Positions 1 through 64,000 of a stretch of 64,000 nucleotides of DNA are shown one piece after another. Both the position numbers and the translations under genes were made by a program. Below the pieces are notes generated by a model. It made no database searches and had not been told where the DNA came from. It saw only the letters and a program-made list of their open reading frames with translations. Numbering within the stretch: the first letter of the stretch is position 1; each line of letters begins with the position of its first letter. Source of the DNA: Halococcus saccharolyticus DSM 5350 (GTDB lineage: Archaea; Halobacteriota; Halobacteria; Halobacteriales; Halococcaceae); contig NZ_AOMD01000021.1 of the NCBI RefSeq assembly GCF_000336915.1, positions 124,001 to 188,000 of the forward strand. Direction: 5' to 3'.

Positions 1-120
1 CAGGTGTGTTCGAGCTGTTGGAAGAATCTGCACAAAATCTTCGAGCCGCCGGACCAATGACCAAAGGATCGACCTCACTGTCGATGCGTTCCGGAGCTAT
101 TCTCGTCCGTGTGGATTCGA

Positions 121-594
121 TCAGTCGAACGTTCGTTCCCGACTCGCTCGAGTGTCCGTACGCGTTCGGGTTGGTGGTCGGAGCGCTATTGGCCGTGATC
201 TTCGGAAGGTGTACGTGGTGTCCGAAGTATCCTCGACGGTCCACCCTGTGAGATCGAGTGGTGCGTCGCCGGTGTTCTCGTAGGTGAGGTACTGGTCGTT
301 CATGTTGTCGTTGTCGTTGCCGTCCGCGTCGGTCTGCAGACCGGCAAGCGAGAGGTCGCCCTCACCGACTTCCGATTCCTCACCCACCTCGCCGTCGGTT
401 CCCTCGCTCTCATTGACTCCGTCAGTCTCCCCGCTCCCATCGCTCTCGTTGACCTCATCGTTCCCGTCGTCACAATTAGACCTGATTTGACGGCTGATGA
501 GCCGGAGAGACGATCTCTTGATTGATCTGGAGAATTCGGTTGACCTCGAAGTAATTCTCCAGAGAGCTACACTCATTCGCCCGAAATCCCTCAT
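121..594 (-). pseudogene. Decayed lamin-tail-domain (LTD) protein fragment
   Basis: The reading frame has an acidic Gly/Ser/Glu/Asp linker (about residues 41-80) followed by a stretch typical of the start of a lamin-tail domain: LSLAGLQTDADG, then YLTYENTGDAPLDLTGW, then TVEDTSDTTYTF, ending near position 205. After TYTF the frame turns into Arg/Pro-rich sequence unlike the domain, and no other frame restores it convincingly. The N-terminal 35 residues are basic and show neither a signal peptide nor a lipobox, although LTD proteins of haloarchaea are usually exported. I read it as a truncated or frameshifted remnant. The domain assignment rests on the ENTG and LTGW signature only. Confidence 0.5.
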
Positions 595-697
595 CTAGAC
601 AGTGCCGCTATGAGAGATATTCCATCCAACCGTTCGATTGTTTTCCAGCGGTGATCCATTTCGTCGAGTCGAACTATAACTGGCTGCCGACGAATGG

Positions 698-1963
698 ATG
701 CGTATGCCCAGCAGAACCGAAACCGCGGATGTCGTTGTCGTCGGTTGTGGTCCTGGTGGAGCTGTACTCGCGTACCTCCTCGCGCGGAGCGGTGTCGATG
801 TCGCCCTTCTCGAACGGGCTAGTACCTTCGAACGGGAGTATCGAGGGTTCGGCTGGAACCCGGGCGTCATTCGATTGTTCGACGAGATGGACGTTCTCGA
901 CGACGTGCTCGATCTCGCTCACGAGACCGTCACTGAGGGGTCGTTCTCGCTCTACGGCGAGGAGGTCTCGGTTCTCGATTTCGACCTCCTCGATACCGAC
1001 TACTCGTATGCGCTCATGATGGAGCAGCCGGCGCTCCTCGAGTGTCTCGTCGACCACGCCAGTGGGTACGATCGGTTCTCGTTCCATCCTGCGACGACGG
1101 CGACCGACCTTCGAGCAGACGAATCGGGTGGATGTGGTGGCGTACACGCTCACGACCGGCAGGCCAACGAGGACGTCGAGTTCGAGGCGCGCGTCGTGGT
1201 TGGTGCGGACGGCCGATACTCGACGGTCCGGTCGAGGGCCGGCATCGATCCGGGACTGTTCGATTCGCCCATCGATCTCGTGTGGTTCAAACTCCCGAGC
1301 GGGACGGTCGACGCCAGCTCACAGGGTCGTATCGACCGCGACGGCGTTCTCGTCTATTTCGGGTTGGGCGGCGGCGATATTCAGGTGGGATATCTCGTCG
1401 AAGACGGTGAATGGCCCTCCATCCGGAATGCAGGGTTCGATGCGTTCCGAACCCGAGTCGCTGCGATCGATCCACACCTCGGATCCGTGATCGACACGCA
1501 TCTCGATGGGTTTCGTGACACGACCCTCCTGGATGTCGCACCAGGCCTCGCGGAGACGTGGACTCGGGAGGGTCTCCTGCTGCTGGGCGACGCTGCTCAC
1601 GTCGCCAGTCCGATCGGTGCACAAGGCAATCCCCTTGCCGTGGAAGATGCCGTCGTCGCTCACGACCTCCTCGTCGACGAACTCGCGAAAACCGGAGGGG
1701 TGCTATCCGCTGAGGCACTTCGTGCTTTCGAGACTCGACGGCGACCGAGTGTTGAACGCGTCACTTCGCTCCAGCGTCGTGCCGCAGCGAACCTCGCGTT
1801 CTGGCTCAACTACGGACGGTACGTCCCACCGTGGCTGGTTCGTGCGTCGACAGCGGCGTTCGGCTGGACGGTTCCACGATCGAAGCGGATTCGAGGACTG
1901 GTCGAGTCGTTCGCACTCGGTGACCGGTCGATTTCGGTCGCTCGCACGCATTTCACCGATTGA
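698..1963 (+). CDS. FAD-dependent monooxygenase/oxidoreductase (class A flavoprotein family)
   Basis: A 421-residue flavoprotein of the UbiH/PHBH-like family, expected to hydroxylate or oxidise a small organic substrate using FAD and NAD(P)H in the cytoplasm. The N-terminal dinucleotide-binding motif GCGPGG is at residues 16-21. The family DG motif appears as GADGRYSTVR near residue 170, and the second FAD motif as LLLGDAAHVASPIGAQG near residue 297. Length is normal for the family. Two in-frame ATGs (698 and 704) are possible; a TATA-like AACTATAAC at about 672-680 is 28 bases from the second. The gene is convergent with the alpha/beta hydrolase at 2005-2871. Substrate unknown. Confidence 0.88.
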   Translation: MRMPSRTETADVVVVGCGPGGAVLAYLLARSGVDVALLERASTFEREYRGFGWNPGVIRLFDEMDVLDDVLDLAHETVTEGSFSLYGEEVSVLDFDLLDTDYSYALMMEQPALLECLVDHASGYDRFSFHPATTATDLRADESGGCGGVHAHDRQANEDVEFEARVVVGADGRYSTVRSRAGIDPGLFDSPIDLVWFKLPSGTVDASSQGRIDRDGVLVYFGLGGGDIQVGYLVEDGEWPSIRNAGFDAFRTRVAAIDPHLGSVIDTHLDGFRDTTLLDVAPGLAETWTREGLLLLGDAAHVASPIGAQGNPLAVEDAVVAHDLLVDELAKTGGVLSAEALRAFETRRRPSVERVTSLQRRAAANLAFWLNYGRYVPPWLVRASTAAFGWTVPRSKRIRGLVESFALGDRSISVARTHFTD

Positions 1964-2004
1964 CAGAGCCAAAACCATTCTCTCAGGTATCGAGAGATGA
2001 GGAT

Positions 2005-2871
2005 TCAGACCGGTTCTCCTGTATCCCCCGGTTCGCCGACGGAGGGGGTTCGATCGGTGTAAATGTGATCGGTGAGGAACGCCGCCATCGCCGCAGTGAA
2101 GAACTCGTGGTTGTCGAGGTTGGCGGCGTGACCGGCGTTCGGGACCTTCCGAACGGTAACGTCCGGGATCTCGGCGGCGATCCGCAGGACGTGACGACGG
2201 ATGAATTGCAGTTCGTTCTCGCCGTACAGCACCAGGGTCGGAACGGTGATTGCCGTGAGATCCACCGTCGTTTCAGGGAAATCCGCGATCGCTCGGATCA
2301 CCTTGGCGAACTCGTCGGTCGCCATGTTCGGCTTCCCTCTCCGGAGCCGTTCGATGTTCCCGTAGTCACCGGTAGCCCCCGCGTCGAACCGCTCGTGGAA
2401 CCAGTTCTTGACGCGCTCGACCCGCTCGTAGCCGACGAGTCGGGCCGGCGGAACGGTGGCTCTCAGCGCGGCGAACTGGACTCTGTCGCGCCAGTCGAGG
2501 ACAGCGGCGGTGAAGGTATCGGCGAGGACGAGCCCCGCGATCGACTCGGGGTGGCGGACTGCGTACGCCTGCGCGATGCAACCGCCCGTCGAAAGACCCA
2601 CGATGACGGGCTGGTCGAGTTCGAGCTCCTCGACGAGTGCTTCGAGATCGTCGACGAAGAGATCGACCGAGTACTCCTCCCTCTCGGATCTGCCGGTCAA
2701 GCCGTGTCCACGAACGTCGTACGCGATGGTCGTGTACTCGTCGCTGAGCGCCTCGAGCTGCGGCAGCCACTGGCTGGCGTCGACGATAGCCGCGTGAACG
2801 AAGAGGAGAACCGGACCGTCGCCGCGTCGTTCGTAGTAGGTGTCGATGTCGTTGGTCCGAACGATCGGCAT
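2005..2871 (-). CDS. Alpha/beta-fold hydrolase
   Basis: A 288-residue alpha/beta hydrolase. The nucleophile elbow is GLSTGG with Ser94, the catalytic histidine is probably H248 in PNAGHAANLDN, and the acid is probably a Glu in the LYGEN segment (about residues 216-219) where many relatives have Asp. An HAA oxyanion-hole segment lies near residue 26. The family includes esterases, haloperoxidase-like hydrolases and C-C hydrolases such as 3-oxoadipate enol-lactonase; sequence alone does not select among them. The gene is monocistronic. A cytoplasmic location is expected because no signal peptide is present. Confidence 0.88.
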   Translation of the reverse strand: MPIVRTNDIDTYYERRGDGPVLLFVHAAIVDASQWLPQLEALSDEYTTIAYDVRGHGLTGRSEREEYSVDLFVDDLEALVEELELDQPVIVGLSTGGCIAQAYAVRHPESIAGLVLADTFTAAVLDWRDRVQFAALRATVPPARLVGYERVERVKNWFHERFDAGATGDYGNIERLRRGKPNMATDEFAKVIRAIADFPETTVDLTAITVPTLVLYGENELQFIRRHVLRIAAEIPDVTVRKVPNAGHAANLDNHEFFTAAMAAFLTDHIYTDRTPSVGEPGDTGEPV

Positions 2872-3075
2872 AGTGACATCCCTATCGACCCGATTGAAAT
2901 GAAGTTACCGGGGGAATCTCAGAGGGAGTGGAACCACTACAAGGGTAGTCGGGCTTCTCTATGTCCACTCCGCCAACAATGGCAGAACACGATTTTGGAC
3001 CCGCGATGTATCGAAGACATCGTGTGTTACCAGCAGTCGTTTCGAGTTCGCTGTCTGAAAAGACAAAAGAGCCGC

Positions 3076-3369
3076 TCAGGGGACGACCGTCCCCGTTTCA
3101 CTCGAAGCGGTGTGGAGGTCCTGAACCGAATCCGTCGCCGCCTCGGGGCCGCTCGCGTTCGGTTGTGTGGACGACTCGAGGTCCATTTCGACCTCGTGGC
3201 GGCTCTTCTGGAACTCGGCTTCGGCCTTGCCGACTGACCGAGCGAGCTGCGGGAGCTTGCTCGGGCCGAACAGCAGGACGATCACCGCTAGGATGACGAC
3301 GAGTTCCAGCCCGCCAGGCACTCCCACGAATAGCGGGAAGACCGTTTCGAACAGTCTCGTGCTGATCAT
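3076..3369 (-). CDS. tatA: Twin-arginine translocase TatA/TatE family subunit
   Basis: A 97-residue protein with the TatA architecture: a short N-terminus, one transmembrane helix (about residues 18-36), the hinge FGPSKLPQLARSVGKA, then an amphipathic helix and an acidic unstructured tail. TatA oligomers form the translocation element of the Tat pathway, which exports folded proteins and is the main export route in haloarchaea. Its ATG overlaps the stop of the halocyanin gene by four bases (3366-3369), so it is probably translated from the same message. The preceding gene product is itself a Tat substrate, so this may be a TatA tied to that cargo rather than the housekeeping copy. Confidence 0.9.
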   Translation of the reverse strand: MISTRLFETVFPLFVGVPGGLELVVILAVIVLLFGPSKLPQLARSVGKAEAEFQKSRHEVEMDLESSTQPNASGPEAATDSVQDLHTASSETGTVVP

Positions 3370-3950
3370 GCCGACGCACCTCCGTGGTTGTGCTGGGCAC
3401 CCTCGCGACTTTGCTGAGCGCCTCCATCGCTGGCCTGGGCACTGCCGCCGCCGGAGGCGGACTGGGCGAGTGCGACGAACACTGCGCCCTTCATGCCCAT
3501 CGCCTCGTGGGGCTCACAGACGTACTTGTAGACGCCTGGCCGGTCGAAGGTGAACTCGAAGGTGGTGCCGGCGTCGGTCACCGGGGGGCCGCTGTTGAAC
3601 GTGCCCTCATCGGCGATGACGTTGTGGCTGCCACCGCGGCCGGTCCATTCCCACGTCACGGTGGTGTGGGGCGACACCGCTACTGCGGCGGGGCCGAACC
3701 CGAAGTCGCCCATGTTGCCCTTCGACCCCACCTCGATGGTGATCGCGTCCTGATCACGCATGTCGTGGGTGTGATCGTAGTTGCTCACGTTGTCGAACCA
3801 GCCCTTGTAGTTGGGTTCGTTCGGGAGCTGCGGGCCGCTCGGTTGGCTCCCACTTGAGGTCGCTTGGCCGGTACAGCCGGCGAGGCCGGCCGATCCCACC
3901 ACCGCCACAGCGCCGGCGGCTTTCAGGAAATCCCGACGACTCGTGGTCAT
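3366..3950 (-). CDS. Halocyanin-like blue copper protein, Tat-exported lipoprotein
   Basis: A 194-residue cupredoxin. The N-terminus carries a Tat motif (RRDFLK, Arg5-Arg6) and a lipobox LAGC with Cys26 as the probable lipidated residue, so the mature protein should sit on the outer face of the membrane. Type-1 copper ligands are visible: H109 in GGSHN, C145 and H148 in CEPH, and M153 in GMKG. Halocyanins are mobile electron carriers near the membrane. A Gln/Ser/Gly/His-rich tail of about 30 residues follows the domain. The gene starts one base after the stop of the upstream membrane protein and overlaps tatA by four bases, so the three genes form one operon. Confidence 0.93.
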   Translation of the reverse strand: MTTSRRDFLKAAGAVAVVGSAGLAGCTGQATSSGSQPSGPQLPNEPNYKGWFDNVSNYDHTHDMRDQDAITIEVGSKGNMGDFGFGPAAVAVSPHTTVTWEWTGRGGSHNVIADEGTFNSGPPVTDAGTTFEFTFDRPGVYKYVCEPHEAMGMKGAVFVALAQSASGGGSAQASDGGAQQSREGAQHNHGGASA

Positions 3951-4379
3951 CTACCTCACCACTCCCTTGGGGTCGCTGGTTTCGGTTCGGGTACGGTCGG
4001 CGACCGCACTACGATGTTCACTCACGTAGAGGGTGGTGAGCAGGCCGATCAACGCCACCTGGACGGTCTTGTCAGCCACCCCGAGCAGGAAGTCGGGCAT
4101 CCCGAGCATCACCCACGCACTGATCTGGGTGAGCGTGAAGACGACTCCACCGAAGTAGAGCAGACGGTGGTCGAAGCTCGTCGCCATCAGCCCTGCGAGG
4201 GTGAGGAATCCTAACCCTGCGAGCAGGAACGGGACGAAGCTCTGGGTTGCGAACAGGTACAGGTGAACGCCACCCGTGATGGCCGCAAGCACCATTGCAC
4301 TCAACTGGCTGCGAGTGAGTCCGCCGAGGTTCAGTCGGATGCCGAGCGTGTTTTGTTTCACATAGGTTGCAAAGCTCAT
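3951..4379 (-). CDS. Small four-helix membrane protein, first gene of the halocyanin operon
   Basis: A 142-residue hydrophobic protein with about four predicted transmembrane segments (roughly residues 27-43, 47-65, 72-92 and 105-120) and a charged C-terminal tail. I do not recognise a named enzyme family; similar proteins are conserved in haloarchaea. Its TAG stop abuts the halocyanin ATG with no gap, which implies translational coupling and a membrane role related to the copper protein, for example docking or electron transfer, but no heme- or metal-ligand pattern is evident. A GGAGG-like ribosome site lies about 8 bases before the ATG. Confidence 0.75.
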   Translation of the reverse strand: MSFATYVKQNTLGIRLNLGGLTRSQLSAMVLAAITGGVHLYLFATQSFVPFLLAGLGFLTLAGLMATSFDHRLLYFGGVVFTLTQISAWVMLGMPDFLLGVADKTVQVALIGLLTTLYVSEHRSAVADRTRTETSDPKGVVR

Positions 4380-4460
4380 GATGTTTCCTCCGCAGATACT
4401 CTATGGAGCCGTCACAGCATCATGCTTCCCTGCGGGAATTTCCCATGGCGTGAGCACCGC

Positions 4461-5270
4461 TCACGAGCCGAGCGCGTCGGCATCGAGCGCTTCTGCCTCG
4501 CGCCGATAGTTATCGAGGGTCGAGACGACCCACGAACGAATCGTCGGATCGGCGGTCTCGATCAGTGCCGACGGCGCGCCCTGGTCGTTGATCAGCGCGA
4601 AATTGGCGGTATCATCGATGACCGCGAGGTTGTACGGAACCGTTCCCTCGTAGCGGTAAACGCTCCCGCGCTCGCACGCGGCGAGCTCGCGGAGCCACGT
4701 CCCGACGTCCGGGTCAGTCATGACAGCATCGAGCGTCTCAGCGGCGAAGACGACTTCGAACGACTGGACGCCGTTGACGGTCGTTCGCCAGCCAGCCTCG
4801 ACGACCTGCGGGGCCGAGCCGAAGGCGAGGATGGAGACGTCCTCGCCGGCTGCCACCAACTCGGCGGCACGTTCGACGGGCGCGATCGTATCGCTCGGTT
4901 TCGGGAGCGTGATGTCGGCGTCGGCGAAGCGGTCCAACGAAAAATCGAACTCGTCGGTCGGGAGCCACTCGATAACGCCACGGAGTTTCTGCATGGTCCC
5001 GACACCCTCGACTAGCGCGCGGAACTCCGCGACGAGGAAGCCGCCGAGCGGCGACGTGCGGTAGTGGTGGCCGTCGTGGACGACCCAACCTCTGGCCTCG
5101 AACTCGGTGACGATACGTCCGACCGTCGCGCGTGGGATGCCGGTTGCTGCTTGGAGTTCGGCACGGTCGTGTGGCCCCTCGATGAGCGTTTCGAGCACCC
5201 GAACGCGGCTAGCCGAACGGGCGAGAAACGCGATGTCGTCGAGTGCCGCGATGTTGTCAAGTGCGGTCAT
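4461..5270 (-). CDS. HTH transcriptional regulator with FilR1-like middle domain
   Basis: A 269-residue regulator. Residues about 12-75 form a winged helix-turn-helix (LETLIEGPHDRAELQAATGI, then ATVGRIVTEFEARGWV); the rest resembles the C-terminal sensing domain of the archaeal FilR1 group (methanogenesis regulatory protein family). Ligands for this haloarchaeal family are not established. A TATA-like AAGTATAGG on the minus strand lies about 28 bases before the ATG, consistent with a leaderless message. A clear paralogue is at 7006-7800. The gene is just upstream of, and in the same orientation as, the halocyanin operon and could control it. Confidence 0.85.
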   Translation of the reverse strand: MTALDNIAALDDIAFLARSASRVRVLETLIEGPHDRAELQAATGIPRATVGRIVTEFEARGWVVHDGHHYRTSPLGGFLVAEFRALVEGVGTMQKLRGVIEWLPTDEFDFSLDRFADADITLPKPSDTIAPVERAAELVAAGEDVSILAFGSAPQVVEAGWRTTVNGVQSFEVVFAAETLDAVMTDPDVGTWLRELAACERGSVYRYEGTVPYNLAVIDDTANFALINDQGAPSALIETADPTIRSWVVSTLDNYRREAEALDADALGS

Positions 5271-5373
5271 GGCCCCATCACAGGTCCGATCAACCTATAC
5301 TTCAATAAACATTTGCCCGTCCGCTGAACGGATATGCCGGATAGCCTCATCCGATTCCTGAACGAGGACGAAC

Positions 5374-5898
5374 TCAGGCCCTCTTCTCGACGGATTCTTG
5401 GGAAGGAGTCGATTTCTGGGTGCTCCCGTCGGGGGAGAGCCCGAGTCGTCGCTCGTGCTCGTCCATTGGAACCATTCTCGCGAATTTGCCGACTCCGATG
5501 GGCGGGACGTTCCGAAAGAACGTCTCGAAGGAGTCGCCGTCGACGACGTAGAGTTCTGCCCAGAACCCGAGTCCCCCGTCCGGGTCGGCCGTCTCGTTGT
5601 ACCATTTCCAGGCCGGGATGTGAGAGCCGTTCGGATCAGTCGCGAACCGCTGGAGGTCCTCGAGTGACCGCCAGTACTGCATCGCAGCCCCCTTCCGGAG
5701 TCCGAGAAAGATCGGTGTATACCCGAGGAATCCGCTGTCCGGATCCGCCTCCAACTCTCTGAACATCTTCGCGACCTTCCAGTTCGCGACCAACCAGTGC
5801 GGGAGCGCCCGGAGCGTGTTGAGCCGCATCCCGTTGATGTAGATCACGAACCCCTCGTCCATCTCCGCAGCCATCCGTTCTCGGACTATCGGTGCCAT
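5374..5898 (-). CDS. DUF4188 / monooxygenase af470-like family protein
   Basis: A 174-residue protein matching the pattern of the DUF4188 family, now described as Monooxygenase af470-like with a dimeric alpha/beta-barrel fold: VIYINGMRLN near the start, LGYTPIFLGLRKGAAMQYW in the centre, and WKWYNETADPDGGLGFWAELYVV later. Some fungal members take part in secondary metabolism; function in archaea is unknown. Length is usual for the family. A remnant of a SnoaL/ester-cyclase gene lies just upstream on the other strand. The C-terminal 20 residues are polar and probably disordered. Confidence 0.8.
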   Translation of the reverse strand: MAPIVRERMAAEMDEGFVIYINGMRLNTLRALPHWLVANWKVAKMFRELEADPDSGFLGYTPIFLGLRKGAAMQYWRSLEDLQRFATDPNGSHIPAWKWYNETADPDGGLGFWAELYVVDGDSFETFFRNVPPIGVGKFARMVPMDEHERRLGLSPDGSTQKSTPSQESVEKRA

Positions 5899-5944
5899 TG
5901 AGCGGTAGCTACGCTACCACCGATAATAAACTAGTCAGACGATC

Positions 5945-6118
5945 TATCGATGGGCACCCGGTCGCACCGCCGGAATCGAACCGACGGGCAGTGATATCGA
6001 GGTCCAGAACATGATCTTCACCCGTATCGAAGATGGGAAAATCGCCGAGAGATGGATTCAACCGGACATGCTCGGCATGATGCGACAACTCGATGTCCTC
6101 GAAGATCTCTCACAGTAA
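5945..6118 (+). pseudogene. C-terminal remnant of a SnoaL-like/ester cyclase gene
   Basis: This frame reads IEPTGSDIEV, then FTRIEDGKIAERW, then MLGMMRQL, closing at TAA 6116-6118. That matches the C-terminal third of SnoaL-like ester cyclases, whose hallmark is ...PTG...RIEDGKI.E.W...LG.M.QLG. No start codon or N-terminal half exists upstream: the sequence runs directly into the promoter side of the DUF4188 gene. It is therefore a truncated remnant, probably left by a deletion or rearrangement. Confidence 0.75.
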
Positions 6119-6185
6119 TCTCGGCTCCTGAATCAGCACTCAGTACGTGACCGCACTGAGGATATGACAGCGGAGGCGTTCCCAC

Positions 6186-6542
6186 TCAGGACAGTACCAT
6201 CTCCGCGAACAGAATGCCAGATTCGACCGGTGATGTCCATCCGGTGCCGATTGCGAATGGGGATGGCGGTACTCGTTCTCGGCGGCGTCCTGTACGTTCT
6301 TGCGACGGCTCCGCCGGCGAGTCTGCCTGGGTTGCTGAGTGTGTGTTTGTATAGTACCAGACTGCGCCGTGGGAAGGGTCAACGCCAAGCCAGTCGAACA
6401 CTGCAACAGTTTCCCGCAGCGACAGCCCCATCGAATGAAGACGCACCTCGAACACCGTGGCGGTGTTCGAGGTGCGCTTGTTCTCTCAAACCTCATGACA
6501 GTCCACATCCAACGTCTCTCTGAACAGGTCTTTGAGTTTCAT
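6186..6542 (-). pseudogene. IS6-family transposase remnant (internal stop, truncated)
   Basis: Reading from the ATG at 6542 gives MKLKDLFRETLDVDCHEV, then a TGA stop at codon 19, then ENKRTSNTATVFEVRLHSMG followed by LSLRETVAVFDWLGVDPSHG. This is the N-terminal region, with its HTH, of haloarchaeal IS6-type (ISH14/15-like) transposases. After GAVW the similarity breaks down and the frame closes at 6186. The DDE catalytic core is absent, so the element cannot move itself. It lies in an AT-rich decay zone beside the SnoaL remnant. Confidence 0.8.
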
Positions 6543-7005
6543 GAGTATTCTTGCTACGATCTGCTCGCTCCTCAAGCACCCTCAACTAGACAGTGCGGAC
6601 GATGGTCGAGTAAAAACTTAATTTTGGATTCTCTATAACATACCGAAATGAAGCTATTCTTGAACTTGGTGCCATCTCATCCTCCATAGATAAGGTAAAG
6701 AAGATAGTTTAGGTGATATCGTCAACTGAAGCAGGTGGATCTCGAAGAGATCAACATCCACATTTTCGAAACAGAAGTTTGTGAACTGCCACATACTATG
6801 CATAAAATCCAATTAGAAGCGATTTAAACCAATCAGTGTTGGAGACGCTATATGAAAAGGATTTTTAATTTCTCAAAACACTGGATATGGAGAACAATTC
6901 GGTGAAACTGCCGCTTGTTAGTGGGATAGAGCTGTTTCTGAGGCAGTTCTAAGTGCTGAAAGACAATTAGTCCGCCGTATAAATACAAACTTGGCCGAAA
7001 GACGG
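6543..7005. other. AT-rich intergenic stretch without a recognisable gene
   Basis: About 460 bases, clearly richer in A/T than the surrounding coding DNA, between the IS6 remnant and the end of the second FilR1-like gene. No convincing reading frame, tRNA or repeat was seen. It is probably a decayed insertion site. Confidence 0.5.
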
Positions 7006-7800
7006 TCACGCCACGACCTGGCTAGGTCCGATCCGTTCTGCATCGGATCGGTAAGACGTATACACCGATTCGGCCCACGTCACTGCAGACTTGTTTTCGG
7101 TTTCGATGAGTGCCCGTGGAATCCCTTGTTCGTCAGTACCTTCTATTAATAAAGTCTCATCAGCTATTGCCATGGTGTATGAAATTTCATCATCACTCCT
7201 CAGCACAGCGGCTTGGTTGGAGTTGAGTATCTCCTGAATCTGGGTCGTCATGCCTGTTTCAGCACTTACGTCATCGAGAAGGCCTGCTGGAATCACGGCC
7301 TCGAACGTCTGCGCCTCTTCAATCACCGCGTCTCGAACTGCGGTTAGTACTGGAGGAATGACCGAAGATGCGAGCATCTGGATGTGACTAGCAGTACCGA
7401 GACGAGTTGCCATTCGAAGAATCGGTATGAACGGATTGCTCTGTGTCGATGTGGTGATCTCTGCGTCTTGTAAAGTAGTGATGTCAAATTCCATCTGCTC
7501 GGTCGGTAGCCAATCGATCACTTCCTGAAGTTGTTCGACGGCTTCCATTGTCTCGAGCAAGCGGGCAAACTCGCCGCCGACGAGCTTTCCGACCTGCGTT
7601 ACCTCGTAGTGATGCTCGATTCTTGTGATCCATCCCTTCGCTTCGAGATCGTCGAGAACACGTCCAATCGTGGACGAAGACGCACCGATCGATTCCCGAA
7701 GATCCGCCCGATCGTGTGGTCTCTCGATCAACGCTTCCAGCGCCGCGTGGCGATGGACCGACCGTGAGAGAAACTCAACGTTGTCGAGTGACGTATCCAT
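7006..7800 (-). CDS. HTH transcriptional regulator with FilR1-like middle domain (paralogue)
   Basis: A 264-residue regulator with the same organisation as the protein at 4461-5270: an N-terminal winged HTH (LEALIERPHDRADLRESIGA, then STIGRVLDDLEAKGWI) and a C-terminal FilR1-type domain. Shared positions include the DNVEFLSRS start, EVIDWLPTE near residue 97 and GIPRALIET near residue 230. Codon choice is visibly more AT-rich than in the paralogue, which suggests a different history or acquisition with the surrounding AT-rich DNA. No neighbouring target is obvious. Confidence 0.83.
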   Translation of the reverse strand: MDTSLDNVEFLSRSVHRHAALEALIERPHDRADLRESIGASSSTIGRVLDDLEAKGWITRIEHHYEVTQVGKLVGGEFARLLETMEAVEQLQEVIDWLPTEQMEFDITTLQDAEITTSTQSNPFIPILRMATRLGTASHIQMLASSVIPPVLTAVRDAVIEEAQTFEAVIPAGLLDDVSAETGMTTQIQEILNSNQAAVLRSDDEISYTMAIADETLLIEGTDEQGIPRALIETENKSAVTWAESVYTSYRSDAERIGPSQVVA

Positions 7801-8200
7801 GCTACTTCATGAAAACACCGAGTTACAAATCAGTCAACGCTAGATAGTTAGATATCCTATATAATTCTGATGTTTGGGTGGCAATAACAACCGCGAGTAT
7901 GTCCGTTGATAGTTTCGGTATTACGGTCCACTCATAGCATGAGATTTCTTTGAGGGGATGGGATCTGTTTCACGAATAGTATATGTATAAGTACGCGAAA
8001 GGGCTGATAGAGACGACGTAGAGAGAAACACCACCGCGATGAAACAGTCGAGACACTACCCACCGCAAAATGAACACCAACACATACTGCTCGGACTCAA
8101 CGGCGGTCAGTAGGTGAACGGCATCAGCACAACGGAGCGTCGTCCGATTGCGCCATCCGACGCTGAGGAGGTCAACTCGACCGAGTGAACGAACGTAATA
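7801..8200. other. Intergenic region between divergent genes
   Basis: A 400-base region between the FilR1-like regulator and the gene starting at 8201. Open frames here (for example 7970-8305 on the minus strand) have no protein-like composition. It should contain the promoters of both genes, but I could not assign a TATA element with confidence. Confidence 0.4.
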
Positions 8201-8776
8201 ATGCGTCACTACTCCGTAAAAGATCGTAAAGAAACGGATGGAGGAACATCCGCCCCATCCCCCTTCGAAACAGCAGGCAGCTACGCCTACGATCTGTTCC
8301 TTCACGGAGCCGGCGAAGGACGGATGAACTGGGAGGTCACGGAGTTATCCGATGACGACGTTGCGGTTGCCTTCCACTACGAACTTGACAATCAAAAATT
8401 CGACACGACCGTTACAGGCAGAACAGAAGCGATTAGGGACGAACTGCTCGCCACACCTGCCTATCCGTTCGTGACGGCTGTGCTTTTTCCATCCGTGCTT
8501 CCCATGCTCGGAGTCGGAGAACTGTCGATCGGCGATCAGCTCTCGGTCCCAGTACCAGGGGGAGAGGGAACCGTCGAGATTACCGGGAAATACACACACG
8601 CAGGCATCGAGGGCTACACATCGGTCTGGAGAGTCGACGGAGAGCGGCGATACGAGGACTGTGTCGCACCCGATCTCGAACTGTTGTTGAGCGCGACCTA
8701 CTATCCGCCGGGAAGCACCGTGGCATTTCTCTGGCTAGGACTCGTTACGTACGAGCAATCGGGGGACGAAACGTGA
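8201..8776 (+). CDS. Hypothetical protein
   Basis: A 191-residue protein I do not recognise. Composition is typical for a haloarchaeal protein, acidic with a GC-rich third codon position. Residues 45-60 (WEVTELSDDDVAVAFHYELD) and a central block around YTHAGIEGYTSVWRV look like a beta-rich fold. There is no signal peptide; short hydrophobic runs (VTAVLFPSVLPMLGVGEL and STVAFLWLGLV) are too isolated to be clear membrane helices. It stands alone between a divergent regulator and a convergent Gfo/Idh/MocA gene. The start is uncertain because no ribosome site or TATA element is evident. Confidence 0.6.
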   Translation: MRHYSVKDRKETDGGTSAPSPFETAGSYAYDLFLHGAGEGRMNWEVTELSDDDVAVAFHYELDNQKFDTTVTGRTEAIRDELLATPAYPFVTAVLFPSVLPMLGVGELSIGDQLSVPVPGGEGTVEITGKYTHAGIEGYTSVWRVDGERRYEDCVAPDLELLLSATYYPPGSTVAFLWLGLVTYEQSGDET

Positions 8777-8842
8777 GCAGAGCTACGTGCCGTTAGGAAT
8801 TCGTTGGAAAAGCGGCAGTTTCCCCACGAGGTTCGGACGGCA

Positions 8843-10087
8843 TTAGGTCGTGACTCGATCGGATTCGGTTTCGGCGTCGGGACGCCCACTACTCTCCGGT
8901 ATCGGTGACTGAGCGTTGTCGTTTCGTTTCCGCTGGGAACTCGAAGGGTGCGATGAACTCCGCTGTTTCCAACCGTTGGCTGTGGTTTCGGGCTCTCGAT
9001 GGATGGTACGTCGAGCAGTGGCCGATCTCGCTTGATTGGGTTCAGCAAGTCGAATTGCACGCCCTGCGTCGGCTGAACGGTAGATTGCGTCGATTAGCCG
9101 CTGCACTGTAAGCGCCTGTTCGAGGGGGTTTTGCTCGGCTGGCTCGTCGCATGCGATCGCCGCAAGGAATGCCGCCTGTTCGGCAGCCAACCGATCGTTC
9201 TGTAGGGAGACAACGTCCGTATCCGCGAACCGCTTTCCACCCTCAGTGTCGTTTTCGTAGAGCGTGAGCGTATCGTTTTCGCGGTCGAAACGCGCGCCAG
9301 CATCGGTTCCACGAACCAAAACGGTGTCATCGGCCGGTCGAGTAGCTGCCCATGCGACTTCGAGGTTCACAGTCGTGCCGTCGTCAGCGCGGAGGAAGGC
9401 AGTCACGGAATCGTCGACTTCATACCCGGTGTTCGGCACCGAGGTTTCGATTGCGCCATCGCCGATACCGAAGTTCGAACGGGTGGTGCCAGTGACTTCG
9501 ACGATATCAGGGAAATCGAGGATATAGAGCGCGAGATCGATCGCATGGACACCGATATCGATGAGCGATCCGCCACCAGCAACGTCGCCGTCGGTGAACC
9601 AGGTGCCGATTCCGGGAACGCCGCGACGTCGAATGTAGTTGGCTTCGATATGGCGAACGTCGCCGAATCGACCCGTCCGTTGGAGGGTTTTGATGGCTTC
9701 GACGGAACCGGTGTAACGATTGGTGAATCCAACCATACAGAAACCACTACTCCAGCGGGCAGCCTCGGCGATACGTTCGGCACTTTCGAGGTCGTGGGCG
9801 AGCGGTTTCTCGAGGAGAACGCTGAGGCCAGCATCGAGAGCCCCGACGGCGTACTTTTCGTGATGACGGTTCGGCGTTGCCACAACGACCGCATCGACGT
9901 CATCGTACAACTCCCGAGCCTGCCCATACGTCCTCAGACCGTATCGTTCGACGAATCGATCATCAGCTCCGGAATTCGTATCCAGACCACCCACGAGACT
10001 CACGTCGTGCTCGACGAGCCGATCGGCATGTTCACGGCCGATATTCCCGAGTCCAACGATACCGACCCGGACATCACGCCAGTTCAT
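8843..10087 (-). CDS. Gfo/Idh/MocA family NAD(P)-dependent oxidoreductase
   Basis: A 414-residue sugar-type dehydrogenase. The Rossmann motif GLGNIG is at residues 12-17, the family lysine is in LLEKPLAHD (E93-K94-P95), and the substrate-side motif GGGSLIDIGVHAIDL holds D177 and H181. Members oxidise or reduce sugars and inositol, or act in nucleotide-sugar modification. The last 60 residues are Ser/Arg/Glu-rich and unlike the family core, so the reading frame may run past the ancestral end. Position at the edge of the surface-glycan genes makes a sugar substrate plausible. Confidence 0.87.
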   Translation of the reverse strand: MNWRDVRVGIVGLGNIGREHADRLVEHDVSLVGGLDTNSGADDRFVERYGLRTYGQARELYDDVDAVVVATPNRHHEKYAVGALDAGLSVLLEKPLAHDLESAERIAEAARWSSGFCMVGFTNRYTGSVEAIKTLQRTGRFGDVRHIEANYIRRRGVPGIGTWFTDGDVAGGGSLIDIGVHAIDLALYILDFPDIVEVTGTTRSNFGIGDGAIETSVPNTGYEVDDSVTAFLRADDGTTVNLEVAWAATRPADDTVLVRGTDAGARFDRENDTLTLYENDTEGGKRFADTDVVSLQNDRLAAEQAAFLAAIACDEPAEQNPLEQALTVQRLIDAIYRSADAGRAIRLAEPNQARSATARRTIHREPETTANGWKQRSSSHPSSSQRKRNDNAQSPIPESSGRPDAETESDRVTT

Positions 10088-10453
10088 GCCAGACTATTCC
10101 TTCGATCCGATTTTCCGTGTCTGTTCATCATATCGTCCACCTGTCTCGTGGTTTCACCTACAGCACCGATCCATATAGAATTATTTAATGAAAGTTAGTG
10201 GTGATATGCGAGAGTTCTCAATATCCAGAATTCGTTTCAATGGATGGGTTCATTTCAGCTCGTGGGAAATAGTTGCCTGTGGATGACCTAGTCGTATTTC
10301 GAAATTACTAATATCAACAACATATTCGGTATCGTTTTCGATGGTTTGTTCGGAATTGACATCTTCGCTGAGAAGCCTACTCTTAGCCTTTTCCACGTTG
10401 GTGTTGGAAAAAGGTAGTCATATTGATATAGTCTGCACAGTCAAGCGTAGAGC
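10088..10453. other. AT-rich intergenic region upstream of the G8-domain gene
   Basis: About 366 bases, much richer in A/T than its neighbours, separating the divergent oxidoreductase and G8-protein genes. No gene is visible. It holds the probable TATA element of the G8 gene at 10421-10430. Confidence 0.45.
10421..10430 (+). promoter_or_regulatory. TATA-like element of the G8-domain gene
   Basis: TATTGATATA is centred about 28 bases before the ATG at 10454. That spacing fits an archaeal TATA box on a leaderless transcript. No ribosome-binding site lies before the ATG. Confidence 0.4.
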
Positions 10454-13294
10454 ATGGGTGGGCACCGGACGAACGATGATCGGCGATCAGCGAACGATAA
10501 ACTGTTCGAACGACGATCATATCTGAAGCTTTCCGCTGCCGCGGCGGTGTTCGGCGTTGCTTCGACTCCGCTACAAGGACCGATGGACGGGATGTATCGG
10601 GCGGTGCAAAACGGGCAGTGGGACGATCCGTCCGTCTGGGCGGACGGTGCTGTCCCGGATGACGACGCCCGCGTGCTCATCGAGCGTGGTGTGATCGTCA
10701 CAGTCGCCCACCAAGGGACAGCCCGGCTCAAAACCGTCCACGTCGACGGGACGCTGACGTTCGATCCGACTGTCGACACACATCTCCAGGTCGATACGCT
10801 GGTGACGAACCCCAGAAGCACGCTCCGGATAGGCACACCGTCGACCCCCATTGAGGCCGGAACCGAAGCCCGGATCACGTTCATCGACACCGGCCCGATC
10901 GACGAAGCGCAGGACCCCGGTCGGCGACGCCGAGGGCTTCTCGTGAATGGGGATCTGACGGTCCACGGGGCAGCGAAGACGTCTTGGACCGAGCTCGCGC
11001 GTTTCCCGGCAGTAGGGGACCGCCAACTATCCCTCCCGGCGACACCGACGAACTGGAAAGCGGGTGACCGACTCGTCGTACCAGGAGTGAACCCCAACGA
11101 AAACAGGGACGAGGAGCGGCGGATCGAGGCTGTTGCTGGAACGACAGTACGCCTTGACTGTGCACTGGAGTACGACCACATCCCACCGGCAGACGACCTC
11201 GACGGATACGTCCTCAACCTGTCTCGCAACGTCATGTTCGAATCGGAATCGGCGGAGATTCCGCGGCGTGGACATGTGATGGTCATGAACCCCGCGACCG
11301 ACGTCCGGTACGCTGCGTTCCGCGAACTGGGACGGACCGACAAATCGCAGGCGATCACCGATCCAGTTCGGGGAACAGCACCCGACGACGCGGAGACGAA
11401 TCCGAAAGCGAGGTACTCGTTTCACTATCACAAGACGGGGATCGAACAGGAGCCACATCGGGCCGAAGGAGTCGTCGTCGACGGCAGTCCCGGGTGGGGC
11501 ATCGTCAACCACCACTCTCACGCCGAAGTGACGGACTCGATCACGTACGACGTACTCGGTGCAGGATTCGTCGCCGAAGGTGGCAACGAACGCGGATCGT
11601 TCGGACGGAACTTCGCGCTCCGATCGAAGGGAAGTGGCGACAAGATCGACGACCGTGCGTTCGGCACTCGCCACGCCTCCATCGAAATCGACGACTTCGG
11701 TCACGCTGGTCACGGTTTCTGGTCCCAAAGCCCGATCGTCGAACTCACGGACAACGTCGCTGCTGGCCACCGGCACTACGGATTCGCCATCTGGACACGC
11801 CAACTCCTCGACGGGCCGATGGCCGAATGTACACAGGTCGAAGACAGTCGAGTGACCTACTGTCCTAACCTCCCGATGGAGTACGTAGAGGGACAGAAAC
11901 CACTCATGGAAGCGATTTCTGCGGGGAGGTTCAGTCATGACCACGACGAACTGATGCGGGACACCGACAAGGTTCCGTCGTGTTTTGTTCGCCTCGAACG
12001 CTTCGAGGGCAACGAGGCGTTTGCATCGGCTGGCGGGTTGGACTTCTCGCGCAACAGCTTCAAGTGGAAACACGAACGGTTCGACCAGTTCAGCGAAATC
12101 CGTGACTTCACGGTGTACAACGTCGGCCCTCACATCGATGACGAGGGGAACACACGCGGCGTCGTCAAAAATGGGGCGAAGAAAGGTGGCAACCAGGGCA
12201 TCAAACTCCGATACCTGTCGAACGTCGCCGTCCGAGACTGTCGCCTTCTCGGGACCGACGGGACGGGAGTCGGAATCCCCGGTCACGACTATTTCTGGAC
12301 CAATATCGTCGAGAACTGTGACATCCGGGGTTGGAATCTCGGTGTCGTCCCGGGCGAGCATCGAACAACGATCGTCCGTGACAACGTTCTCGACAACGCC
12401 GTCGACATCGATTGGAAGATCGGTAACACCGGTCCGCTCGTTGCCGAGCGCAACGACGATGGGGCAGGGAAACAGCCCTTGCTACGCCATGACCTCAGCT
12501 ACGATGACGTGAAAGCTGGAGAGTTGCTGGGGCTCGCTCGAAATCGCGGAACGGTCCTCGACGGCCGAACGGTCTATTATGAGGAACAACGTCCAGATTA
12601 TGTCCCGATCAAATCCGAAGCGGAACTGGTTACGGTCACAACTGGCGGGAGCTACGGACACATGACCGATGTTATCGGTCATGACGATGCTGGAGCGGTT
12701 ATCGGGCTCACGAATCAAGAGTTGATGGATCAGTTCGGTGTGTCGCTTGGTGGGTCACTGCTACCTGATACTGCCGTTGGCGAAGACTACGTCACTGGTG
12801 GGGTGCTCGACCCCATCAACCGTTCGACTCCACCCGAAGCAGCGTGGTTAGACGTAGCCGCTGGTGATATTCTCTCGGGAGCAGAAGTGGTGTCCGATGC
12901 CAACACAGAGAGCGGCGAGGCTGTGCGTGTGACTACAGGAACGGACGAACCGCCAGCCGATGATGCGTCCGTTGTGTCGATAAACTTCGACGTTTCTGAA
13001 GGGACCTACTCGCTGTATGGACGGTTCTTCACCCGTAGTTGGAACGGCGACACGGTGTACACTCGAATCGACGACGGTACGTGGAACGCGTGGGAGAAGT
13101 TGAAGCCGCCAAACGGGTTCAAGTGGTACACAGCAGCCCCGAACGATGAGTCTGAGTACACGTGGGACCTCTCAGCAGGAACACACACGCTCGAGATCGG
13201 GTGTCCGAACGATGGCGTTCTCCTCGACAAACTGTTCATTGCCTCGGATGCCACCATCCTCGGCGGTTTCGGGCAACCAGCGCAGAATCGGTGA
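10454..13294 (+). CDS. Tat-exported G8-domain, right-handed beta-helix protein
   Basis: A 946-residue secreted protein. The N-terminus has a Tat signal (FERRSYLKLSAAAAVFGV, about residues 18-36). Residues about 48-200 match the G8 domain (NGQWDDPSVWADGAVP, then VLIERGVIVTV, then HVDGTLTF) known from animal CEMIP/KIAA1199 and fibrocystin and from some microbial proteins. Residues about 250-700 look like a parallel beta-helix with many His/Asp-rich turns (for example HHSHAEVTDSITYDV). The C-terminal 120 residues (YSLYGRFFTRSWNGDTVYTR) resemble a carbohydrate-binding jelly roll. CEMIP takes part in hyaluronan turnover, so a role in cutting or binding an extracellular polysaccharide is plausible but unproven. 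Confidence 0.82.
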   Translation: MGGHRTNDDRRSANDKLFERRSYLKLSAAAAVFGVASTPLQGPMDGMYRAVQNGQWDDPSVWADGAVPDDDARVLIERGVIVTVAHQGTARLKTVHVDGTLTFDPTVDTHLQVDTLVTNPRSTLRIGTPSTPIEAGTEARITFIDTGPIDEAQDPGRRRRGLLVNGDLTVHGAAKTSWTELARFPAVGDRQLSLPATPTNWKAGDRLVVPGVNPNENRDEERRIEAVAGTTVRLDCALEYDHIPPADDLDGYVLNLSRNVMFESESAEIPRRGHVMVMNPATDVRYAAFRELGRTDKSQAITDPVRGTAPDDAETNPKARYSFHYHKTGIEQEPHRAEGVVVDGSPGWGIVNHHSHAEVTDSITYDVLGAGFVAEGGNERGSFGRNFALRSKGSGDKIDDRAFGTRHASIEIDDFGHAGHGFWSQSPIVELTDNVAAGHRHYGFAIWTRQLLDGPMAECTQVEDSRVTYCPNLPMEYVEGQKPLMEAISAGRFSHDHDELMRDTDKVPSCFVRLERFEGNEAFASAGGLDFSRNSFKWKHERFDQFSEIRDFTVYNVGPHIDDEGNTRGVVKNGAKKGGNQGIKLRYLSNVAVRDCRLLGTDGTGVGIPGHDYFWTNIVENCDIRGWNLGVVPGEHRTTIVRDNVLDNAVDIDWKIGNTGPLVAERNDDGAGKQPLLRHDLSYDDVKAGELLGLARNRGTVLDGRTVYYEEQRPDYVPIKSEAELVTVTTGGSYGHMTDVIGHDDAGAVIGLTNQELMDQFGVSLGGSLLPDTAVGEDYVTGGVLDPINRSTPPEAAWLDVAAGDILSGAEVVSDANTESGEAVRVTTGTDEPPADDASVVSINFDVSEGTYSLYGRFFTRSWNGDTVYTRIDDGTWNAWEKLKPPNGFKWYTAAPNDESEYTWDLSAGTHTLEIGCPNDGVLLDKLFIASDATILGGFGQPAQNR

Positions 13295-13449
13295 TCGACC
13301 CTGGCCGCTTATTCTCGTTCTCCGGAGAGCGGTATCCGTTTGTGACCTGTCACGCTCGCTTCGGTGGTCCGTTACCTCCCATCGATGCTGCAGCTTTTGG
13401 CTCCACCGGGGGAAGATTGATATGAGAACACACGAATAGGTGAACTGAA

Positions 13450-13680
13450 ATGACTGTGGCCGAAAAACAGCGGCAGGTCGAGCTACCCGAACGGATCGTG
13501 GAGCGTGTCGAGAAACGTCTCCCACGTACCGAGTTCGATTCGACCCCCGAATATATCACCTACGTGATGGAAGAGGTTCTGTACCGAGTCGAGCAGGAAA
13601 CCGAGGACGACGACTTCGAGGCGGTCGACGAGGACGAAGTACGCGATCGACTGAAGTCATTGGGCTATCTCAACGAGTGA
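13450..13680 (+). CDS. Small ribbon-helix-helix-like protein with LGYL tail
   Basis: A 76-residue acidic protein. Residues 8-45 (VELPERIVERVEKRLPRTEF, then TPEYITYVMEEVLYRVE) fit a ribbon-helix-helix fold of the CopG/Arc type. The C-terminus DEVRDRLKSLGYLNE resembles the tail of sulfatase-like proteins in this same window (ERLETLGYR at 21919, ARLQQLGYL at 33218). An AGGTGA ribosome site lies 7 bases before the ATG. The YdjM-like membrane gene starts 28 bases downstream, so the two are probably cotranscribed. It could be a regulator or an interaction partner of the sulfatase-like enzymes. Confidence 0.75.
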   Translation: MTVAEKQRQVELPERIVERVEKRLPRTEFDSTPEYITYVMEEVLYRVEQETEDDDFEAVDEDEVRDRLKSLGYLNE

Positions 13681-13708
13681 TCTCCCGCCGCGCTACAGCC
13701 TTTCCGGA

Positions 13709-14278
13709 ATGGATTTCCTTACACATGTATTTCTTCCGTTGACGGTTGCCTATGTGCTGTACCCGGAATTGTTCGAACAACGATACCTGCTTGCGCTCGG
13801 TGGGTTCGGGGTGCTTTCGGATCTCGACAAGTTCCTCGGTATCCCTGGAGCCCTCCACTCGCTCGTCACGCTCGTTCCGCTCTGTATCGGTCTCATCGTT
13901 GCCGAAAGAGTTCTCCGTGGGAGAACCGCATACTCGCCGCTCGTCGCGGGATTCGTGCTCAGTCACCCGCTGATCGATATCATTGATGGTGGCCCTGTCC
14001 CCCTGTTCGCCCCGCTGATCGATGCGGGAATCGGCCTTCGGTATCCGATGCAAGTCTCGTTCGGCGAAGGCCCACTCGGTATCGTGTTCGAAGGGCCGCT
14101 ACTGGCGCTCGCTACCGCCACTCCGAGAGCAGGATTCAACACCTACGGGTTCATTAACGCGTTCGGCGTCACATCGGTGTTGCTGTTCGCTGTCCTCTAC
14201 GTTGGCCTCGAACGCCGTTCCCGGCACACGTCGGAAGCGGCGGAGGCGACGTCACCCCACCACCGAATCGAGCGGTGA
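13709..14278 (+). CDS. YdjM/DUF457-like membrane-bound metal-dependent hydrolase family protein
   Basis: A 189-residue integral membrane protein with about four hydrophobic segments. Conserved polar residues fit the LexA-binding, inner-membrane-associated putative hydrolase (YdjM) family: H6 in MDFLTHVF, D38-D40 in LSDLDKFLG, H51, and HPLIDIIDG near residue 92. These His/Asp residues probably bind a metal at the membrane. The biochemical reaction of the family is not established. It follows the ribbon-helix-helix gene closely and is convergent with the GT4 gene, whose stop lies directly next to this one (14278/14279). Confidence 0.78.
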   Translation: MDFLTHVFLPLTVAYVLYPELFEQRYLLALGGFGVLSDLDKFLGIPGALHSLVTLVPLCIGLIVAERVLRGRTAYSPLVAGFVLSHPLIDIIDGGPVPLFAPLIDAGIGLRYPMQVSFGEGPLGIVFEGPLLALATATPRAGFNTYGFINAFGVTSVLLFAVLYVGLERRSRHTSEAAEATSPHHRIER

Positions 14279-15526
14279 TCAGGCAGCGAGCTCTTCGTAA
14301 ATATCGACGTACTGGTCGGTGATCGCTTCCCACCCGAACAGCTGTGCCCGTCGCTGGCTTCGCTGTCCCATCTGCCGACGGCGCTCGGGGTTGGCAAGGA
14401 GTTCCTCGATGGCATCTGCGAGTTGCTGTACGGATCCCGGTTCGACGAGGAGACCGGTCTCGCCGTCGTCGATCTGCTGTCGCACCCCGTTGATATTCGA
14501 CGCAACCGGCGGTGTTCCTGTCGCCATGGCCTCTGAGACGACCATTCCGAACCCCTCCTCGAAGGACGGCAGGACGAAAATATCGGCGGTCTTGTACGCC
14601 GGAAGGAGATCGTGATCCCGGAGATAGCCGGTGAACACCACGTTCGTCTCGATCCCACGCTCGTCGATGACCGATCTGACCCGGCGAAAATATTCCTGAT
14701 CGAGGTCTGTCTCACCAGCGAGGACGAAACGGACGTCATCGTAGCCTGCGTCGACGACATCGGCCGCGGCCTGCACCAGTTCCAGGACGCCTTTGCGGGG
14801 CATGATCGTTCCAGCGAAGAAAACGATCGGACGGCCGTCGAGATCGAACGACGCACGCACTCGTTCACAGTCGGCCGACTCGACCGACGCGAACTTCGCG
14901 ATATCTACCCCATTCGGAACGTGGAGCACCTGCTGGGGCGAGATCCCGTTCTGTTCGAAAATGTGTTTGACACGCGGATTCAGCACCGTCGTACATGCTA
15001 CTCTCCTCGCGAGATGAATGTCGGGGGAGAACCGCTGAAGCGCAGTTGGCACATCGGGGGCAACACCGTCCGTGCCGTCAGTCAGGGCATTCAATCGGAG
15101 TTCGCCAAGTTGAGCAGTAAATACCATCCGTGATCGCAGCCATGGCGCGATCGTGACGAGGACGTTGGCGGCGAACGGGAGATGAACGTGGATGGCGTCG
15201 AACTCCAGCGTGCGAAGCAGGTTCAGCGTCTTCAGCCCGAAGTTCGTTCGGTCGACGATCAGTTTCCCGAGCCCAGTCCGCTGCTCGACCATTTCGTATG
15301 GAACCTCTTCCCACGGCGTGTCGGAGCCAGTACGAAGACGCAGCCGCCGGAAATCAACGCCCTCGCGTTCGGCGGCCGGCGCAAGCCCATCCCACTGCCG
15401 TTCGAGTATCGTTACGTCGTGCCCACGGGCAGCCGTCCGCTTCGCGACGTTCCAGACGATCCTCGGCAGCGAACCCTGCCCCTCGTAGATCGCCTCGTGG
15501 CCGTCGTAGATGTGAACGATGCGCAT
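14279..15526 (-). CDS. Glycosyltransferase family 4
   Basis: A GT-B fold transferase of about 415 residues, expected to transfer a sugar from a nucleotide donor to a growing glycan at the cytoplasmic face. The N-terminal domain starts MRIVHIYDGHEAIYEGQGS with a glycine-rich acceptor loop. The C-terminal donor site has GTIMPRKGVLELVQAA, and the E-x7-E motif appears as SFEEGFGMVVSEAMATGTPP near residue 330. I chose the ATG at 15526 because the upstream ATG (15556) adds ten residues not typical of the family. Neighbouring genes do not reveal the sugar. Confidence 0.88.
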   Translation of the reverse strand: MRIVHIYDGHEAIYEGQGSLPRIVWNVAKRTAARGHDVTILERQWDGLAPAAEREGVDFRRLRLRTGSDTPWEEVPYEMVEQRTGLGKLIVDRTNFGLKTLNLLRTLEFDAIHVHLPFAANVLVTIAPWLRSRMVFTAQLGELRLNALTDGTDGVAPDVPTALQRFSPDIHLARRVACTTVLNPRVKHIFEQNGISPQQVLHVPNGVDIAKFASVESADCERVRASFDLDGRPIVFFAGTIMPRKGVLELVQAAADVVDAGYDDVRFVLAGETDLDQEYFRRVRSVIDERGIETNVVFTGYLRDHDLLPAYKTADIFVLPSFEEGFGMVVSEAMATGTPPVASNINGVRQQIDDGETGLLVEPGSVQQLADAIEELLANPERRRQMGQRSQRRAQLFGWEAITDQYVDIYEELAA

Positions 15527-16031
15527 TGTGCTGTAGACTTTTGTATACCTGCGCACAAGTAAGTGTAATGGAAACGATGGTCACACGACGAACGAGAAGA
15601 GTGGGAAGTGCTGGTAGCGAAAACCATCTTCGACGGTCCGAACCAGATCTGTTGGTGGACGGCTATGACTCATAGACAGTCCGATACATACACGACGAAT
15701 CGGTCTATCCCGCCGAATCGGTGGTGGGCGACGCTTGACGGCGAAAGAAAACCCACGAACCAGCGATAACGCCCATGTCGACGTGTTCTGGTTCCACCGA
15801 GCGCTAGTTGTCTATGAACAGGCGCTCTGCCGCCGGTTTCTGGGTCCCACGCTCTTTGCGATGCTGGGCTCGGTCGCGTTTCTGGAATGGCGGGCACAGT
15901 GAATCCAGTTTGCCTGCGACTTCCATAGGCGTGGCCAGAGCGTCAGTACCGTCGATTCCGATGGTCGGTGGCACGGTGGTGATCGGCCAATTACCCAAAT
16001 CTTTTTATTGGTTGGATGAGTAATCCATTCA
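15527..16031. other. Intergenic region, possibly decayed coding DNA
   Basis: About 500 bases. On the minus strand short overlapping frames read protein-like pieces (GIDGTDALATPMEVAGKL, then TQKPAAERLFIDN, then WALSLVRGFSFAVKRRP) that lie in different frames, which suggests a degraded gene. I could not assign it to a family. The right end contains the TATA element of the gene at 16032. Confidence 0.4.
16002..16009 (+). promoter_or_regulatory. TATA-like element of the small membrane protein gene
   Basis: TTTTTATT is centred 26 bases before the ATG at 16032, the usual spacing for a leaderless haloarchaeal transcript. Confidence 0.45.
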
Positions 16032-16292
16032 ATGAGTCTCGCTGCGATCGTCTCCGGTTCGTCGCCGTCCGGAATGTCGATAGTTTCTACCGCCGGGATC
16101 GGCATCGGTAGTCTCTTCGCGGCAGTGGCACTCGTCTTTCTCCTCGGCTACCTCGATCTCTACAACGCGACCAAGTCGACGGATGTCCGGCATCGACGGA
16201 CCCTCATCGCAACCGTTCTCCCGCTGCTTGTGGTCTTTCTGGCCGTCGTTCTCGTGCAGTCAATGCGCGTGCTCGCCGAAGTGCAGGTGTAA
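16032..16292 (+). CDS. Small two-helix membrane protein
   Basis: An 86-residue protein with two transmembrane helices (about residues 23-42 and 58-78) separated by a charged loop, LDLYNATKSTDVRHRRT. The family is unnamed to my knowledge; length and layout are those of small conserved haloarchaeal membrane proteins. A good TATA-like element is positioned for leaderless transcription. It is convergent with the Ser/Thr-rich surface protein. No function can be assigned. Confidence 0.65.
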   Translation: MSLAAIVSGSSPSGMSIVSTAGIGIGSLFAAVALVFLLGYLDLYNATKSTDVRHRRTLIATVLPLLVVFLAVVLVQSMRVLAEVQV

Positions 16293-16406
16293 CGATCGAT
16301 TTCCCGCAGAGGGTCACGGGTTCACGATTCGACGGCCACCGGAGGAACAGTGGTACGGAGTGGCGACGAACAGGACTGAATCCGGCGGGTAGCTATCGTG
16401 GCGTTC

Positions 16407-17459
16407 TCAGCGACCAACCTCGCTCTTCGCGAACGTCCGCACCGTTGGCTGGCGGTTTTGTCTGGCTTTCATCTCATTCGTCGGGATCGTCGGCACCTCG
16501 CGCGTGAGTGCGAAAACGGAGTTCCCGTTTTCGTCCACGGCCGCGAGACGGACTTCGTAGACGTCGACGCTCGCTGGCAGTTCGAGTGTGGTACTCCCCA
16601 GTGACGAGTCGCCATCGGCATCGAATCGTTGCTGCTCGACGCGCCGGGCCCCCTCGTCGGGTTCGGCGACCAGGGCTACCCGGACCGAAGTGAGATCACT
16701 ATCGGGATCGGAGATACGCCAGTCGACGGTGACGAGAGTCGTTCCGTTCCTCGAACGATCGTCGACCGCGAACGTATCGATCGCTGGTCCTCGATCAGTT
16801 TGTCCGTCCGTTGTGATCCCCGTTGTGCTCGTTGTCGGCTCCGGCGTCGGCGATGGTGTTCGGGTCGGAGTCGGTGATGTCCGGGTCGGCGACGAAACGG
16901 TGGTCGATCGCGGTGGTTCCGCGGTCCCCGTTCGCGTCTCCTGTGGGGTCGTGGTCTGGGTTGCCGTCGCCGTCTCCGTTGCGGTCGGCGTCGTCGATGT
17001 TGTCACTGTCGTTGGCGTCGCTGTCGTGGTCCGTGTCGTCACGGACGATTCGACCGAGGTCGTCCGTTCGGGTGTCCGGAATTTCGTGGTTGGTGGTGTT
17101 GTAACGGTCGACGATCCCGTCTGCGTCGCGTTCGGTGCGGCTGTGCCGTTGGTATCGGCGATAGTACGTGTGTCGGTGGACTCGGTCTCAGTTCTGCTGC
17201 CGTCAGTTGGACTGAGCGTGCCAACGCGTCCGAGGGAGTCGTCACTTTCCTCAGGGGTATCGCCTGCCGTCCCCGTCGGAGCGGGCGTGCCATTGGTGAA
17301 CGGTGCATCCGTCGAGTCGCCCGCCAGATCCACACCGAACAATCCCGTCACGAGCGGTTGTGTGACGTAGACGAGGGCGACGATGGCGATCAGGATGGCG
17401 GCAAAGACGAACGCGTTCGGTGCTCCGTCGTCCTCGCTGGTCGGTGTGTCGTCGACCAT
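16407..17459 (-). CDS. Membrane-anchored Ser/Thr-rich surface protein
   Basis: A 350-residue protein. An N-terminal transmembrane anchor (about residues 15-36) is followed by roughly 190 residues dominated by Thr, Ser and Pro (for example TPTRTPSPTPEPTTSTTG), a typical O-glycosylated stalk. A compact C-terminal domain of about 110 residues follows (TFAVDDRSRNGTTLVTVDWR, then LVAEPDEGARRVEQQRF) that looks like an Ig-like beta sandwich. There is no signal peptidase site, so the protein is probably anchored with its stalk outside. It is a candidate acceptor for the glycosyltransferases of this island. It may share transcription with the CPBP gene upstream. Confidence 0.78.
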   Translation of the reverse strand: MVDDTPTSEDDGAPNAFVFAAILIAIVALVYVTQPLVTGLFGVDLAGDSTDAPFTNGTPAPTGTAGDTPEESDDSLGRVGTLSPTDGSRTETESTDTRTIADTNGTAAPNATQTGSSTVTTPPTTKFRTPERTTSVESSVTTRTTTATPTTVTTSTTPTATETATATQTTTPQETRTGTAEPPRSTTVSSPTRTSPTPTRTPSPTPEPTTSTTGITTDGQTDRGPAIDTFAVDDRSRNGTTLVTVDWRISDPDSDLTSVRVALVAEPDEGARRVEQQRFDADGDSSLGSTTLELPASVDVYEVRLAAVDENGNSVFALTREVPTIPTNEMKARQNRQPTVRTFAKSEVGR

Positions 17460-17553
17460 CGATCGATCACCGTCAGTTCGCAGCCGAGTTACTTATACGA
17501 TCTGTCGGGATCGTTGTCATCAGTTGCTTCGGTTGTCGAGCCCCGTGTGCCTC

Positions 17554-18387
17554 TCAGACCGGGATGTACTGGTAGACGTATTCGACCAGCCATTGGTGGT
17601 ACGGGACGACGGCGAACAGGAACAGATTCAGTGTACCGTGCATCAGGACGACGAGGACGAGGCTCCGGGTGTACTCGTAGACCAGTCCGAAGAACACCCC
17701 AATGCCCGTCGCAAACAGGATTTCCTGTGGAACTCCATAGCCGGAGTGCATGAATCCGAAGAGGACGCTAGCGACGACGATCCCGATCCCTCTCCCGAAC
17801 CGGTATTCGAACGCGCGTTGGATGATGCCGCGATACAGGAGTTCCTCGACCACGGCGACGAAACCGAACATGACGATCCCGATCAGTAGTAGATTGCCAA
17901 CACTCCACTCCGCAACGAGCGGAACGGGATCGAGAAGCGAGTACTCGACGACACCGAGGCCAGCGCTCAGTGGAAGGACGATGGGTGCCACGAGAAGGGC
18001 ACGCAGTCCGCCGATCGAGAGATCGGTTTCCGGCCGGGACGTCGCAACGAGGTACCCCGCCGGAATGAACGGCCCATAGATGAGTGGGAGCCAGTAGAGG
18101 GTAGTTTCGAAGAACACCGGCATGCCGAGGTTGACGAGACGGAACACGGGGACGAGCGCGAGTGCCTGGAACAAGCCTGCATCCCGTCCGACGAGAAGCG
18201 GACCCAACACACAGAGGACGAGCGTGACGAGATACCCCCAGAGTGCGTACTCCAGCGCACCGTAGAAGACGGCCGTCTCGCTCCCGACGATGTTGAGAAC
18301 GAGGAGCGTGACGAAAACACCCGTAAGATTTAATCCTCGCTTTTGCAAATACTCCGATGGGTTTTGGCGAACGGCGTCGAAGCTCAT
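17554..18387 (-). CDS. CPBP family intramembrane metalloprotease
   Basis: A 277-residue polytopic membrane protein with about eight hydrophobic segments and the three CPBP (CAAX protease/bacteriocin-processing, Abi) motifs: EELLYRGIIQRAFEYR, FGFMHSGYG, and HGTLN near the C-terminus. The Glu pair and the two His are the expected metal and catalytic residues. Family members include type II CAAX prenyl proteases and bacteriocin self-immunity proteins; archaeal substrates are mostly unknown. ATGs at 18417, 18402 and 18387 are possible; I chose MSFDAVRQNP because it gives the usual short cytoplasmic N-terminus. It is divergent from the DUF1616 gene. Confidence 0.87.
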   Translation of the reverse strand: MSFDAVRQNPSEYLQKRGLNLTGVFVTLLVLNIVGSETAVFYGALEYALWGYLVTLVLCVLGPLLVGRDAGLFQALALVPVFRLVNLGMPVFFETTLYWLPLIYGPFIPAGYLVATSRPETDLSIGGLRALLVAPIVLPLSAGLGVVEYSLLDPVPLVAEWSVGNLLLIGIVMFGFVAVVEELLYRGIIQRAFEYRFGRGIGIVVASVLFGFMHSGYGVPQEILFATGIGVFFGLVYEYTRSLVLVVLMHGTLNLFLFAVVPYHQWLVEYVYQYIPV

Positions 18388-18479
18388 ACGATCACGGACC
18401 ATCCACACATACCACATGCTACCTTATCAGCGTACCGGCGACGAAACGAACGACCGAGGGCCCGACGGAGGAGCGGACA

Positions 18480-18983
18480 GTGAACGACGACCATAAGCGC
18501 CTGTTGACACAGGTACTGCTCGCCGTCCTCGTCGTTTCGGTGCTCGCCATCGTCTACTTCTCGTTCACGCCGGAGCAGCGGACCGATCCGTACACCGAGT
18601 TCTACGTGCTGGGACCGGAAGGCAACGCCAGCAACTACTCGGACAACCTCTCCGTGGGGGAGAACAGGGATCTCACCGTCGGCATTTCGAACCACGAGAA
18701 CCGGGAAATGCAGTACACGCTGGTGTTGGAACTCGACAACGAGACGCTCAATACGCGGACCGTCTCGATAGCTGACCAGGAGACGTGGGAGCGAAATCGA
18801 TCGTTCACACCCGAATCATCCGGTCGCAAGCAGCTGCAGCTTCTCCTCTACAGGGGTGAATCCGTCACTCCGGAGTTAGAACCCTATCGCACGTTGCGGT
18901 TGTGGATGACCGTCCAAGAGGCCAGTACCGCCAACAACCGACAGATTCCCGACAGCCGTACGTCCGGCCACCACAACGAATGA
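18480..18983 (+). CDS. Short DUF1616-type membrane-anchored protein
   Basis: A 167-residue protein starting at GTG 18480, with one transmembrane helix (about residues 10-29) and an external domain beginning YTEFYVLGPEGNASNYSDNL, then VGISNHENREMQYTLVLEL, which matches the C-terminal half of DUF1616 proteins. Full-length members have several N-terminal helices, so this is a single-helix version. The family is commonly found in archaeal glycan loci. The stop overlaps the ATG of the GT2 gene by four bases, so the two are translated together. Confidence 0.78.
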   Translation: MNDDHKRLLTQVLLAVLVVSVLAIVYFSFTPEQRTDPYTEFYVLGPEGNASNYSDNLSVGENRDLTVGISNHENREMQYTLVLELDNETLNTRTVSIADQETWERNRSFTPESSGRKQLQLLLYRGESVTPELEPYRTLRLWMTVQEASTANNRQIPDSRTSGHHNE

Positions 18984-19945
18984 CGATGGACCGTTCCGCT
19001 ACCACGACACACACCGAGGGCGATCCGCCAGTCGTCAGCATCGTGGTGGTGAATTGGAACAACTACGACGACACGAGCGAGTGTTTGGACACCCTCACGG
19101 AGCTCTCGTATCCGAACTACCGCGTGGTCGTCGTGGACAACGGCTCGACGGACGGCTCGGGTGAGCGCCTCGCGGCGGGGTTCGATGGATGTGAGTTCGT
19201 GTTCACCGGTCACAATCGGGGCTTCGGCGGGGGCTGCAACGCGGGGATCGAGCGTGCGCTCGCGAACGGGACCGACTACGTACTGCTGCTCAACAACGAC
19301 GCATCCGTGGCTGCCGATACCATCGACGAACTCGTGGCGGTCGCCGACGAGAGCGCCGCGGACATCGTCGGCGCGATGGTCCGCGATCAGTCCGATAAGC
19401 CGATCATCTCCCATCCGAACTGGTATCCGGACATGCTGTTTTACTCGGGCTATCGGGCCAACCTGCCGTTCGTTTCGGACTCCCGTGCGGCGTACGCCGA
19501 CCGGCGCTGGTGGGCGACCGATCGCATCGAGGGGGCGGGCGTGCTTCTCTCGCGAGCGCTCCTTCGAGACCGCCGTGACTCGGTGGGACAGTTCCTCGAC
19601 GAATCGCTGTTCATGTACTGCGAGGAGGTCGAACTCGCGCTGTGGTGTCGAGAGTACGACCGGACGAGCGTCGTCGCCGAACGCGCTCCCGTGGTCCACG
19701 ACGGCGGCAACAGCTCGAACAGAGCCTTCCAGCTCTACTACCTGACGCGGAATCGGGTGCTCATCGCTCATCGGTATCTCTCCGGACCGGCGCGGGTGCT
19801 GTTTGATGTCCTGTACGTGTGTTCGAGGCTCGCCATTGCGGGACGTCACGTCAAGCGAGGGGCGCGGAGGGAAGCGAGAGCGATCCTTCGAGGACTCGCC
19901 GACGGGTATCGACACATCGAAGGACAGGTCGAACGCCCCAGTTGA
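18980..19945 (+). CDS. Glycosyltransferase family 2 (rhamnosyltransferase-like)
   Basis: A 321-residue GT-A transferase. The start VSIVVVNWNNYDDTSECLDT, the DNGSTDGS nucleotide-binding loop, the NRGFGGGCNAGI motif and the LLLNNDASV metal-site equivalent are the pattern of WbbL-like rhamnosyl- and related transferases. A catalytic EE pair appears in YCEEVELALWCREY near residue 217. I use the ATG at 18980 because it overlaps the DUF1616 stop (ATGA); an upstream in-frame ATG at 18902 lies inside that gene. dTDP-rhamnose could be the donor, since the full rml set is in this window, but that is inference. Confidence 0.87.
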   Translation: MTMDRSATTTHTEGDPPVVSIVVVNWNNYDDTSECLDTLTELSYPNYRVVVVDNGSTDGSGERLAAGFDGCEFVFTGHNRGFGGGCNAGIERALANGTDYVLLLNNDASVAADTIDELVAVADESAADIVGAMVRDQSDKPIISHPNWYPDMLFYSGYRANLPFVSDSRAAYADRRWWATDRIEGAGVLLSRALLRDRRDSVGQFLDESLFMYCEEVELALWCREYDRTSVVAERAPVVHDGGNSSNRAFQLYYLTRNRVLIAHRYLSGPARVLFDVLYVCSRLAIAGRHVKRGARREARAILRGLADGYRHIEGQVERPS

Positions 19946-20021
19946 TGGGAAATGAGCTACGTCAGCAGTGTCTGACGAGAGCGACGAACAGTTATTATCC
20001 TTCCTCGACAAATAACAGACG

Positions 20022-20369
20022 ATGCGAGCCATCGTGCATTTCTCTGTTGGCGTCTCCGGAATGTTGCTGATCCTCCTGGTCGTCGAGCGTTCGTTCCGTC
20101 AACAGTTCCTCTTGATATTCGCGAGCGGGCTATGGGCGGTCATCCCGGACCTGGGCTGGCTTTTGCTGCGGGTGGGAACGCCCGAGGCGTCCGTACTCTG
20201 GAAACAGGTGTTCAACTCGGTAGTTGGGTACCTGTTCTGGTTTCATCCCCTCTTGGACGCCATGGAACCTGAAAACAGAGTGTACGAAATGGGGGGAGCG
20301 TTCTCCCTCTTGGGGGTTGCCGTCGTCACGTTCTACCTGCTCAACGACTGGGACGCCGACCGAATCTGA
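20022..20369 (+). CDS. Small membrane protein, possibly YdjM-like
   Basis: A 115-residue protein with three or four hydrophobic segments and conserved-looking His/Asp residues: H6 in MRAIVHFSVG, IPDLGWLLLRVG near residue 41 and FWFHPLLDAMEP near residue 73. This spacing recalls a short version of the YdjM-like membrane hydrolase at 13709-14278, but the match is weak. It lies between a GT2 gene and the first sulfatase-like gene, all on the plus strand, which suggests a glycan-related role. Confidence 0.6.
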   Translation: MRAIVHFSVGVSGMLLILLVVERSFRQQFLLIFASGLWAVIPDLGWLLLRVGTPEASVLWKQVFNSVVGYLFWFHPLLDAMEPENRVYEMGGAFSLLGVAVVTFYLLNDWDADRI

Positions 20370-20474
20370 GTCGGAGGTGTGTGGTCAGCGGTCCGAAGAA
20401 GCGATATACAGACGTCCAGTCGGTTCTCAGCTCGTCAGCTATACGATTGTTTCCCGTTTCTGACTGGTGACTAC

Positions 20475-20483
20475 CTTTATGTA
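20475..20483 (+). promoter_or_regulatory. TATA-like element of the first sulfatase-like gene
   Basis: CTTTATGTA is centred 28 bases before the second in-frame ATG (20507) and only 19 before the first (20498). Leaderless spacing therefore favours the start at 20507. Confidence 0.4.
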
Positions 20484-20506
20484 TTGGCTCGTCGAAAATG
20501 CGTGAC

Positions 20507-21919
20507 ATGGCAGATAACGTCGTCCTCATAGTCCTCGACACGGTCCGAAAGGACTACTTCGAGGAGTTCGCCCCACGTCTCCAGTCGCTTGCCGACGTGT
20601 CGTTCGAACAGTGTCGGTCGGCGAGCTCGACCAGCGTGCCGAGCCACGCCAGCATCATCACTGGAGAACTCCCCCATCAGAACGGCATCCACAGCTTCAA
20701 TCCCGACTACACGGGATTGACGCGATCGGATACATTCCTGGGCGATCTTCCCGATCACCGGCTGCTCGGCGTGAGCGCGAACACGTTTGCGGGCTCGCCG
20801 TTCGGGTTCGACCGACTGTTCGATGCGTTCACCGATGTCTCGTGGACCAGACGTCTCTCCGAGGGGATGGACGTCAAGGAGTACGCGATGATGACCGACA
20901 GCGACGGAGTGCAGTTCTACACCGACTTCCTCGCGACGGCGCTCCGCCGCGACCACACGCTCGCGACACTCATGAACGCCGGACTGGCACAGCTCGACAT
21001 GCTCTTCTCGCACCTCCCGCTCGCCCGTCTTCTGGACGACGGTGCGGCGACCGCGCTCGAAACGGCACGTCGGACGGTGGACGAATCGACGGAGCCATTC
21101 TTCCTCTTTTGCAATCTCATGGAGGCACACACACCCCATCAAAACACTCGCGGATACGATCGATCGCTCCACGACGTGCCCAACGGCTGGAGTTCGACGA
21201 ACGACCTCGATCAGTGGGACATCACGCTGCACGGCTCCACCGGCCACGAGACGGACATCGACCGGTTCCGAGGGCTGTACGGTGCGTCCATCGACTACCT
21301 CGATCGGCAGGTGGCGGCGTTCATTGAGGACGTCCGCGAGAACACTCGCGGTGAGACACGGTTTGTCGTCACCGCCGATCACGGGGAGAATCTCGGATTT
21401 GCGGCGGATGAGGGACTTTTCGGACACAAGAGTAGCCTGACCGAGTCGCTTCTCCACGTTCCGCTCTGCATCGTGAACCCGCCGGACGGGTACGACGAAC
21501 ATGAACGTCGCTACTTTTCACACCTCGAACTCGGGACGTTGATCGCGGGGCTGGCTCGTGGAGAGACGCCGGACGTGTTCGCGGACCGCATCCCAGCGGA
21601 GCTCGTCGGCACGACCAACGTTCCCGACATGCCCAACGAGGAACGCACGTTCTGGGAGCGCGCGATCAGGTGTGTCTACGACGGCGAGACGAAAGTGGTC
21701 TGGGACTCGCTCGGCGAGCGCGCGGCCTACTCGCTCGATCACTCGCGACCCTGCTGGCAGGAACGACGGGACGGCGACGTCACCATCCCCAAGTGGGAGG
21801 CACAGTTTTTCGACGAAGAGATCGGGACATACAAACGACGGGTCGATGCGACTGCTGACGTCTACGCCGAGGTCGACGAGTTCACTCTGGAACGGCTGGA
21901 GACGCTGGGCTATCGCTGA
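20507..21919 (+). CDS. Sulfatase-like hydrolase/transferase (alkaline phosphatase superfamily)
   Basis: A 470-residue AP-superfamily enzyme. The first metal-ligand segment is VVLIVLDTVRKD (D11). The nucleophile region is STSVPSHASIITG, where S43 occupies the position of the modified Cys/Ser of sulfatases and H47 replaces the Arg of C/S-x-P-x-R. The second metal segment is VVTADHGENLG near residue 291, followed by FGHKSSLTESLLHVPL. The C-terminus ends ERLETLGYR, a tail common in sulfatase-like proteins. It is less similar to the five operon enzymes than they are to one another. No signal peptide is visible, so the site of action is open. Confidence 0.88.
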   Translation: MADNVVLIVLDTVRKDYFEEFAPRLQSLADVSFEQCRSASSTSVPSHASIITGELPHQNGIHSFNPDYTGLTRSDTFLGDLPDHRLLGVSANTFAGSPFGFDRLFDAFTDVSWTRRLSEGMDVKEYAMMTDSDGVQFYTDFLATALRRDHTLATLMNAGLAQLDMLFSHLPLARLLDDGAATALETARRTVDESTEPFFLFCNLMEAHTPHQNTRGYDRSLHDVPNGWSSTNDLDQWDITLHGSTGHETDIDRFRGLYGASIDYLDRQVAAFIEDVRENTRGETRFVVTADHGENLGFAADEGLFGHKSSLTESLLHVPLCIVNPPDGYDEHERRYFSHLELGTLIAGLARGETPDVFADRIPAELVGTTNVPDMPNEERTFWERAIRCVYDGETKVVWDSLGERAAYSLDHSRPCWQERRDGDVTIPKWEAQFFDEEIGTYKRRVDATADVYAEVDEFTLERLETLGYR

Positions 21920-24255
21920 GACTCAGCGGATCCATTGTGGTAGTAGACGGTGCTCTCTCCCGTCGTGTACACTTTGCTCCGCTGTGGGAGCTCCAACTCA
22001 TCAAGCGTCGTCGCTGGCGGTCCGTACTGGTTCGTCCAGACGCCGTCAAGGGCCCAGTTGTGACCGACCAAGAACACGTATCCCGGTTCGACACCCGGTG
22101 CGGCGAGTTCCGAGAGCCCGAGCGGTTTTCCGGCTATCGGTTCGATGTCGGTCCACGCTCTACTGGCCCCAGTGATGAGCTGGGGACGATACCAATCTGT
22201 CTGCCGGTTCGCGAACGTGTCGCCGTAGACTTCGATGCCCTCGTGATGGTCGATCATCCAGACGTGTGCCGCGATGTCCGTCTCTTTATATATCATCGTC
22301 TGGGCTCGTGGTGAGTCGGTCTCTGCAAGCCCGTTCTGGTTGGGGACGTTACTCGGGGCGAACCCGCCGAACAGAAGGGTGGCGGCGACGCCGCTGTTGA
22401 GGACGAACAGCACTAGCAACAGGATGCCAAAGACCTGTAGCGCCTCTCGATCCCTGTTCAGGATATGGGATTCGATCGCCCCGATGCCGACGACCGCGAA
22501 GATCACGGTCGTGACGTACGTTATCATCAGCGGCCGCCCGCCGCCCCAGTTGCGCACCATGATCGTCATCCCGAAGATTCCCATCATGGCAGCCGCGAGC
22601 GCGAAGTAGTGGTCGTCGAACTCGATGTCCTCGTTCGATAGCCGACGGTAGAGAACGATGAGCAAGCCGATCGCGATGAGCAGGCCGATCACGAGGTAGA
22701 CGTACTTCGACAACTGGATCGAGAGCGTTCCGTAGTTCTTCTGAATCCGTGCCGCCGTTCGTCCGGAGAACGTCGACCCACCGAGCAACTGGATGTACGA
22801 CTCCCGTGCGTGTTTCGGGAGGAGGTCGAACTTCCTGCCCCCATTCATGTACATGTACCACGTCAACGACGAAACCGAGTAGAAGACCACGAGACTCAGG
22901 GTGATCCGGGTTCTGGAGCGGGTTGCCACCAGTCGTGGTGTCACACTGTCGTCGATCACACCCCGAATATCCACTCCAGCGAGAGCGTCGAACCATCGGA
23001 GAGCAGCGAGCAGTACCAGCGTCACCCCGAAGGCCGCAACGACGTAGTAGGAGGTCCCATAGTGGGACACGACGATGCCGAGGACGAACGCCAGTCCCAG
23101 CGCGGAGGCGACGACGCGCGGGGAATCCCGGTCGCTGATCGCCAGGCCGAACAGCGCAAGGAAGAGTACGGGTGTTGCCGCCCGTCCCGCCGTCGGGTAT
23201 TGCCGGAAGAACGGGTGTGCAAACACGAACACCGAGGCTGCGAGAAAGGCGCGATAGGAATCGGTGTACCGCCGGAACGTGAGAAAGAGCGCGAGCGGAA
23301 TGAACGACACGAAGAAGGGGTTGATGACGTTGTACTGAGTGAGGATGTGAACCCCCGACAGTCGGGCGTAGATCGGATAGAGGACCCCGTTCGGGAGGAG
23401 TTCCGCCGACAGGAGATCCGATCGCACGACACCCGGAGTCCACTGCCTGGCTCGCCAGGTCCGTATCGCGTACGGCTGCCCGCTGTAGCCACTGAACTTC
23501 CAGATCGCCTTGTGATAGAGCACCGCAAGCGCCATCATCCACATTCCGAACGAGTGCCACCGTGTTGGAACCCGTTTCGTGACGATCAGCAAGGGAACCA
23601 ACGCCACGGCGACGAGAACGACGACGAGCAGGAAGGCGTTCCCCGTTCGGTTGAGAAGTTCCACGCCCACGATGCTGAGCAATGGGAGGAGGAGAAGGGC
23701 GAGTGGCACCGGCGAAATACGGGAGACGACCAGGGAGGGAACCGACGCCATCCACTCGAACGCACCGTCATCGCCGTCGTGGGACAGAAACAGGCTCGCC
23801 GGGATCGTCACCGTCCCGTCACGTCGCATCCGGAGCACCAACGCCGCGAGAGTCACATCGAACACCGTCATTGCCGCCGCGAGAGGCACCACCGCCATCG
23901 GCGCGTCGTGGCCGACGAGGGGAAGCGTGACGTTCACGACGAACCCGATCGCCATCACCGACAGCAGGCTTATGCCGAAGGCGTATGTCACGTGTCTCGC
24001 ACCGAGCGAACCGTCCGCGTAGACGAACAACACAGCCAGACCGCCAGGGACGAACGTGAGCGCGAGAACCACTACCGGCGCGCGTAGCTGATCCGGAATC
24101 GGCACACCGAACTCTTGGAGCCCGATCACGACCAGCGCGAGACCGTGGAGTCCGAGCAGCGCCGCAACAGCGGTCCGTTTGTCGATGTCGGTCGGGCCAT
24201 CTGCCCACGCCCGAACTGGCCCGACGTCGCCGGCGAGCAGCGTCTTCACGCTCAT
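21910..24255 (-). CDS. Large polytopic membrane protein, DUF2206/glycosyltransferase-like
   Basis: A 781-residue protein with about 14-16 transmembrane helices and a C-terminal soluble domain of about 120 residues (from roughly residue 655, MIYKETDIAAHVWMIDHHEG). Architecture and local patterns such as RNWGGGRPLMITY resemble DUF2206-type archaeal proteins, which look like GT-C glycosyltransferases or polymer-handling membrane enzymes. A clear catalytic DxD is not visible in the first loop. It is the last gene of the eight-gene operon (4-base overlap with the upstream GT4) and its end overlaps the convergent sulfatase-like gene by ten bases. A lipid-linked sugar transfer or polymerase role is plausible. 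Confidence 0.75.
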   Translation of the reverse strand: MSVKTLLAGDVGPVRAWADGPTDIDKRTAVAALLGLHGLALVVIGLQEFGVPIPDQLRAPVVVLALTFVPGGLAVLFVYADGSLGARHVTYAFGISLLSVMAIGFVVNVTLPLVGHDAPMAVVPLAAAMTVFDVTLAALVLRMRRDGTVTIPASLFLSHDGDDGAFEWMASVPSLVVSRISPVPLALLLLPLLSIVGVELLNRTGNAFLLVVVLVAVALVPLLIVTKRVPTRWHSFGMWMMALAVLYHKAIWKFSGYSGQPYAIRTWRARQWTPGVVRSDLLSAELLPNGVLYPIYARLSGVHILTQYNVINPFFVSFIPLALFLTFRRYTDSYRAFLAASVFVFAHPFFRQYPTAGRAATPVLFLALFGLAISDRDSPRVVASALGLAFVLGIVVSHYGTSYYVVAAFGVTLVLLAALRWFDALAGVDIRGVIDDSVTPRLVATRSRTRITLSLVVFYSVSSLTWYMYMNGGRKFDLLPKHARESYIQLLGGSTFSGRTAARIQKNYGTLSIQLSKYVYLVIGLLIAIGLLIVLYRRLSNEDIEFDDHYFALAAAMMGIFGMTIMVRNWGGGRPLMITYVTTVIFAVVGIGAIESHILNRDREALQVFGILLLVLFVLNSGVAATLLFGGFAPSNVPNQNGLAETDSPRAQTMIYKETDIAAHVWMIDHHEGIEVYGDTFANRQTDWYRPQLITGASRAWTDIEPIAGKPLGLSELAAPGVEPGYVFLVGHNWALDGVWTNQYGPPATTLDELELPQRSKVYTTGESTVYYHNGSAESQR

Positions 24256-25427
24256 CGATCCGGTTCACCTCCAGATCGCCGCGAGTACAACGTACCGACC
24301 GCATCCGCCCGTCGCGACCACTCGAACTCCATCGCCGCGTCCCGCGCGCGCTCGGCGAGGCGTGCCGAGAGTTCGTCGTCCTCGAGCGCGAGCCGAACAC
24401 GCTTCGCGAAGCTGCCTTTCGAGTAGGCGGTCATCGCCGCGCGGCGCTCGACGAGGTGCTCGACGATCGAGGGGCCGGGCGTGACGACCATCGGCTTCCC
24501 CAACGCCGCGTAGTAGAATAGCTTTACCGGCGACGACGACCGTTGAATGGCCGAGACGACCTGTGGGTTGATCAGGACCTGTGACCGCGCCAGCAGGGCG
24601 AACGCTTCGTGGTCCGGGAGGCGGCCGGTGAGTCGGAGACCGTCGACTCCCTCACCGAGCCGCTGTAAACGCCGGTGCTGGGCTCCATCACCGATGACCA
24701 CGAGCTCCGATACCGCTGGCAGACGAGCGACGGCGACGAGTGTCTCGATATCGACCTTCGGGTGAAGCGTCCCGAGGAAGGCGACGCGTCCGGGGACCGT
24801 CGATTCCGTGGCCTCGGGAATCGTCGTCGGGAAGTAGCCGTTCGGAACGACCGTCAGCCGCTCGTCCGGAACTCCCCACGCACGCATCGCGTCCCGCATC
24901 ACGTCGGAAACGACGATGACGTGGGCCGCGCGCTCGACGGCTCTGCGTTCCAGTCGCCGGACGCCGCGCTTGAACGCGGGGGCAAGGCGTGTGTCGACGT
25001 GGTCGAATCGGGAGTACGCGAGGTCGTGCATGTCGAGGACATAGTCCTGACACCCACGGAACGTCCCGACGCCAGCGAGCGTCGAGTGTTCGATCTGGAG
25101 GATCGCGTCGCGGTCTCGGGCGACCCGCCGCGCCGCCGCGGCGACTCTCGCGGCCCTGATGAGTGGGTTCGAGAGCCGAACAGCGACGGGTTCGACGTTC
25201 ACTGCCGCCAATCGTTCCGGGAGGGCCCCCGATGGCTCGGGAACGACGAGGGTCACATCGTGGCCTCGTTCGGCGAGGCCCTGAGCGAGCGCCGAGACGC
25301 GCTCGGTGCCGCCGCTCGGTTCGCCCATATCCCCGCCGTGCGCGATACACAGCGCTCGTTGTCCGGAATCCGGGCTCCAGTCGTCACCGGGCGACGGTGA
25401 CAGCGACTGCTCCGATCGATCACTCAT
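24252..25427 (-). CDS. Glycosyltransferase family 4
   Basis: A 391-residue GT-B enzyme. The first 20 residues are a polar extension, followed by ALCIAHGGDMGEPSGGTERV with the acceptor-side glycine loop. The donor domain shows VAFLGTLHPKVDIETLVAV and VVIGDGAQHRR. The usual E-x7-E region is altered to VSAIQRSSSPVKLFYYAALG. The start overlaps the upstream sulfatase-like gene by eight bases and the stop overlaps the membrane protein by four. It should transfer a sugar to a glycan later modified by the operon enzymes. Confidence 0.86.
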   Translation of the reverse strand: MSDRSEQSLSPSPGDDWSPDSGQRALCIAHGGDMGEPSGGTERVSALAQGLAERGHDVTLVVPEPSGALPERLAAVNVEPVAVRLSNPLIRAARVAAAARRVARDRDAILQIEHSTLAGVGTFRGCQDYVLDMHDLAYSRFDHVDTRLAPAFKRGVRRLERRAVERAAHVIVVSDVMRDAMRAWGVPDERLTVVPNGYFPTTIPEATESTVPGRVAFLGTLHPKVDIETLVAVARLPAVSELVVIGDGAQHRRLQRLGEGVDGLRLTGRLPDHEAFALLARSQVLINPQVVSAIQRSSSPVKLFYYAALGKPMVVTPGPSIVEHLVERRAAMTAYSKGSFAKRVRLALEDDELSARLAERARDAAMEFEWSRRADAVGTLYSRRSGGEPDR

Positions 25428-26730
25428 TGCCGACCACGCCCCGATTCGGACGGCACTCGACCGCCTCCCGTCGTTCCACCGCAGTCGTTCGCGCCGCGTC
25501 GGCGATGGTGACCCGTTCGTGTCGATCGTCGTGCTGTCGCTCGGCCAGCGGTCGCAACGACGAGGCCACCGCCGGGAACTGGGCGGCGACGCTCGTCCGT
25601 TCGTACGGGTCCGACGCGAGATGGTACAGTTCTTCGCCGTCCGTATTCAGTATGTACCGCCAGTGTCGCCCACTGACCGCCGTTTTCTCGCCGTTCTCGG
25701 TCGTGGACGTGACGAAATCGGTACCGAACGCAACCGGATCGAACGACCGGCGCTCCGCGAGCGCAGTAATCACGTTCGGAAGCCGCCGGAGCGAGGTCGG
25801 CGATCGAATGCGTGCTCGCTGCCCGGCGTTCGCAACGAGGAACGGCACGTGCAGGTTCTCCCCGTAGAGCTGGCGTTCGTGGCCGTACGTGCCGTGCTCG
25901 CCGAACGCTTCGCCATGATCGCCATGCACCACGAGTATCGGATCGTCGTCCGCGCAGTCGTGCCACAGCCGGTCGATGAACGCGTCCGTCGACCGGACGC
26001 TGTCGCGATAGGCCTGCCGGAGCCGGGTCTCGACGCGTCCCGGGATGGAGCCCTCGCGGGAGAGCTCGGTGAACGATGCGTAGTACATCCCGAGCGCCGA
26101 GCTCTCGCGGCGGAAGCGACGCGGTGTGATGTACGGCTGGTGGGTGTCGAGGAGAAACACCCACAGAAAGACGGGGCGTGAGGCTGCCGCCAGCCCGGTC
26201 GTGATGGTGTCGTAGAAATCCGTCCACCTGATGAACCACTCGCGCTTGTTGTGCCAGAAGAGGCGGTCGCCGAGCCGCGTACCGTGCAGTCCCCGATCGA
26301 TTCGCTTGAACAGCGGCGGCCCGTACGATTCGAGCGTCTCGCCGTTCACCGCGACGAACCGATCGAACCCCGCGTCGAACGCGGTGCCCTGCGTCCAGGG
26401 GTTCGCCGTGACGCCGATCGTCGCGTACCCTCGGTCGCGAAGTCGCTCCGCAACCGACCGGTGGCGCTGCATGTGACGACGGATGCGGGCACGCTGGCGC
26501 TGCCAGTAATCCTCGCCATCGTCTTCCGCGGGTCGCATCGGTTCGCCGGTGAACGACGCGGGCATCGAAGACGGCGTTCGCGGTCCCGGTGCGATGGCGT
26601 TCTCGAAGACGACTCCCTCCTCGGCCAGCGTATCGAGCGTCGGCGTCAGGGTCGCGGGGTCGCCGTCGAGGAACCCGCAGTGGTCCGCCCGAAGGCTGTC
26701 GACGGTCACCAGCACGATGTTTCGCGTCAT
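25420..26730 (-). CDS. Sulfatase-like enzyme, operon paralogue 5 (Thr52)
   Basis: A 436-residue AP-superfamily enzyme. The first metal segment is LVTVDSLRADHCGF (D11). The active-site region is PGPRTPSSMPASFTG, with T52 at the position of the formylglycine precursor and Met where C/S-x-P-x-R has Arg. The second metal segment is VVHGDHGEAFGEHGTYGHE near residue 272. It is the most divergent of the five operon copies: the YFGFDRGFDRFEDF block of the others is here AFDAGFDRFVAV. There is a four-base overlap with the upstream paralogue and eight with the GT4. No export signal is visible. Confidence 0.88.
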   Translation of the reverse strand: MTRNIVLVTVDSLRADHCGFLDGDPATLTPTLDTLAEEGVVFENAIAPGPRTPSSMPASFTGEPMRPAEDDGEDYWQRQRARIRRHMQRHRSVAERLRDRGYATIGVTANPWTQGTAFDAGFDRFVAVNGETLESYGPPLFKRIDRGLHGTRLGDRLFWHNKREWFIRWTDFYDTITTGLAAASRPVFLWVFLLDTHQPYITPRRFRRESSALGMYYASFTELSREGSIPGRVETRLRQAYRDSVRSTDAFIDRLWHDCADDDPILVVHGDHGEAFGEHGTYGHERQLYGENLHVPFLVANAGQRARIRSPTSLRRLPNVITALAERRSFDPVAFGTDFVTSTTENGEKTAVSGRHWRYILNTDGEELYHLASDPYERTSVAAQFPAVASSLRPLAERQHDDRHERVTIADAARTTAVERREAVECRPNRGVVGNE

Positions 26731-27959
26731 CGCTCCCGGACGACCTCCCGTGCCGCCTCGCCGATGGTTCGTTGCTCGGCCATCGACGCGTCGAACTGCG
26801 CCAGCACGCCCCGGCAGAGCGCGCCGAGCTGGTCGTTCGAGACTTGAGACTGCTCGTCACGGCCGATATCGTACAGCTCTTCGCCGTCGCCGTTCCGGAG
26901 GTATTTCACCCGTCCACTGTCGATGGCAGCGGTCTCGTCGGTCCTCGCTGCGACGAACGGATTCTCGATGTCGGGCACCGCTCCCGTCTCGGCGATACCG
27001 GTCAGGAGGCGTGGAATCGCTCGCAGGGATATCGGCCGGTCGATTCGGCGGGACGGGACGCCGGAAACGACGAGTGGCACATGAATGTTCTCTCGATACA
27101 ACTGGTGTTGGTGCGTGTACGTCCCGTGCTCGCCGAACGCCTCGCCGTGGTCGCCGTGGACGACAATTACTGTGTCCTCCACGTCCGACCGCAGCCGCTC
27201 GAAGAACGCATCCGTGTACCGGATCGAGTCGTCGTACGCCGTCACCAGCTGTTCGTGGACCCGCGGACTGTAGGGCGTGTGCTGGTCTTCGAGGTAGAGC
27301 CGAAGGTTGGCCTCGTATTCTCGCCACCGCGACTGGCTTCGATAGGTGTCGCCGGTCAGGTACGGGAAGTGGACGTCCAGCAGGAACACCCAGAGGAAGT
27401 ACGGCTTTTCGGCCCGTTGCGCCCACGAAACGATGTCGTCGTACATCGCGCTCCACGGCTTGAACACGTTTTCGCGCTGCATCCAGCTCAACACGAGCCG
27501 CGTCGCCGCGAGTGCCTTCGATCCACCCTCTTCGAGCATCCGGCTCCAGATCGAACTCGACAGGTCATCACCCATGAAATCCTCGAATCGGTCGAATCCC
27601 CGATCGAAGCCGAAGTACCGCGAGGTCCACGGGTTGGGTGTGAACGCGCCTGTCGCGTAGCCGCGCCGGGACAGTTTCTCCGCGAGCGTGTCGTGAGCCA
27701 GGACGTGGTCCCTGATCTCTGTGCGGGTTGAGGCGAGTTCGTCGCCGCTCCCGGCCCCGGTCGGGTACGTGCCCGTCATCGTTGCGGGGAGTGATTCGGG
27801 CGTTGTCGGTCCCGGTGCGATGGCGTTCGTGAAGACCGCACCCTCCTCGGCCATCACATCGAGGGCGGGGGTGGTCTCGTGCTCGTAGCCCATGAACGAA
27901 CAGTGATCCGCACGGAAACTGTCGACGGTCACCAGCACGATGTTCGGTTGTTCACTCAT
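26727..27959 (-). CDS. Sulfatase-like enzyme, operon paralogue 4 (Thr53)
   Basis: A 410-residue AP-superfamily enzyme from the ATG at 27959, which overlaps the upstream stop by four bases; an in-frame upstream ATG would add 30 unrelated residues. Metal segment one is VTVDSFRADHCSFMGYE (D13). The active-site region is GPTTPESLPATMTG with T53 in the nucleophile position. The block SRYFGFDRGFDRFEDFMG lies near residue 123, and metal segment two is VVHGDHGEAFGEHGTYTHQ. Like its neighbours it lacks the C/S-x-P-x-R signature for maturation by formylglycine-generating enzyme. Confidence 0.88.
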   Translation of the reverse strand: MSEQPNIVLVTVDSFRADHCSFMGYEHETTPALDVMAEEGAVFTNAIAPGPTTPESLPATMTGTYPTGAGSGDELASTRTEIRDHVLAHDTLAEKLSRRGYATGAFTPNPWTSRYFGFDRGFDRFEDFMGDDLSSSIWSRMLEEGGSKALAATRLVLSWMQRENVFKPWSAMYDDIVSWAQRAEKPYFLWVFLLDVHFPYLTGDTYRSQSRWREYEANLRLYLEDQHTPYSPRVHEQLVTAYDDSIRYTDAFFERLRSDVEDTVIVVHGDHGEAFGEHGTYTHQHQLYRENIHVPLVVSGVPSRRIDRPISLRAIPRLLTGIAETGAVPDIENPFVAARTDETAAIDSGRVKYLRNGDGEELYDIGRDEQSQVSNDQLGALCRGVLAQFDASMAEQRTIGEAAREVVRER

Positions 27960-29197
27960 AGTTCGGCCACCTCGATCTCCCGCGCCGTTCCGGCGATCCG
28001 CTCGCGTTCGGAGTTCGTCAGCCGGCGAGTTGATTCGAGGCTGTCCCACACGTCCGAGAGGTCGACTCCCGACTGTAGGTTCAACTCCTCCGGATCGGCG
28101 ACCAGATCGGAAAACGCCACCCCTGCTCCGTCGTGGAGTAGTTTCCAGTCCTGTCCTCTCACCGCCGCCTTCTGCGCCGTTGACGTGCGTACCCGCGGCC
28201 GGGTGAACCGGGAGCGGTCGAGAGTTCTGGACGAACTCGCGAGTTCTTCGAGCAGGAACGGGAGTACCCGCAACGACACCGGCTCCTCGATTCGCTCACG
28301 CACGCCGGCGTTCCAGACGACCAGTGGGACGTGGACGTTCTCTTCGTATAGGTGACTGCCGTGTCCAAACGATCCGTGTTCGCCGAACGCCTCGCCGTGA
28401 TCCGCGTGGAACACGTAGATCGGGTTCGCCTCGGATAGGTCGTCGGTGAGCCGCCGCACGAACTCGTCGACGTGTCGGATCGTTCCGTCGTAGAGCGAAC
28501 GCACCGTCTGAACGCTCTCACCGGTGGGCGTACGATCCGAGAAGTTACTGCTGGTCCAGTTGGCGCGGTACATACTGGTCGCTGAGATGCCGTTTCGGTG
28601 TCGATCCGGCGGACGGTACGGCCAATGTGGTTCGAGCAGGAAGACCCAGAGGAAGAAGGGGTCGTTTGTGGCAGCGACGCTCTCGATTAGCTCTTCGTAG
28701 TAGTCCTCCCATGTCATCGAGACATCGCCCCGACCGACCAAGTTGAGGCCGAACCGGAGTCCGGCGACGAACCGGCCCCGCAGCCACCGCGAGACGATTG
28801 CGGACCGGAGTCGTGCGCTCGTGTCTAGGAAGTCCTCGAACCGATCGAATCCCCGGTCGAACCCGAAGTACCGCGACGTGAACGGGTTCGGCGTGAAGCC
28901 GATCGTCGAGTAGCCGGTCGCCGAGAGCCGTTCGGGGACCGTCCGCCCGCGCGAGAGGTGGTCACGGATGTGGTCACGGCTGGCGACGCCGTGGTGAACG
29001 TCGGCGATGCCTTCACCCGTAAACACCGCGGGCATTGACTCGGGCGTCGATGGTCCAGGAGCGATGGCGTTTTCGAAGACGACACCTTCCGTAGCCATCG
29101 CGTCGAGGATTGGTGTGGTCTCGCGCTCGTAGCCCATGAACGAACAGTGATCCGCACGGAGGCTGTCGACAGTCACGAGGACGATGTTCCGACTCAT
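27956..29197 (-). CDS. Sulfatase-like enzyme, operon paralogue 3 (Thr51)
   Basis: A 413-residue AP-superfamily enzyme. Metal segment one is LVTVDSLRADHCSFMGYE (D11); the active-site region is GPSTPESMPAVFTG with T51 as the predicted nucleophile. The block SRYFGFDRGFDRFEDFLD lies near residue 117, and metal segment two is FHADHGEAFGEHGSFGHG. By the motifs visible here it is one of the copies nearest to the paralogue at 30369-31610. It overlaps both neighbours by four bases (27956-27959 and 29194-29197). Confidence 0.9.
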   Translation of the reverse strand: MSRNIVLVTVDSLRADHCSFMGYERETTPILDAMATEGVVFENAIAPGPSTPESMPAVFTGEGIADVHHGVASRDHIRDHLSRGRTVPERLSATGYSTIGFTPNPFTSRYFGFDRGFDRFEDFLDTSARLRSAIVSRWLRGRFVAGLRFGLNLVGRGDVSMTWEDYYEELIESVAATNDPFFLWVFLLEPHWPYRPPDRHRNGISATSMYRANWTSSNFSDRTPTGESVQTVRSLYDGTIRHVDEFVRRLTDDLSEANPIYVFHADHGEAFGEHGSFGHGSHLYEENVHVPLVVWNAGVRERIEEPVSLRVLPFLLEELASSSRTLDRSRFTRPRVRTSTAQKAAVRGQDWKLLHDGAGVAFSDLVADPEELNLQSGVDLSDVWDSLESTRRLTNSERERIAGTAREIEVAEL

Positions 29198-30372
29198 TGG
29201 GCGACTGCCTCGTAGTAGCGCTCCAGCTCCCGGACGATCGTGGTCCAGTCGTGGTTCGTCTCGATCAGCCGTCGAGCGTTTCGTGCGTAGCGTCGCTGTC
29301 GCTCCGGGTCCGAGAGCAGTTCGAGCGTTGCGGTTGCGAAGGACGACGCGTCCTCGGCGACGGAGACGTGCCGTCCGTCTTCCACGTCGATACCCTGGAT
29401 GCCGACTGGCGTGGTCACCATCGGCTTGCCCATCGCCATCGCGTGCAGCGCCTTCATCCGGACGCCGGTTCCGACGCGGATGGGAATCACGACCACCGAC
29501 GCACGGTCGATGTAGGTATGGATGTCCTCGACGAATCCGGTGACGGTGACGCCCTCGACCGCGTCGAGTGCCGCGACTGCGTCCGTGGGATCCTTACCGA
29601 CGATCTCCACCACTGCATCGGGCAGCTCCGCCCGGATGCGTGGGAGCACCTCCTCGACGAACCAGACGGCAGCGTCCTCGTTCGGGTGGTAGTCCATACT
29701 CCCGAAGAAAGTGATTCGATCGGGGTCGGAATCGACCGTCGCCGGCTCGAACTGCGAGAGATCGACGCCCGCCGGAAGGACCTCGATCCGCCCACCGGCA
29801 CCGTACTGCCGGAGTCGGTCGCGGTCCTCGGCCGTGATCGTCAGCGTGAGGCCACTCTCCTGTGGAATAGCTCCCTCGAACTGCCTCGTCTTTCGATACT
29901 GGAGAAACGCGTACGCTGCCTTGGCTGGATTGTTCGTATACCGTGCGTACTGCCGATAGATCGTGGACTTCACGTTGTTGAATCGAATGACGGTGGGCGT
30001 GTCGTCGCCGAGAGACGAGGCCAGATGCGAGGTCTGGAGTGCGTGCAGATGCACGATGTCCGCCCGGTCGAGGGTCGCCTCGACGGCTGCGGTGTACTCG
30101 GTCGTGCGTGCTTTCATCACCGGTAACGGCTCCCTCGTGAAGACGTTTGCAGCGAGGTTTCGCGGCGTCCGGTTCGGCAGCCCGGCAACGGGCTGGACGG
30201 TACAGCCGACCGCCGACTCCATCGCTCGCGCCTGGTCGGTATCGTCACAGTACGAGATCAACTGGAGGTCGTGCCCCCGATCGACGAGTCCCTCGATGAT
30301 TCCGAAGGTCTCTGCCCGTCCTCCCGAGTTCGGCGGGTAGGGTATCCTGTGTGTGCAGAAGCAGACGTTCAT
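29194..30372 (-). CDS. Glycosyltransferase family 4 inside the sulfatase-like operon
   Basis: A 392-residue GT-B transferase starting at ATG 30372 (MNVCFCTHRIPYPPNSGGRA), which overlaps the upstream gene by four bases; an earlier in-frame ATG at 30456 adds 28 Arg-rich residues overlapping the neighbour. The HRIPYPPNSGG start, LLTITAEDR-like centre and donor-domain segments FFGSMDYHPNEDAAVWFVEE and VIPIRVGTGVRMKALHAMAM resemble the Stp1/exosortase-associated sugar transferase subgroup. It is embedded between paralogous AP-superfamily genes, so its product glycan is probably their substrate or an intermediate. Confidence 0.88.
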   Translation of the reverse strand: MNVCFCTHRIPYPPNSGGRAETFGIIEGLVDRGHDLQLISYCDDTDQARAMESAVGCTVQPVAGLPNRTPRNLAANVFTREPLPVMKARTTEYTAAVEATLDRADIVHLHALQTSHLASSLGDDTPTVIRFNNVKSTIYRQYARYTNNPAKAAYAFLQYRKTRQFEGAIPQESGLTLTITAEDRDRLRQYGAGGRIEVLPAGVDLSQFEPATVDSDPDRITFFGSMDYHPNEDAAVWFVEEVLPRIRAELPDAVVEIVGKDPTDAVAALDAVEGVTVTGFVEDIHTYIDRASVVVIPIRVGTGVRMKALHAMAMGKPMVTTPVGIQGIDVEDGRHVSVAEDASSFATATLELLSDPERQRRYARNARRLIETNHDWTTIVRELERYYEAVAQ

Positions 30373-31610
30373 CCTTCGACGAGCCTCCGTGCGGCCATCG
30401 TTATTGCCTCTCGCTCCCGTTCGGACGCGGACACGACGCCGAGCCGGCGACGACACAGCCGCTCCAGCTCCGGGTTCGACACTGGCGTCTCCTCTCCGGC
30501 AGCGAGAGCATACATCTCCATATCCGTTCGAGAGTTGATAACCGTTACCCGCCGTCCACGCAGCGCGGTCTGCTCTCCCGCACGAGTTCTGGCGACGGCG
30601 AACGGATCGGTAGTCGAGAAAGACATCGGGTCGTTACCGTTGCTCGCGTCCGTCAGCATCGTCGGGAGCGCGGCGAGCGAAACCGGCTCGGTCACCGTTC
30701 GGTCGGGAACGCCGTCGAGGACGAGCGGGACGTGGACGTTCTCCTCGTACAGGTATGGTTCGTGGCCGTAGATCCCGTGCTCGCCGAACGCTTCACCATG
30801 ATCGCCATGCACCGCGATCACGGCGTCAGTGTCAGCCCGAAGTCGGTCGAGAAACGCATCGGTGTAGCGAATCGAGTCGTCGTACGCCGTGAGCAACTGC
30901 TGACGCAGGGCGGGATCGAAGGCGGATTCCTTGTCCGCTCGCCAGAACCGGTAGTTCGCGTACACCATCCGCCACCATCTCAACCGTCGGTACGCCTCGC
31001 TCGCCAGATACGGAACGTGGGGGTCCATGAGGTGAACCCAGACGAAGTACGGCTCCTCAACCGACTCGGTCCACTCGGTGACTTCGTCGTAGTAGTCCTC
31101 CCACGGTTTGAACACCTCCTCGCGCTGCCACATGTTCAGGACCATGCGCACGGCGAACGTGAGATCGCTCTCCCGGGCTAGCTGTGAGACGAGACGACGG
31201 AATCCCCGGCGGACGAACGTGTCGAGGTAGTCCTCGAACCGGTCGAACCCCCGATCGAACCCGAAGTACCGCGACGTGAACGGGTTCGGCGTGAACGCGG
31301 CGGTAGCGTATCCCCGCCGCCGGAACGTCTCGGCCAGCGTGTTCCGTGTCTCCATGTGTCGGCGGATGTTCGCACGAAGTTCGTCGACATCGCCCGTATC
31401 CCCACCGCCGACCGGGTCGTGGCCGGTCATGACTGTCGGCATTGATTCAGGTGTCGACGGCCCGGGGGCGATAGCGTTCTCGAAGACGAGACCGTCGTCG
31501 GCCATCGCGTCGAGGGTGGGGGTGGTCTCGCGCTCGTAGCCCATAAACGAACAATGGTCCGCCCGGAGGCTGTCGACGGTCACCAGCACGACGTTTCGGC
31601 GGTCAGTCAT
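30369..31610 (-). CDS. Sulfatase-like enzyme, operon paralogue 2 (Thr53)
   Basis: A 413-residue AP-superfamily enzyme. Metal segment one is LVTVDSLRADHCSFMGYE (D13), the active-site region is GPSTPESMPTVMTG with T53, the block SRYFGFDRGFDRFEDYLD is near residue 123, and metal segment two is AVHGDHGEAFGEHGIYGHE near residue 272. Its YERETTP and PSTPESMP segments are identical to those of the paralogue at 27956-29197, so the two look like a recent duplication pair, with the GT4 between them. Four-base overlaps exist on both sides. Confidence 0.9.
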   Translation of the reverse strand: MTDRRNVVLVTVDSLRADHCSFMGYERETTPTLDAMADDGLVFENAIAPGPSTPESMPTVMTGHDPVGGGDTGDVDELRANIRRHMETRNTLAETFRRRGYATAAFTPNPFTSRYFGFDRGFDRFEDYLDTFVRRGFRRLVSQLARESDLTFAVRMVLNMWQREEVFKPWEDYYDEVTEWTESVEEPYFVWVHLMDPHVPYLASEAYRRLRWWRMVYANYRFWRADKESAFDPALRQQLLTAYDDSIRYTDAFLDRLRADTDAVIAVHGDHGEAFGEHGIYGHEPYLYEENVHVPLVLDGVPDRTVTEPVSLAALPTMLTDASNGNDPMSFSTTDPFAVARTRAGEQTALRGRRVTVINSRTDMEMYALAAGEETPVSNPELERLCRRRLGVVSASEREREAITMAARRLVEG

Positions 31611-32908
31611 AGCGTCCCCTCGACGAGCGCTGTCGTGTCGTCGATCGAGCGCTTCTCGCGTTCGGTCGCGGTATGGTTGGCGAGGATCGCCTCGAACACG
31701 CTGGCCAACTCTCCGTGGTCGTCGACGACGTTCACCTGCTCATCCGGGTCGAGTCTGAGATCGTAGAGCTCCCGTCGGTTCGGATCGCGGATGAACTTGT
31801 GGTCGCGCGTCCTGATGGCGGTCCGGCGGTCGTCGCCGACCAGCACTTTCGAGATCGTCCACGGCCGTTCGGCTGCCGCGTGGAGCGACGGCGCGGGGAA
31901 TCGATGAGTTGCCTCGGCCAACTCCGCGATCGTCGTCGGAATCGACCGGAGAGGAACCGGCGCGTCGACCGTTTCCTGTCTCCCAGCATTCGCTATCACC
32001 AGAGGCACGTGCACCAGACTCTCGTAGAGGTGTGGTTGGTGGCCGTACCGTCCGTGTTCGCCGAACTCCTCGCCGTGGTCCGCATGAACGACGAAAACGG
32101 GGTCATCGTCCCGAAGATCCGCTTGCAAGCGGTGGAGAAAGCGGTCGGCGTGCCGGATCGAGTCGTCGTAGAGATCGAGAAATCGCTGGCGTTCGTCCGG
32201 GCCGAAATCAGGCTCCCAGCCTGCGTTGAGCATTCGCCAGTACTGGCCGAACGAGCGGACGAGATCGCCCCGCGAACTCCACTGCCGGCTCGCTGCCGGC
32301 GGGAGCCATGGGTGATGCGGATCGAGCAACAGCACCCAGAGGAAGTACGGCTCCGGTGCCCGCTCACACCAGTCGTGGATCAGATCGTAGTAGTCGTCCC
32401 AGGGGCGGAGTGTCTCCTCACGACGGACGAGGTTGCGAGCCAGTCGGAGAGACGTCGCGGCTCCGCCACCCTCGATGGAACGCCGGAAGATCCGGTTCCA
32501 CGCCCGCTCGGCCGTCCCACGGTCCTCGTGGAGGAAGTCCTCGAACCAGTCGAACCCCCCGTCGAACCCGAAGTAACTCGACGCCGGCGGGTTCGGTGAC
32601 ACCGCTCCGGTGGCGTATCCCGCCGCCGAGAGCGCCTCGGCCAGCGTCTTTCGGGAGGTCACCTGTTCGCGCTGCTCCTCGTTCAGCCCGATCTCCGGGC
32701 TAGCGAGCGAAAACGTCCCGGTCATGACGCTCGTCATCGAGGCGATCGTTGGGACCCCGGAGGCGATGGCGTTCTCGAAGACGACGCCCTCCGCGGCCAT
32801 CGCGTCGAGGGTTGGTGTGGTCTCGCGCTCGTAGCCCATGAACGAACAGTGGTCCGCACGGAGGCTGTCCATCGTGACGAGAACGACGTTTCGTTTCTCT
32901 GCATCCAT
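31607..32908 (-). CDS. Sulfatase-like enzyme, operon paralogue 1 (Thr54), first gene of the operon
   Basis: A 433-residue AP-superfamily enzyme from ATG 32908 (MDAEKRNVVLVTMDSLRAD, D14); an ATG three codons upstream (32917) is equally possible. The active-site region is ASGVPTIASMTSVMTG with T54 in the nucleophile position and no Arg. The family block is modified to SSYFGFDGGFDWFEDFL near residue 126. Metal segment two is VVHADHGEEFGEHGRYGHQ. It is the promoter-proximal gene of the eight-gene operon; I could not find a convincing TATA element in the 300 bases upstream. Confidence 0.88.
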   Translation of the reverse strand: MDAEKRNVVLVTMDSLRADHCSFMGYERETTPTLDAMAAEGVVFENAIASGVPTIASMTSVMTGTFSLASPEIGLNEEQREQVTSRKTLAEALSAAGYATGAVSPNPPASSYFGFDGGFDWFEDFLHEDRGTAERAWNRIFRRSIEGGGAATSLRLARNLVRREETLRPWDDYYDLIHDWCERAPEPYFLWVLLLDPHHPWLPPAASRQWSSRGDLVRSFGQYWRMLNAGWEPDFGPDERQRFLDLYDDSIRHADRFLHRLQADLRDDDPVFVVHADHGEEFGEHGRYGHQPHLYESLVHVPLVIANAGRQETVDAPVPLRSIPTTIAELAEATHRFPAPSLHAAAERPWTISKVLVGDDRRTAIRTRDHKFIRDPNRRELYDLRLDPDEQVNVVDDHGELASVFEAILANHTATEREKRSIDDTTALVEGTL

Positions 32909-33214
32909 CGAGATCACTCCCGCTCGTCGGCTTTTCGACTGTGCGTCCCCGTGACATCGGCTGTGATACTACTTGCAGACCGCCATCTATCCCAGAGAAG
33001 CGAAGATAGCCAGTAGAGCATCGACCCAGCCCGGGTTCGAACGGCGACAGTAGTAACCATTACACTCACCACATCGTATGAATACGGATTGAAATAAATA
33101 TACTGTCTAGAGGTCTAGCCACGTTCGTCGTGGGTGGCGTTGTTGTGGACGAATCCTTTGAAGCGGTTCGAGGCGTGAACGACCGCTCCGTCCGGCGGTA
33201 GTGTTCGACGGACA
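32909..33214. other. Intergenic region upstream of the eight-gene operon
   Basis: About 300 bases between two minus-strand genes. It must hold the operon promoter, but no clear TATA box was found. Near 33090-33118 the sequence is AT-rich with a short direct repeat (GTCTAG at 33106 and 33114). No gene is supported here. Confidence 0.4.
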
Positions 33215-34141
33215 TCACAGGTATCCCAGTTGCTGGAGTCGCGCTTCGACGTTCTCGGACGAGGCCGAACTCGATTGAGGGGTGATACTGGGGTCGTACT
33301 CTCCGAGATCGGTCGCCGAGGTTTTCACCCACGGGACGTTCTTCACGACCGGGTGGAGACAGCCGGCGGGGTGGTCGTAGATGCCCCACTCGCCGATGGC
33401 GTCCCCGTGGTCGGCCGTGATGGCGACGGTGTCGGCGTCCAGATTCCGGAGCAACAGTTCGACCTGATCGAGCACCGTCCTGAGTGTGTCGCGGTAGGCC
33501 GACCAGAACGTCTCGCGGTCGATTTTGCCTTTTCGCAGCGCATCGACGACTGTCTCGCCGCCATCGCGTCCGAACGGGTCCGCCGCGAACGAGTCGACGC
33601 CTTCGGTACCGACGAACGGGTGGTGTGGCTGCATGTAGTGAACGATCAGAAAGTCCGGGGCGTACTCCCGACCGACGGCGATGGCGCGATCGGTGACGGG
33701 GTCGGGCGGGACGGTTCCGAGTTCGTCGTCCCAGCCGTAGTGCCACACCTCGTCGAGCACTTGGAAATCGGCCGCGTCGAGTACCTCGGCCGAGAAAGCG
33801 TTCCCCGTGACGTACGCCGTCTCGCGGGTTTCGGCCGCGTACTCCGTTGTGAACGTCTTCACCATCCACTCTTCGGACATGCTACCGACGGAGCCGACTG
33901 ATTCGACGCCACTCACGAACGCGTACTCGTCGGCTACCTCACGGAGGAGATCGACGCGACAGGCGTCGAGTACGATGAGGACATCCCACTCGCGGTCGTA
34001 AACGTTCACACCCCGTGGAACGTGCCAGCCGAGGTGTCGCCATGCGCCGGCGTAGAGTTCGTAGGTGCTGTCCCGCAATCCGTCGGAGGGGTTCTCGCGT
34101 ATCCGCGTCGTTGTACGCCTCACCCAGTCAGCGAACGTCAT
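33215..34141 (-). CDS. Short alkaline-phosphatase-superfamily protein (DACR type)
   Basis: A 308-residue protein of the sulfatase-like fold but shorter than its neighbours. The first metal segment is VLIVLDACRVDLL (Asp near residue 53) and the second is AITADHGDAIGEWGIYDHP near residue 243. The nucleophile is not certain; SVGSVGSMSEEWM near residue 82 is the likely region and holds Ser but no Cys. The end is ARLQQLGYL, the tail shared with the 20507 enzyme. The DACR form is a separate subfamily often found in haloarchaeal glycan loci. It is not overlapped with the eight-gene operon and may have its own promoter. Confidence 0.82.
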   Translation of the reverse strand: MTFADWVRRTTTRIRENPSDGLRDSTYELYAGAWRHLGWHVPRGVNVYDREWDVLIVLDACRVDLLREVADEYAFVSGVESVGSVGSMSEEWMVKTFTTEYAAETRETAYVTGNAFSAEVLDAADFQVLDEVWHYGWDDELGTVPPDPVTDRAIAVGREYAPDFLIVHYMQPHHPFVGTEGVDSFAADPFGRDGGETVVDALRKGKIDRETFWSAYRDTLRTVLDQVELLLRNLDADTVAITADHGDAIGEWGIYDHPAGCLHPVVKNVPWVKTSATDLGEYDPSITPQSSSASSENVEARLQQLGYL

Positions 34142-34334
34142 GAGTACTCAGAGTGCGCTCTGTTCTCTTTAATCTTATCGGGAAACGACACAGTCGGCCA
34201 CCGATTGTACATCCATATCGAGAAATCCTCAATCAGCATTCCAACCAGTGGTACCGTGTAAAATCCTATATTGAGTTGCTACGATAGCCGTCAAGTATTA
34301 TATGTGGGATGACGAAGGACGAAGGGAGAAGCAG

Positions 34335-35252
34335 ATGAGACAGACACGAGAGGTAGTTTCGGTAGTCATCACTACCTACTATCGCAACGACCGCTTGCGT
34401 GGTGCGATTGAGAGTGCGCTCGGTCAGACCTACCCAGCAGTAGAAGTCGTCGTTGTCGACGACTCCGGCGAAGCGCACGCGAAAAGCGTAGCGGACGAAT
34501 ACGACGTGAGATATATCCCACATGATGTGAACAAAGGAACTAACACAGCTCGGAACACCGGTATCGAGGGCTCATCCGGGCGATACGTACAGTTGCTAGA
34601 TGACGACGACCGATTGCATCGAGAGAAAGTACAGGCACAGATGGAGGCCTTTGCTGTATCCGACTCGACTGGCGTGGTGTACTGCGGCGTCACCCTCAAA
34701 GGAGACAGTGAGACCCGAGAAGTGTTGCCCGACCCCGACGTCAGTGGTGACGTCCTAGCCTGCGCGCTCACGCTCGATCCGTTCCCCTGCTATACCAGTT
34801 CGATGCTGATCGATAGAGAGTACCTTGATCGAGTCCTGCCGCTTGCGGTTCGCCCGACCGTCGATGACCTATGGCTGATGATCGAGCTGGCAAAGATAAC
34901 CGAGTTCGATCATGTGGCTCGGTCCTTGGTCACGAAACGGCAGACGGACAGCTCTCTCGGTCAAGGAATGACCAATGCCCGAGAACGATTCAATCTCATC
35001 GAGGAATACGACGAACTATACGAAAAGTTCCCTGCCGCCGTCCGTGGAACGGCGCTTGGCAACACACATCATCAGACTGGTTCGTTGTTGTTCGACGAGC
35101 GCATCTGGTCGTTCAAAGCAACACTCGCCTACTGGAAAGCACTGTATTATCGTCCGGAACCCTCAACTCAGTTCGTGGGCGCATGTATCGCCTCACTGCT
35201 CGGTAAGCCAGGGATATCTGCAGCGAAATCGCTTCGTTCTTTGGTCACGTGA
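34335..35252 (+). CDS. Glycosyltransferase family 2
   Basis: A 305-residue GT-A enzyme. VSVVITTYYRNDRLRGAIES starts the fold, VVVVDDSGEAHAKSV supplies the nucleotide-binding Asp pair, and LLDDDDRLHREKV is the DxD metal motif near residue 93. I use the ATG at 34335 (MRQTREV) because it follows a purine-rich GGGAGAAG stretch; an earlier ATG at 34302 lies in the TATA-like TATTATATG. The third-position composition is more AT-rich than in the sulfatase-like genes, as for the next GT2. Confidence 0.85.
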   Translation: MRQTREVVSVVITTYYRNDRLRGAIESALGQTYPAVEVVVVDDSGEAHAKSVADEYDVRYIPHDVNKGTNTARNTGIEGSSGRYVQLLDDDDRLHREKVQAQMEAFAVSDSTGVVYCGVTLKGDSETREVLPDPDVSGDVLACALTLDPFPCYTSSMLIDREYLDRVLPLAVRPTVDDLWLMIELAKITEFDHVARSLVTKRQTDSSLGQGMTNARERFNLIEEYDELYEKFPAAVRGTALGNTHHQTGSLLFDERIWSFKATLAYWKALYYRPEPSTQFVGACIASLLGKPGISAAKSLRSLVT

Positions 35253-35533
35253 GCGTTCATCCCTCGAACACACAGTTCGACAAGCACACCAACGGTACTC
35301 ACTCAGCGGACCACGAACAAGAGTTCCGAGAATGTTCAATTGATTGGAAAATTATGGGTACGAACGGCCCCGTGCCGCTTGGAGCAAGTCTCCAAACGTA
35401 GCGAGTCACGAGCTCGACCACCATCAACACGCATAGTGAGAGTAGCCGTTCACAACAACGTTTATGATGTGATAGGAACAATGGTTTCGAGAACACGTAC
35501 TACCGACGGCAGACCACGGGAGAATCCAAACCA

Positions 35534-36427
35534 ATGAGTTGCCCTAGTGTGAGTGTCGTACTTGCCACGTACAATCGAGCGGACGTGCTCGGACGAGCGA
35601 TTCGAAGCGTATTGGCGCAGACGTATTCGGACTTCGAACTCATCGTCATCGACAGTGGGACAGACAACGCCGACGAAATCGTTGCCTCGTTTGATGACCC
35701 GAGAATACGGTATCTGCGACAAAAGCCACAAGGGCTTGGAGCAGCCAGAAATCTCGGTATCGACGTGGCACGGGCCGAGTTAATAGCGTTTCAAGACGAC
35801 GACGACGAATGGCAGCCAACGAAATTAACCAAGCAGGTGGACGCGATCCGAAACGCGCCAGAAAGCGTCGGCGTCGTGTATTCAACGGTCCAGAAGATAC
35901 AGAACGGTCAGCAGTGGTGGGTTCCAAACGAGAACACAACCCAGACGAGCGGAAGTCTCGTCCCCGCACTCTGGCGGCATAACTTTGTCTCACCCCAAAC
36001 GGTTCTCATCAAAAAACGATGCGTGGAGACGGTAGGCGGGTTTGACGAGAGCCTACCCGCACTTGAGGACTGGGAGATGTGGCTCAGAGTCGCGCAGACA
36101 TTTGAATTCGAGCACGTCGATGAAGCCTTGGCGACAGCGCACATCAGCGAGGATAGTATGAGTGTCGATTATGAATCGCTTGCGGTAGCAAGAGACGCCA
36201 TCGTTCGCAAACACCGACACACGTTCGACGAAGAGTCGGTAGCCCGACATCTGTTCTGGTCTGGACATGGGTTCATGAAAACGAACAATGTCGACCAGGG
36301 TCGAAGAAACCTACGAGAAGCACTTTCGGCCGAGTTCCGACCGTTGTATCTCGCCAGTTTTGCCGCCTCAATCTGTGGGCATCGTCTGTACAACCGTCTG
36401 TACAGCATGAGAAAAAGCGTTGGATGA
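35534..36427 (+). CDS. Glycosyltransferase family 2
   Basis: A 297-residue GT-A enzyme: VSVVLATYNRADVLGRAIRS, then QTYSDFELIVIDSGTDN, GLGAARNLGID, and AFQDDDDEWQPTKL, the DxD metal site near residue 94. A conserved PALEDWEMWLRVAQTFEFEH segment near residue 175 contains the probable catalytic Glu-Asp. It resembles the GT2 at 34335-35252 in size and codon use, and both face the flippase gene convergently. Sugar specificity is unknown. Confidence 0.87.
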   Translation: MSCPSVSVVLATYNRADVLGRAIRSVLAQTYSDFELIVIDSGTDNADEIVASFDDPRIRYLRQKPQGLGAARNLGIDVARAELIAFQDDDDEWQPTKLTKQVDAIRNAPESVGVVYSTVQKIQNGQQWWVPNENTTQTSGSLVPALWRHNFVSPQTVLIKKRCVETVGGFDESLPALEDWEMWLRVAQTFEFEHVDEALATAHISEDSMSVDYESLAVARDAIVRKHRHTFDEESVARHLFWSGHGFMKTNNVDQGRRNLREALSAEFRPLYLASFAASICGHRLYNRLYSMRKSVG

Positions 36428-36496
36428 AATACACTCTGTTCAGTTCAGACACCATCGGAAATGTCCTCGTACTGGCTCCACAGCGGGTAACCGCCG

Positions 36497-38056
36497 TCAT
36501 CTGAAGGAGCTGATAACCGTATTGAAAACCGTGCTGATACCAATATCGAACCGTCGCTCTATGCCGACCATGACGAGAGAATAGAGGACGATTCCCACAG
36601 TAACCAGAAACAGGAACTCCACTATCGATGAGCCAATCGCCACGTTCGTTCGGACGAACCACACCCCGATCGCCATCACTGCACTACCAACGGCAGGGTA
36701 CGAAACAACGCGGATGAGTCTGAAGTAGCTTCCCTCGACCTGTCTCACCGCGAGATAGTTGGCTATCGGGCTGGCGACGATCCCGCTCACGACGACCACG
36801 AATGCTGTCCCGGCGATACCCCAGCGATCAGTAGCAGAATAGATCAGTACAACGACAATAGCGAGCTCCAGAACCTGTAGTTTCGTGTTATAATCCGGCC
36901 GTCCAACGGCCTCAAACAATGGGCCAGTCGATGATCCGAGTGAGCGGATAGCGCCCCACAGGGTGAGTATCTGCATCGGCCATACCATGGGCAACCACTG
37001 CTCGCCAAGAAACCCCTGGACGAACACCGGGGCGGTGACGAAAATTCCTGCCGCCATCGGGAACGAGACCATCGTTGTCAGTTGAATCGTTCTGAAATAT
37101 CCCTTCCGGAGCTTCGTGTCATCGGTCTGTAGCTGTGAGTACGCTGGAAACACGACGTTCGAGATCGTATGTGTGATCTCCGTCGCCGGTGCGTTCGAAA
37201 AGCGAAACGCGAGTTGATAAAACCCGAGCACGCTCGCACTGAGAAACCATCCAATGAAAGCATCATCGCCCTGATTGAGCAAAAAAGCAAGAACGCCCGA
37301 GCCCAAAATCCATTTCCCGTAGCCGAGAAGTTCGCGTGCCTGTGCCCTGTCGAACGCTGGCCACGGTCGGTACTCGTGAATCAGATATGACAGAACGATT
37401 GTGACGATATTGCCCGCGAGCCGCCCGAACACGAACGCCCATACACTCCGGAAAATCCACGCTGTAGCGATCGTCACCGCCGCGTTCACGAGTGAGCCAG
37501 TCAGGGTATAAGCGAACTGTTTGTGAAAATCCAGATTCTTCCGGAAATAGATCAACCCTGGATTCCGTAGGCTAGTGAGCAACGACGTGAGCGCGAGCAC
37601 CCTGATGAGATCTGTCGATCGAGGTTCGCCGAAGAACACGGCCGCATACGGGGCCGCGACGTACGCGATACCGACAACGAGAACGCCTCTGATGATCTGC
37701 AAACTCCAAGCGGTGTTCAGATACTCGTTTATATTGCGTTCTTTCCGCTGGATGAGAGCTCTGTCGACACCGAACTCAGAAAACTGCTCCAGAACAGTGA
37801 GAACGAGGAGAGTAATCCCGATGAGACCGATCGCGGCAGGTGAGAGCAAACGGGCGAGGACGATCAGTTTTGCGAGCTGTAGTCCGCGGTCGAAGACGTT
37901 GATCAACGTGACCCAAATACCGCTTTTTACCGTGCGCTCCTTGACCCCTCCTTCCGGAACGAGCGTCCGCTTGACAAAATCCAGCAGTTGGTTGAGCGAC
38001 AATCTATCGAACATCTTGGCGAGAGTGGTAATCAAGGCATCGGTCGTCGAGAGCAC
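36497..38056 (-). CDS. Wzx-like polysaccharide/oligosaccharide flippase
   Basis: A 519-residue membrane protein with about 14 helices of the MOP superfamily. The conserved beginning TVKSGIWVTLINVFDRGLQL, then ARLLSPAAIGLIGI, and EFGVDRALIQRKE near residue 110 match the lipopolysaccharide/teichuronic-acid translocase group (MATE/Wzx-like). It should flip lipid-linked glycans across the membrane. The N-terminal 45 residues precede the core; the ATG at 38014 is an alternative start. Located between the GT2 pair and sugar-nucleotide genes, it is the natural export step of this island. Confidence 0.88.
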   Translation of the reverse strand: MLSTTDALITTLAKMFDRLSLNQLLDFVKRTLVPEGGVKERTVKSGIWVTLINVFDRGLQLAKLIVLARLLSPAAIGLIGITLLVLTVLEQFSEFGVDRALIQRKERNINEYLNTAWSLQIIRGVLVVGIAYVAAPYAAVFFGEPRSTDLIRVLALTSLLTSLRNPGLIYFRKNLDFHKQFAYTLTGSLVNAAVTIATAWIFRSVWAFVFGRLAGNIVTIVLSYLIHEYRPWPAFDRAQARELLGYGKWILGSGVLAFLLNQGDDAFIGWFLSASVLGFYQLAFRFSNAPATEITHTISNVVFPAYSQLQTDDTKLRKGYFRTIQLTTMVSFPMAAGIFVTAPVFVQGFLGEQWLPMVWPMQILTLWGAIRSLGSSTGPLFEAVGRPDYNTKLQVLELAIVVVLIYSATDRWGIAGTAFVVVVSGIVASPIANYLAVRQVEGSYFRLIRVVSYPAVGSAVMAIGVWFVRTNVAIGSSIVEFLFLVTVGIVLYSLVMVGIERRFDIGISTVFNTVISSFR

Positions 38057-38218
38057 AGTCCGAGGATCTTCTCTCGTCTTGGGTTTCCACTAACGACCAG
38101 CGACGGACGTTCTCCAGACTGGGCGGCACCGACCAAGGCAGGTAGTGTGAACATCCCCAGCCGGTAACCTCACACTGGATTGGTGAATCGGATCGTCGAT
38201 ACTGAGCCCATATCTACA

Positions 38219-39274
38219 TCAACGGTCGATGTACCATTCGACGAACTGCTCTAGTCCGGTTTCGAGATCCACTGACGGCGTCCAGTCCAAGTGCTCCTCG
38301 GCTCGGGTGATGTCCGATACGTACACCTTCTGATCACCCTCGCGCCAGTCGTCGAACCCGACGGCCGTCCGCCTGCCTGTCTGTGCCTCCAGCAAATCAA
38401 AGAGTTCGATCAGACTCGTCGTGGTGTGGGGACCACCACCCATGTTGTACACGGCCGGTTTGTCCGTCGGATTCGAGAGGAAGGCGTCGTAGGCTTCGAC
38501 GAGGTCAGTAACGTATAGCGCGTCCCGAACCTGTTTGCCGTCACCGTAGACGGTCAGCGGTTCGTCTTCGAGCGTGCTGATGGCGAAGTGTGCGATCCAT
38601 CCCTGATCTTCGATGCCGAACTGCCGGGGACCGTAGATACAGCTCATCCGGAACGCAGCAGCGTCGATCTCGTTTCGCGCTGCGTAATCCTGCAAGTAGA
38701 GGTCACCGGCGAGCTTCGACGTCCCGTACGGTGTGTGTTCACAGTCATCGATCGACAGCGATTCCGGGATTCCACGTTCGTATTCGGGGTCGTCGTACCA
38801 GTACCGAGTCTCCGCTTCTCGAACCGATATTTCGTTGACGTTCGATCCGTACACCTTATTGGTCGACGCAAAGACGACAGCGGGATCGCTCTCGGCCTTT
38901 CGGGCTGCTTCGAGGACGTTGAACGTCCCCTGGGCGTTCACCTCGAAATCCGTCCGGGGGTCATTGAGCGACGCAGTGACCGCCACCTGGCCGGCCAGAT
39001 GGACGACCGCGTCGTGCCCCTCGACGATCGATTCGATGCGATCGCTGTTCCGGATATCGGCCTCGACGAAATCGATATCCGGGTACCGTTCTCGGAGATA
39101 GTCGTAATTGTACGCCGCCGTGTCGCGGCCCTCCGCTGTCGCTGCGAGCGTGCTGGCCCGCGAGAAATCGTCGAGCACCGTAACCTGAGGTCCCCGGGTC
39201 GCATAGTATTCGGCGACGTGGCTGCCGACGAACCCGGCTCCACCGGTGACGAGAACGCGGTTGATCGCTCCCAT
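38219..39274 (-). CDS. SDR-family epimerase, CDP-paratose 2-epimerase-like
   Basis: A 351-residue extended short-chain dehydrogenase. NAD-binding GGAGFVGS is at residues 11-18, the catalytic stretch is FASTNKVYGSNVNEI (with Thr-Asn-Lys in place of the usual TSEVYG), and YGTSKLAGD supplies the YxxxK pair near residue 178. The TNKVYG form is characteristic of CDP-paratose 2-epimerase (tyvelose epimerase) relatives. The true nucleotide sugar cannot be told from sequence; no other CDP-sugar gene is in the window. It is divergent from rmlC. Confidence 0.85.
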   Translation of the reverse strand: MGAINRVLVTGGAGFVGSHVAEYYATRGPQVTVLDDFSRASTLAATAEGRDTAAYNYDYLRERYPDIDFVEADIRNSDRIESIVEGHDAVVHLAGQVAVTASLNDPRTDFEVNAQGTFNVLEAARKAESDPAVVFASTNKVYGSNVNEISVREAETRYWYDDPEYERGIPESLSIDDCEHTPYGTSKLAGDLYLQDYAARNEIDAAAFRMSCIYGPRQFGIEDQGWIAHFAISTLEDEPLTVYGDGKQVRDALYVTDLVEAYDAFLSNPTDKPAVYNMGGGPHTTTSLIELFDLLEAQTGRRTAVGFDDWREGDQKVYVSDITRAEEHLDWTPSVDLETGLEQFVEWYIDR

Positions 39275-39448
39275 AACTCGTCAACAGTTCCCACAGATAT
39301 ATTCCTATTCATTGTTCTGTCACCACAACCACATACCATCGAAACCGCTCGATCGAAGCGTTCGTTCCCGCCGACGAGGGCTGCAAACCGCGCCGAGCTG
39401 GATGGACCATACGAACGAACGATCGGGACCCCAATAATATAAAAAATA

Positions 39449-39456
39449 TTTAAAAA
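39449..39456 (+). promoter_or_regulatory. AT-rich promoter region of rmlC
   Basis: Positions 39432-39463 are almost entirely A/T (AATATAAAAAATATTTAAAA). The TTTAAAAA part lies about 40 bases before the rmlC ATG. The exact TATA register is ambiguous because the whole stretch could bind TBP. Confidence 0.35.
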
Positions 39457-39491
39457 GAGTTTTATCTATCGATAGCAATTAGTGTATTGTG

Positions 39492-39956
39492 ATGATCGAC
39501 GGAGTCGAGGTGCGCGACCTTCGAGTCAACGCCGACGAGCGTGGCCATCTAGTAGAGGTCTTTCGCGAAGATTGGGAGCTGTACGACCCGGAGCCGGCAA
39601 TGGCCTACTACTCGATGACGTATCCCGGAGTGATCCGGGCGTGGCATCGACACATACGTGGGCAGGTCGATCACTTCACCTGCCCCAGCGGGCGCATCAA
39701 GATCGGAATCTACGACGACCGCGAGGGATCGCCCACTTTCGGCGAGGTCGAGACATACGTCGTCGGCGAACACGAACAACGGCTCGTCAGGATCCCTGGC
39801 GCTTGCTGGCATGGGTTCAAGGCAATCGGCGACACTCCAGCGATACTGATGAACTTCCCGACGAATCTCTACGATTACGACGACCCGGACGAAGAGCGAC
39901 TCCCACACGACACGGATGAGATTCCGCTCGACTGGGAAGCGGATCCGCATGGCTGA
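39492..39956 (+). CDS. rmlC: dTDP-4-dehydrorhamnose 3,5-epimerase-like protein
   Basis: A 154-residue cupin. The active-site region is IRAWHRHIRGQVDHFTCPSG with the catalytic His, and IPGACWHGFKAIGDTPAIL matches the second strand pair of RmlC. It should convert dTDP-4-keto-6-deoxyglucose to the L-lyxo form, third substrate step of dTDP-L-rhamnose synthesis. It is slightly shorter than enterobacterial RmlC (about 180), as usual for archaeal members. GTG 39489 and ATG 39492 are adjacent; I chose the ATG. rmlA follows 16 bases later. Confidence 0.88.
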   Translation: MIDGVEVRDLRVNADERGHLVEVFREDWELYDPEPAMAYYSMTYPGVIRAWHRHIRGQVDHFTCPSGRIKIGIYDDREGSPTFGEVETYVVGEHEQRLVRIPGACWHGFKAIGDTPAILMNFPTNLYDYDDPDEERLPHDTDEIPLDWEADPHG

Positions 39957-39972
39957 ACGAAGGTGACAGACG

Positions 39973-41046
39973 ATGAAGGGACTCATACTTTCAGGCGGGC
40001 AGGGAACGCGGCTGCGACCGATCACGCATACCGGTCCGAAACAGCTCGTGCCGGTGGCGAACAAACCCATTCTCGAATACGCCATTGAAGACCTCCGGGA
40101 GGTCGGCATCACGGAGATCGGCGTTGTACTCGGGAACCTGGGACGGGAGGCGATCCAGTCGTTCTTAGGTGACGGTTCTGCGTTCGGCGTCGACATTACC
40201 TATATCGTACAGGGGAATCCACTGGGACTCGCCCATGCTGCAGGCTGTGCCCGAGATTTCGTTGGTGACGAGGATTTCGTGATGTATCTCGGGGACAACA
40301 TCCTGAAACAGGGGATCGACGAACTGGTGTCGAGCTTCCGGCAAAGCGACCACGCGGCCGGCATCGCGCTCCAGCACGTCGACAACCCACAGCAGTTCGG
40401 CGTCGCCGACGTCACGGCAGACGGACGAGTCGTCCGATTGGTCGAAAAGCCCGACGAACCGCCGAGCGACCTGGCGCTGATCGGGATCTACGTGTTCTCC
40501 CCGGCCATCTTCGACGTGATCGAGCGCCTCTCGCCGTCGTGGCGTGGCGAACTGGAGATCACCGACGCGATCCAGGCCCTGCTCGATGGTGGACACACCA
40601 TCGACTCACACGTGGTTGGCGGCTGGTGGAAGGATACGGGAAAACCGGAGGACGTCTTGGAAGCGAACCGGCTCGTTCTGGAAGACGTTCGACCATCGAT
40701 CGACGGTCGAATCGAGGACGGCGCGGACGTCACCGGTCGCGTCGATCTCGCCGAATCGGCCGTGATCGAAGCGGGAGCGGTCGTTCGCGGTCCGACCACC
40801 ATCGCCGCCAACAGCGTGATCGGGAGCGACACCTACGTAGGCCCGTACACCTCGATCGGCCCGGGGTCGACGATCCGGGCGGCCCACATCGAGAACAGCG
40901 TCGTCATCGGCGAGGCGGAGATCGAGACGCGTGGGACGATCGTCGACAGTCTCATCGGTCGACGAGCTGTCGTCGGGAGCGCGGCGGATCTCCGTCCGGA
41001 AGGCCACCGCCTCGTCGTCGGCGAGAACTCGACACTCAAACTCTAA
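39973..41046 (+). CDS. rmlA: Glucose-1-phosphate thymidylyltransferase, long form
   Basis: A 357-residue nucleotidyltransferase that makes dTDP-glucose from glucose-1-phosphate and dTTP. The signature GGQGTRLRPITHTGPKQLVP spans residues 7-26. The C-terminal third is a left-handed beta-helix of hexapeptide-like repeats (SAVIEAGAVVRGPTTIAANS, then IGSDTYVGPYTSIGPGS), as in the long form common in archaea and actinobacteria. An AGGTGA ribosome site lies 6 bases before the ATG. It is probably cotranscribed with rmlC and the downstream zinc-ribbon gene (2-base gap). Confidence 0.93.
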   Translation: MKGLILSGGQGTRLRPITHTGPKQLVPVANKPILEYAIEDLREVGITEIGVVLGNLGREAIQSFLGDGSAFGVDITYIVQGNPLGLAHAAGCARDFVGDEDFVMYLGDNILKQGIDELVSSFRQSDHAAGIALQHVDNPQQFGVADVTADGRVVRLVEKPDEPPSDLALIGIYVFSPAIFDVIERLSPSWRGELEITDAIQALLDGGHTIDSHVVGGWWKDTGKPEDVLEANRLVLEDVRPSIDGRIEDGADVTGRVDLAESAVIEAGAVVRGPTTIAANSVIGSDTYVGPYTSIGPGSTIRAAHIENSVVIGEAEIETRGTIVDSLIGRRAVVGSAADLRPEGHRLVVGENSTLKL

Positions 41047-41048
41047 CC

Positions 41049-41228
41049 ATGCGTATCATCACCCACACCTGTCCCGACTGTGGAACCGTCGTCGCGGCGA
41101 ACGAACTGGAGTCAACCCGTGTCGAGAAATGTCCCGGGGTGGACTGTGAACACGTGCTCCAGTTCGACGATCTCCCCGAGCACGAGCGACAGCACTTTCT
41201 GGCGAACCGGGACCGATACCGGCTCTGA
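41049..41228 (+). CDS. Small zinc-ribbon protein
   Basis: A 59-residue protein with C8-x2-C11 (HTCPDCGT) and C28-x4-C33 (KCPGVDCEH), a zinc-ribbon arrangement. The ATG lies two bases after the rmlA stop, so it is translated from the same message. I do not know a named family. It could be a small regulator or an accessory factor of the nucleotide-sugar pathway, but nothing beyond the Cys pairs and the operon position supports a role. Confidence 0.72.
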   Translation: MRIITHTCPDCGTVVAANELESTRVEKCPGVDCEHVLQFDDLPEHERQHFLANRDRYRL

Positions 41229-41264
41229 TCGCTGCGAGATGAGCCGTCCTGTGGTATCGTCGTT

Positions 41265-42179
41265 TCAGCTACCATCGTCCGTCCGGTGGAGTCGATCGTC
41301 GAGCGCATCGAGATCGTCGGCGAGCGACGGCTGGTTCCGGCTGAAACGATTCTCGATCTCCCCCACATCGAGACACGTTTGACGGGGACGGCTCGCGGGC
41401 CGATCGACAGCCGTTATGGATGACCGTTCGAGCAGTGTCGCTGGCGCATCCACTCGTTCGCGAATCGCCACACCGAACTCGTACGGCGTCACACAGGACC
41501 GGCACGCGACGTGGTACGTCCCCGTACACCGCTCCCGAAGGAGATCGAGGACGGTCTTGGCCGCCTGGCCCGCGCGAGTCGGCGTGACTCGCTGGTCGGT
41601 GAAGAGCGGAACGGACTCGCCCGCATGGAGTCGGTCCCGGACCCACGCCGGAAAGCCGGCCACTACCCCGGGTGGGTTCGCGCGGCCGATCCCGTAGACG
41701 AACGACAGTCGCACCACCAGAGGTGTGTCGTGTTGCCGTCTCACGGCTTGTTCACCGGCGAGTTTCGACCGGCCGTACTCCTGTATCGGGTTCGGTGTCG
41801 CCGACTCGTCGTACCGGGTATCGGCCCGTCCGTCGAACACGTAGTCCGTCGAGAGGTGGACAAACGGGATCGCGTCCTCCTCACAGACCGCCGCAAGCGC
41901 GCCTGGAGCGTCAGCGTTGACTGTCCGAGCCCGGTCCGGCTCGCGCTCGCACGCATCGACATCGGTCAGTGCGGCACAGTTCACCACCGCATCCGGACTG
42001 GTTCGGCGGACCACCGATCGGACTCGTTTTCGGTTCCGGATGTCGAGCTCGGTGAGCGAGACATCCAGCGTGGGTGGTTCGGAACGATAGGTGCCAGTGA
42101 CCGACCACTCGCGAGCCACGGCTGCCGTCACGACGTTGCTCCCGACCAGGCCACCGGCCCCGAGCACGAGGAGGTGCAT
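41265..42179 (-). CDS. rmlD: dTDP-4-dehydrorhamnose reductase
   Basis: A 304-residue SDR. The NAD(P)-binding motif is GAGGLVGS near residue 7, the second element is NCAALTDVDACE near residue 67, the YxxxK pair is YGRSKLAGE near residue 134, and FVHLSTDYVFDG is the typical RmlD strand. It reduces dTDP-4-keto-L-rhamnose to dTDP-L-rhamnose, the last step. It is divergent from rmlB with a 59-base intergenic region that holds a symmetric TATA element. It faces away from rmlA, so the four rml genes lie in three transcripts. Confidence 0.9.
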   Translation of the reverse strand: MHLLVLGAGGLVGSNVVTAAVAREWSVTGTYRSEPPTLDVSLTELDIRNRKRVRSVVRRTSPDAVVNCAALTDVDACEREPDRARTVNADAPGALAAVCEEDAIPFVHLSTDYVFDGRADTRYDESATPNPIQEYGRSKLAGEQAVRRQHDTPLVVRLSFVYGIGRANPPGVVAGFPAWVRDRLHAGESVPLFTDQRVTPTRAGQAAKTVLDLLRERCTGTYHVACRSCVTPYEFGVAIRERVDAPATLLERSSITAVDRPASRPRQTCLDVGEIENRFSRNQPSLADDLDALDDRLHRTDDGS

Positions 42180-42205
42180 ATTCTGCCGAATTATAGAACA
42201 GGCAA

Positions 42206-42216
42206 TATTATAAATA
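42206..42216. promoter_or_regulatory. Shared symmetric TATA element between rmlD and rmlB
   Basis: TATTATAAATA reads almost the same on the other strand (TATTTATAATA). Its centre is 28 bases from the rmlB ATG (42239) and 32 from the rmlD ATG (42179). Both distances fit leaderless starts, so one TBP site may drive both genes. Confidence 0.5.
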
Positions 42217-42238
42217 CACAGTGTGCGTAGATCGACGC

Positions 42239-43159
42239 ATGCGGATACTCGTCACCGGCGGTGCCGGATTCATCGGTTCGAACTACGTTCACTACCTCAT
42301 CGAAAACACCGATGACACAGTCGTCACGCTGGATGCCCTCACCTATGCTGGTACGAAGGAGAACCTGGAAGCAGTCATCGACCATCCTCGCCACGAGTTC
42401 GTCGAGGGTGATATTCGAGATCGAACACTGGTCACAGAACTGCTCGAAGACATCGATGCCGTCGTCAACTTCGCCGCGGAATCACATGTTGACCGGTCGA
42501 TCCAAAGTTCCGAGCCGTTCGTCACGACGAACGTCCATGGGACGCAGACGCTTCTCGACGCGGCAGTAGAGGGTAATATCGAGCGATTCCTTCAGATATC
42601 GACGGACGAAGTGTACGGACAAGTCCTCGATGGCACCTTCAACGAAGACGACCCGCTCGATCCTCGGAACCCGTACGCAGCGACCAAAGCCGGAGCGGAC
42701 CTCCTCGCCCTGAGCTACGAGACCACCTACGATCTCCCCGTACTCGTCACGCGATCCTCGAACAACTATGGACCTCGACAGCATCCCGAGAAGCTCATTC
42801 CGAAGTTGGTCTCACGGGCCACTGCGGGACAATCGCTTCCCATCTACGGCGACGGATCGAACGTGCGCGAGTGGACGTTTGTCGAGGACAACTGCCGAGC
42901 CATCCATCGTGTTCTCCAGGATGGTACACCAGGTGAAATTTACAACATCGGTAGCGGAGTGGAGATCCCGAACATCGAGGTGGCGAGGCGAGTCCTCGAC
43001 ACCGTCGGTGCTTCCCACGACCTCATCGAGTTCGTCGAGGACCGTCCCGGCCACGATCAGCGGTACGCACTCGACATTCAGAAAGTGTCGGCACTGGGGT
43101 GGGAGCCGCAGTGGTCGTTCGACGAGGGGCTCGAACGAACCATCGATCACTTCGTGTGA
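42239..43159 (+). CDS. rmlB: dTDP-glucose 4,6-dehydratase
   Basis: A 306-residue SDR. GGAGFIGSNYVHYL (residues 7-20), LDALTYAGTKENLE (the dTDP-sugar dehydratase signature), STDEVYGQVLDG near residue 122 and YAATKAGAD near residue 145 are all typical of RmlB. It converts dTDP-glucose to dTDP-4-keto-6-deoxyglucose, the second step of the rhamnose pathway. I chose ATG 42239 (MRILVTGG) over the in-frame ATG at 42221, which lies inside the promoter region. The length is slightly short of bacterial RmlB (about 350). Confidence 0.92.
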   Translation: MRILVTGGAGFIGSNYVHYLIENTDDTVVTLDALTYAGTKENLEAVIDHPRHEFVEGDIRDRTLVTELLEDIDAVVNFAAESHVDRSIQSSEPFVTTNVHGTQTLLDAAVEGNIERFLQISTDEVYGQVLDGTFNEDDPLDPRNPYAATKAGADLLALSYETTYDLPVLVTRSSNNYGPRQHPEKLIPKLVSRATAGQSLPIYGDGSNVREWTFVEDNCRAIHRVLQDGTPGEIYNIGSGVEIPNIEVARRVLDTVGASHDLIEFVEDRPGHDQRYALDIQKVSALGWEPQWSFDEGLERTIDHFV

Positions 43160-43209
43160 GCGGTCACCCCCACTGGGGAACACTGCCGACGGCACCGTCC
43201 ATCGGTCAG

Positions 43210-44364
43210 TCAGGGACAGTAGGTCGTGATCGATTCGGGGTGGGTGCGTGCTCCCACAACGCTCGCGTAGAGCGTCTCGGTACTCTCGGCGATCCGATCC
43301 CACTCGTACTCGTGAGCAGTGTCCCTGCATGCCGTCGCCGACGCGTTCGAACGCGCCCGCCGGATGCCCGCAACGAGTCCGTCGATAGTCCTGTCACAAA
43401 CAGCTCCCGTGACGCCATCGTCGACGAGCTCTTGGGCGGCGTTCTGGGGATGATCGACCGTCACGACCGGCGTGCCACAAGCCAGCGCCTCTAGAACGGA
43501 AATGCCGAACCCCTCTCTGCGGGATGGGGCGACGAAGACTGTCGCGGTCTTCATCAACGAGAGGACGTCGGTGTATCGATCGATCTCTCCGACGATGGTT
43601 ACGTTTTCAGCGAGCCCGAGGCGTGCAACCAGCGATTCTATACGAGCGCGCTCCGGACCGTCGCCGACGATGATACAGTTGACGTCAGACTCAGTTTGTC
43701 TGAGCTGTGCGACCGCTCGTACGAGTACGCCGGCGTTTTTCTCCTCAATCAACCGCCCCACGTAGAGCAGGTCGACCGGCTTGTCGGCGGGTGGAACGGT
43801 CTCGACCTCCGCCACATCGATCCCGTTCGGCACGAGGCTCGCATCCGCAACGCCGAGACGGCGGAGGTCACGAACAGTCCGCCCTGAAACCGCCACATGT
43901 CGGTCGGGAAGCGTTGCAGTCAGCCGTTCGATGACTCTGCCGACCGTTCCCTTCCAGCCGAGATACTCCATCCAGTAGTCATCCCAGACCTCGTGCCACG
44001 TCAGTACTAACGTCGAGCGCCGCAGAACCGACTGGAGTTTACTCGGAAACACCGGAAAGAACGGGAACTCCTGACAGTCGATCACGTCGAATGATTCGTC
44101 CGCAAGCGGCCGCACCAGACGTGCAGTGAAGGCGAGAGCTTCGGTGATCGACCGCCTGCCATCGACGTAGAGATCGGTCGGGGACATAACGCCATGGAGT
44201 GTCACCCCATCGCGAGTCACAACCGCCGGACCATCCCAGTACTTGAGTCCATACCAGTGGATATCGTGGTGGACAGCCAGACGTCGTCCGATTTCCCAGA
44301 CGCGTTTCTGGACGCCGCCGGTCTCCCACGGGAACACGGCGTCATATACGTACGCGATCCTCAT
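43210..44364 (-). CDS. Glycosyltransferase family 4
   Basis: A 384-residue GT-B enzyme. MRIAYVYDAVFPWETGGVQK holds the acceptor glycine loop; the donor domain has LLYVGRLIEEKNAGVLVRAV and IIVGDGPERARIESL; and the E-x7-E motif is SRREGFGISVLEALACGTPV near residue 296. It transfers one sugar of the surface glycan, probably from a nucleotide sugar of this locus. It lies between rmlB (convergent) and the UXS gene (same strand, 124-base gap). Confidence 0.89.
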   Translation of the reverse strand: MRIAYVYDAVFPWETGGVQKRVWEIGRRLAVHHDIHWYGLKYWDGPAVVTRDGVTLHGVMSPTDLYVDGRRSITEALAFTARLVRPLADESFDVIDCQEFPFFPVFPSKLQSVLRRSTLVLTWHEVWDDYWMEYLGWKGTVGRVIERLTATLPDRHVAVSGRTVRDLRRLGVADASLVPNGIDVAEVETVPPADKPVDLLYVGRLIEEKNAGVLVRAVAQLRQTESDVNCIIVGDGPERARIESLVARLGLAENVTIVGEIDRYTDVLSLMKTATVFVAPSRREGFGISVLEALACGTPVVTVDHPQNAAQELVDDGVTGAVCDRTIDGLVAGIRRARSNASATACRDTAHEYEWDRIAESTETLYASVVGARTHPESITTYCP

Positions 44365-44488
44365 CCGTCAGTCACACTCTTCCTTTTCATGGTCGGATAC
44401 ACGGGAACGACGTTCCCACTCCTGTTTTTCGAATGCAGCGGATCGACAACGCGACGTTCGATGGCGATCAGCAACCGACAGGAGTCGA

Positions 44489-45553
44489 TCACACATCACC
44501 GCTGGGAACCTGGCGTAGTTCGTCCTGCTGACGGAACGAATCCACAGTGTACCGGATCCCGGTTTCCAGGTCGATGCTCGGCGTCCAATCGAGCATCGTC
44601 TCCGCGCGCGTGAGATCCGGTCGTCGTCGGCTGGGATCGTCCTCGGGCAGCTCCTGATAGCTGATCCCCGCGCGAGTGTCGAGCGCCGCCAGAATCGTCT
44701 CTGCGAGTTCCCAGATCGTCACTTCCTCCCTACTACCCAGATTGACGACCGCACCAGCGGCACGCTCACGGGGTGCCTCTGCGAGCGCTCGAATCCCGCT
44801 AACGAGGTCCGAGACGTAACAGAAACTCCGGGTCTGTGATCCGTCACCGTACACGGTGAGATCCTCGCCACTGAGTGCCTGATCGACGAAGTTCGGAATG
44901 ACCCGTCCGTCGTTTCGTCGCATACGGGGGCCATACGTGTTGAAGATACGGACCGTTCTGGCGTCGACGTCGTGCTGGCGGTGATAGGCCGAGACCAGCG
45001 CCTCGGCCAACCGTTTGCTCTCGTCGTATGGAGCCCGCACGCCCCGAGGGTTCACGCGTCCGCGGTACTCCTCTCGTTGTGGATGGATCTCCGGCTCGCC
45101 GTACACCTCGCTCGTCGACGCGAGGACGATCGTGGCATCGTGAGTCCGTGCGGTTTGTAGCGCATGGTTAGTTCCCACGCTGTTCGTCAGCGCGATGTCG
45201 ATCGCATTGGCTCTGAAATCGATCGGACTCGCGTGGGAGGCGAAGCTGTAGATCTGATCGACACGATCGAAATCGGGGAACGACTCCGTAACGTCGTGTC
45301 GCACGCTCTCGAAGCGGGCGGTCTCGATGTGGGCGTGGTTTTCGGGCCGACCGGACGAGAAGTTGTCGAGCGACGTCACGCGATACCCGTCATCGAGAAG
45401 CGCATCGACGATGTGACTCCCGAGAAACCCCGCTCCGCCCGTGACGATGGCGTGTGGTCGATCGTCACTGTGGTCCCCCTGTGTTTCGATCTGTACCCTC
45501 TGCTGTGGGTTTTCGGTTGGATTCTCCGGGGGTTTTCCGTTAGGACGGTTCAT
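44489..45553 (-). CDS. SDR-family UDP-glucuronate decarboxylase/epimerase-like protein
   Basis: A 354-residue extended SDR: a 34-residue polar N-terminus, then VTGGAGFLGSHIVDALL near residue 38, LASTSEVYGEPEIHPQ near residue 146, and YDESKRLAEALVSAYH with the YxxxK pair near residue 177. The combination STSEVYG.P...Q.E and RIFNTYGPRM is typical of UDP-xylose synthase (UXS) and close UDP-sugar epimerases. The product would be a UDP-pentose or epimerised UDP-sugar. Its ATG overlaps the stop of the upstream GT2 by four bases. Confidence 0.87.
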   Translation of the reverse strand: MNRPNGKPPENPTENPQQRVQIETQGDHSDDRPHAIVTGGAGFLGSHIVDALLDDGYRVTSLDNFSSGRPENHAHIETARFESVRHDVTESFPDFDRVDQIYSFASHASPIDFRANAIDIALTNSVGTNHALQTARTHDATIVLASTSEVYGEPEIHPQREEYRGRVNPRGVRAPYDESKRLAEALVSAYHRQHDVDARTVRIFNTYGPRMRRNDGRVIPNFVDQALSGEDLTVYGDGSQTRSFCYVSDLVSGIRALAEAPRERAAGAVVNLGSREEVTIWELAETILAALDTRAGISYQELPEDDPSRRRPDLTRAETMLDWTPSIDLETGIRYTVDSFRQQDELRQVPSGDV

Positions 45554-46869
45554 GCACCGTACCCCTCTCGGTCCGTCTCGTCGCTATCGATACTCTCATC
45601 CTCAGGGCTGGCGGTGGATCGCGGTTGATGGAGGAGTCCGAGAAAGAACGAACTGAAGAACGTCTGGGCTCCCAGAACGAGCGTCGTGAACGCAAGCATA
45701 TCGGAGGTGATGAGCGGACGCTGTGTGTAGCCGCTCGCGATCCATCCGCCGAGGAGAAAGACGGTGTAGCCACCGCCAAGCGCGATCAGTGCAAGGCCGA
45801 TCGCGAGACCGTATTCGAGCTGGAAGCGACGTTTGAGCCACCCTGTGATCGGGTCACGTTGGGGTCTCACTGGACTCGAGGTGACTGAGCTGAACACGGC
45901 GAGACCGCCGATCTGGTATCCGACGATCGTCAAGAGGCTCCCGGCGATTACCGTATGTGATCCGAACACGATTCCACCGAGAGTGAGACCGAAAAGCGAC
46001 GCCGCCATCGTGAGAACCCCGGCCGAAAACAATCCGAACGCCGGGACAGAAAACAGGAGTCCTGGGGCGTTCATCGCCATGAACTTGACGTGCCGCCAGC
46101 CGTCACGGAAACTGCTGAGTGTGGCTTCACCCTGACGTTCGTGGTAGGTGATCGGAACCTCGGCGATCTGGAGATCGTTCGCTCCGGCCGCCATCACCAT
46201 CTCGCTGGCGAACTCCATTCCGTTCGTTCGAAGTGAGAGTGTGTCGATCACCTCCTTTCGAAACACCCGAAAACCGCTGTGGGCATCGCTCACGCCCGCT
46301 CCGTAGAACAGGTTCAGGAATTTCGTCAACAGCGGGTTGCCGACGTATTTGTGCAATGCCGGCATGGATCCGGGCAGTATGTTGCCTGCCAACCGACTCC
46401 CCATCACGACATCGGCATCGCCGCGAGCCACGATCTCGAAAAGGTCCGGCAGCTCTTCGAAATCGTACGTCGTGTCTGCGTCCCCGATGACGACGTACTC
46501 GCCGCGGACGTACTCGAACGCGTACCGGTAGGCGTACCCGTACCCCGATCGATCCGGTGTAACGACGAACGCACCCATCTCCGCAGCGATCTGTGGGGTC
46601 CGATCGGTCGAGCTATCGCTGACGATGATTTCGCCCGTGATCTCTAGCTCACTGAGTGCATGTTTGATACTCGCGATGCACTCCCCGATACCTTCCTCCT
46701 CGTTGAGCGTCGGCATGACAACACTCACTGTCGGCTGTTGTTCGTCATCCCGCGCAACCAACGAGATGCTGTCGGAGTCCGTTTGAGGCGTCGTGAATGA
46801 GACCTCCTCTTTTGCTGTCGTTGGAGGTTTCGGCGCGTTCTCTGCTCCCGTATTCCTCTCAAGACTCAT
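45550..46869 (-). CDS. GT2 glycosyltransferase with C-terminal membrane domain (AglJ/DPM-like)
   Basis: A 439-residue enzyme. After about 45 polar residues the GT-A core begins VSVVMPTLNEEEGIGECI; the metal motif is IGDADTTYDF near residue 133; and SGYGYAYRYAFEYVRGEYVV and LPGSMPALHKYVGNPLLTKFL match dolichol-phosphate sugar transferases such as AglJ. About four hydrophobic helices follow from residue 275. It should charge a dolichol-type lipid with the first sugar at the cytoplasmic face. The ATG at 46869 is chosen because a TATA element lies 27 bases before it; an upstream ATG (46893) lies inside that element. Confidence 0.87.
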   Translation of the reverse strand: MSLERNTGAENAPKPPTTAKEEVSFTTPQTDSDSISLVARDDEQQPTVSVVMPTLNEEEGIGECIASIKHALSELEITGEIIVSDSSTDRTPQIAAEMGAFVVTPDRSGYGYAYRYAFEYVRGEYVVIGDADTTYDFEELPDLFEIVARGDADVVMGSRLAGNILPGSMPALHKYVGNPLLTKFLNLFYGAGVSDAHSGFRVFRKEVIDTLSLRTNGMEFASEMVMAAGANDLQIAEVPITYHERQGEATLSSFRDGWRHVKFMAMNAPGLLFSVPAFGLFSAGVLTMAASLFGLTLGGIVFGSHTVIAGSLLTIVGYQIGGLAVFSSVTSSPVRPQRDPITGWLKRRFQLEYGLAIGLALIALGGGYTVFLLGGWIASGYTQRPLITSDMLAFTTLVLGAQTFFSSFFLGLLHQPRSTASPEDESIDSDETDREGYGA

Positions 46870-46892
46870 GCATGCCGATGGAATCAGACACA

Positions 46893-46899
46893 CATATAA
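46893..46899 (-). promoter_or_regulatory. TATA-like element of the AglJ-like gene
   Basis: On the minus strand TTATATG is centred 27 bases before the ATG at 46869, the spacing expected for a leaderless transcript. Confidence 0.45.
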
Positions 46900-47312
46900 C
46901 TATTCAGTAATTTTTGCCCAGCTTATCATTGAATTTCAATGTGTGTGGGATTTTCACAAGGAGAACCCGTTTTCATGGGATGATTGAGTACTACGTAACG
47001 GGAATACCTGTGTTACATCGCCAGTTTTTGTGACGAACGAGGGATGGACAATAGATTTCTGAGACACCGAGAACCGTAGATGATCTGGTCGATTCAGTAG
47101 CGGTCAGGCATCGCGATCAATCACAGCTATCCACAACTCTATACTCTACTGAGGATGACGACAGTGACAAGACTGTTGGCATCCAAATTTCTTAGTAATC
47201 TGGTATTTCATGGAAATCCAAACATCGAACTCCTTTGAGCAGCCCCACTCCATTGATATAGCAATATAAGATTCATGCGTTGTCCATCGGGCACGCTGGA
47301 AACTAAAAATTC
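46900..47312. other. AT-rich intergenic region
   Basis: About 410 bases, markedly AT-rich relative to the neighbouring genes, between the GT2/UXS operon and the recombinase. No reading frame, tRNA or inverted repeat stood out. It marks the border between the glycan island and the recombinase module. Confidence 0.45.
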
Positions 47313-48359
47313 TCACACTAACTGATAGATATTTTCTTCATAGACCTCACGGACGCGATTTCCCCAGTTGTGGGTGTAGGTATCGATGATGTCGCCGGCG
47401 ACATCGCCACGGAGATACTTCACGATGCCGCGGTCACCGGTGCGATCCCGGAGATGGGTAGTGAAGAAATGACGGAAATAGTGTGGTGTGACGTTCTCGG
47501 TGGCGTCACCGCCGGTGTGGTACCAGTCCATCGCGCGCGCGTACTTCGACACGATCGAACGCACCATGGGTGGTGTGAGACGTTGCCCCCAGTCGTCTCG
47601 TGTGCTGAGAAACAGCGGCTCGGCGTCTGAGACGGCGTCCGGCCGAACAGCGAGCCACCGCCGGAGCGTACCGTGGAGTTCGTCGTCGACCGGGAGTATC
47701 GTCGCACGTCGACGCTTGTTTGCCGCGCGCCGTCGCTCGCCGTTGATGCTGTCCCCGCGGTTCACGTCGTTCGCGACGTATATCGATCCGACCCGTCCGT
47801 TCAGCTGCCCCCGTCCGCCGAGGGTGTAGGCTGTTTCGAGATCCTCGTCGTCGATCGCGAGGTCCCGTAAATCGAGGTTACAGAGCTCACCGACGCGCAT
47901 TCCGGTTTTCAGTAGCGATACGATCACCGCTCGATCGAGCGGGTGAACGATTTCATCGACGAATCGACGCATTTCGGACACCGAAATATCGCGTCGCTGG
48001 GGGTCTTTCTCGATGGTTTCGTCCATCTCCTCGACGACGAGCGCCATCGGGTTCGATTCGAACACCTCGACTTGTATCATGTAGGTGTAGAACCGATGCA
48101 GATACGATGCGTATGTCGCTACCGTGCTCTGCCTGTGCTCGGCGCGAATCGAGTGGATCCAGGCCATACACTCGCGCCGTCCGGCTTCTGCCGGCGTAAA
48201 TGGACCACCTGGACACCGATCGGGATCCGCGAGAAACGTCTCGAACCGCCGAAGAACGCGTTCGTAGGCCTCCTGTGTGCGTTCCGAACGTCCATGATAC
48301 TCGAGGTCTTGAAGGAAGTAACCGATCGGGTCATCTACACCGGTTGCTTCAATCGCCAT
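47313..48359 (-). CDS. Tyrosine recombinase / site-specific integrase
   Basis: A 348-residue tyrosine recombinase. Residues about 10-105 form the SAM-like core-binding domain (TQEAYERVLRRFETFLADPD). Catalytic residues: R155 in TGMRVGELCNL, H293 and R296 in PHYFRHFFTTHL, H330 in DTYTHNWG and probably Y340 in VREVYEENIY. It would catalyse strand exchange between short core sites. The start at 48359 overlaps the DUF5805-type gene by 11 bases, a pairing seen repeatedly in haloarchaea. No other phage or plasmid gene is nearby, so it may be a domesticated XerC-like enzyme or the remnant of an element. Confidence 0.9.
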   Translation of the reverse strand: MAIEATGVDDPIGYFLQDLEYHGRSERTQEAYERVLRRFETFLADPDRCPGGPFTPAEAGRRECMAWIHSIRAEHRQSTVATYASYLHRFYTYMIQVEVFESNPMALVVEEMDETIEKDPQRRDISVSEMRRFVDEIVHPLDRAVIVSLLKTGMRVGELCNLDLRDLAIDDEDLETAYTLGGRGQLNGRVGSIYVANDVNRGDSINGERRRAANKRRRATILPVDDELHGTLRRWLAVRPDAVSDAEPLFLSTRDDWGQRLTPPMVRSIVSKYARAMDWYHTGGDATENVTPHYFRHFFTTHLRDRTGDRGIVKYLRGDVAGDIIDTYTHNWGNRVREVYEENIYQLV

Positions 48360-48747
48360 CGACATTCCTGAGGGTGTAGCCACCGTGACGTCCGCTGTAC
48401 TGGACTCGATTCTCGCGTTGAAGGCGCTGGAGCGTGGTTTCGAGGTCCCCCTTGATGTCCTCGATGAGCGATTCGACGAGTTCATCCCACGAACAGTAGC
48501 CGTCGTCGAGAACGTCGAAGACCCGGTCTTCGAGGCCGTCGACCCCTGGGGTTTCGTCCTCAGAACCTGCTTGTCCTGCTTCATCGGTGTCGACGGCGAA
48601 GCCACGTCGACCGGCTTGTGTCATCGTCCGGACGAATTCGCTTTGGTTCATGCCCAGTTCGTCGGCGTGTTCGCGCCACTGCGCTTTCTGGTGTGCCGAA
48701 ACGCTCACCCTGACTTCTTTCTGGTCGGTATCCGTCCCGTCGGTCAT
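48349..48747 (-). CDS. DUF5805-like partner of the integrase
   Basis: A 132-residue acidic protein. The N-terminal part (VRVSVSAHQKAQWREHADEL, then GMNQSEFVRTMTQAGRR) fits a ribbon-helix-helix DNA-binding fold; the C-terminal part (FDVLDDGYCSWDELVESLIE, then LETTLQRLQRENRVQYSGRH) looks like a small winged helix. Proteins of this type precede integrases in many haloarchaeal genomes and may direct recombination or regulate the pair. Four CTTGCAG repeats lie 118-168 bases upstream and are candidate binding sites. Confidence 0.83.
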   Translation of the reverse strand: MTDGTDTDQKEVRVSVSAHQKAQWREHADELGMNQSEFVRTMTQAGRRGFAVDTDEAGQAGSEDETPGVDGLEDRVFDVLDDGYCSWDELVESLIEDIKGDLETTLQRLQRENRVQYSGRHGGYTLRNVDGD

Positions 48748-48864
48748 TGGCTGAACAACGAATCGCTTCCGTCATCAAAGTTCCGTCTCTCAGTCGATAA
48801 AGTCTCTTATCTCGCACGTGGTGGAAACAACTATCTCACCGCCGTACTGCGATTCTCACGCGCC

Positions 48865-48915
48865 CTTGCAGGACGAAAACGAGCTTTCTTGCAGCTTACC
48901 CTTGCAGGCTTGCAG
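48865..48915. repeat. Cluster of four CTTGCAG direct repeats
   Basis: CTTGCAG occurs at 48865-48871, 48888-48894, 48901-48907 and 48909-48915, with start-to-start spacings of 23, 13 and 8 bases; three copies are followed by G. Such clustering upstream of a regulator/integrase pair suggests an operator or recombinase arm sites. Confidence 0.55.
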
Positions 48916-49115
48916 GATTGTGTGTCGATTCGTGGTGGGTGTACCGTGAGGGGTCACGGAGTGCTGAATACCCAGACAATTAAACCACACGGTTCGGAGT
49001 CGGCGACGTTTAGTCAAGCGGTGCTGGTTGAGGAGACCATGCCAGGTAGGGACTGGAAGGGACGACACGACTGAGGACCGTGATTCGAGAGATGTCGGGG
49101 GCGTCTCTCATCATC

Positions 49116-49138
49116 TCGAGAGGGCTTCGCTCTCTCGA
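49116..49138. other. Stable inverted repeat (hairpin)
   Basis: TCGAGAG (49116-49122) pairs with CTCTCGA (49132-49138), extended inward by a G-T and a G-C pair to close on a CTTCG loop. No gene end is close on either strand, so a terminator role is not supported. Confidence 0.4.
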
Positions 49139-49761
49139 ACGACAGCGAGTCCCGGACAGTCAGGGAGCGAAGCACCCTCGGGCCGTGCGAGCAGAACCTG
49201 AGTCGGCCAGGGGCTTTCGAGTCGGCCGCAGTCGCTGTCGCTACTTCAATACTCCCTGCTTATCTGAACACTACCGGGGAATCAGGAACTTTCGAGAGCC
49301 TCTACCATGGACTGACGATCGCTTCACGAGTTTGTCGCGTCCTCAGCGGCCACATCGAACGTTGTGAACAGGTGTCTCCGCTTTGCGGATCGTGGCGAGC
49401 TGCTCGTTATCGTCTCCAACTGGAACGGTCCTCTCTGACAGTATTCTCGGTCAGAAGTGCATAGCGGAGACCTGTCTCCGTACCGACTGCCGCGGTGATT
49501 TGATTATATATTCGACACGTCCTGACAACGTTGAGTGCAGCCGCACTATCTGACGCTCGCAATTGATCGTTCCACTCTATGTAACGAAACACATCACCTA
49601 TTCGAGATGGATCGTGGACTCGCTGTAGCCCGTCGCGTTTACCGATAGTACGTGCACTGCCAAGAGTCCATGACCGCTGCGGCTGTCAGGATCCCTTTCC
49701 GAATCTGTGACTACGAGACCACCTTCGCAGGGATTTTCTCCGTGTGGGTCGCTCGGTCGAC

Positions 49762-50019
49762 ATGGCAAGCGACGACGGCACCACGATCGGCGTCTGGATC
49801 GGGTCGAACGACGATGTTCTCGACGAGTTCGACGATACACTCAACTGTGGTCCCGAGCACGCTGGCTCGCGCTCGGCAGCGGTCAAAGACGCGCTCGCAC
49901 TTGCGACCGCTGTCGAGGCAACGCTCGACGACCTCGACTACGAGTTCGACTCGCCAGTCTCGAAGCGCCATTTCGTCACCCAGGCGATCCTGAACCAGGC
50001 CCAACGAGAATCCGAGTAA
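49762..50019 (+). CDS. Small ribbon-helix-helix-like protein
   Basis: An 85-residue acidic protein (MASDDGTTIGVWIGSNDDVL). The beta-strand VWIGSNDDVLDEFDD, then SRSAAVKDALALATAVEATL, suits an Arc/CopG-type RHH fold. I chose the second in-frame ATG (49762) because it gives the compact domain; the ATG at 49744 adds six residues. It is isolated and its target is unknown. It could regulate the ALDH gene downstream or belong to the recombinase zone. Confidence 0.62.
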   Translation: MASDDGTTIGVWIGSNDDVLDEFDDTLNCGPEHAGSRSAAVKDALALATAVEATLDDLDYEFDSPVSKRHFVTQAILNQAQRESE

Positions 50020-50310
50020 TTCCCGATCCACGAGTGTTCGAACTACAACCCATAAACTATATGCTGCGATACGAACTCTTTGGGCTCAAAATGACAATTT
50101 TCGAATTGTTTCGTCCGGCGAAATCAGCACCGACCAACTGGATAAACGAGCGCGAATAGTCACAGATCCCCCTCGCAAGCACGGTTTCATCGTCGTGGGG
50201 GCGGCATCGCTCCCCGTTTTGATCTGGACGTAGCGATACGAGTCGGAACGAGCAACACGGGCCGCATTCCGCCCGTACATCCACGTCGAACCCGTACCGT
50301 AGATGATTCC

Positions 50311-51870
50311 ATGTCTCAGTCGACACAGGCAGAGAGGCCCGATATTTCGGTCGATGCGGAGTGGAACCGACTCTATCTCGACGGTGAACACTCGCCGACC
50401 GGCCACGATTCGTTCGTGGTCGAAAACCCGGCGACACACGAACAGATCGCCACGGTACCGAAAGGAACCATCGACGATATCGACGAGGCTTACGAGACCG
50501 CCACAGCTGCTCAGGCGGAATGGGCGGAGCGGTCGCCCGGCGAACGCGCGGCCGTCGTCTCCCGTGCGGTAGAGGTACTTCGGGACAATCGCGAGAGTAT
50601 CATCGAACTACTGGCCGTCGAGTCCGGGGCAGCGAAGATAAAGGGGGCGAGCGAGTTCGAGAGTGCCGTCGGCATCACACAGGAGGCAGCGAGCTTTCCG
50701 ACGCGGATCTCCGGCGACCACCGCGCATCGAACATCGACGGCAAGCAGAACTTCGTCAAACGCGAGCCGGTCGGCGTCGTCGGGGTCATCTCGCCGTGGA
50801 ACTTCCCGCTGCATCTCTCGATTCGGGCGGTCGCGCCGGCGCTTGCGGCCGGAAACGGCGTCGTTCTCAAGCCCGCATCCGACACGCCGATCACTGGCGG
50901 CTTACTCATCGCGCGCGTCTTCGAGGCGGCCGGGCTGCCCGATGGACTCCTCAACGTCGTTCCGGGGCGGGGGTCGGAGATCGGTGATCGGATGGCTGGC
51001 CATCCCGCCGCTGGCGTCGTTGCGTTCACCGGATCGACGGCCGTCGGCCGTCGGGTCGCAAAGCAGGCGGTCGATCACCTCGCGTATCCCGCGATGGAAC
51101 TCGGTGGGAACGGTCCGCACGTCGTGCTGGAGGACGCTGACGTCGAGGAAGCGGTCGACGCTGGCGCGTTCGGCACGTTCCTCCATCAAGGACAGATCTG
51201 CATCTCGATCAACCGCCATCTCGTCCACGAGTCACGCTACGACGACTACGTCGACGCGCTCGCCGAGAAGGCGAACTCTCTCCCCGTCGGCGACCCCACG
51301 GTGAAAAACACGGTTATCGGGCCGATCATCAATGAGAGCCAGCGCGATCAGATGCTCGGCTACATCGAGGAGACGGTCGAGGCAGGTGCGACGCTCGAAA
51401 CCGGCGGTGCGGCCGTCTCGCTCGACGATATCGAGGGCACGACACGGGCGGGGGAGCTCGACGCGGAGACCGCACTCGGCGATGCCACAGGACCGTTCGT
51501 ACTTCCGACGGTGCTCTCGGGAGCGACGAACGAGATGGCAGCAGCGTGTAACGAGCACTTCGGACCGGTCGCACCGGTGATTCCGTTCGCCGACACCGAC
51601 GACGCCGTCGAACTGGCGAATGACACCGAGTACGGGCTCGCCGCGTCGGTGTACGGAGACGACGTCGGTCGCGCCCAGCAGATCGCCGACCGAATCGACG
51701 CCGGAATGGTCCACGTCAACGATCAGCCGGTGAACGACGAGCCGCACGTTCCGTTCGGCGGTTACAAGGCCTCGGGTATCGGTCGATTCAACGGCGAATA
51801 CGTGCTCGAAGAGGTCACTCGATCGAAGTGGATCTCCGTCCAGAACGAGCCCCGGGAGTATCCGTTCTAA
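50311..51870 (+). CDS. Aldehyde dehydrogenase
   Basis: A 519-residue NAD(P)-dependent ALDH. The oxyanion Asn is in SPWNFPLHLS near residue 164, the cofactor Lys in VLKPASDTP near 188, the general base Glu in MELGGNGPHVV near 264, and the catalytic Cys is C297 in GQICISINRH. Resemblance is to the benzaldehyde/succinate-semialdehyde group; the aldehyde cannot be named. A 30-residue insertion (TLETGGAAVSLDDIEGTTRA region) lies near residue 370. It precedes the mandelate-racemase-like gene by 111 bases on the same strand. Confidence 0.92.
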   Translation: MSQSTQAERPDISVDAEWNRLYLDGEHSPTGHDSFVVENPATHEQIATVPKGTIDDIDEAYETATAAQAEWAERSPGERAAVVSRAVEVLRDNRESIIELLAVESGAAKIKGASEFESAVGITQEAASFPTRISGDHRASNIDGKQNFVKREPVGVVGVISPWNFPLHLSIRAVAPALAAGNGVVLKPASDTPITGGLLIARVFEAAGLPDGLLNVVPGRGSEIGDRMAGHPAAGVVAFTGSTAVGRRVAKQAVDHLAYPAMELGGNGPHVVLEDADVEEAVDAGAFGTFLHQGQICISINRHLVHESRYDDYVDALAEKANSLPVGDPTVKNTVIGPIINESQRDQMLGYIEETVEAGATLETGGAAVSLDDIEGTTRAGELDAETALGDATGPFVLPTVLSGATNEMAAACNEHFGPVAPVIPFADTDDAVELANDTEYGLAASVYGDDVGRAQQIADRIDAGMVHVNDQPVNDEPHVPFGGYKASGIGRFNGEYVLEEVTRSKWISVQNEPREYPF

Positions 51871-51981
51871 TACAGCCCCTGTCGAGGTGTGTTCGGGACG
51901 TAGCGTTCTCGAATCGACGGCTGCGAGCCGACAGCTACGAGCGATCGATACTGTTATTCGTTCTGTCCGAGCCGCGAGCGT

Positions 51982-53142
51982 ATGGAAATCACGAACGTCG
52001 CGGCGGAGACGGTTTCGGTGCCGGTCGTCCCGCTCGACGACGGCGGACTCGCGCCGTATGTAACGAACCACGGCGAGGTCGAGTCGATGGAGCGGGTGCT
52101 CGTCCGCGTCGACACCGACGAGGGGATCTCCGGCTGGGGTGAGATGCGAGTGTTTCTCTCGCCCCGGACGACCGAAACGATCCTGGAGGACGGTATCGCG
52201 CCGTGGGTCGTCGGCCATTCGCCGTTCGAGACCGAGTCACTCCGTCGTCAGGTATTCATCGAGTACACGAACGTGGACATGTTCTTCGCGCCGATCGAGA
52301 TCGCGTGCTGGGACATCGTCGGGAAGGTCCTCGATAAACCGATCGACGAGCTACTGGGCGGGCGGACCGCACCCGGTCTCACTGAACGGACGATCGATCC
52401 GAACAGGCAGGAAACGTCGCGGGTCGACGTCGCGTACTGTCTCGGCATCCTCCCGCCGGCGGAGTCGCGCGAACACGCGAGACACGCCCACGAGCAGGGG
52501 TACAGCGTGCTGAAAACGAAAGCAGGACGCGACTGGCGCGAGGATGTCGACCGGATCGTGGCGATGCACGACGAAGTCGACGGACGACTCGACTTCCGGC
52601 TCGATCCGAACCAGGGCTGGCGATTCGACGAGGCAGTCCGAGTGGCCGCGGCGCTCGAAGATGCGGGGGTTTACCTCCAGTACATGGAGCAGCCGATCCG
52701 GGTCGACGCCCACGGAACGCTCGCGCGGCTCCGCCAGCGAACGTCCCAACCGATCGGACCGAACGAGGACACCTACATCGCGCACAACCTCCGCGAGCTG
52801 ATCGAGCGCGACGCGCTCGACGTCGCAGTGCTCGACATGACCCCCGCCGGCGGCATCGCGGCCGTCCGCCAGCTCGCCGGCATCGCCGAGGACGCCGGCG
52901 TCCCGGCCGCCCACCACTGTGCGTTCGACCTCGGAATCCGAACCGCTGCCGTTCTCCACGCCGTTTCGGGGATCCCGGGGTTCACCCTTCCGCCGGATAC
53001 GGTCTACTACGCGTGGGAGGACGACGTACTGACCGAGCGGCTCGCCGTCGAGGACGGATCGATCGCCGTCCCGGACGGTCCGGGACTGGGTGTCGAAATC
53101 GATCCGGCGAAAGTCGAGGAATACCGAGTCGACCACGACTGA
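51982..53142 (+). CDS. Enolase-superfamily enzyme, mandelate racemase subgroup pattern
   Basis: A 386-residue MR/MLE enzyme. Visible catalytic pattern: K178-x-K180 in SVLKTKAGRDW, metal ligands D208 (RLDPNQGW), E236 (YMEQPIR) and E262 (GPNEDTY), then D285 (VLDMTPAGG) and H311/H312 (PAAHHCAFD). A Lys plus an Asp-His pair is the mandelate-racemase-type arrangement, used by racemases and many acid-sugar dehydratases. The family usually acts on a hydroxy acid or sugar acid. It is followed by a creatininase-family gene and preceded by ALDH, which suggests a catabolic route of unknown substrate. Confidence 0.88.
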   Translation: MEITNVAAETVSVPVVPLDDGGLAPYVTNHGEVESMERVLVRVDTDEGISGWGEMRVFLSPRTTETILEDGIAPWVVGHSPFETESLRRQVFIEYTNVDMFFAPIEIACWDIVGKVLDKPIDELLGGRTAPGLTERTIDPNRQETSRVDVAYCLGILPPAESREHARHAHEQGYSVLKTKAGRDWREDVDRIVAMHDEVDGRLDFRLDPNQGWRFDEAVRVAAALEDAGVYLQYMEQPIRVDAHGTLARLRQRTSQPIGPNEDTYIAHNLRELIERDALDVAVLDMTPAGGIAAVRQLAGIAEDAGVPAAHHCAFDLGIRTAAVLHAVSGIPGFTLPPDTVYYAWEDDVLTERLAVEDGSIAVPDGPGLGVEIDPAKVEEYRVDHD

Positions 53143-53254
53143 ACCGAGCAGCGCTCGACACACGCAACCGAGGAGTATCGAGCGGACCGTCATCGTTCCG
53201 TAGATCCTGTCCACCGACAACGTGATCATATCCCCCCGTATCGGTACCCACACC

Positions 53255-54052
53255 ATGTCCGATACAATTGGATCGCATCCGGCGTCGTGGGCGGGGAAAC
53301 CGTACCGGGAAATCGAAGAACTCGCCACGAGCGACGGATCCGTGTTGGTCGTCCCAGTTGGAAGTATCGAACAGCACGGTCATCACCTGCCCGTCGCGAC
53401 CGATACGATCCTGGCCGATGCGGTAGCGAAGGCCGGTGCGGAGCACGCCGACGATTCGGTTCCGGTGCTCCTCACGCCGCCGGTCTGGGCGGGCTACTCG
53501 CCACATCACCGCTCGTTCGGCGGCACGATCACCCGCGAGCACGGGTCGCTCCGCGAGACGCTCGAAGAGATCGCCGATGCGGCGCTCGACAACGGATTCG
53601 ACGCGCTGTTGTTGCTGAACGGCCACGGCGGGAACGCCTCGCTGATCGACAGCGCCGTGAGCACGATCGGCGTCGACCAGCCCGATAGCGAGGTGCTCGG
53701 ACTCACGTACTTCGAACTGGCGGAGCCGTTCATCGACGAGATCCGCGAGAGCGAGATCGGGGGGATGGCCCACGCCGGCGAGTTCGAGACGTCGCTCATG
53801 CTGCATCTCCGCCCCGAACTGGTACACGACGACCGCGAGGGGACGTATCAGGAGGAACCGTACGATCGGAGCCAGCAGGACCTCTTCGTCGGCGGACCGC
53901 TCTCGGTGTACCGGCCGTTCGAGGACTACTCGCCGTCCGGTGCGATCGGCGATCCGACGCTCGCGACCGCCGAGAAGGGCGCACGGATCCACGACCGACT
54001 CGGCGACGCAATGGGTGATCTGCTGGAACGAATCCACGAGGAAAACCGCTGA
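53255..54052 (+). CDS. Creatininase-family amidohydrolase
   Basis: A 265-residue creatininase-type metal hydrolase. VPVGSIEQHGHHLPVATDT (about residues 30-48) carries the Glu, His and Asp ligands; NGHGGNASLID is the second signature; and GMAHAGEFETSLML holds the later Glu. Members hydrolyse creatinine or act on formamide and lactam bonds, for example MftE in mycofactocin maturation and FAPy deformylases. I use the ATG at 53255; the in-frame GTG at 53222 lies in AT-rich promoter sequence. Neighbours suggest a catabolic role. Confidence 0.88.
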   Translation: MSDTIGSHPASWAGKPYREIEELATSDGSVLVVPVGSIEQHGHHLPVATDTILADAVAKAGAEHADDSVPVLLTPPVWAGYSPHHRSFGGTITREHGSLRETLEEIADAALDNGFDALLLLNGHGGNASLIDSAVSTIGVDQPDSEVLGLTYFELAEPFIDEIRESEIGGMAHAGEFETSLMLHLRPELVHDDREGTYQEEPYDRSQQDLFVGGPLSVYRPFEDYSPSGAIGDPTLATAEKGARIHDRLGDAMGDLLERIHEENR

Positions 54053-54160
54053 TCAGCGCTTTGGGATCGTATAGGAGCCTGTTGGACGAGTGTTCACCTC
54101 TGCCAGTGGGTTGAGCGAGACAGCGAGGGTGATGACGGTATCAGGGCCGTTCCGCCGCGG

Positions 54161-55273
54161 TCAGAGCTCGCCGAGTTCCTGCTGTTTTCGCATCAAGTAG
54201 AGGAAGTACGGACCGCCGATCAGGCCGGTGACGATCCCGACAGGGATCTGGACCGGGTTGAGCGCGAGTCGCGCCCCGACATCGGCGGCGACCATGAGCG
54301 CGGGGCCGGCGAACACGCAGCCAACGACGAGACGCTTGTAGTCGCTGCCGACGATGTTCCGAACGACGTGCGGGACGATCAGGCCGACGAAGCCGACGAT
54401 CCCCGCGACCGCGATGCTCGCCGACGCCGCGAGGATCGCGACGCCCGAGAGCGCGAAGCGGACCTTCTCGACGCTCATTCCCAGCGACTTCGCGGTCCGT
54501 TCGCCGAGCAGGAGGACGTTGAGCTGGCGTGCGCCAGCAAGCGCGAGGAACATCGCCACCACCGACCACGGCAGCGCCATCCGGACCTGCGCCCAGTCAG
54601 TGCCCGTGAGCGAACCGGTGGTCCACGCGATCGCCTCCTGGACCACGCCGATGTCGTCGGCGAAGAAAAAGAGCGCCGTCTGGAGCGAGCCGAACATCGT
54701 CGAGACGATCACGCCCGCGAGCACCAGCCGCACCGGCGAGGTCCCGCCCTTCCACGCGATGGCGTAGACGAGTAGGAACGCGATCGCCCCGCCGAGCGAC
54801 GCGATCAACGGCAGAAACGCCGACAGTCCGCTGAACACGACGAGCGTGAGCAGGATCATCAGCCCCGCACCCGACGAGACGCCGAGAATGAACGGGCTCG
54901 CGAGCTCGTTGCGGGTGACTGCCTGGAAGATCGCGCCAGAAACCGCGAGATTCATCCCGACGAGAACAGCCACGAGCACCCGCGGCAGACGGATGTTCCA
55001 GACGATCAGGCTCCGTCGCCCCATCTCGGGCACCTCGCCGCCGAGCAGGAACGCCTCCAGCGCTGCCGGGTTCAGGATGACGTCGGGGTTGAAGACGGCC
55101 CCCCACGCCTGTGCGATCGTCATCGAGTACGCGCCGAAGCTGACCTGGACGAGCCCGGCGACGACGACGATTCCGATACTGCCGAGGACGAGCGAGGCGA
55201 GCGAGCTATCGATCCATCCGAGCCACCCCTGCTCGTCCGCCGTCTTGTCGTCCTGGCTGGTGATCTCGGTCAT
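54161..55273 (-). CDS. FecCD/BtuC-type ABC transporter permease
   Basis: A 370-residue permease with about ten helices. The pattern IWNIRLPRVLVAVLVGMNLA, then GAIFQAVTRNELASPFILGV and GIVGFVGLIVPHVVRNIVGS, is diagnostic of iron-siderophore, heme or cobalamin importers. It would form a dimer with an ATPase of FecE/BtuD type and receive substrate from a lipoprotein binding protein. Neither partner lies beside it; flanking genes are unrelated. It may share an ATPase encoded elsewhere or be a stranded operon member. Confidence 0.91.
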   Translation of the reverse strand: MTEITSQDDKTADEQGWLGWIDSSLASLVLGSIGIVVVAGLVQVSFGAYSMTIAQAWGAVFNPDVILNPAALEAFLLGGEVPEMGRRSLIVWNIRLPRVLVAVLVGMNLAVSGAIFQAVTRNELASPFILGVSSGAGLMILLTLVVFSGLSAFLPLIASLGGAIAFLLVYAIAWKGGTSPVRLVLAGVIVSTMFGSLQTALFFFADDIGVVQEAIAWTTGSLTGTDWAQVRMALPWSVVAMFLALAGARQLNVLLLGERTAKSLGMSVEKVRFALSGVAILAASASIAVAGIVGFVGLIVPHVVRNIVGSDYKRLVVGCVFAGPALMVAADVGARLALNPVQIPVGIVTGLIGGPYFLYLMRKQQELGEL

Positions 55274-55551
55274 GCGGACCAGCGATCACCCGATTTGCCC
55301 GAGCGCGGTGTAGCGCCACCGAAATCGACACACGGACGCTCGTCGTTTGTCATACGATTTAGGCTGCCCTAATCGGATATAACGCCTTCGGGTTTCGACT
55401 GCCGCCGGAACCGATGGTAGCGTGTCGATCGAAGATCCAGCAGAACTAATCGCATCGTGTGACAGCATGCAGCCGAACCGACTCGTACGGTCCTGGAGGT
55501 ATCGATTCGATCCGAACAGTCGTCGATTTGGAGGAACTACGCCGGGAGGAG

Positions 55552-56055
55552 CTACGGCGTCCACTGTCCGCTGCCGCGGTCGTCTGAGTCGCTCTCCGAT
55601 TCCGGCCCGGCCGGCGGCCGTGGCGGCACGCGGTATTCGAGGCCGGCCTCTTTCATCAGCCGGCGACAGCTCGGTTCGGAGTACTCGACGCCGAACGCGT
55701 CGCGGACGAACCGGCCGACGAGCGCCGGCGTCCACGCCGGCTCGTCGTAGCCGACTTCGGTGGGAGATCCGTGGAGCGCAGCCTCGAACTCGTCGCGCTG
55801 CTCCGTGGTGAGCTTTCGCGGTCGGCCGGAGCGTGGCGCGTCGACGACGGCCTGATCAAGCGGCCCGTCGTCGAGGCGCTTGAGCCAGCTGTAGATCGTC
55901 CGTCGCTGGACGCCGTACCACTCGGCGAGTTCGGTCTGGGTGATCCCGTTCTTGTACGCGATCGCCGCGAGGAGGCGCTGGGCCGGCTTCGCGTCGTTCA
56001 CCTCGTCGAGCGCTTTCTGCAGTTCTTCGATCGAGATATCGTCGAGGTGGTCCAT
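55552..56055 (-). CDS. IS630-type winged-HTH protein without a DDE domain
   Basis: A 167-residue protein starting at ATG 56055 (MDHLDDISIEEL). AYKNGITQTELAEWYGVQRR is a homeodomain-like HTH, and EVGYDEPAWTPALVGRFVRD, then CRRLMKEAGLEY, is the winged HTH of IS630-family transposases. No DDE catalytic domain follows, so it cannot transpose by itself. Such stand-alone versions occur in haloarchaea, where they may act as regulators or be orfA-like remnants. The ORF can be extended upstream, but the extension is Arg-rich shadow sequence. Confidence 0.78.
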   Translation of the reverse strand: MDHLDDISIEELQKALDEVNDAKPAQRLLAAIAYKNGITQTELAEWYGVQRRTIYSWLKRLDDGPLDQAVVDAPRSGRPRKLTTEQRDEFEAALHGSPTEVGYDEPAWTPALVGRFVRDAFGVEYSEPSCRRLMKEAGLEYRVPPRPPAGPESESDSDDRGSGQWTP

Positions 56056-56252
56056 CGATCTCGTCTTCAGGCCCCGGGTAGAAAATTCTGACGACAGGAT
56101 TTCGATGATGCAGGTTGGGGGTCGGTAGTACACGGGGAGCAGACGCTGGACGATCTCGTCGGTTCGACCGCTCTTCGCGAAAACGTCGACGGCTGCCGAT
56201 GTATCCACGGACCGATGGTGAATGAGATGGGACCGACTTGGTACTCGGTCAG

Positions 56253-56567
56253 TCAGGCGCGTTTGAACCCGAGGAAGAAACCACCGACGAACCCTGCTCC
56301 GACGGGCAGTGTCGTACCGAGCGCCGTGAGCCACGGCGGGACCGTCTGGAGACTCTGCTGGACGCCCGCAAGCACGTGGTCGAGTGCCGCCCATTGGACG
56401 TCGAGCACGCCTTGATGGTCGAGATACGTGAACACCGCCAGCTGTATCCCGACGATCGCGACGGCGATCTTGGCCAGCTTCTTCGCGGCGAACCCGGTGA
56501 CACCGCCCGCGAGCGCGCTCCCGCCGAACGCCGTGCCGAGATTGCCGAGCGCGGTTTCGAACCCCAT
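56253..56567 (-). CDS. FUN14-family membrane protein
   Basis: A 104-residue protein with three hydrophobic segments rich in Gly and Ala: ALAGGVTGFAAKKLAKIAVA, VGIQLAVFTYLDHQGVLDVQ and LPVGAGFVGGFFLGFKRA. This matches the FUN14 family (related to mitochondrial FUNDC1), widespread in archaea with unknown function. The C-terminal GFFLGFKRA is the characteristic ending. The gene is divergent from the DAACS symporter. Confidence 0.85.
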   Translation of the reverse strand: MGFETALGNLGTAFGGSALAGGVTGFAAKKLAKIAVAIVGIQLAVFTYLDHQGVLDVQWAALDHVLAGVQQSLQTVPPWLTALGTTLPVGAGFVGGFFLGFKRA

Positions 56568-56740
56568 CACGTGTCTTCGTCCTCTCCGTCGTGGCGGGGG
56601 TACTTATAATCCGTCGTTCGGTAGGGTGCGGTGCGACCATCGGAAACGATTCGATCGATTCGGGCTGCTGCGTCAGAGATGGCGGCGGATTCAGACGAAA
56701 CCGACAGTGGTTGGTGCCCGGATCGACAACTGTGGATACC

Positions 56741-58057
56741 GTGAATTTGGCTCCACTTCGTCGTATCGCGGAGTCGTATCGATCGATCCCTATCGTCTAC
56801 CGCATCGCCGCCGGGTTCGTCCTCGGCGCGATCGTCGGACTGGTCGTCGGCGAACCGGCGACGCGACTTCAACCGCTCGGTGATCTCTTCCTCTCGCTGC
56901 TCAACATGCTCGTCGTCCCGCTGGTCGTCTTCACGCTGCTCGCCGGCATGGAGCGCCTCTCGCCCGCTCGGCTCGGTCGCGTCGGTGGGACTGTCGTGGG
57001 TCTCTACATGGTGACGACCGCGATCGCCGCGACTATCGGCCTCGCGGTCGCGAACCTGCTCCAACCGGGGGCCGGCCAGGAGTTCGTCCCCGGCAAGGCC
57101 GAGTCAGCGAGCGCGCCCTCGATCGCTGAAGTCCTTCTGGGGATCGTCCCCGACAACCCGATCGGGGCGATGGCTGAGGGCGATCTCCTCTCGATCATCT
57201 TCTTCGTCGTGGTGTTCGGGCTCGGCCTCGCGTGGGTTCGGGATCGAACCGACGACGAGCGGGTGCGAGCGGGGAGCGAGACGTTCTTCGAGTTCGTCGA
57301 CGCCGGCACCGAGGCGCTGTTCGCGATCGTCTGGGGCGTGATGGAGTACGGCGTCCTCGGCGTGTTCGCGCTGACCGCAGCGTCGCTCGCGACCAACGGG
57401 ATCGCGGGCATCGTCTCGCTCGCGTCGCTGGTCGGCGTGGTCGCGCTCGGGATCGCGATCCACATCGGCGTGACCTACCTCGGACTCATCACCGCAGGGC
57501 TGCTCGGCCAATCGCCGATCGCGTTCCTCTCCGGTGCGAAGGACGCGATGGTGACCGCGTTCTCGATTCGGTCGTCGAGCGGCACGCTTCCGGTGACTAT
57601 TGCCGACGCTCGCGACAACCTCGCGGTCGACGAGTCGGTGTATGGATTCTCCCTCCCGCTGGGAGCCACGATCAACATGGACGGCGCGGCGATCCGTCAG
57701 GCCGTCACGGCGGTCTTCGCGGCCAACGTCGTCGGCGTTCCGCTCGGACTCGGTGAGCAGGTGACGGTCCTCGCAACCGTCGTCCTCGTCAGTATCGGCA
57801 CCGCGGGCGTCCCCGGCGCGGGGCTCATCATGCTCACGATCATCCTCAACGCGCTGGGGCTTCCACTGACTGTCGTGGGCTTCGTCGCCGCCGTCGACCC
57901 GATCCTCGGCCGGATCGCCACGATGAACAACGTGACCGGCGACCTCGCGGTGACGGCACTCGCGGCGAAGTACAACGACGCCATCGATTTCTCCGACGGA
58001 GTCTGGGCCGACAGTCGGTCGACGCTCGATTCGGCAACTCCCAGCACGAACGACTGA
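56741..58057 (+). CDS. Dicarboxylate/amino acid:cation symporter (DAACS family)
   Basis: A 438-residue sodium- or proton-coupled symporter of the GltP/DctA family. The family motifs are present: the serine-rich hairpin RSSSGTLPVT, SLPLGATINMDGAA, and GTAGVPGAGLIMLTI. About eight helices plus two hairpins fit the elevator fold. The substrate should be a dicarboxylate such as glutamate, aspartate or fumarate. I use the GTG at 56741 (NLAPLRRIAESY); the upstream in-frame extension is not protein-like. Confidence 0.91.
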   Translation: MNLAPLRRIAESYRSIPIVYRIAAGFVLGAIVGLVVGEPATRLQPLGDLFLSLLNMLVVPLVVFTLLAGMERLSPARLGRVGGTVVGLYMVTTAIAATIGLAVANLLQPGAGQEFVPGKAESASAPSIAEVLLGIVPDNPIGAMAEGDLLSIIFFVVVFGLGLAWVRDRTDDERVRAGSETFFEFVDAGTEALFAIVWGVMEYGVLGVFALTAASLATNGIAGIVSLASLVGVVALGIAIHIGVTYLGLITAGLLGQSPIAFLSGAKDAMVTAFSIRSSSGTLPVTIADARDNLAVDESVYGFSLPLGATINMDGAAIRQAVTAVFAANVVGVPLGLGEQVTVLATVVLVSIGTAGVPGAGLIMLTIILNALGLPLTVVGFVAAVDPILGRIATMNNVTGDLAVTALAAKYNDAIDFSDGVWADSRSTLDSATPSTND

Positions 58058-58138
58058 GACGACGCTCAGGATTTCCCCTCGACCACGAGCGTGGCTGAGA
58101 CGCAAACCGTTTGTCCGCAGTCGTCCTCTCACCGAGTA

Positions 58139-60043
58139 GTGACCGACGCGAACGACGACTCGCCGGATGAGAACGAGACAGAGTCCGAATCGACGGTGCG
58201 GGACGTCGACACCGAACCAACGGAGGACCATCCCGAGCCGGCGATGACGGCCGAGCGATTCAGAGCGACGCTCGAAGACCTCGGTCGGCCCGTCGCGACG
58301 GCCGGGGAAGTAGCGCGGACGCTCGACTGGACGCACGCCGAGGCGAGCGACGCGCTCGACGAACTGGCCGGAACGGGTGGGATCGAGCGCACGGACGTGA
58401 CCGACGATCCCGTGGTCTGGTATCCGGCCGAGTTCGCCGCGTTCGTCGATCGCGAGCACGTCGTCGTCTTTCCGGAGCGTCGGGAGATCGTGGTCGAACA
58501 TCCCGAACAGTTCACCCGCGCTCAGCTTACCCAGTTCGCCCACCTCGTCGACTCGTCGGGGGAGGGCGCGTACATCTACGAAATCCGCGAGGAGGATGTC
58601 TGGTGGTCGCCACAGGACCACCTCGACGAGTTCATCGGCACGATCCGCGACGTGCTTCCAGAGCGTGCGCCCGACCTCGAAGAGTGGATCACGAGCCAGT
58701 GGGATCGCGCCAGACAGTTCGCACTGACAACCCATCCCGACGGGTACACCGTGCTCGAAGCCGCGAACCCGTCGCTGATGGGCAACATCGCCCGTCAGCA
58801 GCTCGACGACGAGCACCTCCACGCGCCGATCACCGACACCGAGAGCTGGGTGGTCGAAGGAAGTGAAAGCGAGATCAAGCGAACGCTCTACGACGCGGGC
58901 TACCCCGTCCAGGACCAACGCGATCTCGAACGTGGTGCGGAACTCGACGTCGAGCTCGGGCTCGAACTTCGAGAGTATCAACGCGAGTGGGTCGAGCAGT
59001 TCCTCGATTCGGGTGCGGGCGTGCTGGTCGGGCCACCGGGCAGCGGGAAGACGATCGCCGCACTCGCCACGCTCGCTGAGGTCGGTGGCGAAACCCTCGT
59101 GCTCGCACCGAGTCGCGAACTCGCCGGCCAGTGGCGCGACCAACTCCTCGCCCACACCGATCTCGATCCGGACCAGATCGGCGAGTACCACGGGGGCGAA
59201 AAATCGATCCGGCCGGTGACGATCGCCACGTACCGAACGGCCGGGATGGATCGCCATCGCAAACTCTTCGACGAGCGCCGGTGGGGACTGATCGTCTACG
59301 ACGAAGTACATCACATCCCAAGCAAAGTGTTTCGCCGGAGTGCGGATCTCCAGGCCAAACACCGGCTCGGGTTGTCCGCGACGCCAGTCCGCGAGGACAA
59401 CAAAGAATCAGAAATATTTACTCTTATTGGCCCACCGATCGGCACCGACTGGGCGAAGCTGTTCGAAGCGGGGTTCGTCGCCGAGCCCGAGGTCGAACTC
59501 CGGTACGTACCGTGGGGAAGCGAGATCGACCGCGAGGAGTACGCGAGCGCCGAAGGTCACGAACGTCGGCAGGTCGCTGGGACGAACTCAGCAAAACTCG
59601 ACGCCATCCGTTCCTTACTCGACGATCACGCCGATGCGAAAGCGCTGGTGTTCGTCGAGTGGCTCGACCAGGGCCGCGAGTACGCGGAAGCGCTCGGCAT
59701 TCCCTTCATCAGCGGTGAAACCCGCCACGCCGAGCGCGAGCGGCTGTTCGACGAGTTTCGGCGTGGCGAACGAACGCGACTGATCGTCTCGCGGGTCGGC
59801 GACGAGGGGATCGACCTGCCGAACGCCGAGGTCGCCATTATGGCCTCCGGGCTGGGTGGATCGCGCCGCCAAGCCTCCCAGCGTGCCGGTCGGACGATGC
59901 GGCCGGCGGGGAATTCTCGGGTATACGTACTCGCGACCCGAGGCACCCGCGAGGAGGACTTCGTTCGCCAGCAGCTCCGTCACCTCGCCGGCAAAGGGGT
60001 CCGACTGTCCGAGGCCGAAATCGACGACCCGACCGATCCGTAG
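58139..60043 (+). CDS. XPB/Rad25-like DEAD/DEAH helicase
   Basis: A 634-residue SF2 helicase. An acidic N-terminus is followed by a winged helix (VATAGEVARTLDWTHAEASD) and a damage-recognition-like region. Helicase motifs: Walker A GPPGSGKT near residue 298, DEVHH near residue 388, LGLSATP near residue 412, and motif VI QRAGRTMRPAG near residue 582. Motif order and the DEVHH box match archaeal XPB (Rad25) proteins that act in nucleotide excision repair or transcription-coupled processes. GTG 58139 is favoured; GTG 58091 would add 16 residues. Confidence 0.9.
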   Translation: MTDANDDSPDENETESESTVRDVDTEPTEDHPEPAMTAERFRATLEDLGRPVATAGEVARTLDWTHAEASDALDELAGTGGIERTDVTDDPVVWYPAEFAAFVDREHVVVFPERREIVVEHPEQFTRAQLTQFAHLVDSSGEGAYIYEIREEDVWWSPQDHLDEFIGTIRDVLPERAPDLEEWITSQWDRARQFALTTHPDGYTVLEAANPSLMGNIARQQLDDEHLHAPITDTESWVVEGSESEIKRTLYDAGYPVQDQRDLERGAELDVELGLELREYQREWVEQFLDSGAGVLVGPPGSGKTIAALATLAEVGGETLVLAPSRELAGQWRDQLLAHTDLDPDQIGEYHGGEKSIRPVTIATYRTAGMDRHRKLFDERRWGLIVYDEVHHIPSKVFRRSADLQAKHRLGLSATPVREDNKESEIFTLIGPPIGTDWAKLFEAGFVAEPEVELRYVPWGSEIDREEYASAEGHERRQVAGTNSAKLDAIRSLLDDHADAKALVFVEWLDQGREYAEALGIPFISGETRHAERERLFDEFRRGERTRLIVSRVGDEGIDLPNAEVAIMASGLGGSRRQASQRAGRTMRPAGNSRVYVLATRGTREEDFVRQQLRHLAGKGVRLSEAEIDDPTDP

Positions 60044-60867
60044 CGATCGCCACCTGACCGAGGACAGGCGCGGACAAACGCAGGATCTCACCACTATCTT
60101 GACCCGAGATAACGTGCAGTCAGTTATGATCTATTTTGACTGCTGTGAACCGATTAGTGTTCCCGTTTCGTTCGATTGCGCCTGTTTCGGGCGTCGACAT
60201 CCCGAACCTACTGCCGTCGAACCGCGTGATTCGTATCCAACGTTGTAACGATCCTACCCCTGTTATGCAGCGGACGCCGCACCGGCGTATCGTCGTCCGA
60301 CTGCGGACGGCAGAAAGGGCCGGACCGTGATGTCGATTTCGCGCAAGGCGCGCTGTCGGATTTTCCGAGCGGTTCGATATCGCACTGTGGAACGTTTCAT
60401 CGTCGATCTCGCTCGTCACGGAGCCTTCGCCGACCCCGGCAACCGAACTCGTCCGCCGACTGTGTTCGATGAGCGTCGCTCGGTCTTCTGGAGGGTGCTC
60501 TGCGCCGTTCGAGACGACTCCACCGAGTTCTCAGTCGGCGCTGGATATTCATGTTCTTTGTTCACGCTCACCGTTCCGGAGGACGGGAATCACGGCCTTT
60601 CGGACGGATTCGATCCCGAGTGCTGCTGAGTGGGATTTTCGCGGTTTCTACGTCCGTTCGATCGATGTCGGAGTAGAGGCCAACGAATAATTCCGGCGAC
60701 GGCTCGGAATCGGTGGTTCGATCGCTTTGTTCTTCATCACGGAACGCTATGTGACGGCCGAATTCGAGCCAAAGTGGAGACCTGCTGGTTTTCGTCGCTC
60801 GTATCGGTAGTGTCGTCAGTCCCGCAATGCGGTACATTTAGGTAGATAGTGGGAAATAACCTCATGC
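60044..60867. other. Long intergenic region without a supported gene
   Basis: About 820 bases between the helicase and the IclR gene. Frames on both strands have skewed composition (many Arg/Ser/Thr) and no recognisable motif. No tRNA or repeat was seen. The last 40 bases contain an ACATTTAGG stretch about 30 bases before the IclR ATG that may be its promoter. Confidence 0.45.
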
Positions 60868-61629
60868 ATGGCAACGGATGATGAAACGATCGGCGCGGTC
60901 GGACGGACACTCGACGTCTTGGAGTTCCTTCGCGAACACGGGGCGGCGACGCTGTCTACCGTTGCGACCGAACTCGACGTGAGCAAGAGTACGGCCCACC
61001 GACACCTCCGGACGCTTGAAGGGCGGGAATACGTGGTCGAGCACGACGATGGGTTCCACCTCGGGCTTCGATTCCTCGACCTCGGCGAGTTTACCCGGCG
61101 GTGTCGGCCCGAATATCGTCTCGCGAAGGAGAAGGTGGTCGAGCTCGCCGACGAGGTCGACGAACGAGTTCAGTTCATGGTCGAGGAACACGGGCGAGCC
61201 GTCTACGTCCACCAGCACTCGGGTCGCCACGCGGTCGAGGCCAACACCCACCCCGGAAAGCGCGTCCCGATCCACGCGAGTGCGGCCGGGCTCGCGATCC
61301 TCTCGGAGCTTCCATCGGCGGCCATCGATCGGATCACAGACCGCCATGGGCTCTCAGCCGTCACCCCGAAGACGCTCTCGACGCGCGAGGCGCTGGAGCG
61401 AGAACTTCAGGCGACCTGTGATCGGGGGTACAGCATCAACGATCAGGGAATCATCGAAGGGCTCCGTGCTGTCGGTGCGCCGGTGACGGGACCCGAGGGA
61501 GGAGTGATCGGCGGGCTGAGTATCTCCGGCCCCCTACACCGGATGGAGGGCGAGCGGCTCGAAGAGCGGATTCCTTCACTCCTGCTCGGTGCGACCAACG
61601 AACTCGAACTCAACATCGCCTACCAGTGA
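60868..61629 (+). CDS. IclR-family transcriptional regulator
   Basis: A 253-residue regulator. The N-terminal HTH is FLREHGAATLSTVATELDVS, then KSTAHRHLRTLEGREYVVEH, and the C-terminal effector domain contains GKRVPIHASAAGLAILSELP and GYSINDQGIIEGLRAVGAPV, typical of IclR. Such regulators usually control adjacent catabolic genes and respond to a pathway intermediate. It stands at the head of a plus-strand set (cyclase, CoA transferase, [2Fe-2S] subunit), so it is likely their local regulator. Confidence 0.92.
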   Translation: MATDDETIGAVGRTLDVLEFLREHGAATLSTVATELDVSKSTAHRHLRTLEGREYVVEHDDGFHLGLRFLDLGEFTRRCRPEYRLAKEKVVELADEVDERVQFMVEEHGRAVYVHQHSGRHAVEANTHPGKRVPIHASAAGLAILSELPSAAIDRITDRHGLSAVTPKTLSTREALERELQATCDRGYSINDQGIIEGLRAVGAPVTGPEGGVIGGLSISGPLHRMEGERLEERIPSLLLGATNELELNIAYQ

Positions 61630-61661
61630 CCGGGGACGACGCTGCACGAGCCACGGCACGG

Positions 61662-61670
61662 ATTTTTATA
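61662..61670 (+). promoter_or_regulatory. TATA-like element of the cyclase-family gene
   Basis: ATTTTTATA is centred about 29 bases before the ATG at 61696. Leaderless spacing suggests a promoter for the catabolic set separate from the IclR gene. Confidence 0.5.
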
Positions 61671-61695
61671 GGAGGGGTGAGAACCGGGAGAGTGT

Positions 61696-62460
61696 ATGCT
61701 AGACGGGTACGAGATGCACGACCTGACCCAGCCGTGGTGTGAGCACACGCCGGCGTGGCCGACCTACGACAACCCCAAGATCTGGTACGAAAAAAGCCTC
61801 GACACCGAGAAAGTCAACGGCCAGAAGATCGAGTTCATGAATCACACAGGAACTCATCTCGACGGCGAGAAACACTTCGACGCGAGCGGCCGGGACATCG
61901 AGAGTATGCCGCTCGACGAACTTGTCGGCGAGGCGGTCGTCGCCGATATCTCCGACGAAGTCGGGGATTACGACGTCTACACAAGCGACATGATCAAAGA
62001 CGTCGTCGACGTTCGAGAGGGTGACATCCTCTTCATCCACACCGGGTACCAACAGCACGCGTGGCACCGCGAGGACGCCGACCCACACAAGTTCTTCTGC
62101 AAGCACCCCGGCCCGAACGCGGAGTTCGCCGAGTGGTGCGCGGAGAAGGGACTCAACTACCTGATCCTCGACTGCGGGAGCGCCGACCATCCGATGAACA
62201 CCGTCGTCCGGGACGTCCGCCCCGAACTCGCCGACGAGGCTGCCGACCACCTCGGCGTCGACGACCTCGACGAGATCTTTCCGCCGGAGGGGTATCAACT
62301 GATGCACACCGAGCTGTTCCCCGAGGGGATCGTTCACGTCGAGAACGCCCAGGTTCCTGAAGAACTTCTGAACGAACGAGTGCAGATCGGGACATTCCCG
62401 TGGCGGTTCCGTGGCGGCGAGTCGAGCGTCTGTCGGTGCGTCGCGTTCACCGAGGCCTGA
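61696..62460 (+). CDS. Cyclase-family protein (kynurenine formamidase-like metal hydrolase)
   Basis: A 254-residue cyclase-family enzyme. The metal motif appears as MNHTGTHLDGEKHFD near residues 51-65, matching HxGTHxDxxxHF. Other family segments are DLTQPWCEHTPAWPTYDNPK at the start, GDILFIHTGYQQ and YLILDCGSADHPMNTVVRD. Relatives hydrolyse formamides or cyclic amides, or act in ring-cleavage pathways; the substrate is unknown. The Pro usual in HxDxPxH is replaced by Gly-Glu-Lys. It sits between the IclR gene and the CoA transferase. Confidence 0.88.
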   Translation: MLDGYEMHDLTQPWCEHTPAWPTYDNPKIWYEKSLDTEKVNGQKIEFMNHTGTHLDGEKHFDASGRDIESMPLDELVGEAVVADISDEVGDYDVYTSDMIKDVVDVREGDILFIHTGYQQHAWHREDADPHKFFCKHPGPNAEFAEWCAEKGLNYLILDCGSADHPMNTVVRDVRPELADEAADHLGVDDLDEIFPPEGYQLMHTELFPEGIVHVENAQVPEELLNERVQIGTFPWRFRGGESSVCRCVAFTEA

Positions 62461-62540
62461 GCGGTTTCCCGCTGCCTCGTCCGCGGACGACGGGTGCCGG
62501 CGGGCAACGCTTTTCACACCGCGGCGCGCCGAGTACTTGC

Positions 62541-63758
62541 ATGGACGCTTCCGGGTACGTACTGGAGGGTGTGTCCGTGCTCGACCTGTCGACGTTCGTG
62601 ACCGGTGGGTTCTGCTCGCTGATGCTCGCAAACCAGGGTGCGGACGTAGTGAAGATCGAACGGCCCGGTGCCGGCGACGACATCCGTCACTCCGGACCGC
62701 CCTTTATCGACGGCGAATCACCGTACTACTGGACGGTCAACTACGACAAACGGAGCATCGAACTCGACCTGAAATCCGATGCGGGCCGTGAGGCGTTGTA
62801 CGATCTCGCGCGCGAGGCCGACGTCTTCATCCAGAACTACCGCCCCGGAACCGCCGAACGGCTCGGCGTCGACTACGACCGGATCGCGGCCGAAAACGAC
62901 GAGATCGTTTACTGTGCCATCTCGGCGTTCGGCCAGACCGGCCCGTGGCGGCAGCGACCAGGCTACGATCTGCTCGTCCAGGGGCTGAGCGGGATCATGG
63001 ACGTCACCGGCGCTCCCGACGGTCGGCCCGCGAAGGTCGGCCTGCCCATGACCGACCTCATCACGGGGATGTGGGCCGCGTTCGGGATCGTCACCGCGCT
63101 CTACCGCCGTTCGGCTACCGGTGAAGGGGAGTACATCGACCTCGGGATGCTCGACGCGACCCTGCCGTGGCTCACCAAACAGGCTGGGAGGGTGTTCGCG
63201 GGCGAAGAGCCCCAGCGGATGGGGACCAAGGATCCGGTGTTGGCACCGTATCAGACCTTTCGAACTGCCGACGGCCACATCAACGTCGCCTGCCTCAACG
63301 GGAAACTCTGGCGAGCGTTCTGCGGAGCGATCGACCGCGAGAACCTCGCCGACGCCGAGCGGTTCGCGACCAACGCCGACCGAGTCGAATCGATGGACGA
63401 ACTCGAAGCCGAGATCGAGCGCACACTGACGAACCGGCCGACCGACGAGTGGCTGGATCGGTTCGTCGATGCCGGGATTCCCGCAGCCCCGGTCCAGGGC
63501 GTCGAGGACGCGCTCTACAACGAACAGACCGCCGAACGCGACGTCGTGGATACAGTCACGAGGGACGATGACGACGAAGTGCCCGTCATCGAACACCCAC
63601 TCAACTTCCGCCACGCGACGAGCGGCTTCCGGTCGCCGCCGCCACGTCTCGGCGAGCACACCCGCGAAGTCCTCCGGGAGGCGGGCTACGAGGAGTCGAC
63701 TATCGACCGACTGTTCGAGCGCGGCGTCGTCGGCAGCGAGACCGACACGTCGGGATGA
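62541..63758 (+). CDS. CaiB/BaiF-type (class III) CoA transferase
   Basis: A 405-residue family III CoA transferase. LEGVSVLDLSTFVTGGFCSL, then GADVVKIERPGAGDDIRHSG, and YNYDKRSIELDLK-like segments mark the fold; EYIDLGMLDATLPW near residue 202 is the region holding the catalytic Asp. It moves CoA between carboxylic acids by way of an aspartyl-CoA intermediate. I use ATG 62541, since upstream in-frame sequence is Arg-rich. Together with the cyclase and the molybdenum-hydroxylase-type subunit it suggests degradation of a heterocyclic or aromatic acid. Confidence 0.92.
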   Translation: MDASGYVLEGVSVLDLSTFVTGGFCSLMLANQGADVVKIERPGAGDDIRHSGPPFIDGESPYYWTVNYDKRSIELDLKSDAGREALYDLAREADVFIQNYRPGTAERLGVDYDRIAAENDEIVYCAISAFGQTGPWRQRPGYDLLVQGLSGIMDVTGAPDGRPAKVGLPMTDLITGMWAAFGIVTALYRRSATGEGEYIDLGMLDATLPWLTKQAGRVFAGEEPQRMGTKDPVLAPYQTFRTADGHINVACLNGKLWRAFCGAIDRENLADAERFATNADRVESMDELEAEIERTLTNRPTDEWLDRFVDAGIPAAPVQGVEDALYNEQTAERDVVDTVTRDDDDEVPVIEHPLNFRHATSGFRSPPPRLGEHTREVLREAGYEESTIDRLFERGVVGSETDTSG

Positions 63759-63897
63759 GTCGGCACCGCCGCCCGTCCACCGTCATCGCCTCCGCCGACG
63801 GCTCCGATCGCCCATCCGAACCACCGGAAGAGGAAGGGAACTGCTACCGCGGAAAGCTTTAACACGATATCGACCCTCACGCACGTCATGGTCGATC

Positions 63898-64000
63898 ATG
63901 AGTGCTGATACACCCGGAGACGCCGCGGGTCGACCGACGCGAGAGGTCTCGCTCACGGTGAACGGCGAGACGGTCGAAGCCGAAGTCGAGCCCCGGCTGA
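63898..64000 (+). CDS. [2Fe-2S] small subunit of a molybdenum hydroxylase (partial)
   Basis: Only the first 34 codons are in the window (MSADTPGDAAGRPTREVSLT, then VNGETVEAEVEPRL). VNGETVEAEVEPR is the start of the plant-type ferredoxin domain of CoxS/XdhC-type subunits. Cysteine ligands would lie beyond the edge. The assignment is by this short pattern and by its position after the CoA transferase. Confidence 0.6.
   Translation, partial: MSADTPGDAAGRPTREVSLTVNGETVEAEVEPRL

Follow-up and report, generated by a model that had tools for sequence, protein, structure and literature searches.

An overlapping haloarchaeal operon with five AP-superfamily paralogues: a candidate module for building and decorating a surface glycan

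Introduction

What might a haloarchaeon do with five paralogous enzymes of sulfatase-type fold, all encoded in one operon whose every gene overlaps the next? The question is raised by the minus strand of a 64,000-nucleotide stretch of the Halococcus saccharolyticus DSM 5350 genome (contig NZ_AOMD01000021.1, positions 124,001 to 188,000; hereafter the window, in whose numbering positions are given), for which a preliminary description had proposed a fixed-ratio machine that builds and modifies one glycan. Sulfate is a frequent component of haloarchaeal surface glycans. The first enzymes that put it there were not named until 2025 and have a fold associated with sulfate removal. These are Agl30 (VNG1056C, membrane) and Agl31 (VNG1057C, soluble fraction) of Hbt. 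salinarum, AP-superfamily N-glycan sulfotransferases whose function was proven with deletions, with mass spectrometry and by moving both into Hfx. volcanii, where they work; they modify different sugars, and deletion of VNG1063H, the third AP gene of their cluster, left sulfation unchanged (PMC11980604).

Results

Eight overlapping genes flanked by further AP-superfamily genes

The operon spans 21910-32908 and comprises eight ORFs with overlaps at all seven junctions, of the 4-bp ATGA type at six (31607-31610, 30369-30372, 29194-29197, 27956-27959, 26727-26730 and 24252-24255) and of 8 bp only between S5 and GTb (25420-25427). The preliminary description had placed all eight ORFs and seven overlaps exactly, and its inventory of five AP-superfamily paralogues, two GT4 transferases and one membrane protein is borne out by Pfam, which finds PF00884 in S1-S5 (118-136 bits), GT4 in GTa and GTb, and DUF2206 in the last gene, the membrane protein. 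Beyond that inventory, two further AP-superfamily genes, S6 and S7, flank the operon. The features to which we refer are these:

31607-32908, minus strand: S1, first gene, soluble AP-superfamily (PF00884) paralogue with Thr at the nucleophile position (PTIASMTSVMTG), ATG start at 32908, SD-like GGAGTGATCT upstream
30369-31610, minus strand: S2, AP-superfamily paralogue, T53 at the nucleophile position, AlphaFold model with pLDDT 90.9
29194-30372, minus strand: GTa, GT4 glycosyltransferase, ATG start at 30372, TIGR03087-like but below cut-off
27956-29197, minus strand: S3, AP-superfamily paralogue, its SHR40 counterpart in the same locus but outside the operon (L001:3412-4692)
26727-27959, minus strand: S4, AP-superfamily paralogue, ATG start at 27959
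25420-26730, minus strand: S5, AP-superfamily paralogue (PF00884)
24252-25427, minus strand: GTb, GT4 glycosyltransferase, member of the conserved core, overlapping S5 by 8 bp
21910-24255, minus strand: DUF2206 membrane protein with 13 hydrophobic segments and weak fold matches among GT-C enzymes (PglB, ArnT, OST)
20498-21919, plus strand: S6, convergent AP-superfamily gene with Ser at the nucleophile position (SVPSHASIITG), its 3' end overlapping the DUF2206 gene by 10 bp
33215-34141, minus strand: S7, AP-superfamily gene lying upstream of S1, short and divergent
32909-33214, no strand: leader between S7 and S1, in which AT-rich TATATTTATTT, read by eye, is a candidate TATA element
14279-15556, minus strand: GT4 about 6.4 kb from the operon end, a homologue of which adjoins S1 in several other genomes

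By a crude gene call, overlaps of 1-15 bp occur at 3 of 27 same-strand neighbours elsewhere in the window, compared with 7/7 in the operon, and those of S1/S2, S2/GTb and GTb/DUF2206 are also present in other genomes. As operons are generally tight, such overlaps argue for one transcription and translation unit rather than for any special machine. A 48-codon ORF at 32914-33060 was considered as a ninth gene and rejected, as it is not conserved 5' of S1 in relatives.

A threonine at the sulfatase nucleophile position

The label 'sulfatase-like' used in the preliminary description is right for the fold, to which both PF00884 and Foldseek attest, but wrong at the catalytic residue. With the S2 model, which begins at the first core strand, Foldseek retrieves sulfatases, phosphonate monoester hydrolases and YejM, the best match being a solved arylsulfatase (E 8.8e-19). 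In all five paralogues, however, a Thr stands where [CS]xPxR has its formylglycine Cys/Ser; this Thr is invariant across 39 relatives, and HMMER aligns it both with the Cys of the solved arylsulfatase and with the Thr of LptA (T53 of S2 stands opposite the LptA Thr in CGTSTAHSLPCMFS). Since a formylglycine sulfatase requires [CS]xPxR and Thr is not convertible to formylglycine (PMC5066984), S1-S5 are not formylglycine sulfatases. The genome's sole formylglycine-generating-enzyme match lies on another contig, where the strongest PF00884 match of the genome is some 2 kb away.

Also invariant in the aligned relatives are D13, D270, H271, H198 and H283 (S2 numbering), and pairing S2 with MCR-1 gives D13/E246, T53/T285, D270-H271/D465-H466, H198/H395 and H283/H478, where the two single-His pairs follow from sequence position rather than from superposed structures. 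In MCR-1, Thr285 is phosphorylated and metal-bound, and His395 and His478 are extra ligands or neighbours (PMC5031297); with its Thr and this ligand set, the S1-S5 active site has the look of a Thr-nucleophile transferase. Among NCBIfam models, several for phosphoethanolamine transferases hit S1-S5 but stay under cut-off, the highest score being 55.5 bits where 500 is required; arylsulfatase-type models likewise match below cut-off. No TM segment was found in any of the five by hydrophobicity. Separately, S2 has a Cys at position 20 (RADHC), two residues past an invariant Asp, that is kept in 39/39 aligned relatives.

Five old lineages and a conserved core

The paralogues are only 38-51% identical to one another. 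In a tree of 61 proteins each of them sits in a clade of its own, next to a sister from SHR40, a genome of a different family (f4, as against f1 for this genome), at supports of 95/92, 100/99, 100/99, 98/83 and 100/97; an origin by recent tandem duplication was rejected on this separation into well-supported old lineages. Gene order in SHR40 is identical for S1, S2, GTa, S4, S5, GTb and DUF2206, and its S3 lies about 4 kb upstream of the operon amid homologues of S6 (59% identity) and S7 (64% identity).

When the gene order was sought in other haloarchaeal genomes, the core proved to be syntenic across families rather than scattered. S1-S2-GTb-DUF2206 is found in Halorientalis pallida, Halapricum and the genomes G003, G114 and G137, and in all but Halorientalis a GT4 immediately precedes S1, overlaps it by 4 bp and is 46-52% identical to the GT4 at 14279-15556 of the window. 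The conserved core in several haloarchaeal families is thus GT4-S1-S2-GTb-DUF2206, and S3-S5 and GTa are accessories to it, so that copy number is not fixed. Of 293 genomes surveyed in the order, 59 have strong S1-S5 profile matches; relatives carry 1 to 5 copies, most genomes of the same genus have none, and only SHR40 equals the five copies in one locus seen here. This variability counts against a fixed-ratio machine, as do the position of S3 outside the SHR40 operon and the absence of the genes from most of the genus, and that part of the preliminary description is not supported. Its remark that five such paralogues in one archaeal operon had not been described agrees with the literature searched, in which we found no such description. 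Outside haloarchaea, S1-like Thr-type AP genes follow an epimerase-like gene in a WOR-3 locus (L007) and adjoin GT and DUF2206 homologues in a Methanophagales locus (L012).

A possibly GT-C-like membrane protein in a polysaccharide region

The model of the DUF2206 protein, of moderate quality (pLDDT 72), finds PglB, DPY19, OST and ArnT as its top structural matches; these are mostly GT-C enzymes, with E 2.7e-3 and TM ~0.3, none reaching E 0.001. On this modelled fold the protein is likeliest, and we hold the view loosely, to be a GT-C-like transferase or polymerase that would use a lipid-linked sugar.

Between 34 and 47 kb the window encodes GT2 enzymes, a Polysacc_synt flippase, RmlA/RmlB/RmlD-like proteins and epimerases, a GT4, an AglJ/dolichyl-P-hexose-transferase-like protein and an integrase. 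The genome's aglB lies on the same contig about 100 kb from the operon, and the locus is therefore probably not the main N-glycan cluster. The integrase is of phage type (47313-48605, minus strand), sits on the far border of the polysaccharide genes and might have a part in how patchily the locus is distributed. On the other side, a 946-aa protein (10454-13294, plus strand) matches G8 and the CEMIP beta-helix, both known as domains of hyaluronan-related proteins in eukaryotes. Two proteins encoded near the operon (16407-17459 and 18884-20032, both minus strand; 350 and 382 aa) gave no match in Pfam, NCBIfam or PHROGs, nor did a PHROGs search of the membrane and unknown genes give any.

Relatives of S6 and S7 in Halobacterium

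S6 has Ser in SVPSH where sulfatases carry [CS]xPxR. Genes of S6 and S7 type, which flank the operon here, stand side by side in a Halobacterium-genus locus (L085:4976-7396). The three AP genes of that contig (contig 17 of genome G064) were considered as Agl30, Agl31 and VNG1063H and dropped, as the published primers match nothing there; nor did those primers match any of the Halobacterium-genus genomes examined. One frame of the VNG1063H qPCR primer reads VHYFQPH, which fits the S7-type motif VHYMQPH, and VNG1063H is on this sequence likeness probably of S7 type. Another Halobacterium-genus genome (G072) has an S7-type AP gene with VHYLQPH about 5 kb from aglB (L110:5716-6831), probably related to VNG1063H.

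Sulfate activation

Profile searches of this genome, whose negatives are no proof of absence, returned no strong APS kinase match, no PF01747 ATP sulfurylase, no CysD above cut-off (only sub-threshold CysD-like matches) and no P-loop Sulfotransfer_3 gene. Without the last of these, sulfation would call for an enzyme of another type. The same lack of recognisable sulfate-activation and Sulfotransfer_3 matches is seen in the Halobacterium genome G064, whose bacteriorhodopsin is identical to the query over the matched 260 residues. Activation may follow a divergent route, or else the AP-fold enzymes draw on a different donor. Strong APS kinase matches occur in only about 20 of the 293 genomes and show no link to AP arrays; a formal correlation of the two was abandoned, weak P-loop matches having made the tally useless. 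Several haloarchaea likewise show no recognisable canonical sulfate activation, even though sulfated glycans are made in this group. An exception is G121, in which an APS kinase and a P-loop sulfotransferase lie about 1 kb apart on one contig.

Discussion

That this operon is one unit for building and modifying a glycan, as the preliminary description had it, is supported by its surface-polysaccharide setting and its conserved core order. We would put at roughly even odds (a probability of about 0.5) the fuller reading that it is a module for building and decorating one lipid-linked surface glycan, in which S1-S5 are AP-fold transferases, most likely of sulfate. In such a module GTa and GTb would add sugars at the cytosolic side, and the soluble S1-S5, with a metal-activated threonine, would attach an anionic group (sulfate most likely) to the glycan, each perhaps serving a different position as Agl30 and Agl31 each do. 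After membrane translocation the GT-C-like DUF2206 protein might then act as transferase, ligase or polymerase.

Sulfate is favoured because its transfer is the sole tested function that we found for soluble AP-fold proteins encoded in glycan loci of haloarchaea, and by this analogy it is about an even bet for S1-S5. The likeness to Agl30 and Agl31 is one of fold, sulfatase-type annotation, setting in a haloarchaeal glycan-assembly locus and the presence of more than one enzyme, the Agl sequences having entered the comparison only as a few primer-encoded peptides; with Agl31 the five also share solubility, in that no TM segment is predicted. The differences are that the Agl proteins number two, both of proven function, whereas S1-S5 are five and share an overlapping operon, and that the Agl genes lie inside an aglB cluster. 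Consistent with a glycan role are the operon partners (two GT4s and a membrane protein), the flippase, nucleotide-sugar and AglJ-like genes nearby, and the S6- and S7-type relatives that both this genome and SHR40 keep beside the array. Against sulfate stand a Thr nucleophile typical of phosphodiester-type AP enzymes, the unrecognisable canonical activation pathway, and VNG1063H, an AP gene of the Agl30/Agl31 cluster without effect on sulfation when deleted. The most specific version, five cytosolic Thr-nucleophile AP-fold sulfotransferases with one site each and a donor outside the canonical APS/PAPS route, we regard as doubtful.

The Thr nucleophile makes phosphoryl-type transfer a serious rival, one that we consider unlikely but rank above the other alternatives. 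S1-S5 would then be soluble relatives of EptA/LptA/MCR, placing a phospho-alcohol or phosphate on the glycan via a phospho-threonine. The alignment of T53 with the LptA Thr, the fit of the metal and second-site ligands to MCR-1, and the sub-cut-off phosphoethanolamine-transferase matches all point this way. But the known members are anchored by an N-terminal TM domain, carry their catalytic domain outside the cytoplasm and act on lipid A, whereas S1-S5 lack a TM segment, score far below the family cut-offs and find their best PDB and fold matches among sulfatases and phosphonate monoester hydrolases; moreover, phosphatidylethanolamine, the donor, is to our knowledge not a usual haloarchaeal lipid. 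The GPI ethanolamine-phosphate transferases PIGN, PIGO and PIGG are AP-superfamily paralogues, each of which decorates its own residue of a shared glycan. They offer an analogy only, by description, being eukaryotic, membrane-bound and specific for phosphoethanolamine.

It is improbable that S1-S5 are largely redundant copies kept by dosage or drift, with no five-position logic. The range of 1 to 5 copies and the many genomes of the same genus without the genes would suit redundancy, but the divergence of the five clades, their intact catalytic residues and the SHR40 orthologue of each do not, and the survival of all five old lineages in both families speaks for distinct specificities and fits five of them. 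Least probable of all is that S1-S5 are hydrolases (sulfatases or phosphodiesterases) for glycan trimming, remodelling or sulfate scavenging: they share fold and active-site layout with the S1 formylglycine sulfatases (PF00884, SulfAtlas S1), choline sulfatases and phosphonate monoester hydrolases, and arylsulfatase-type models match them below cut-off, but they have Thr for [CS]xPxR, no formylglycine-generating enzyme is encoded at the operon, and a cytosolic place within a biosynthetic operon is ill-suited to scavenging.

A warning follows for annotation, as many archaeal 'sulfatases' may be biosynthetic transferases. If the sulfate-transfer reading of the module is true, the operon, conserved and holding as many as five of these enzymes, would illustrate how an archaeon can place several distinct modifications on a single glycan, and the identity of the sulfate donor would become testable.
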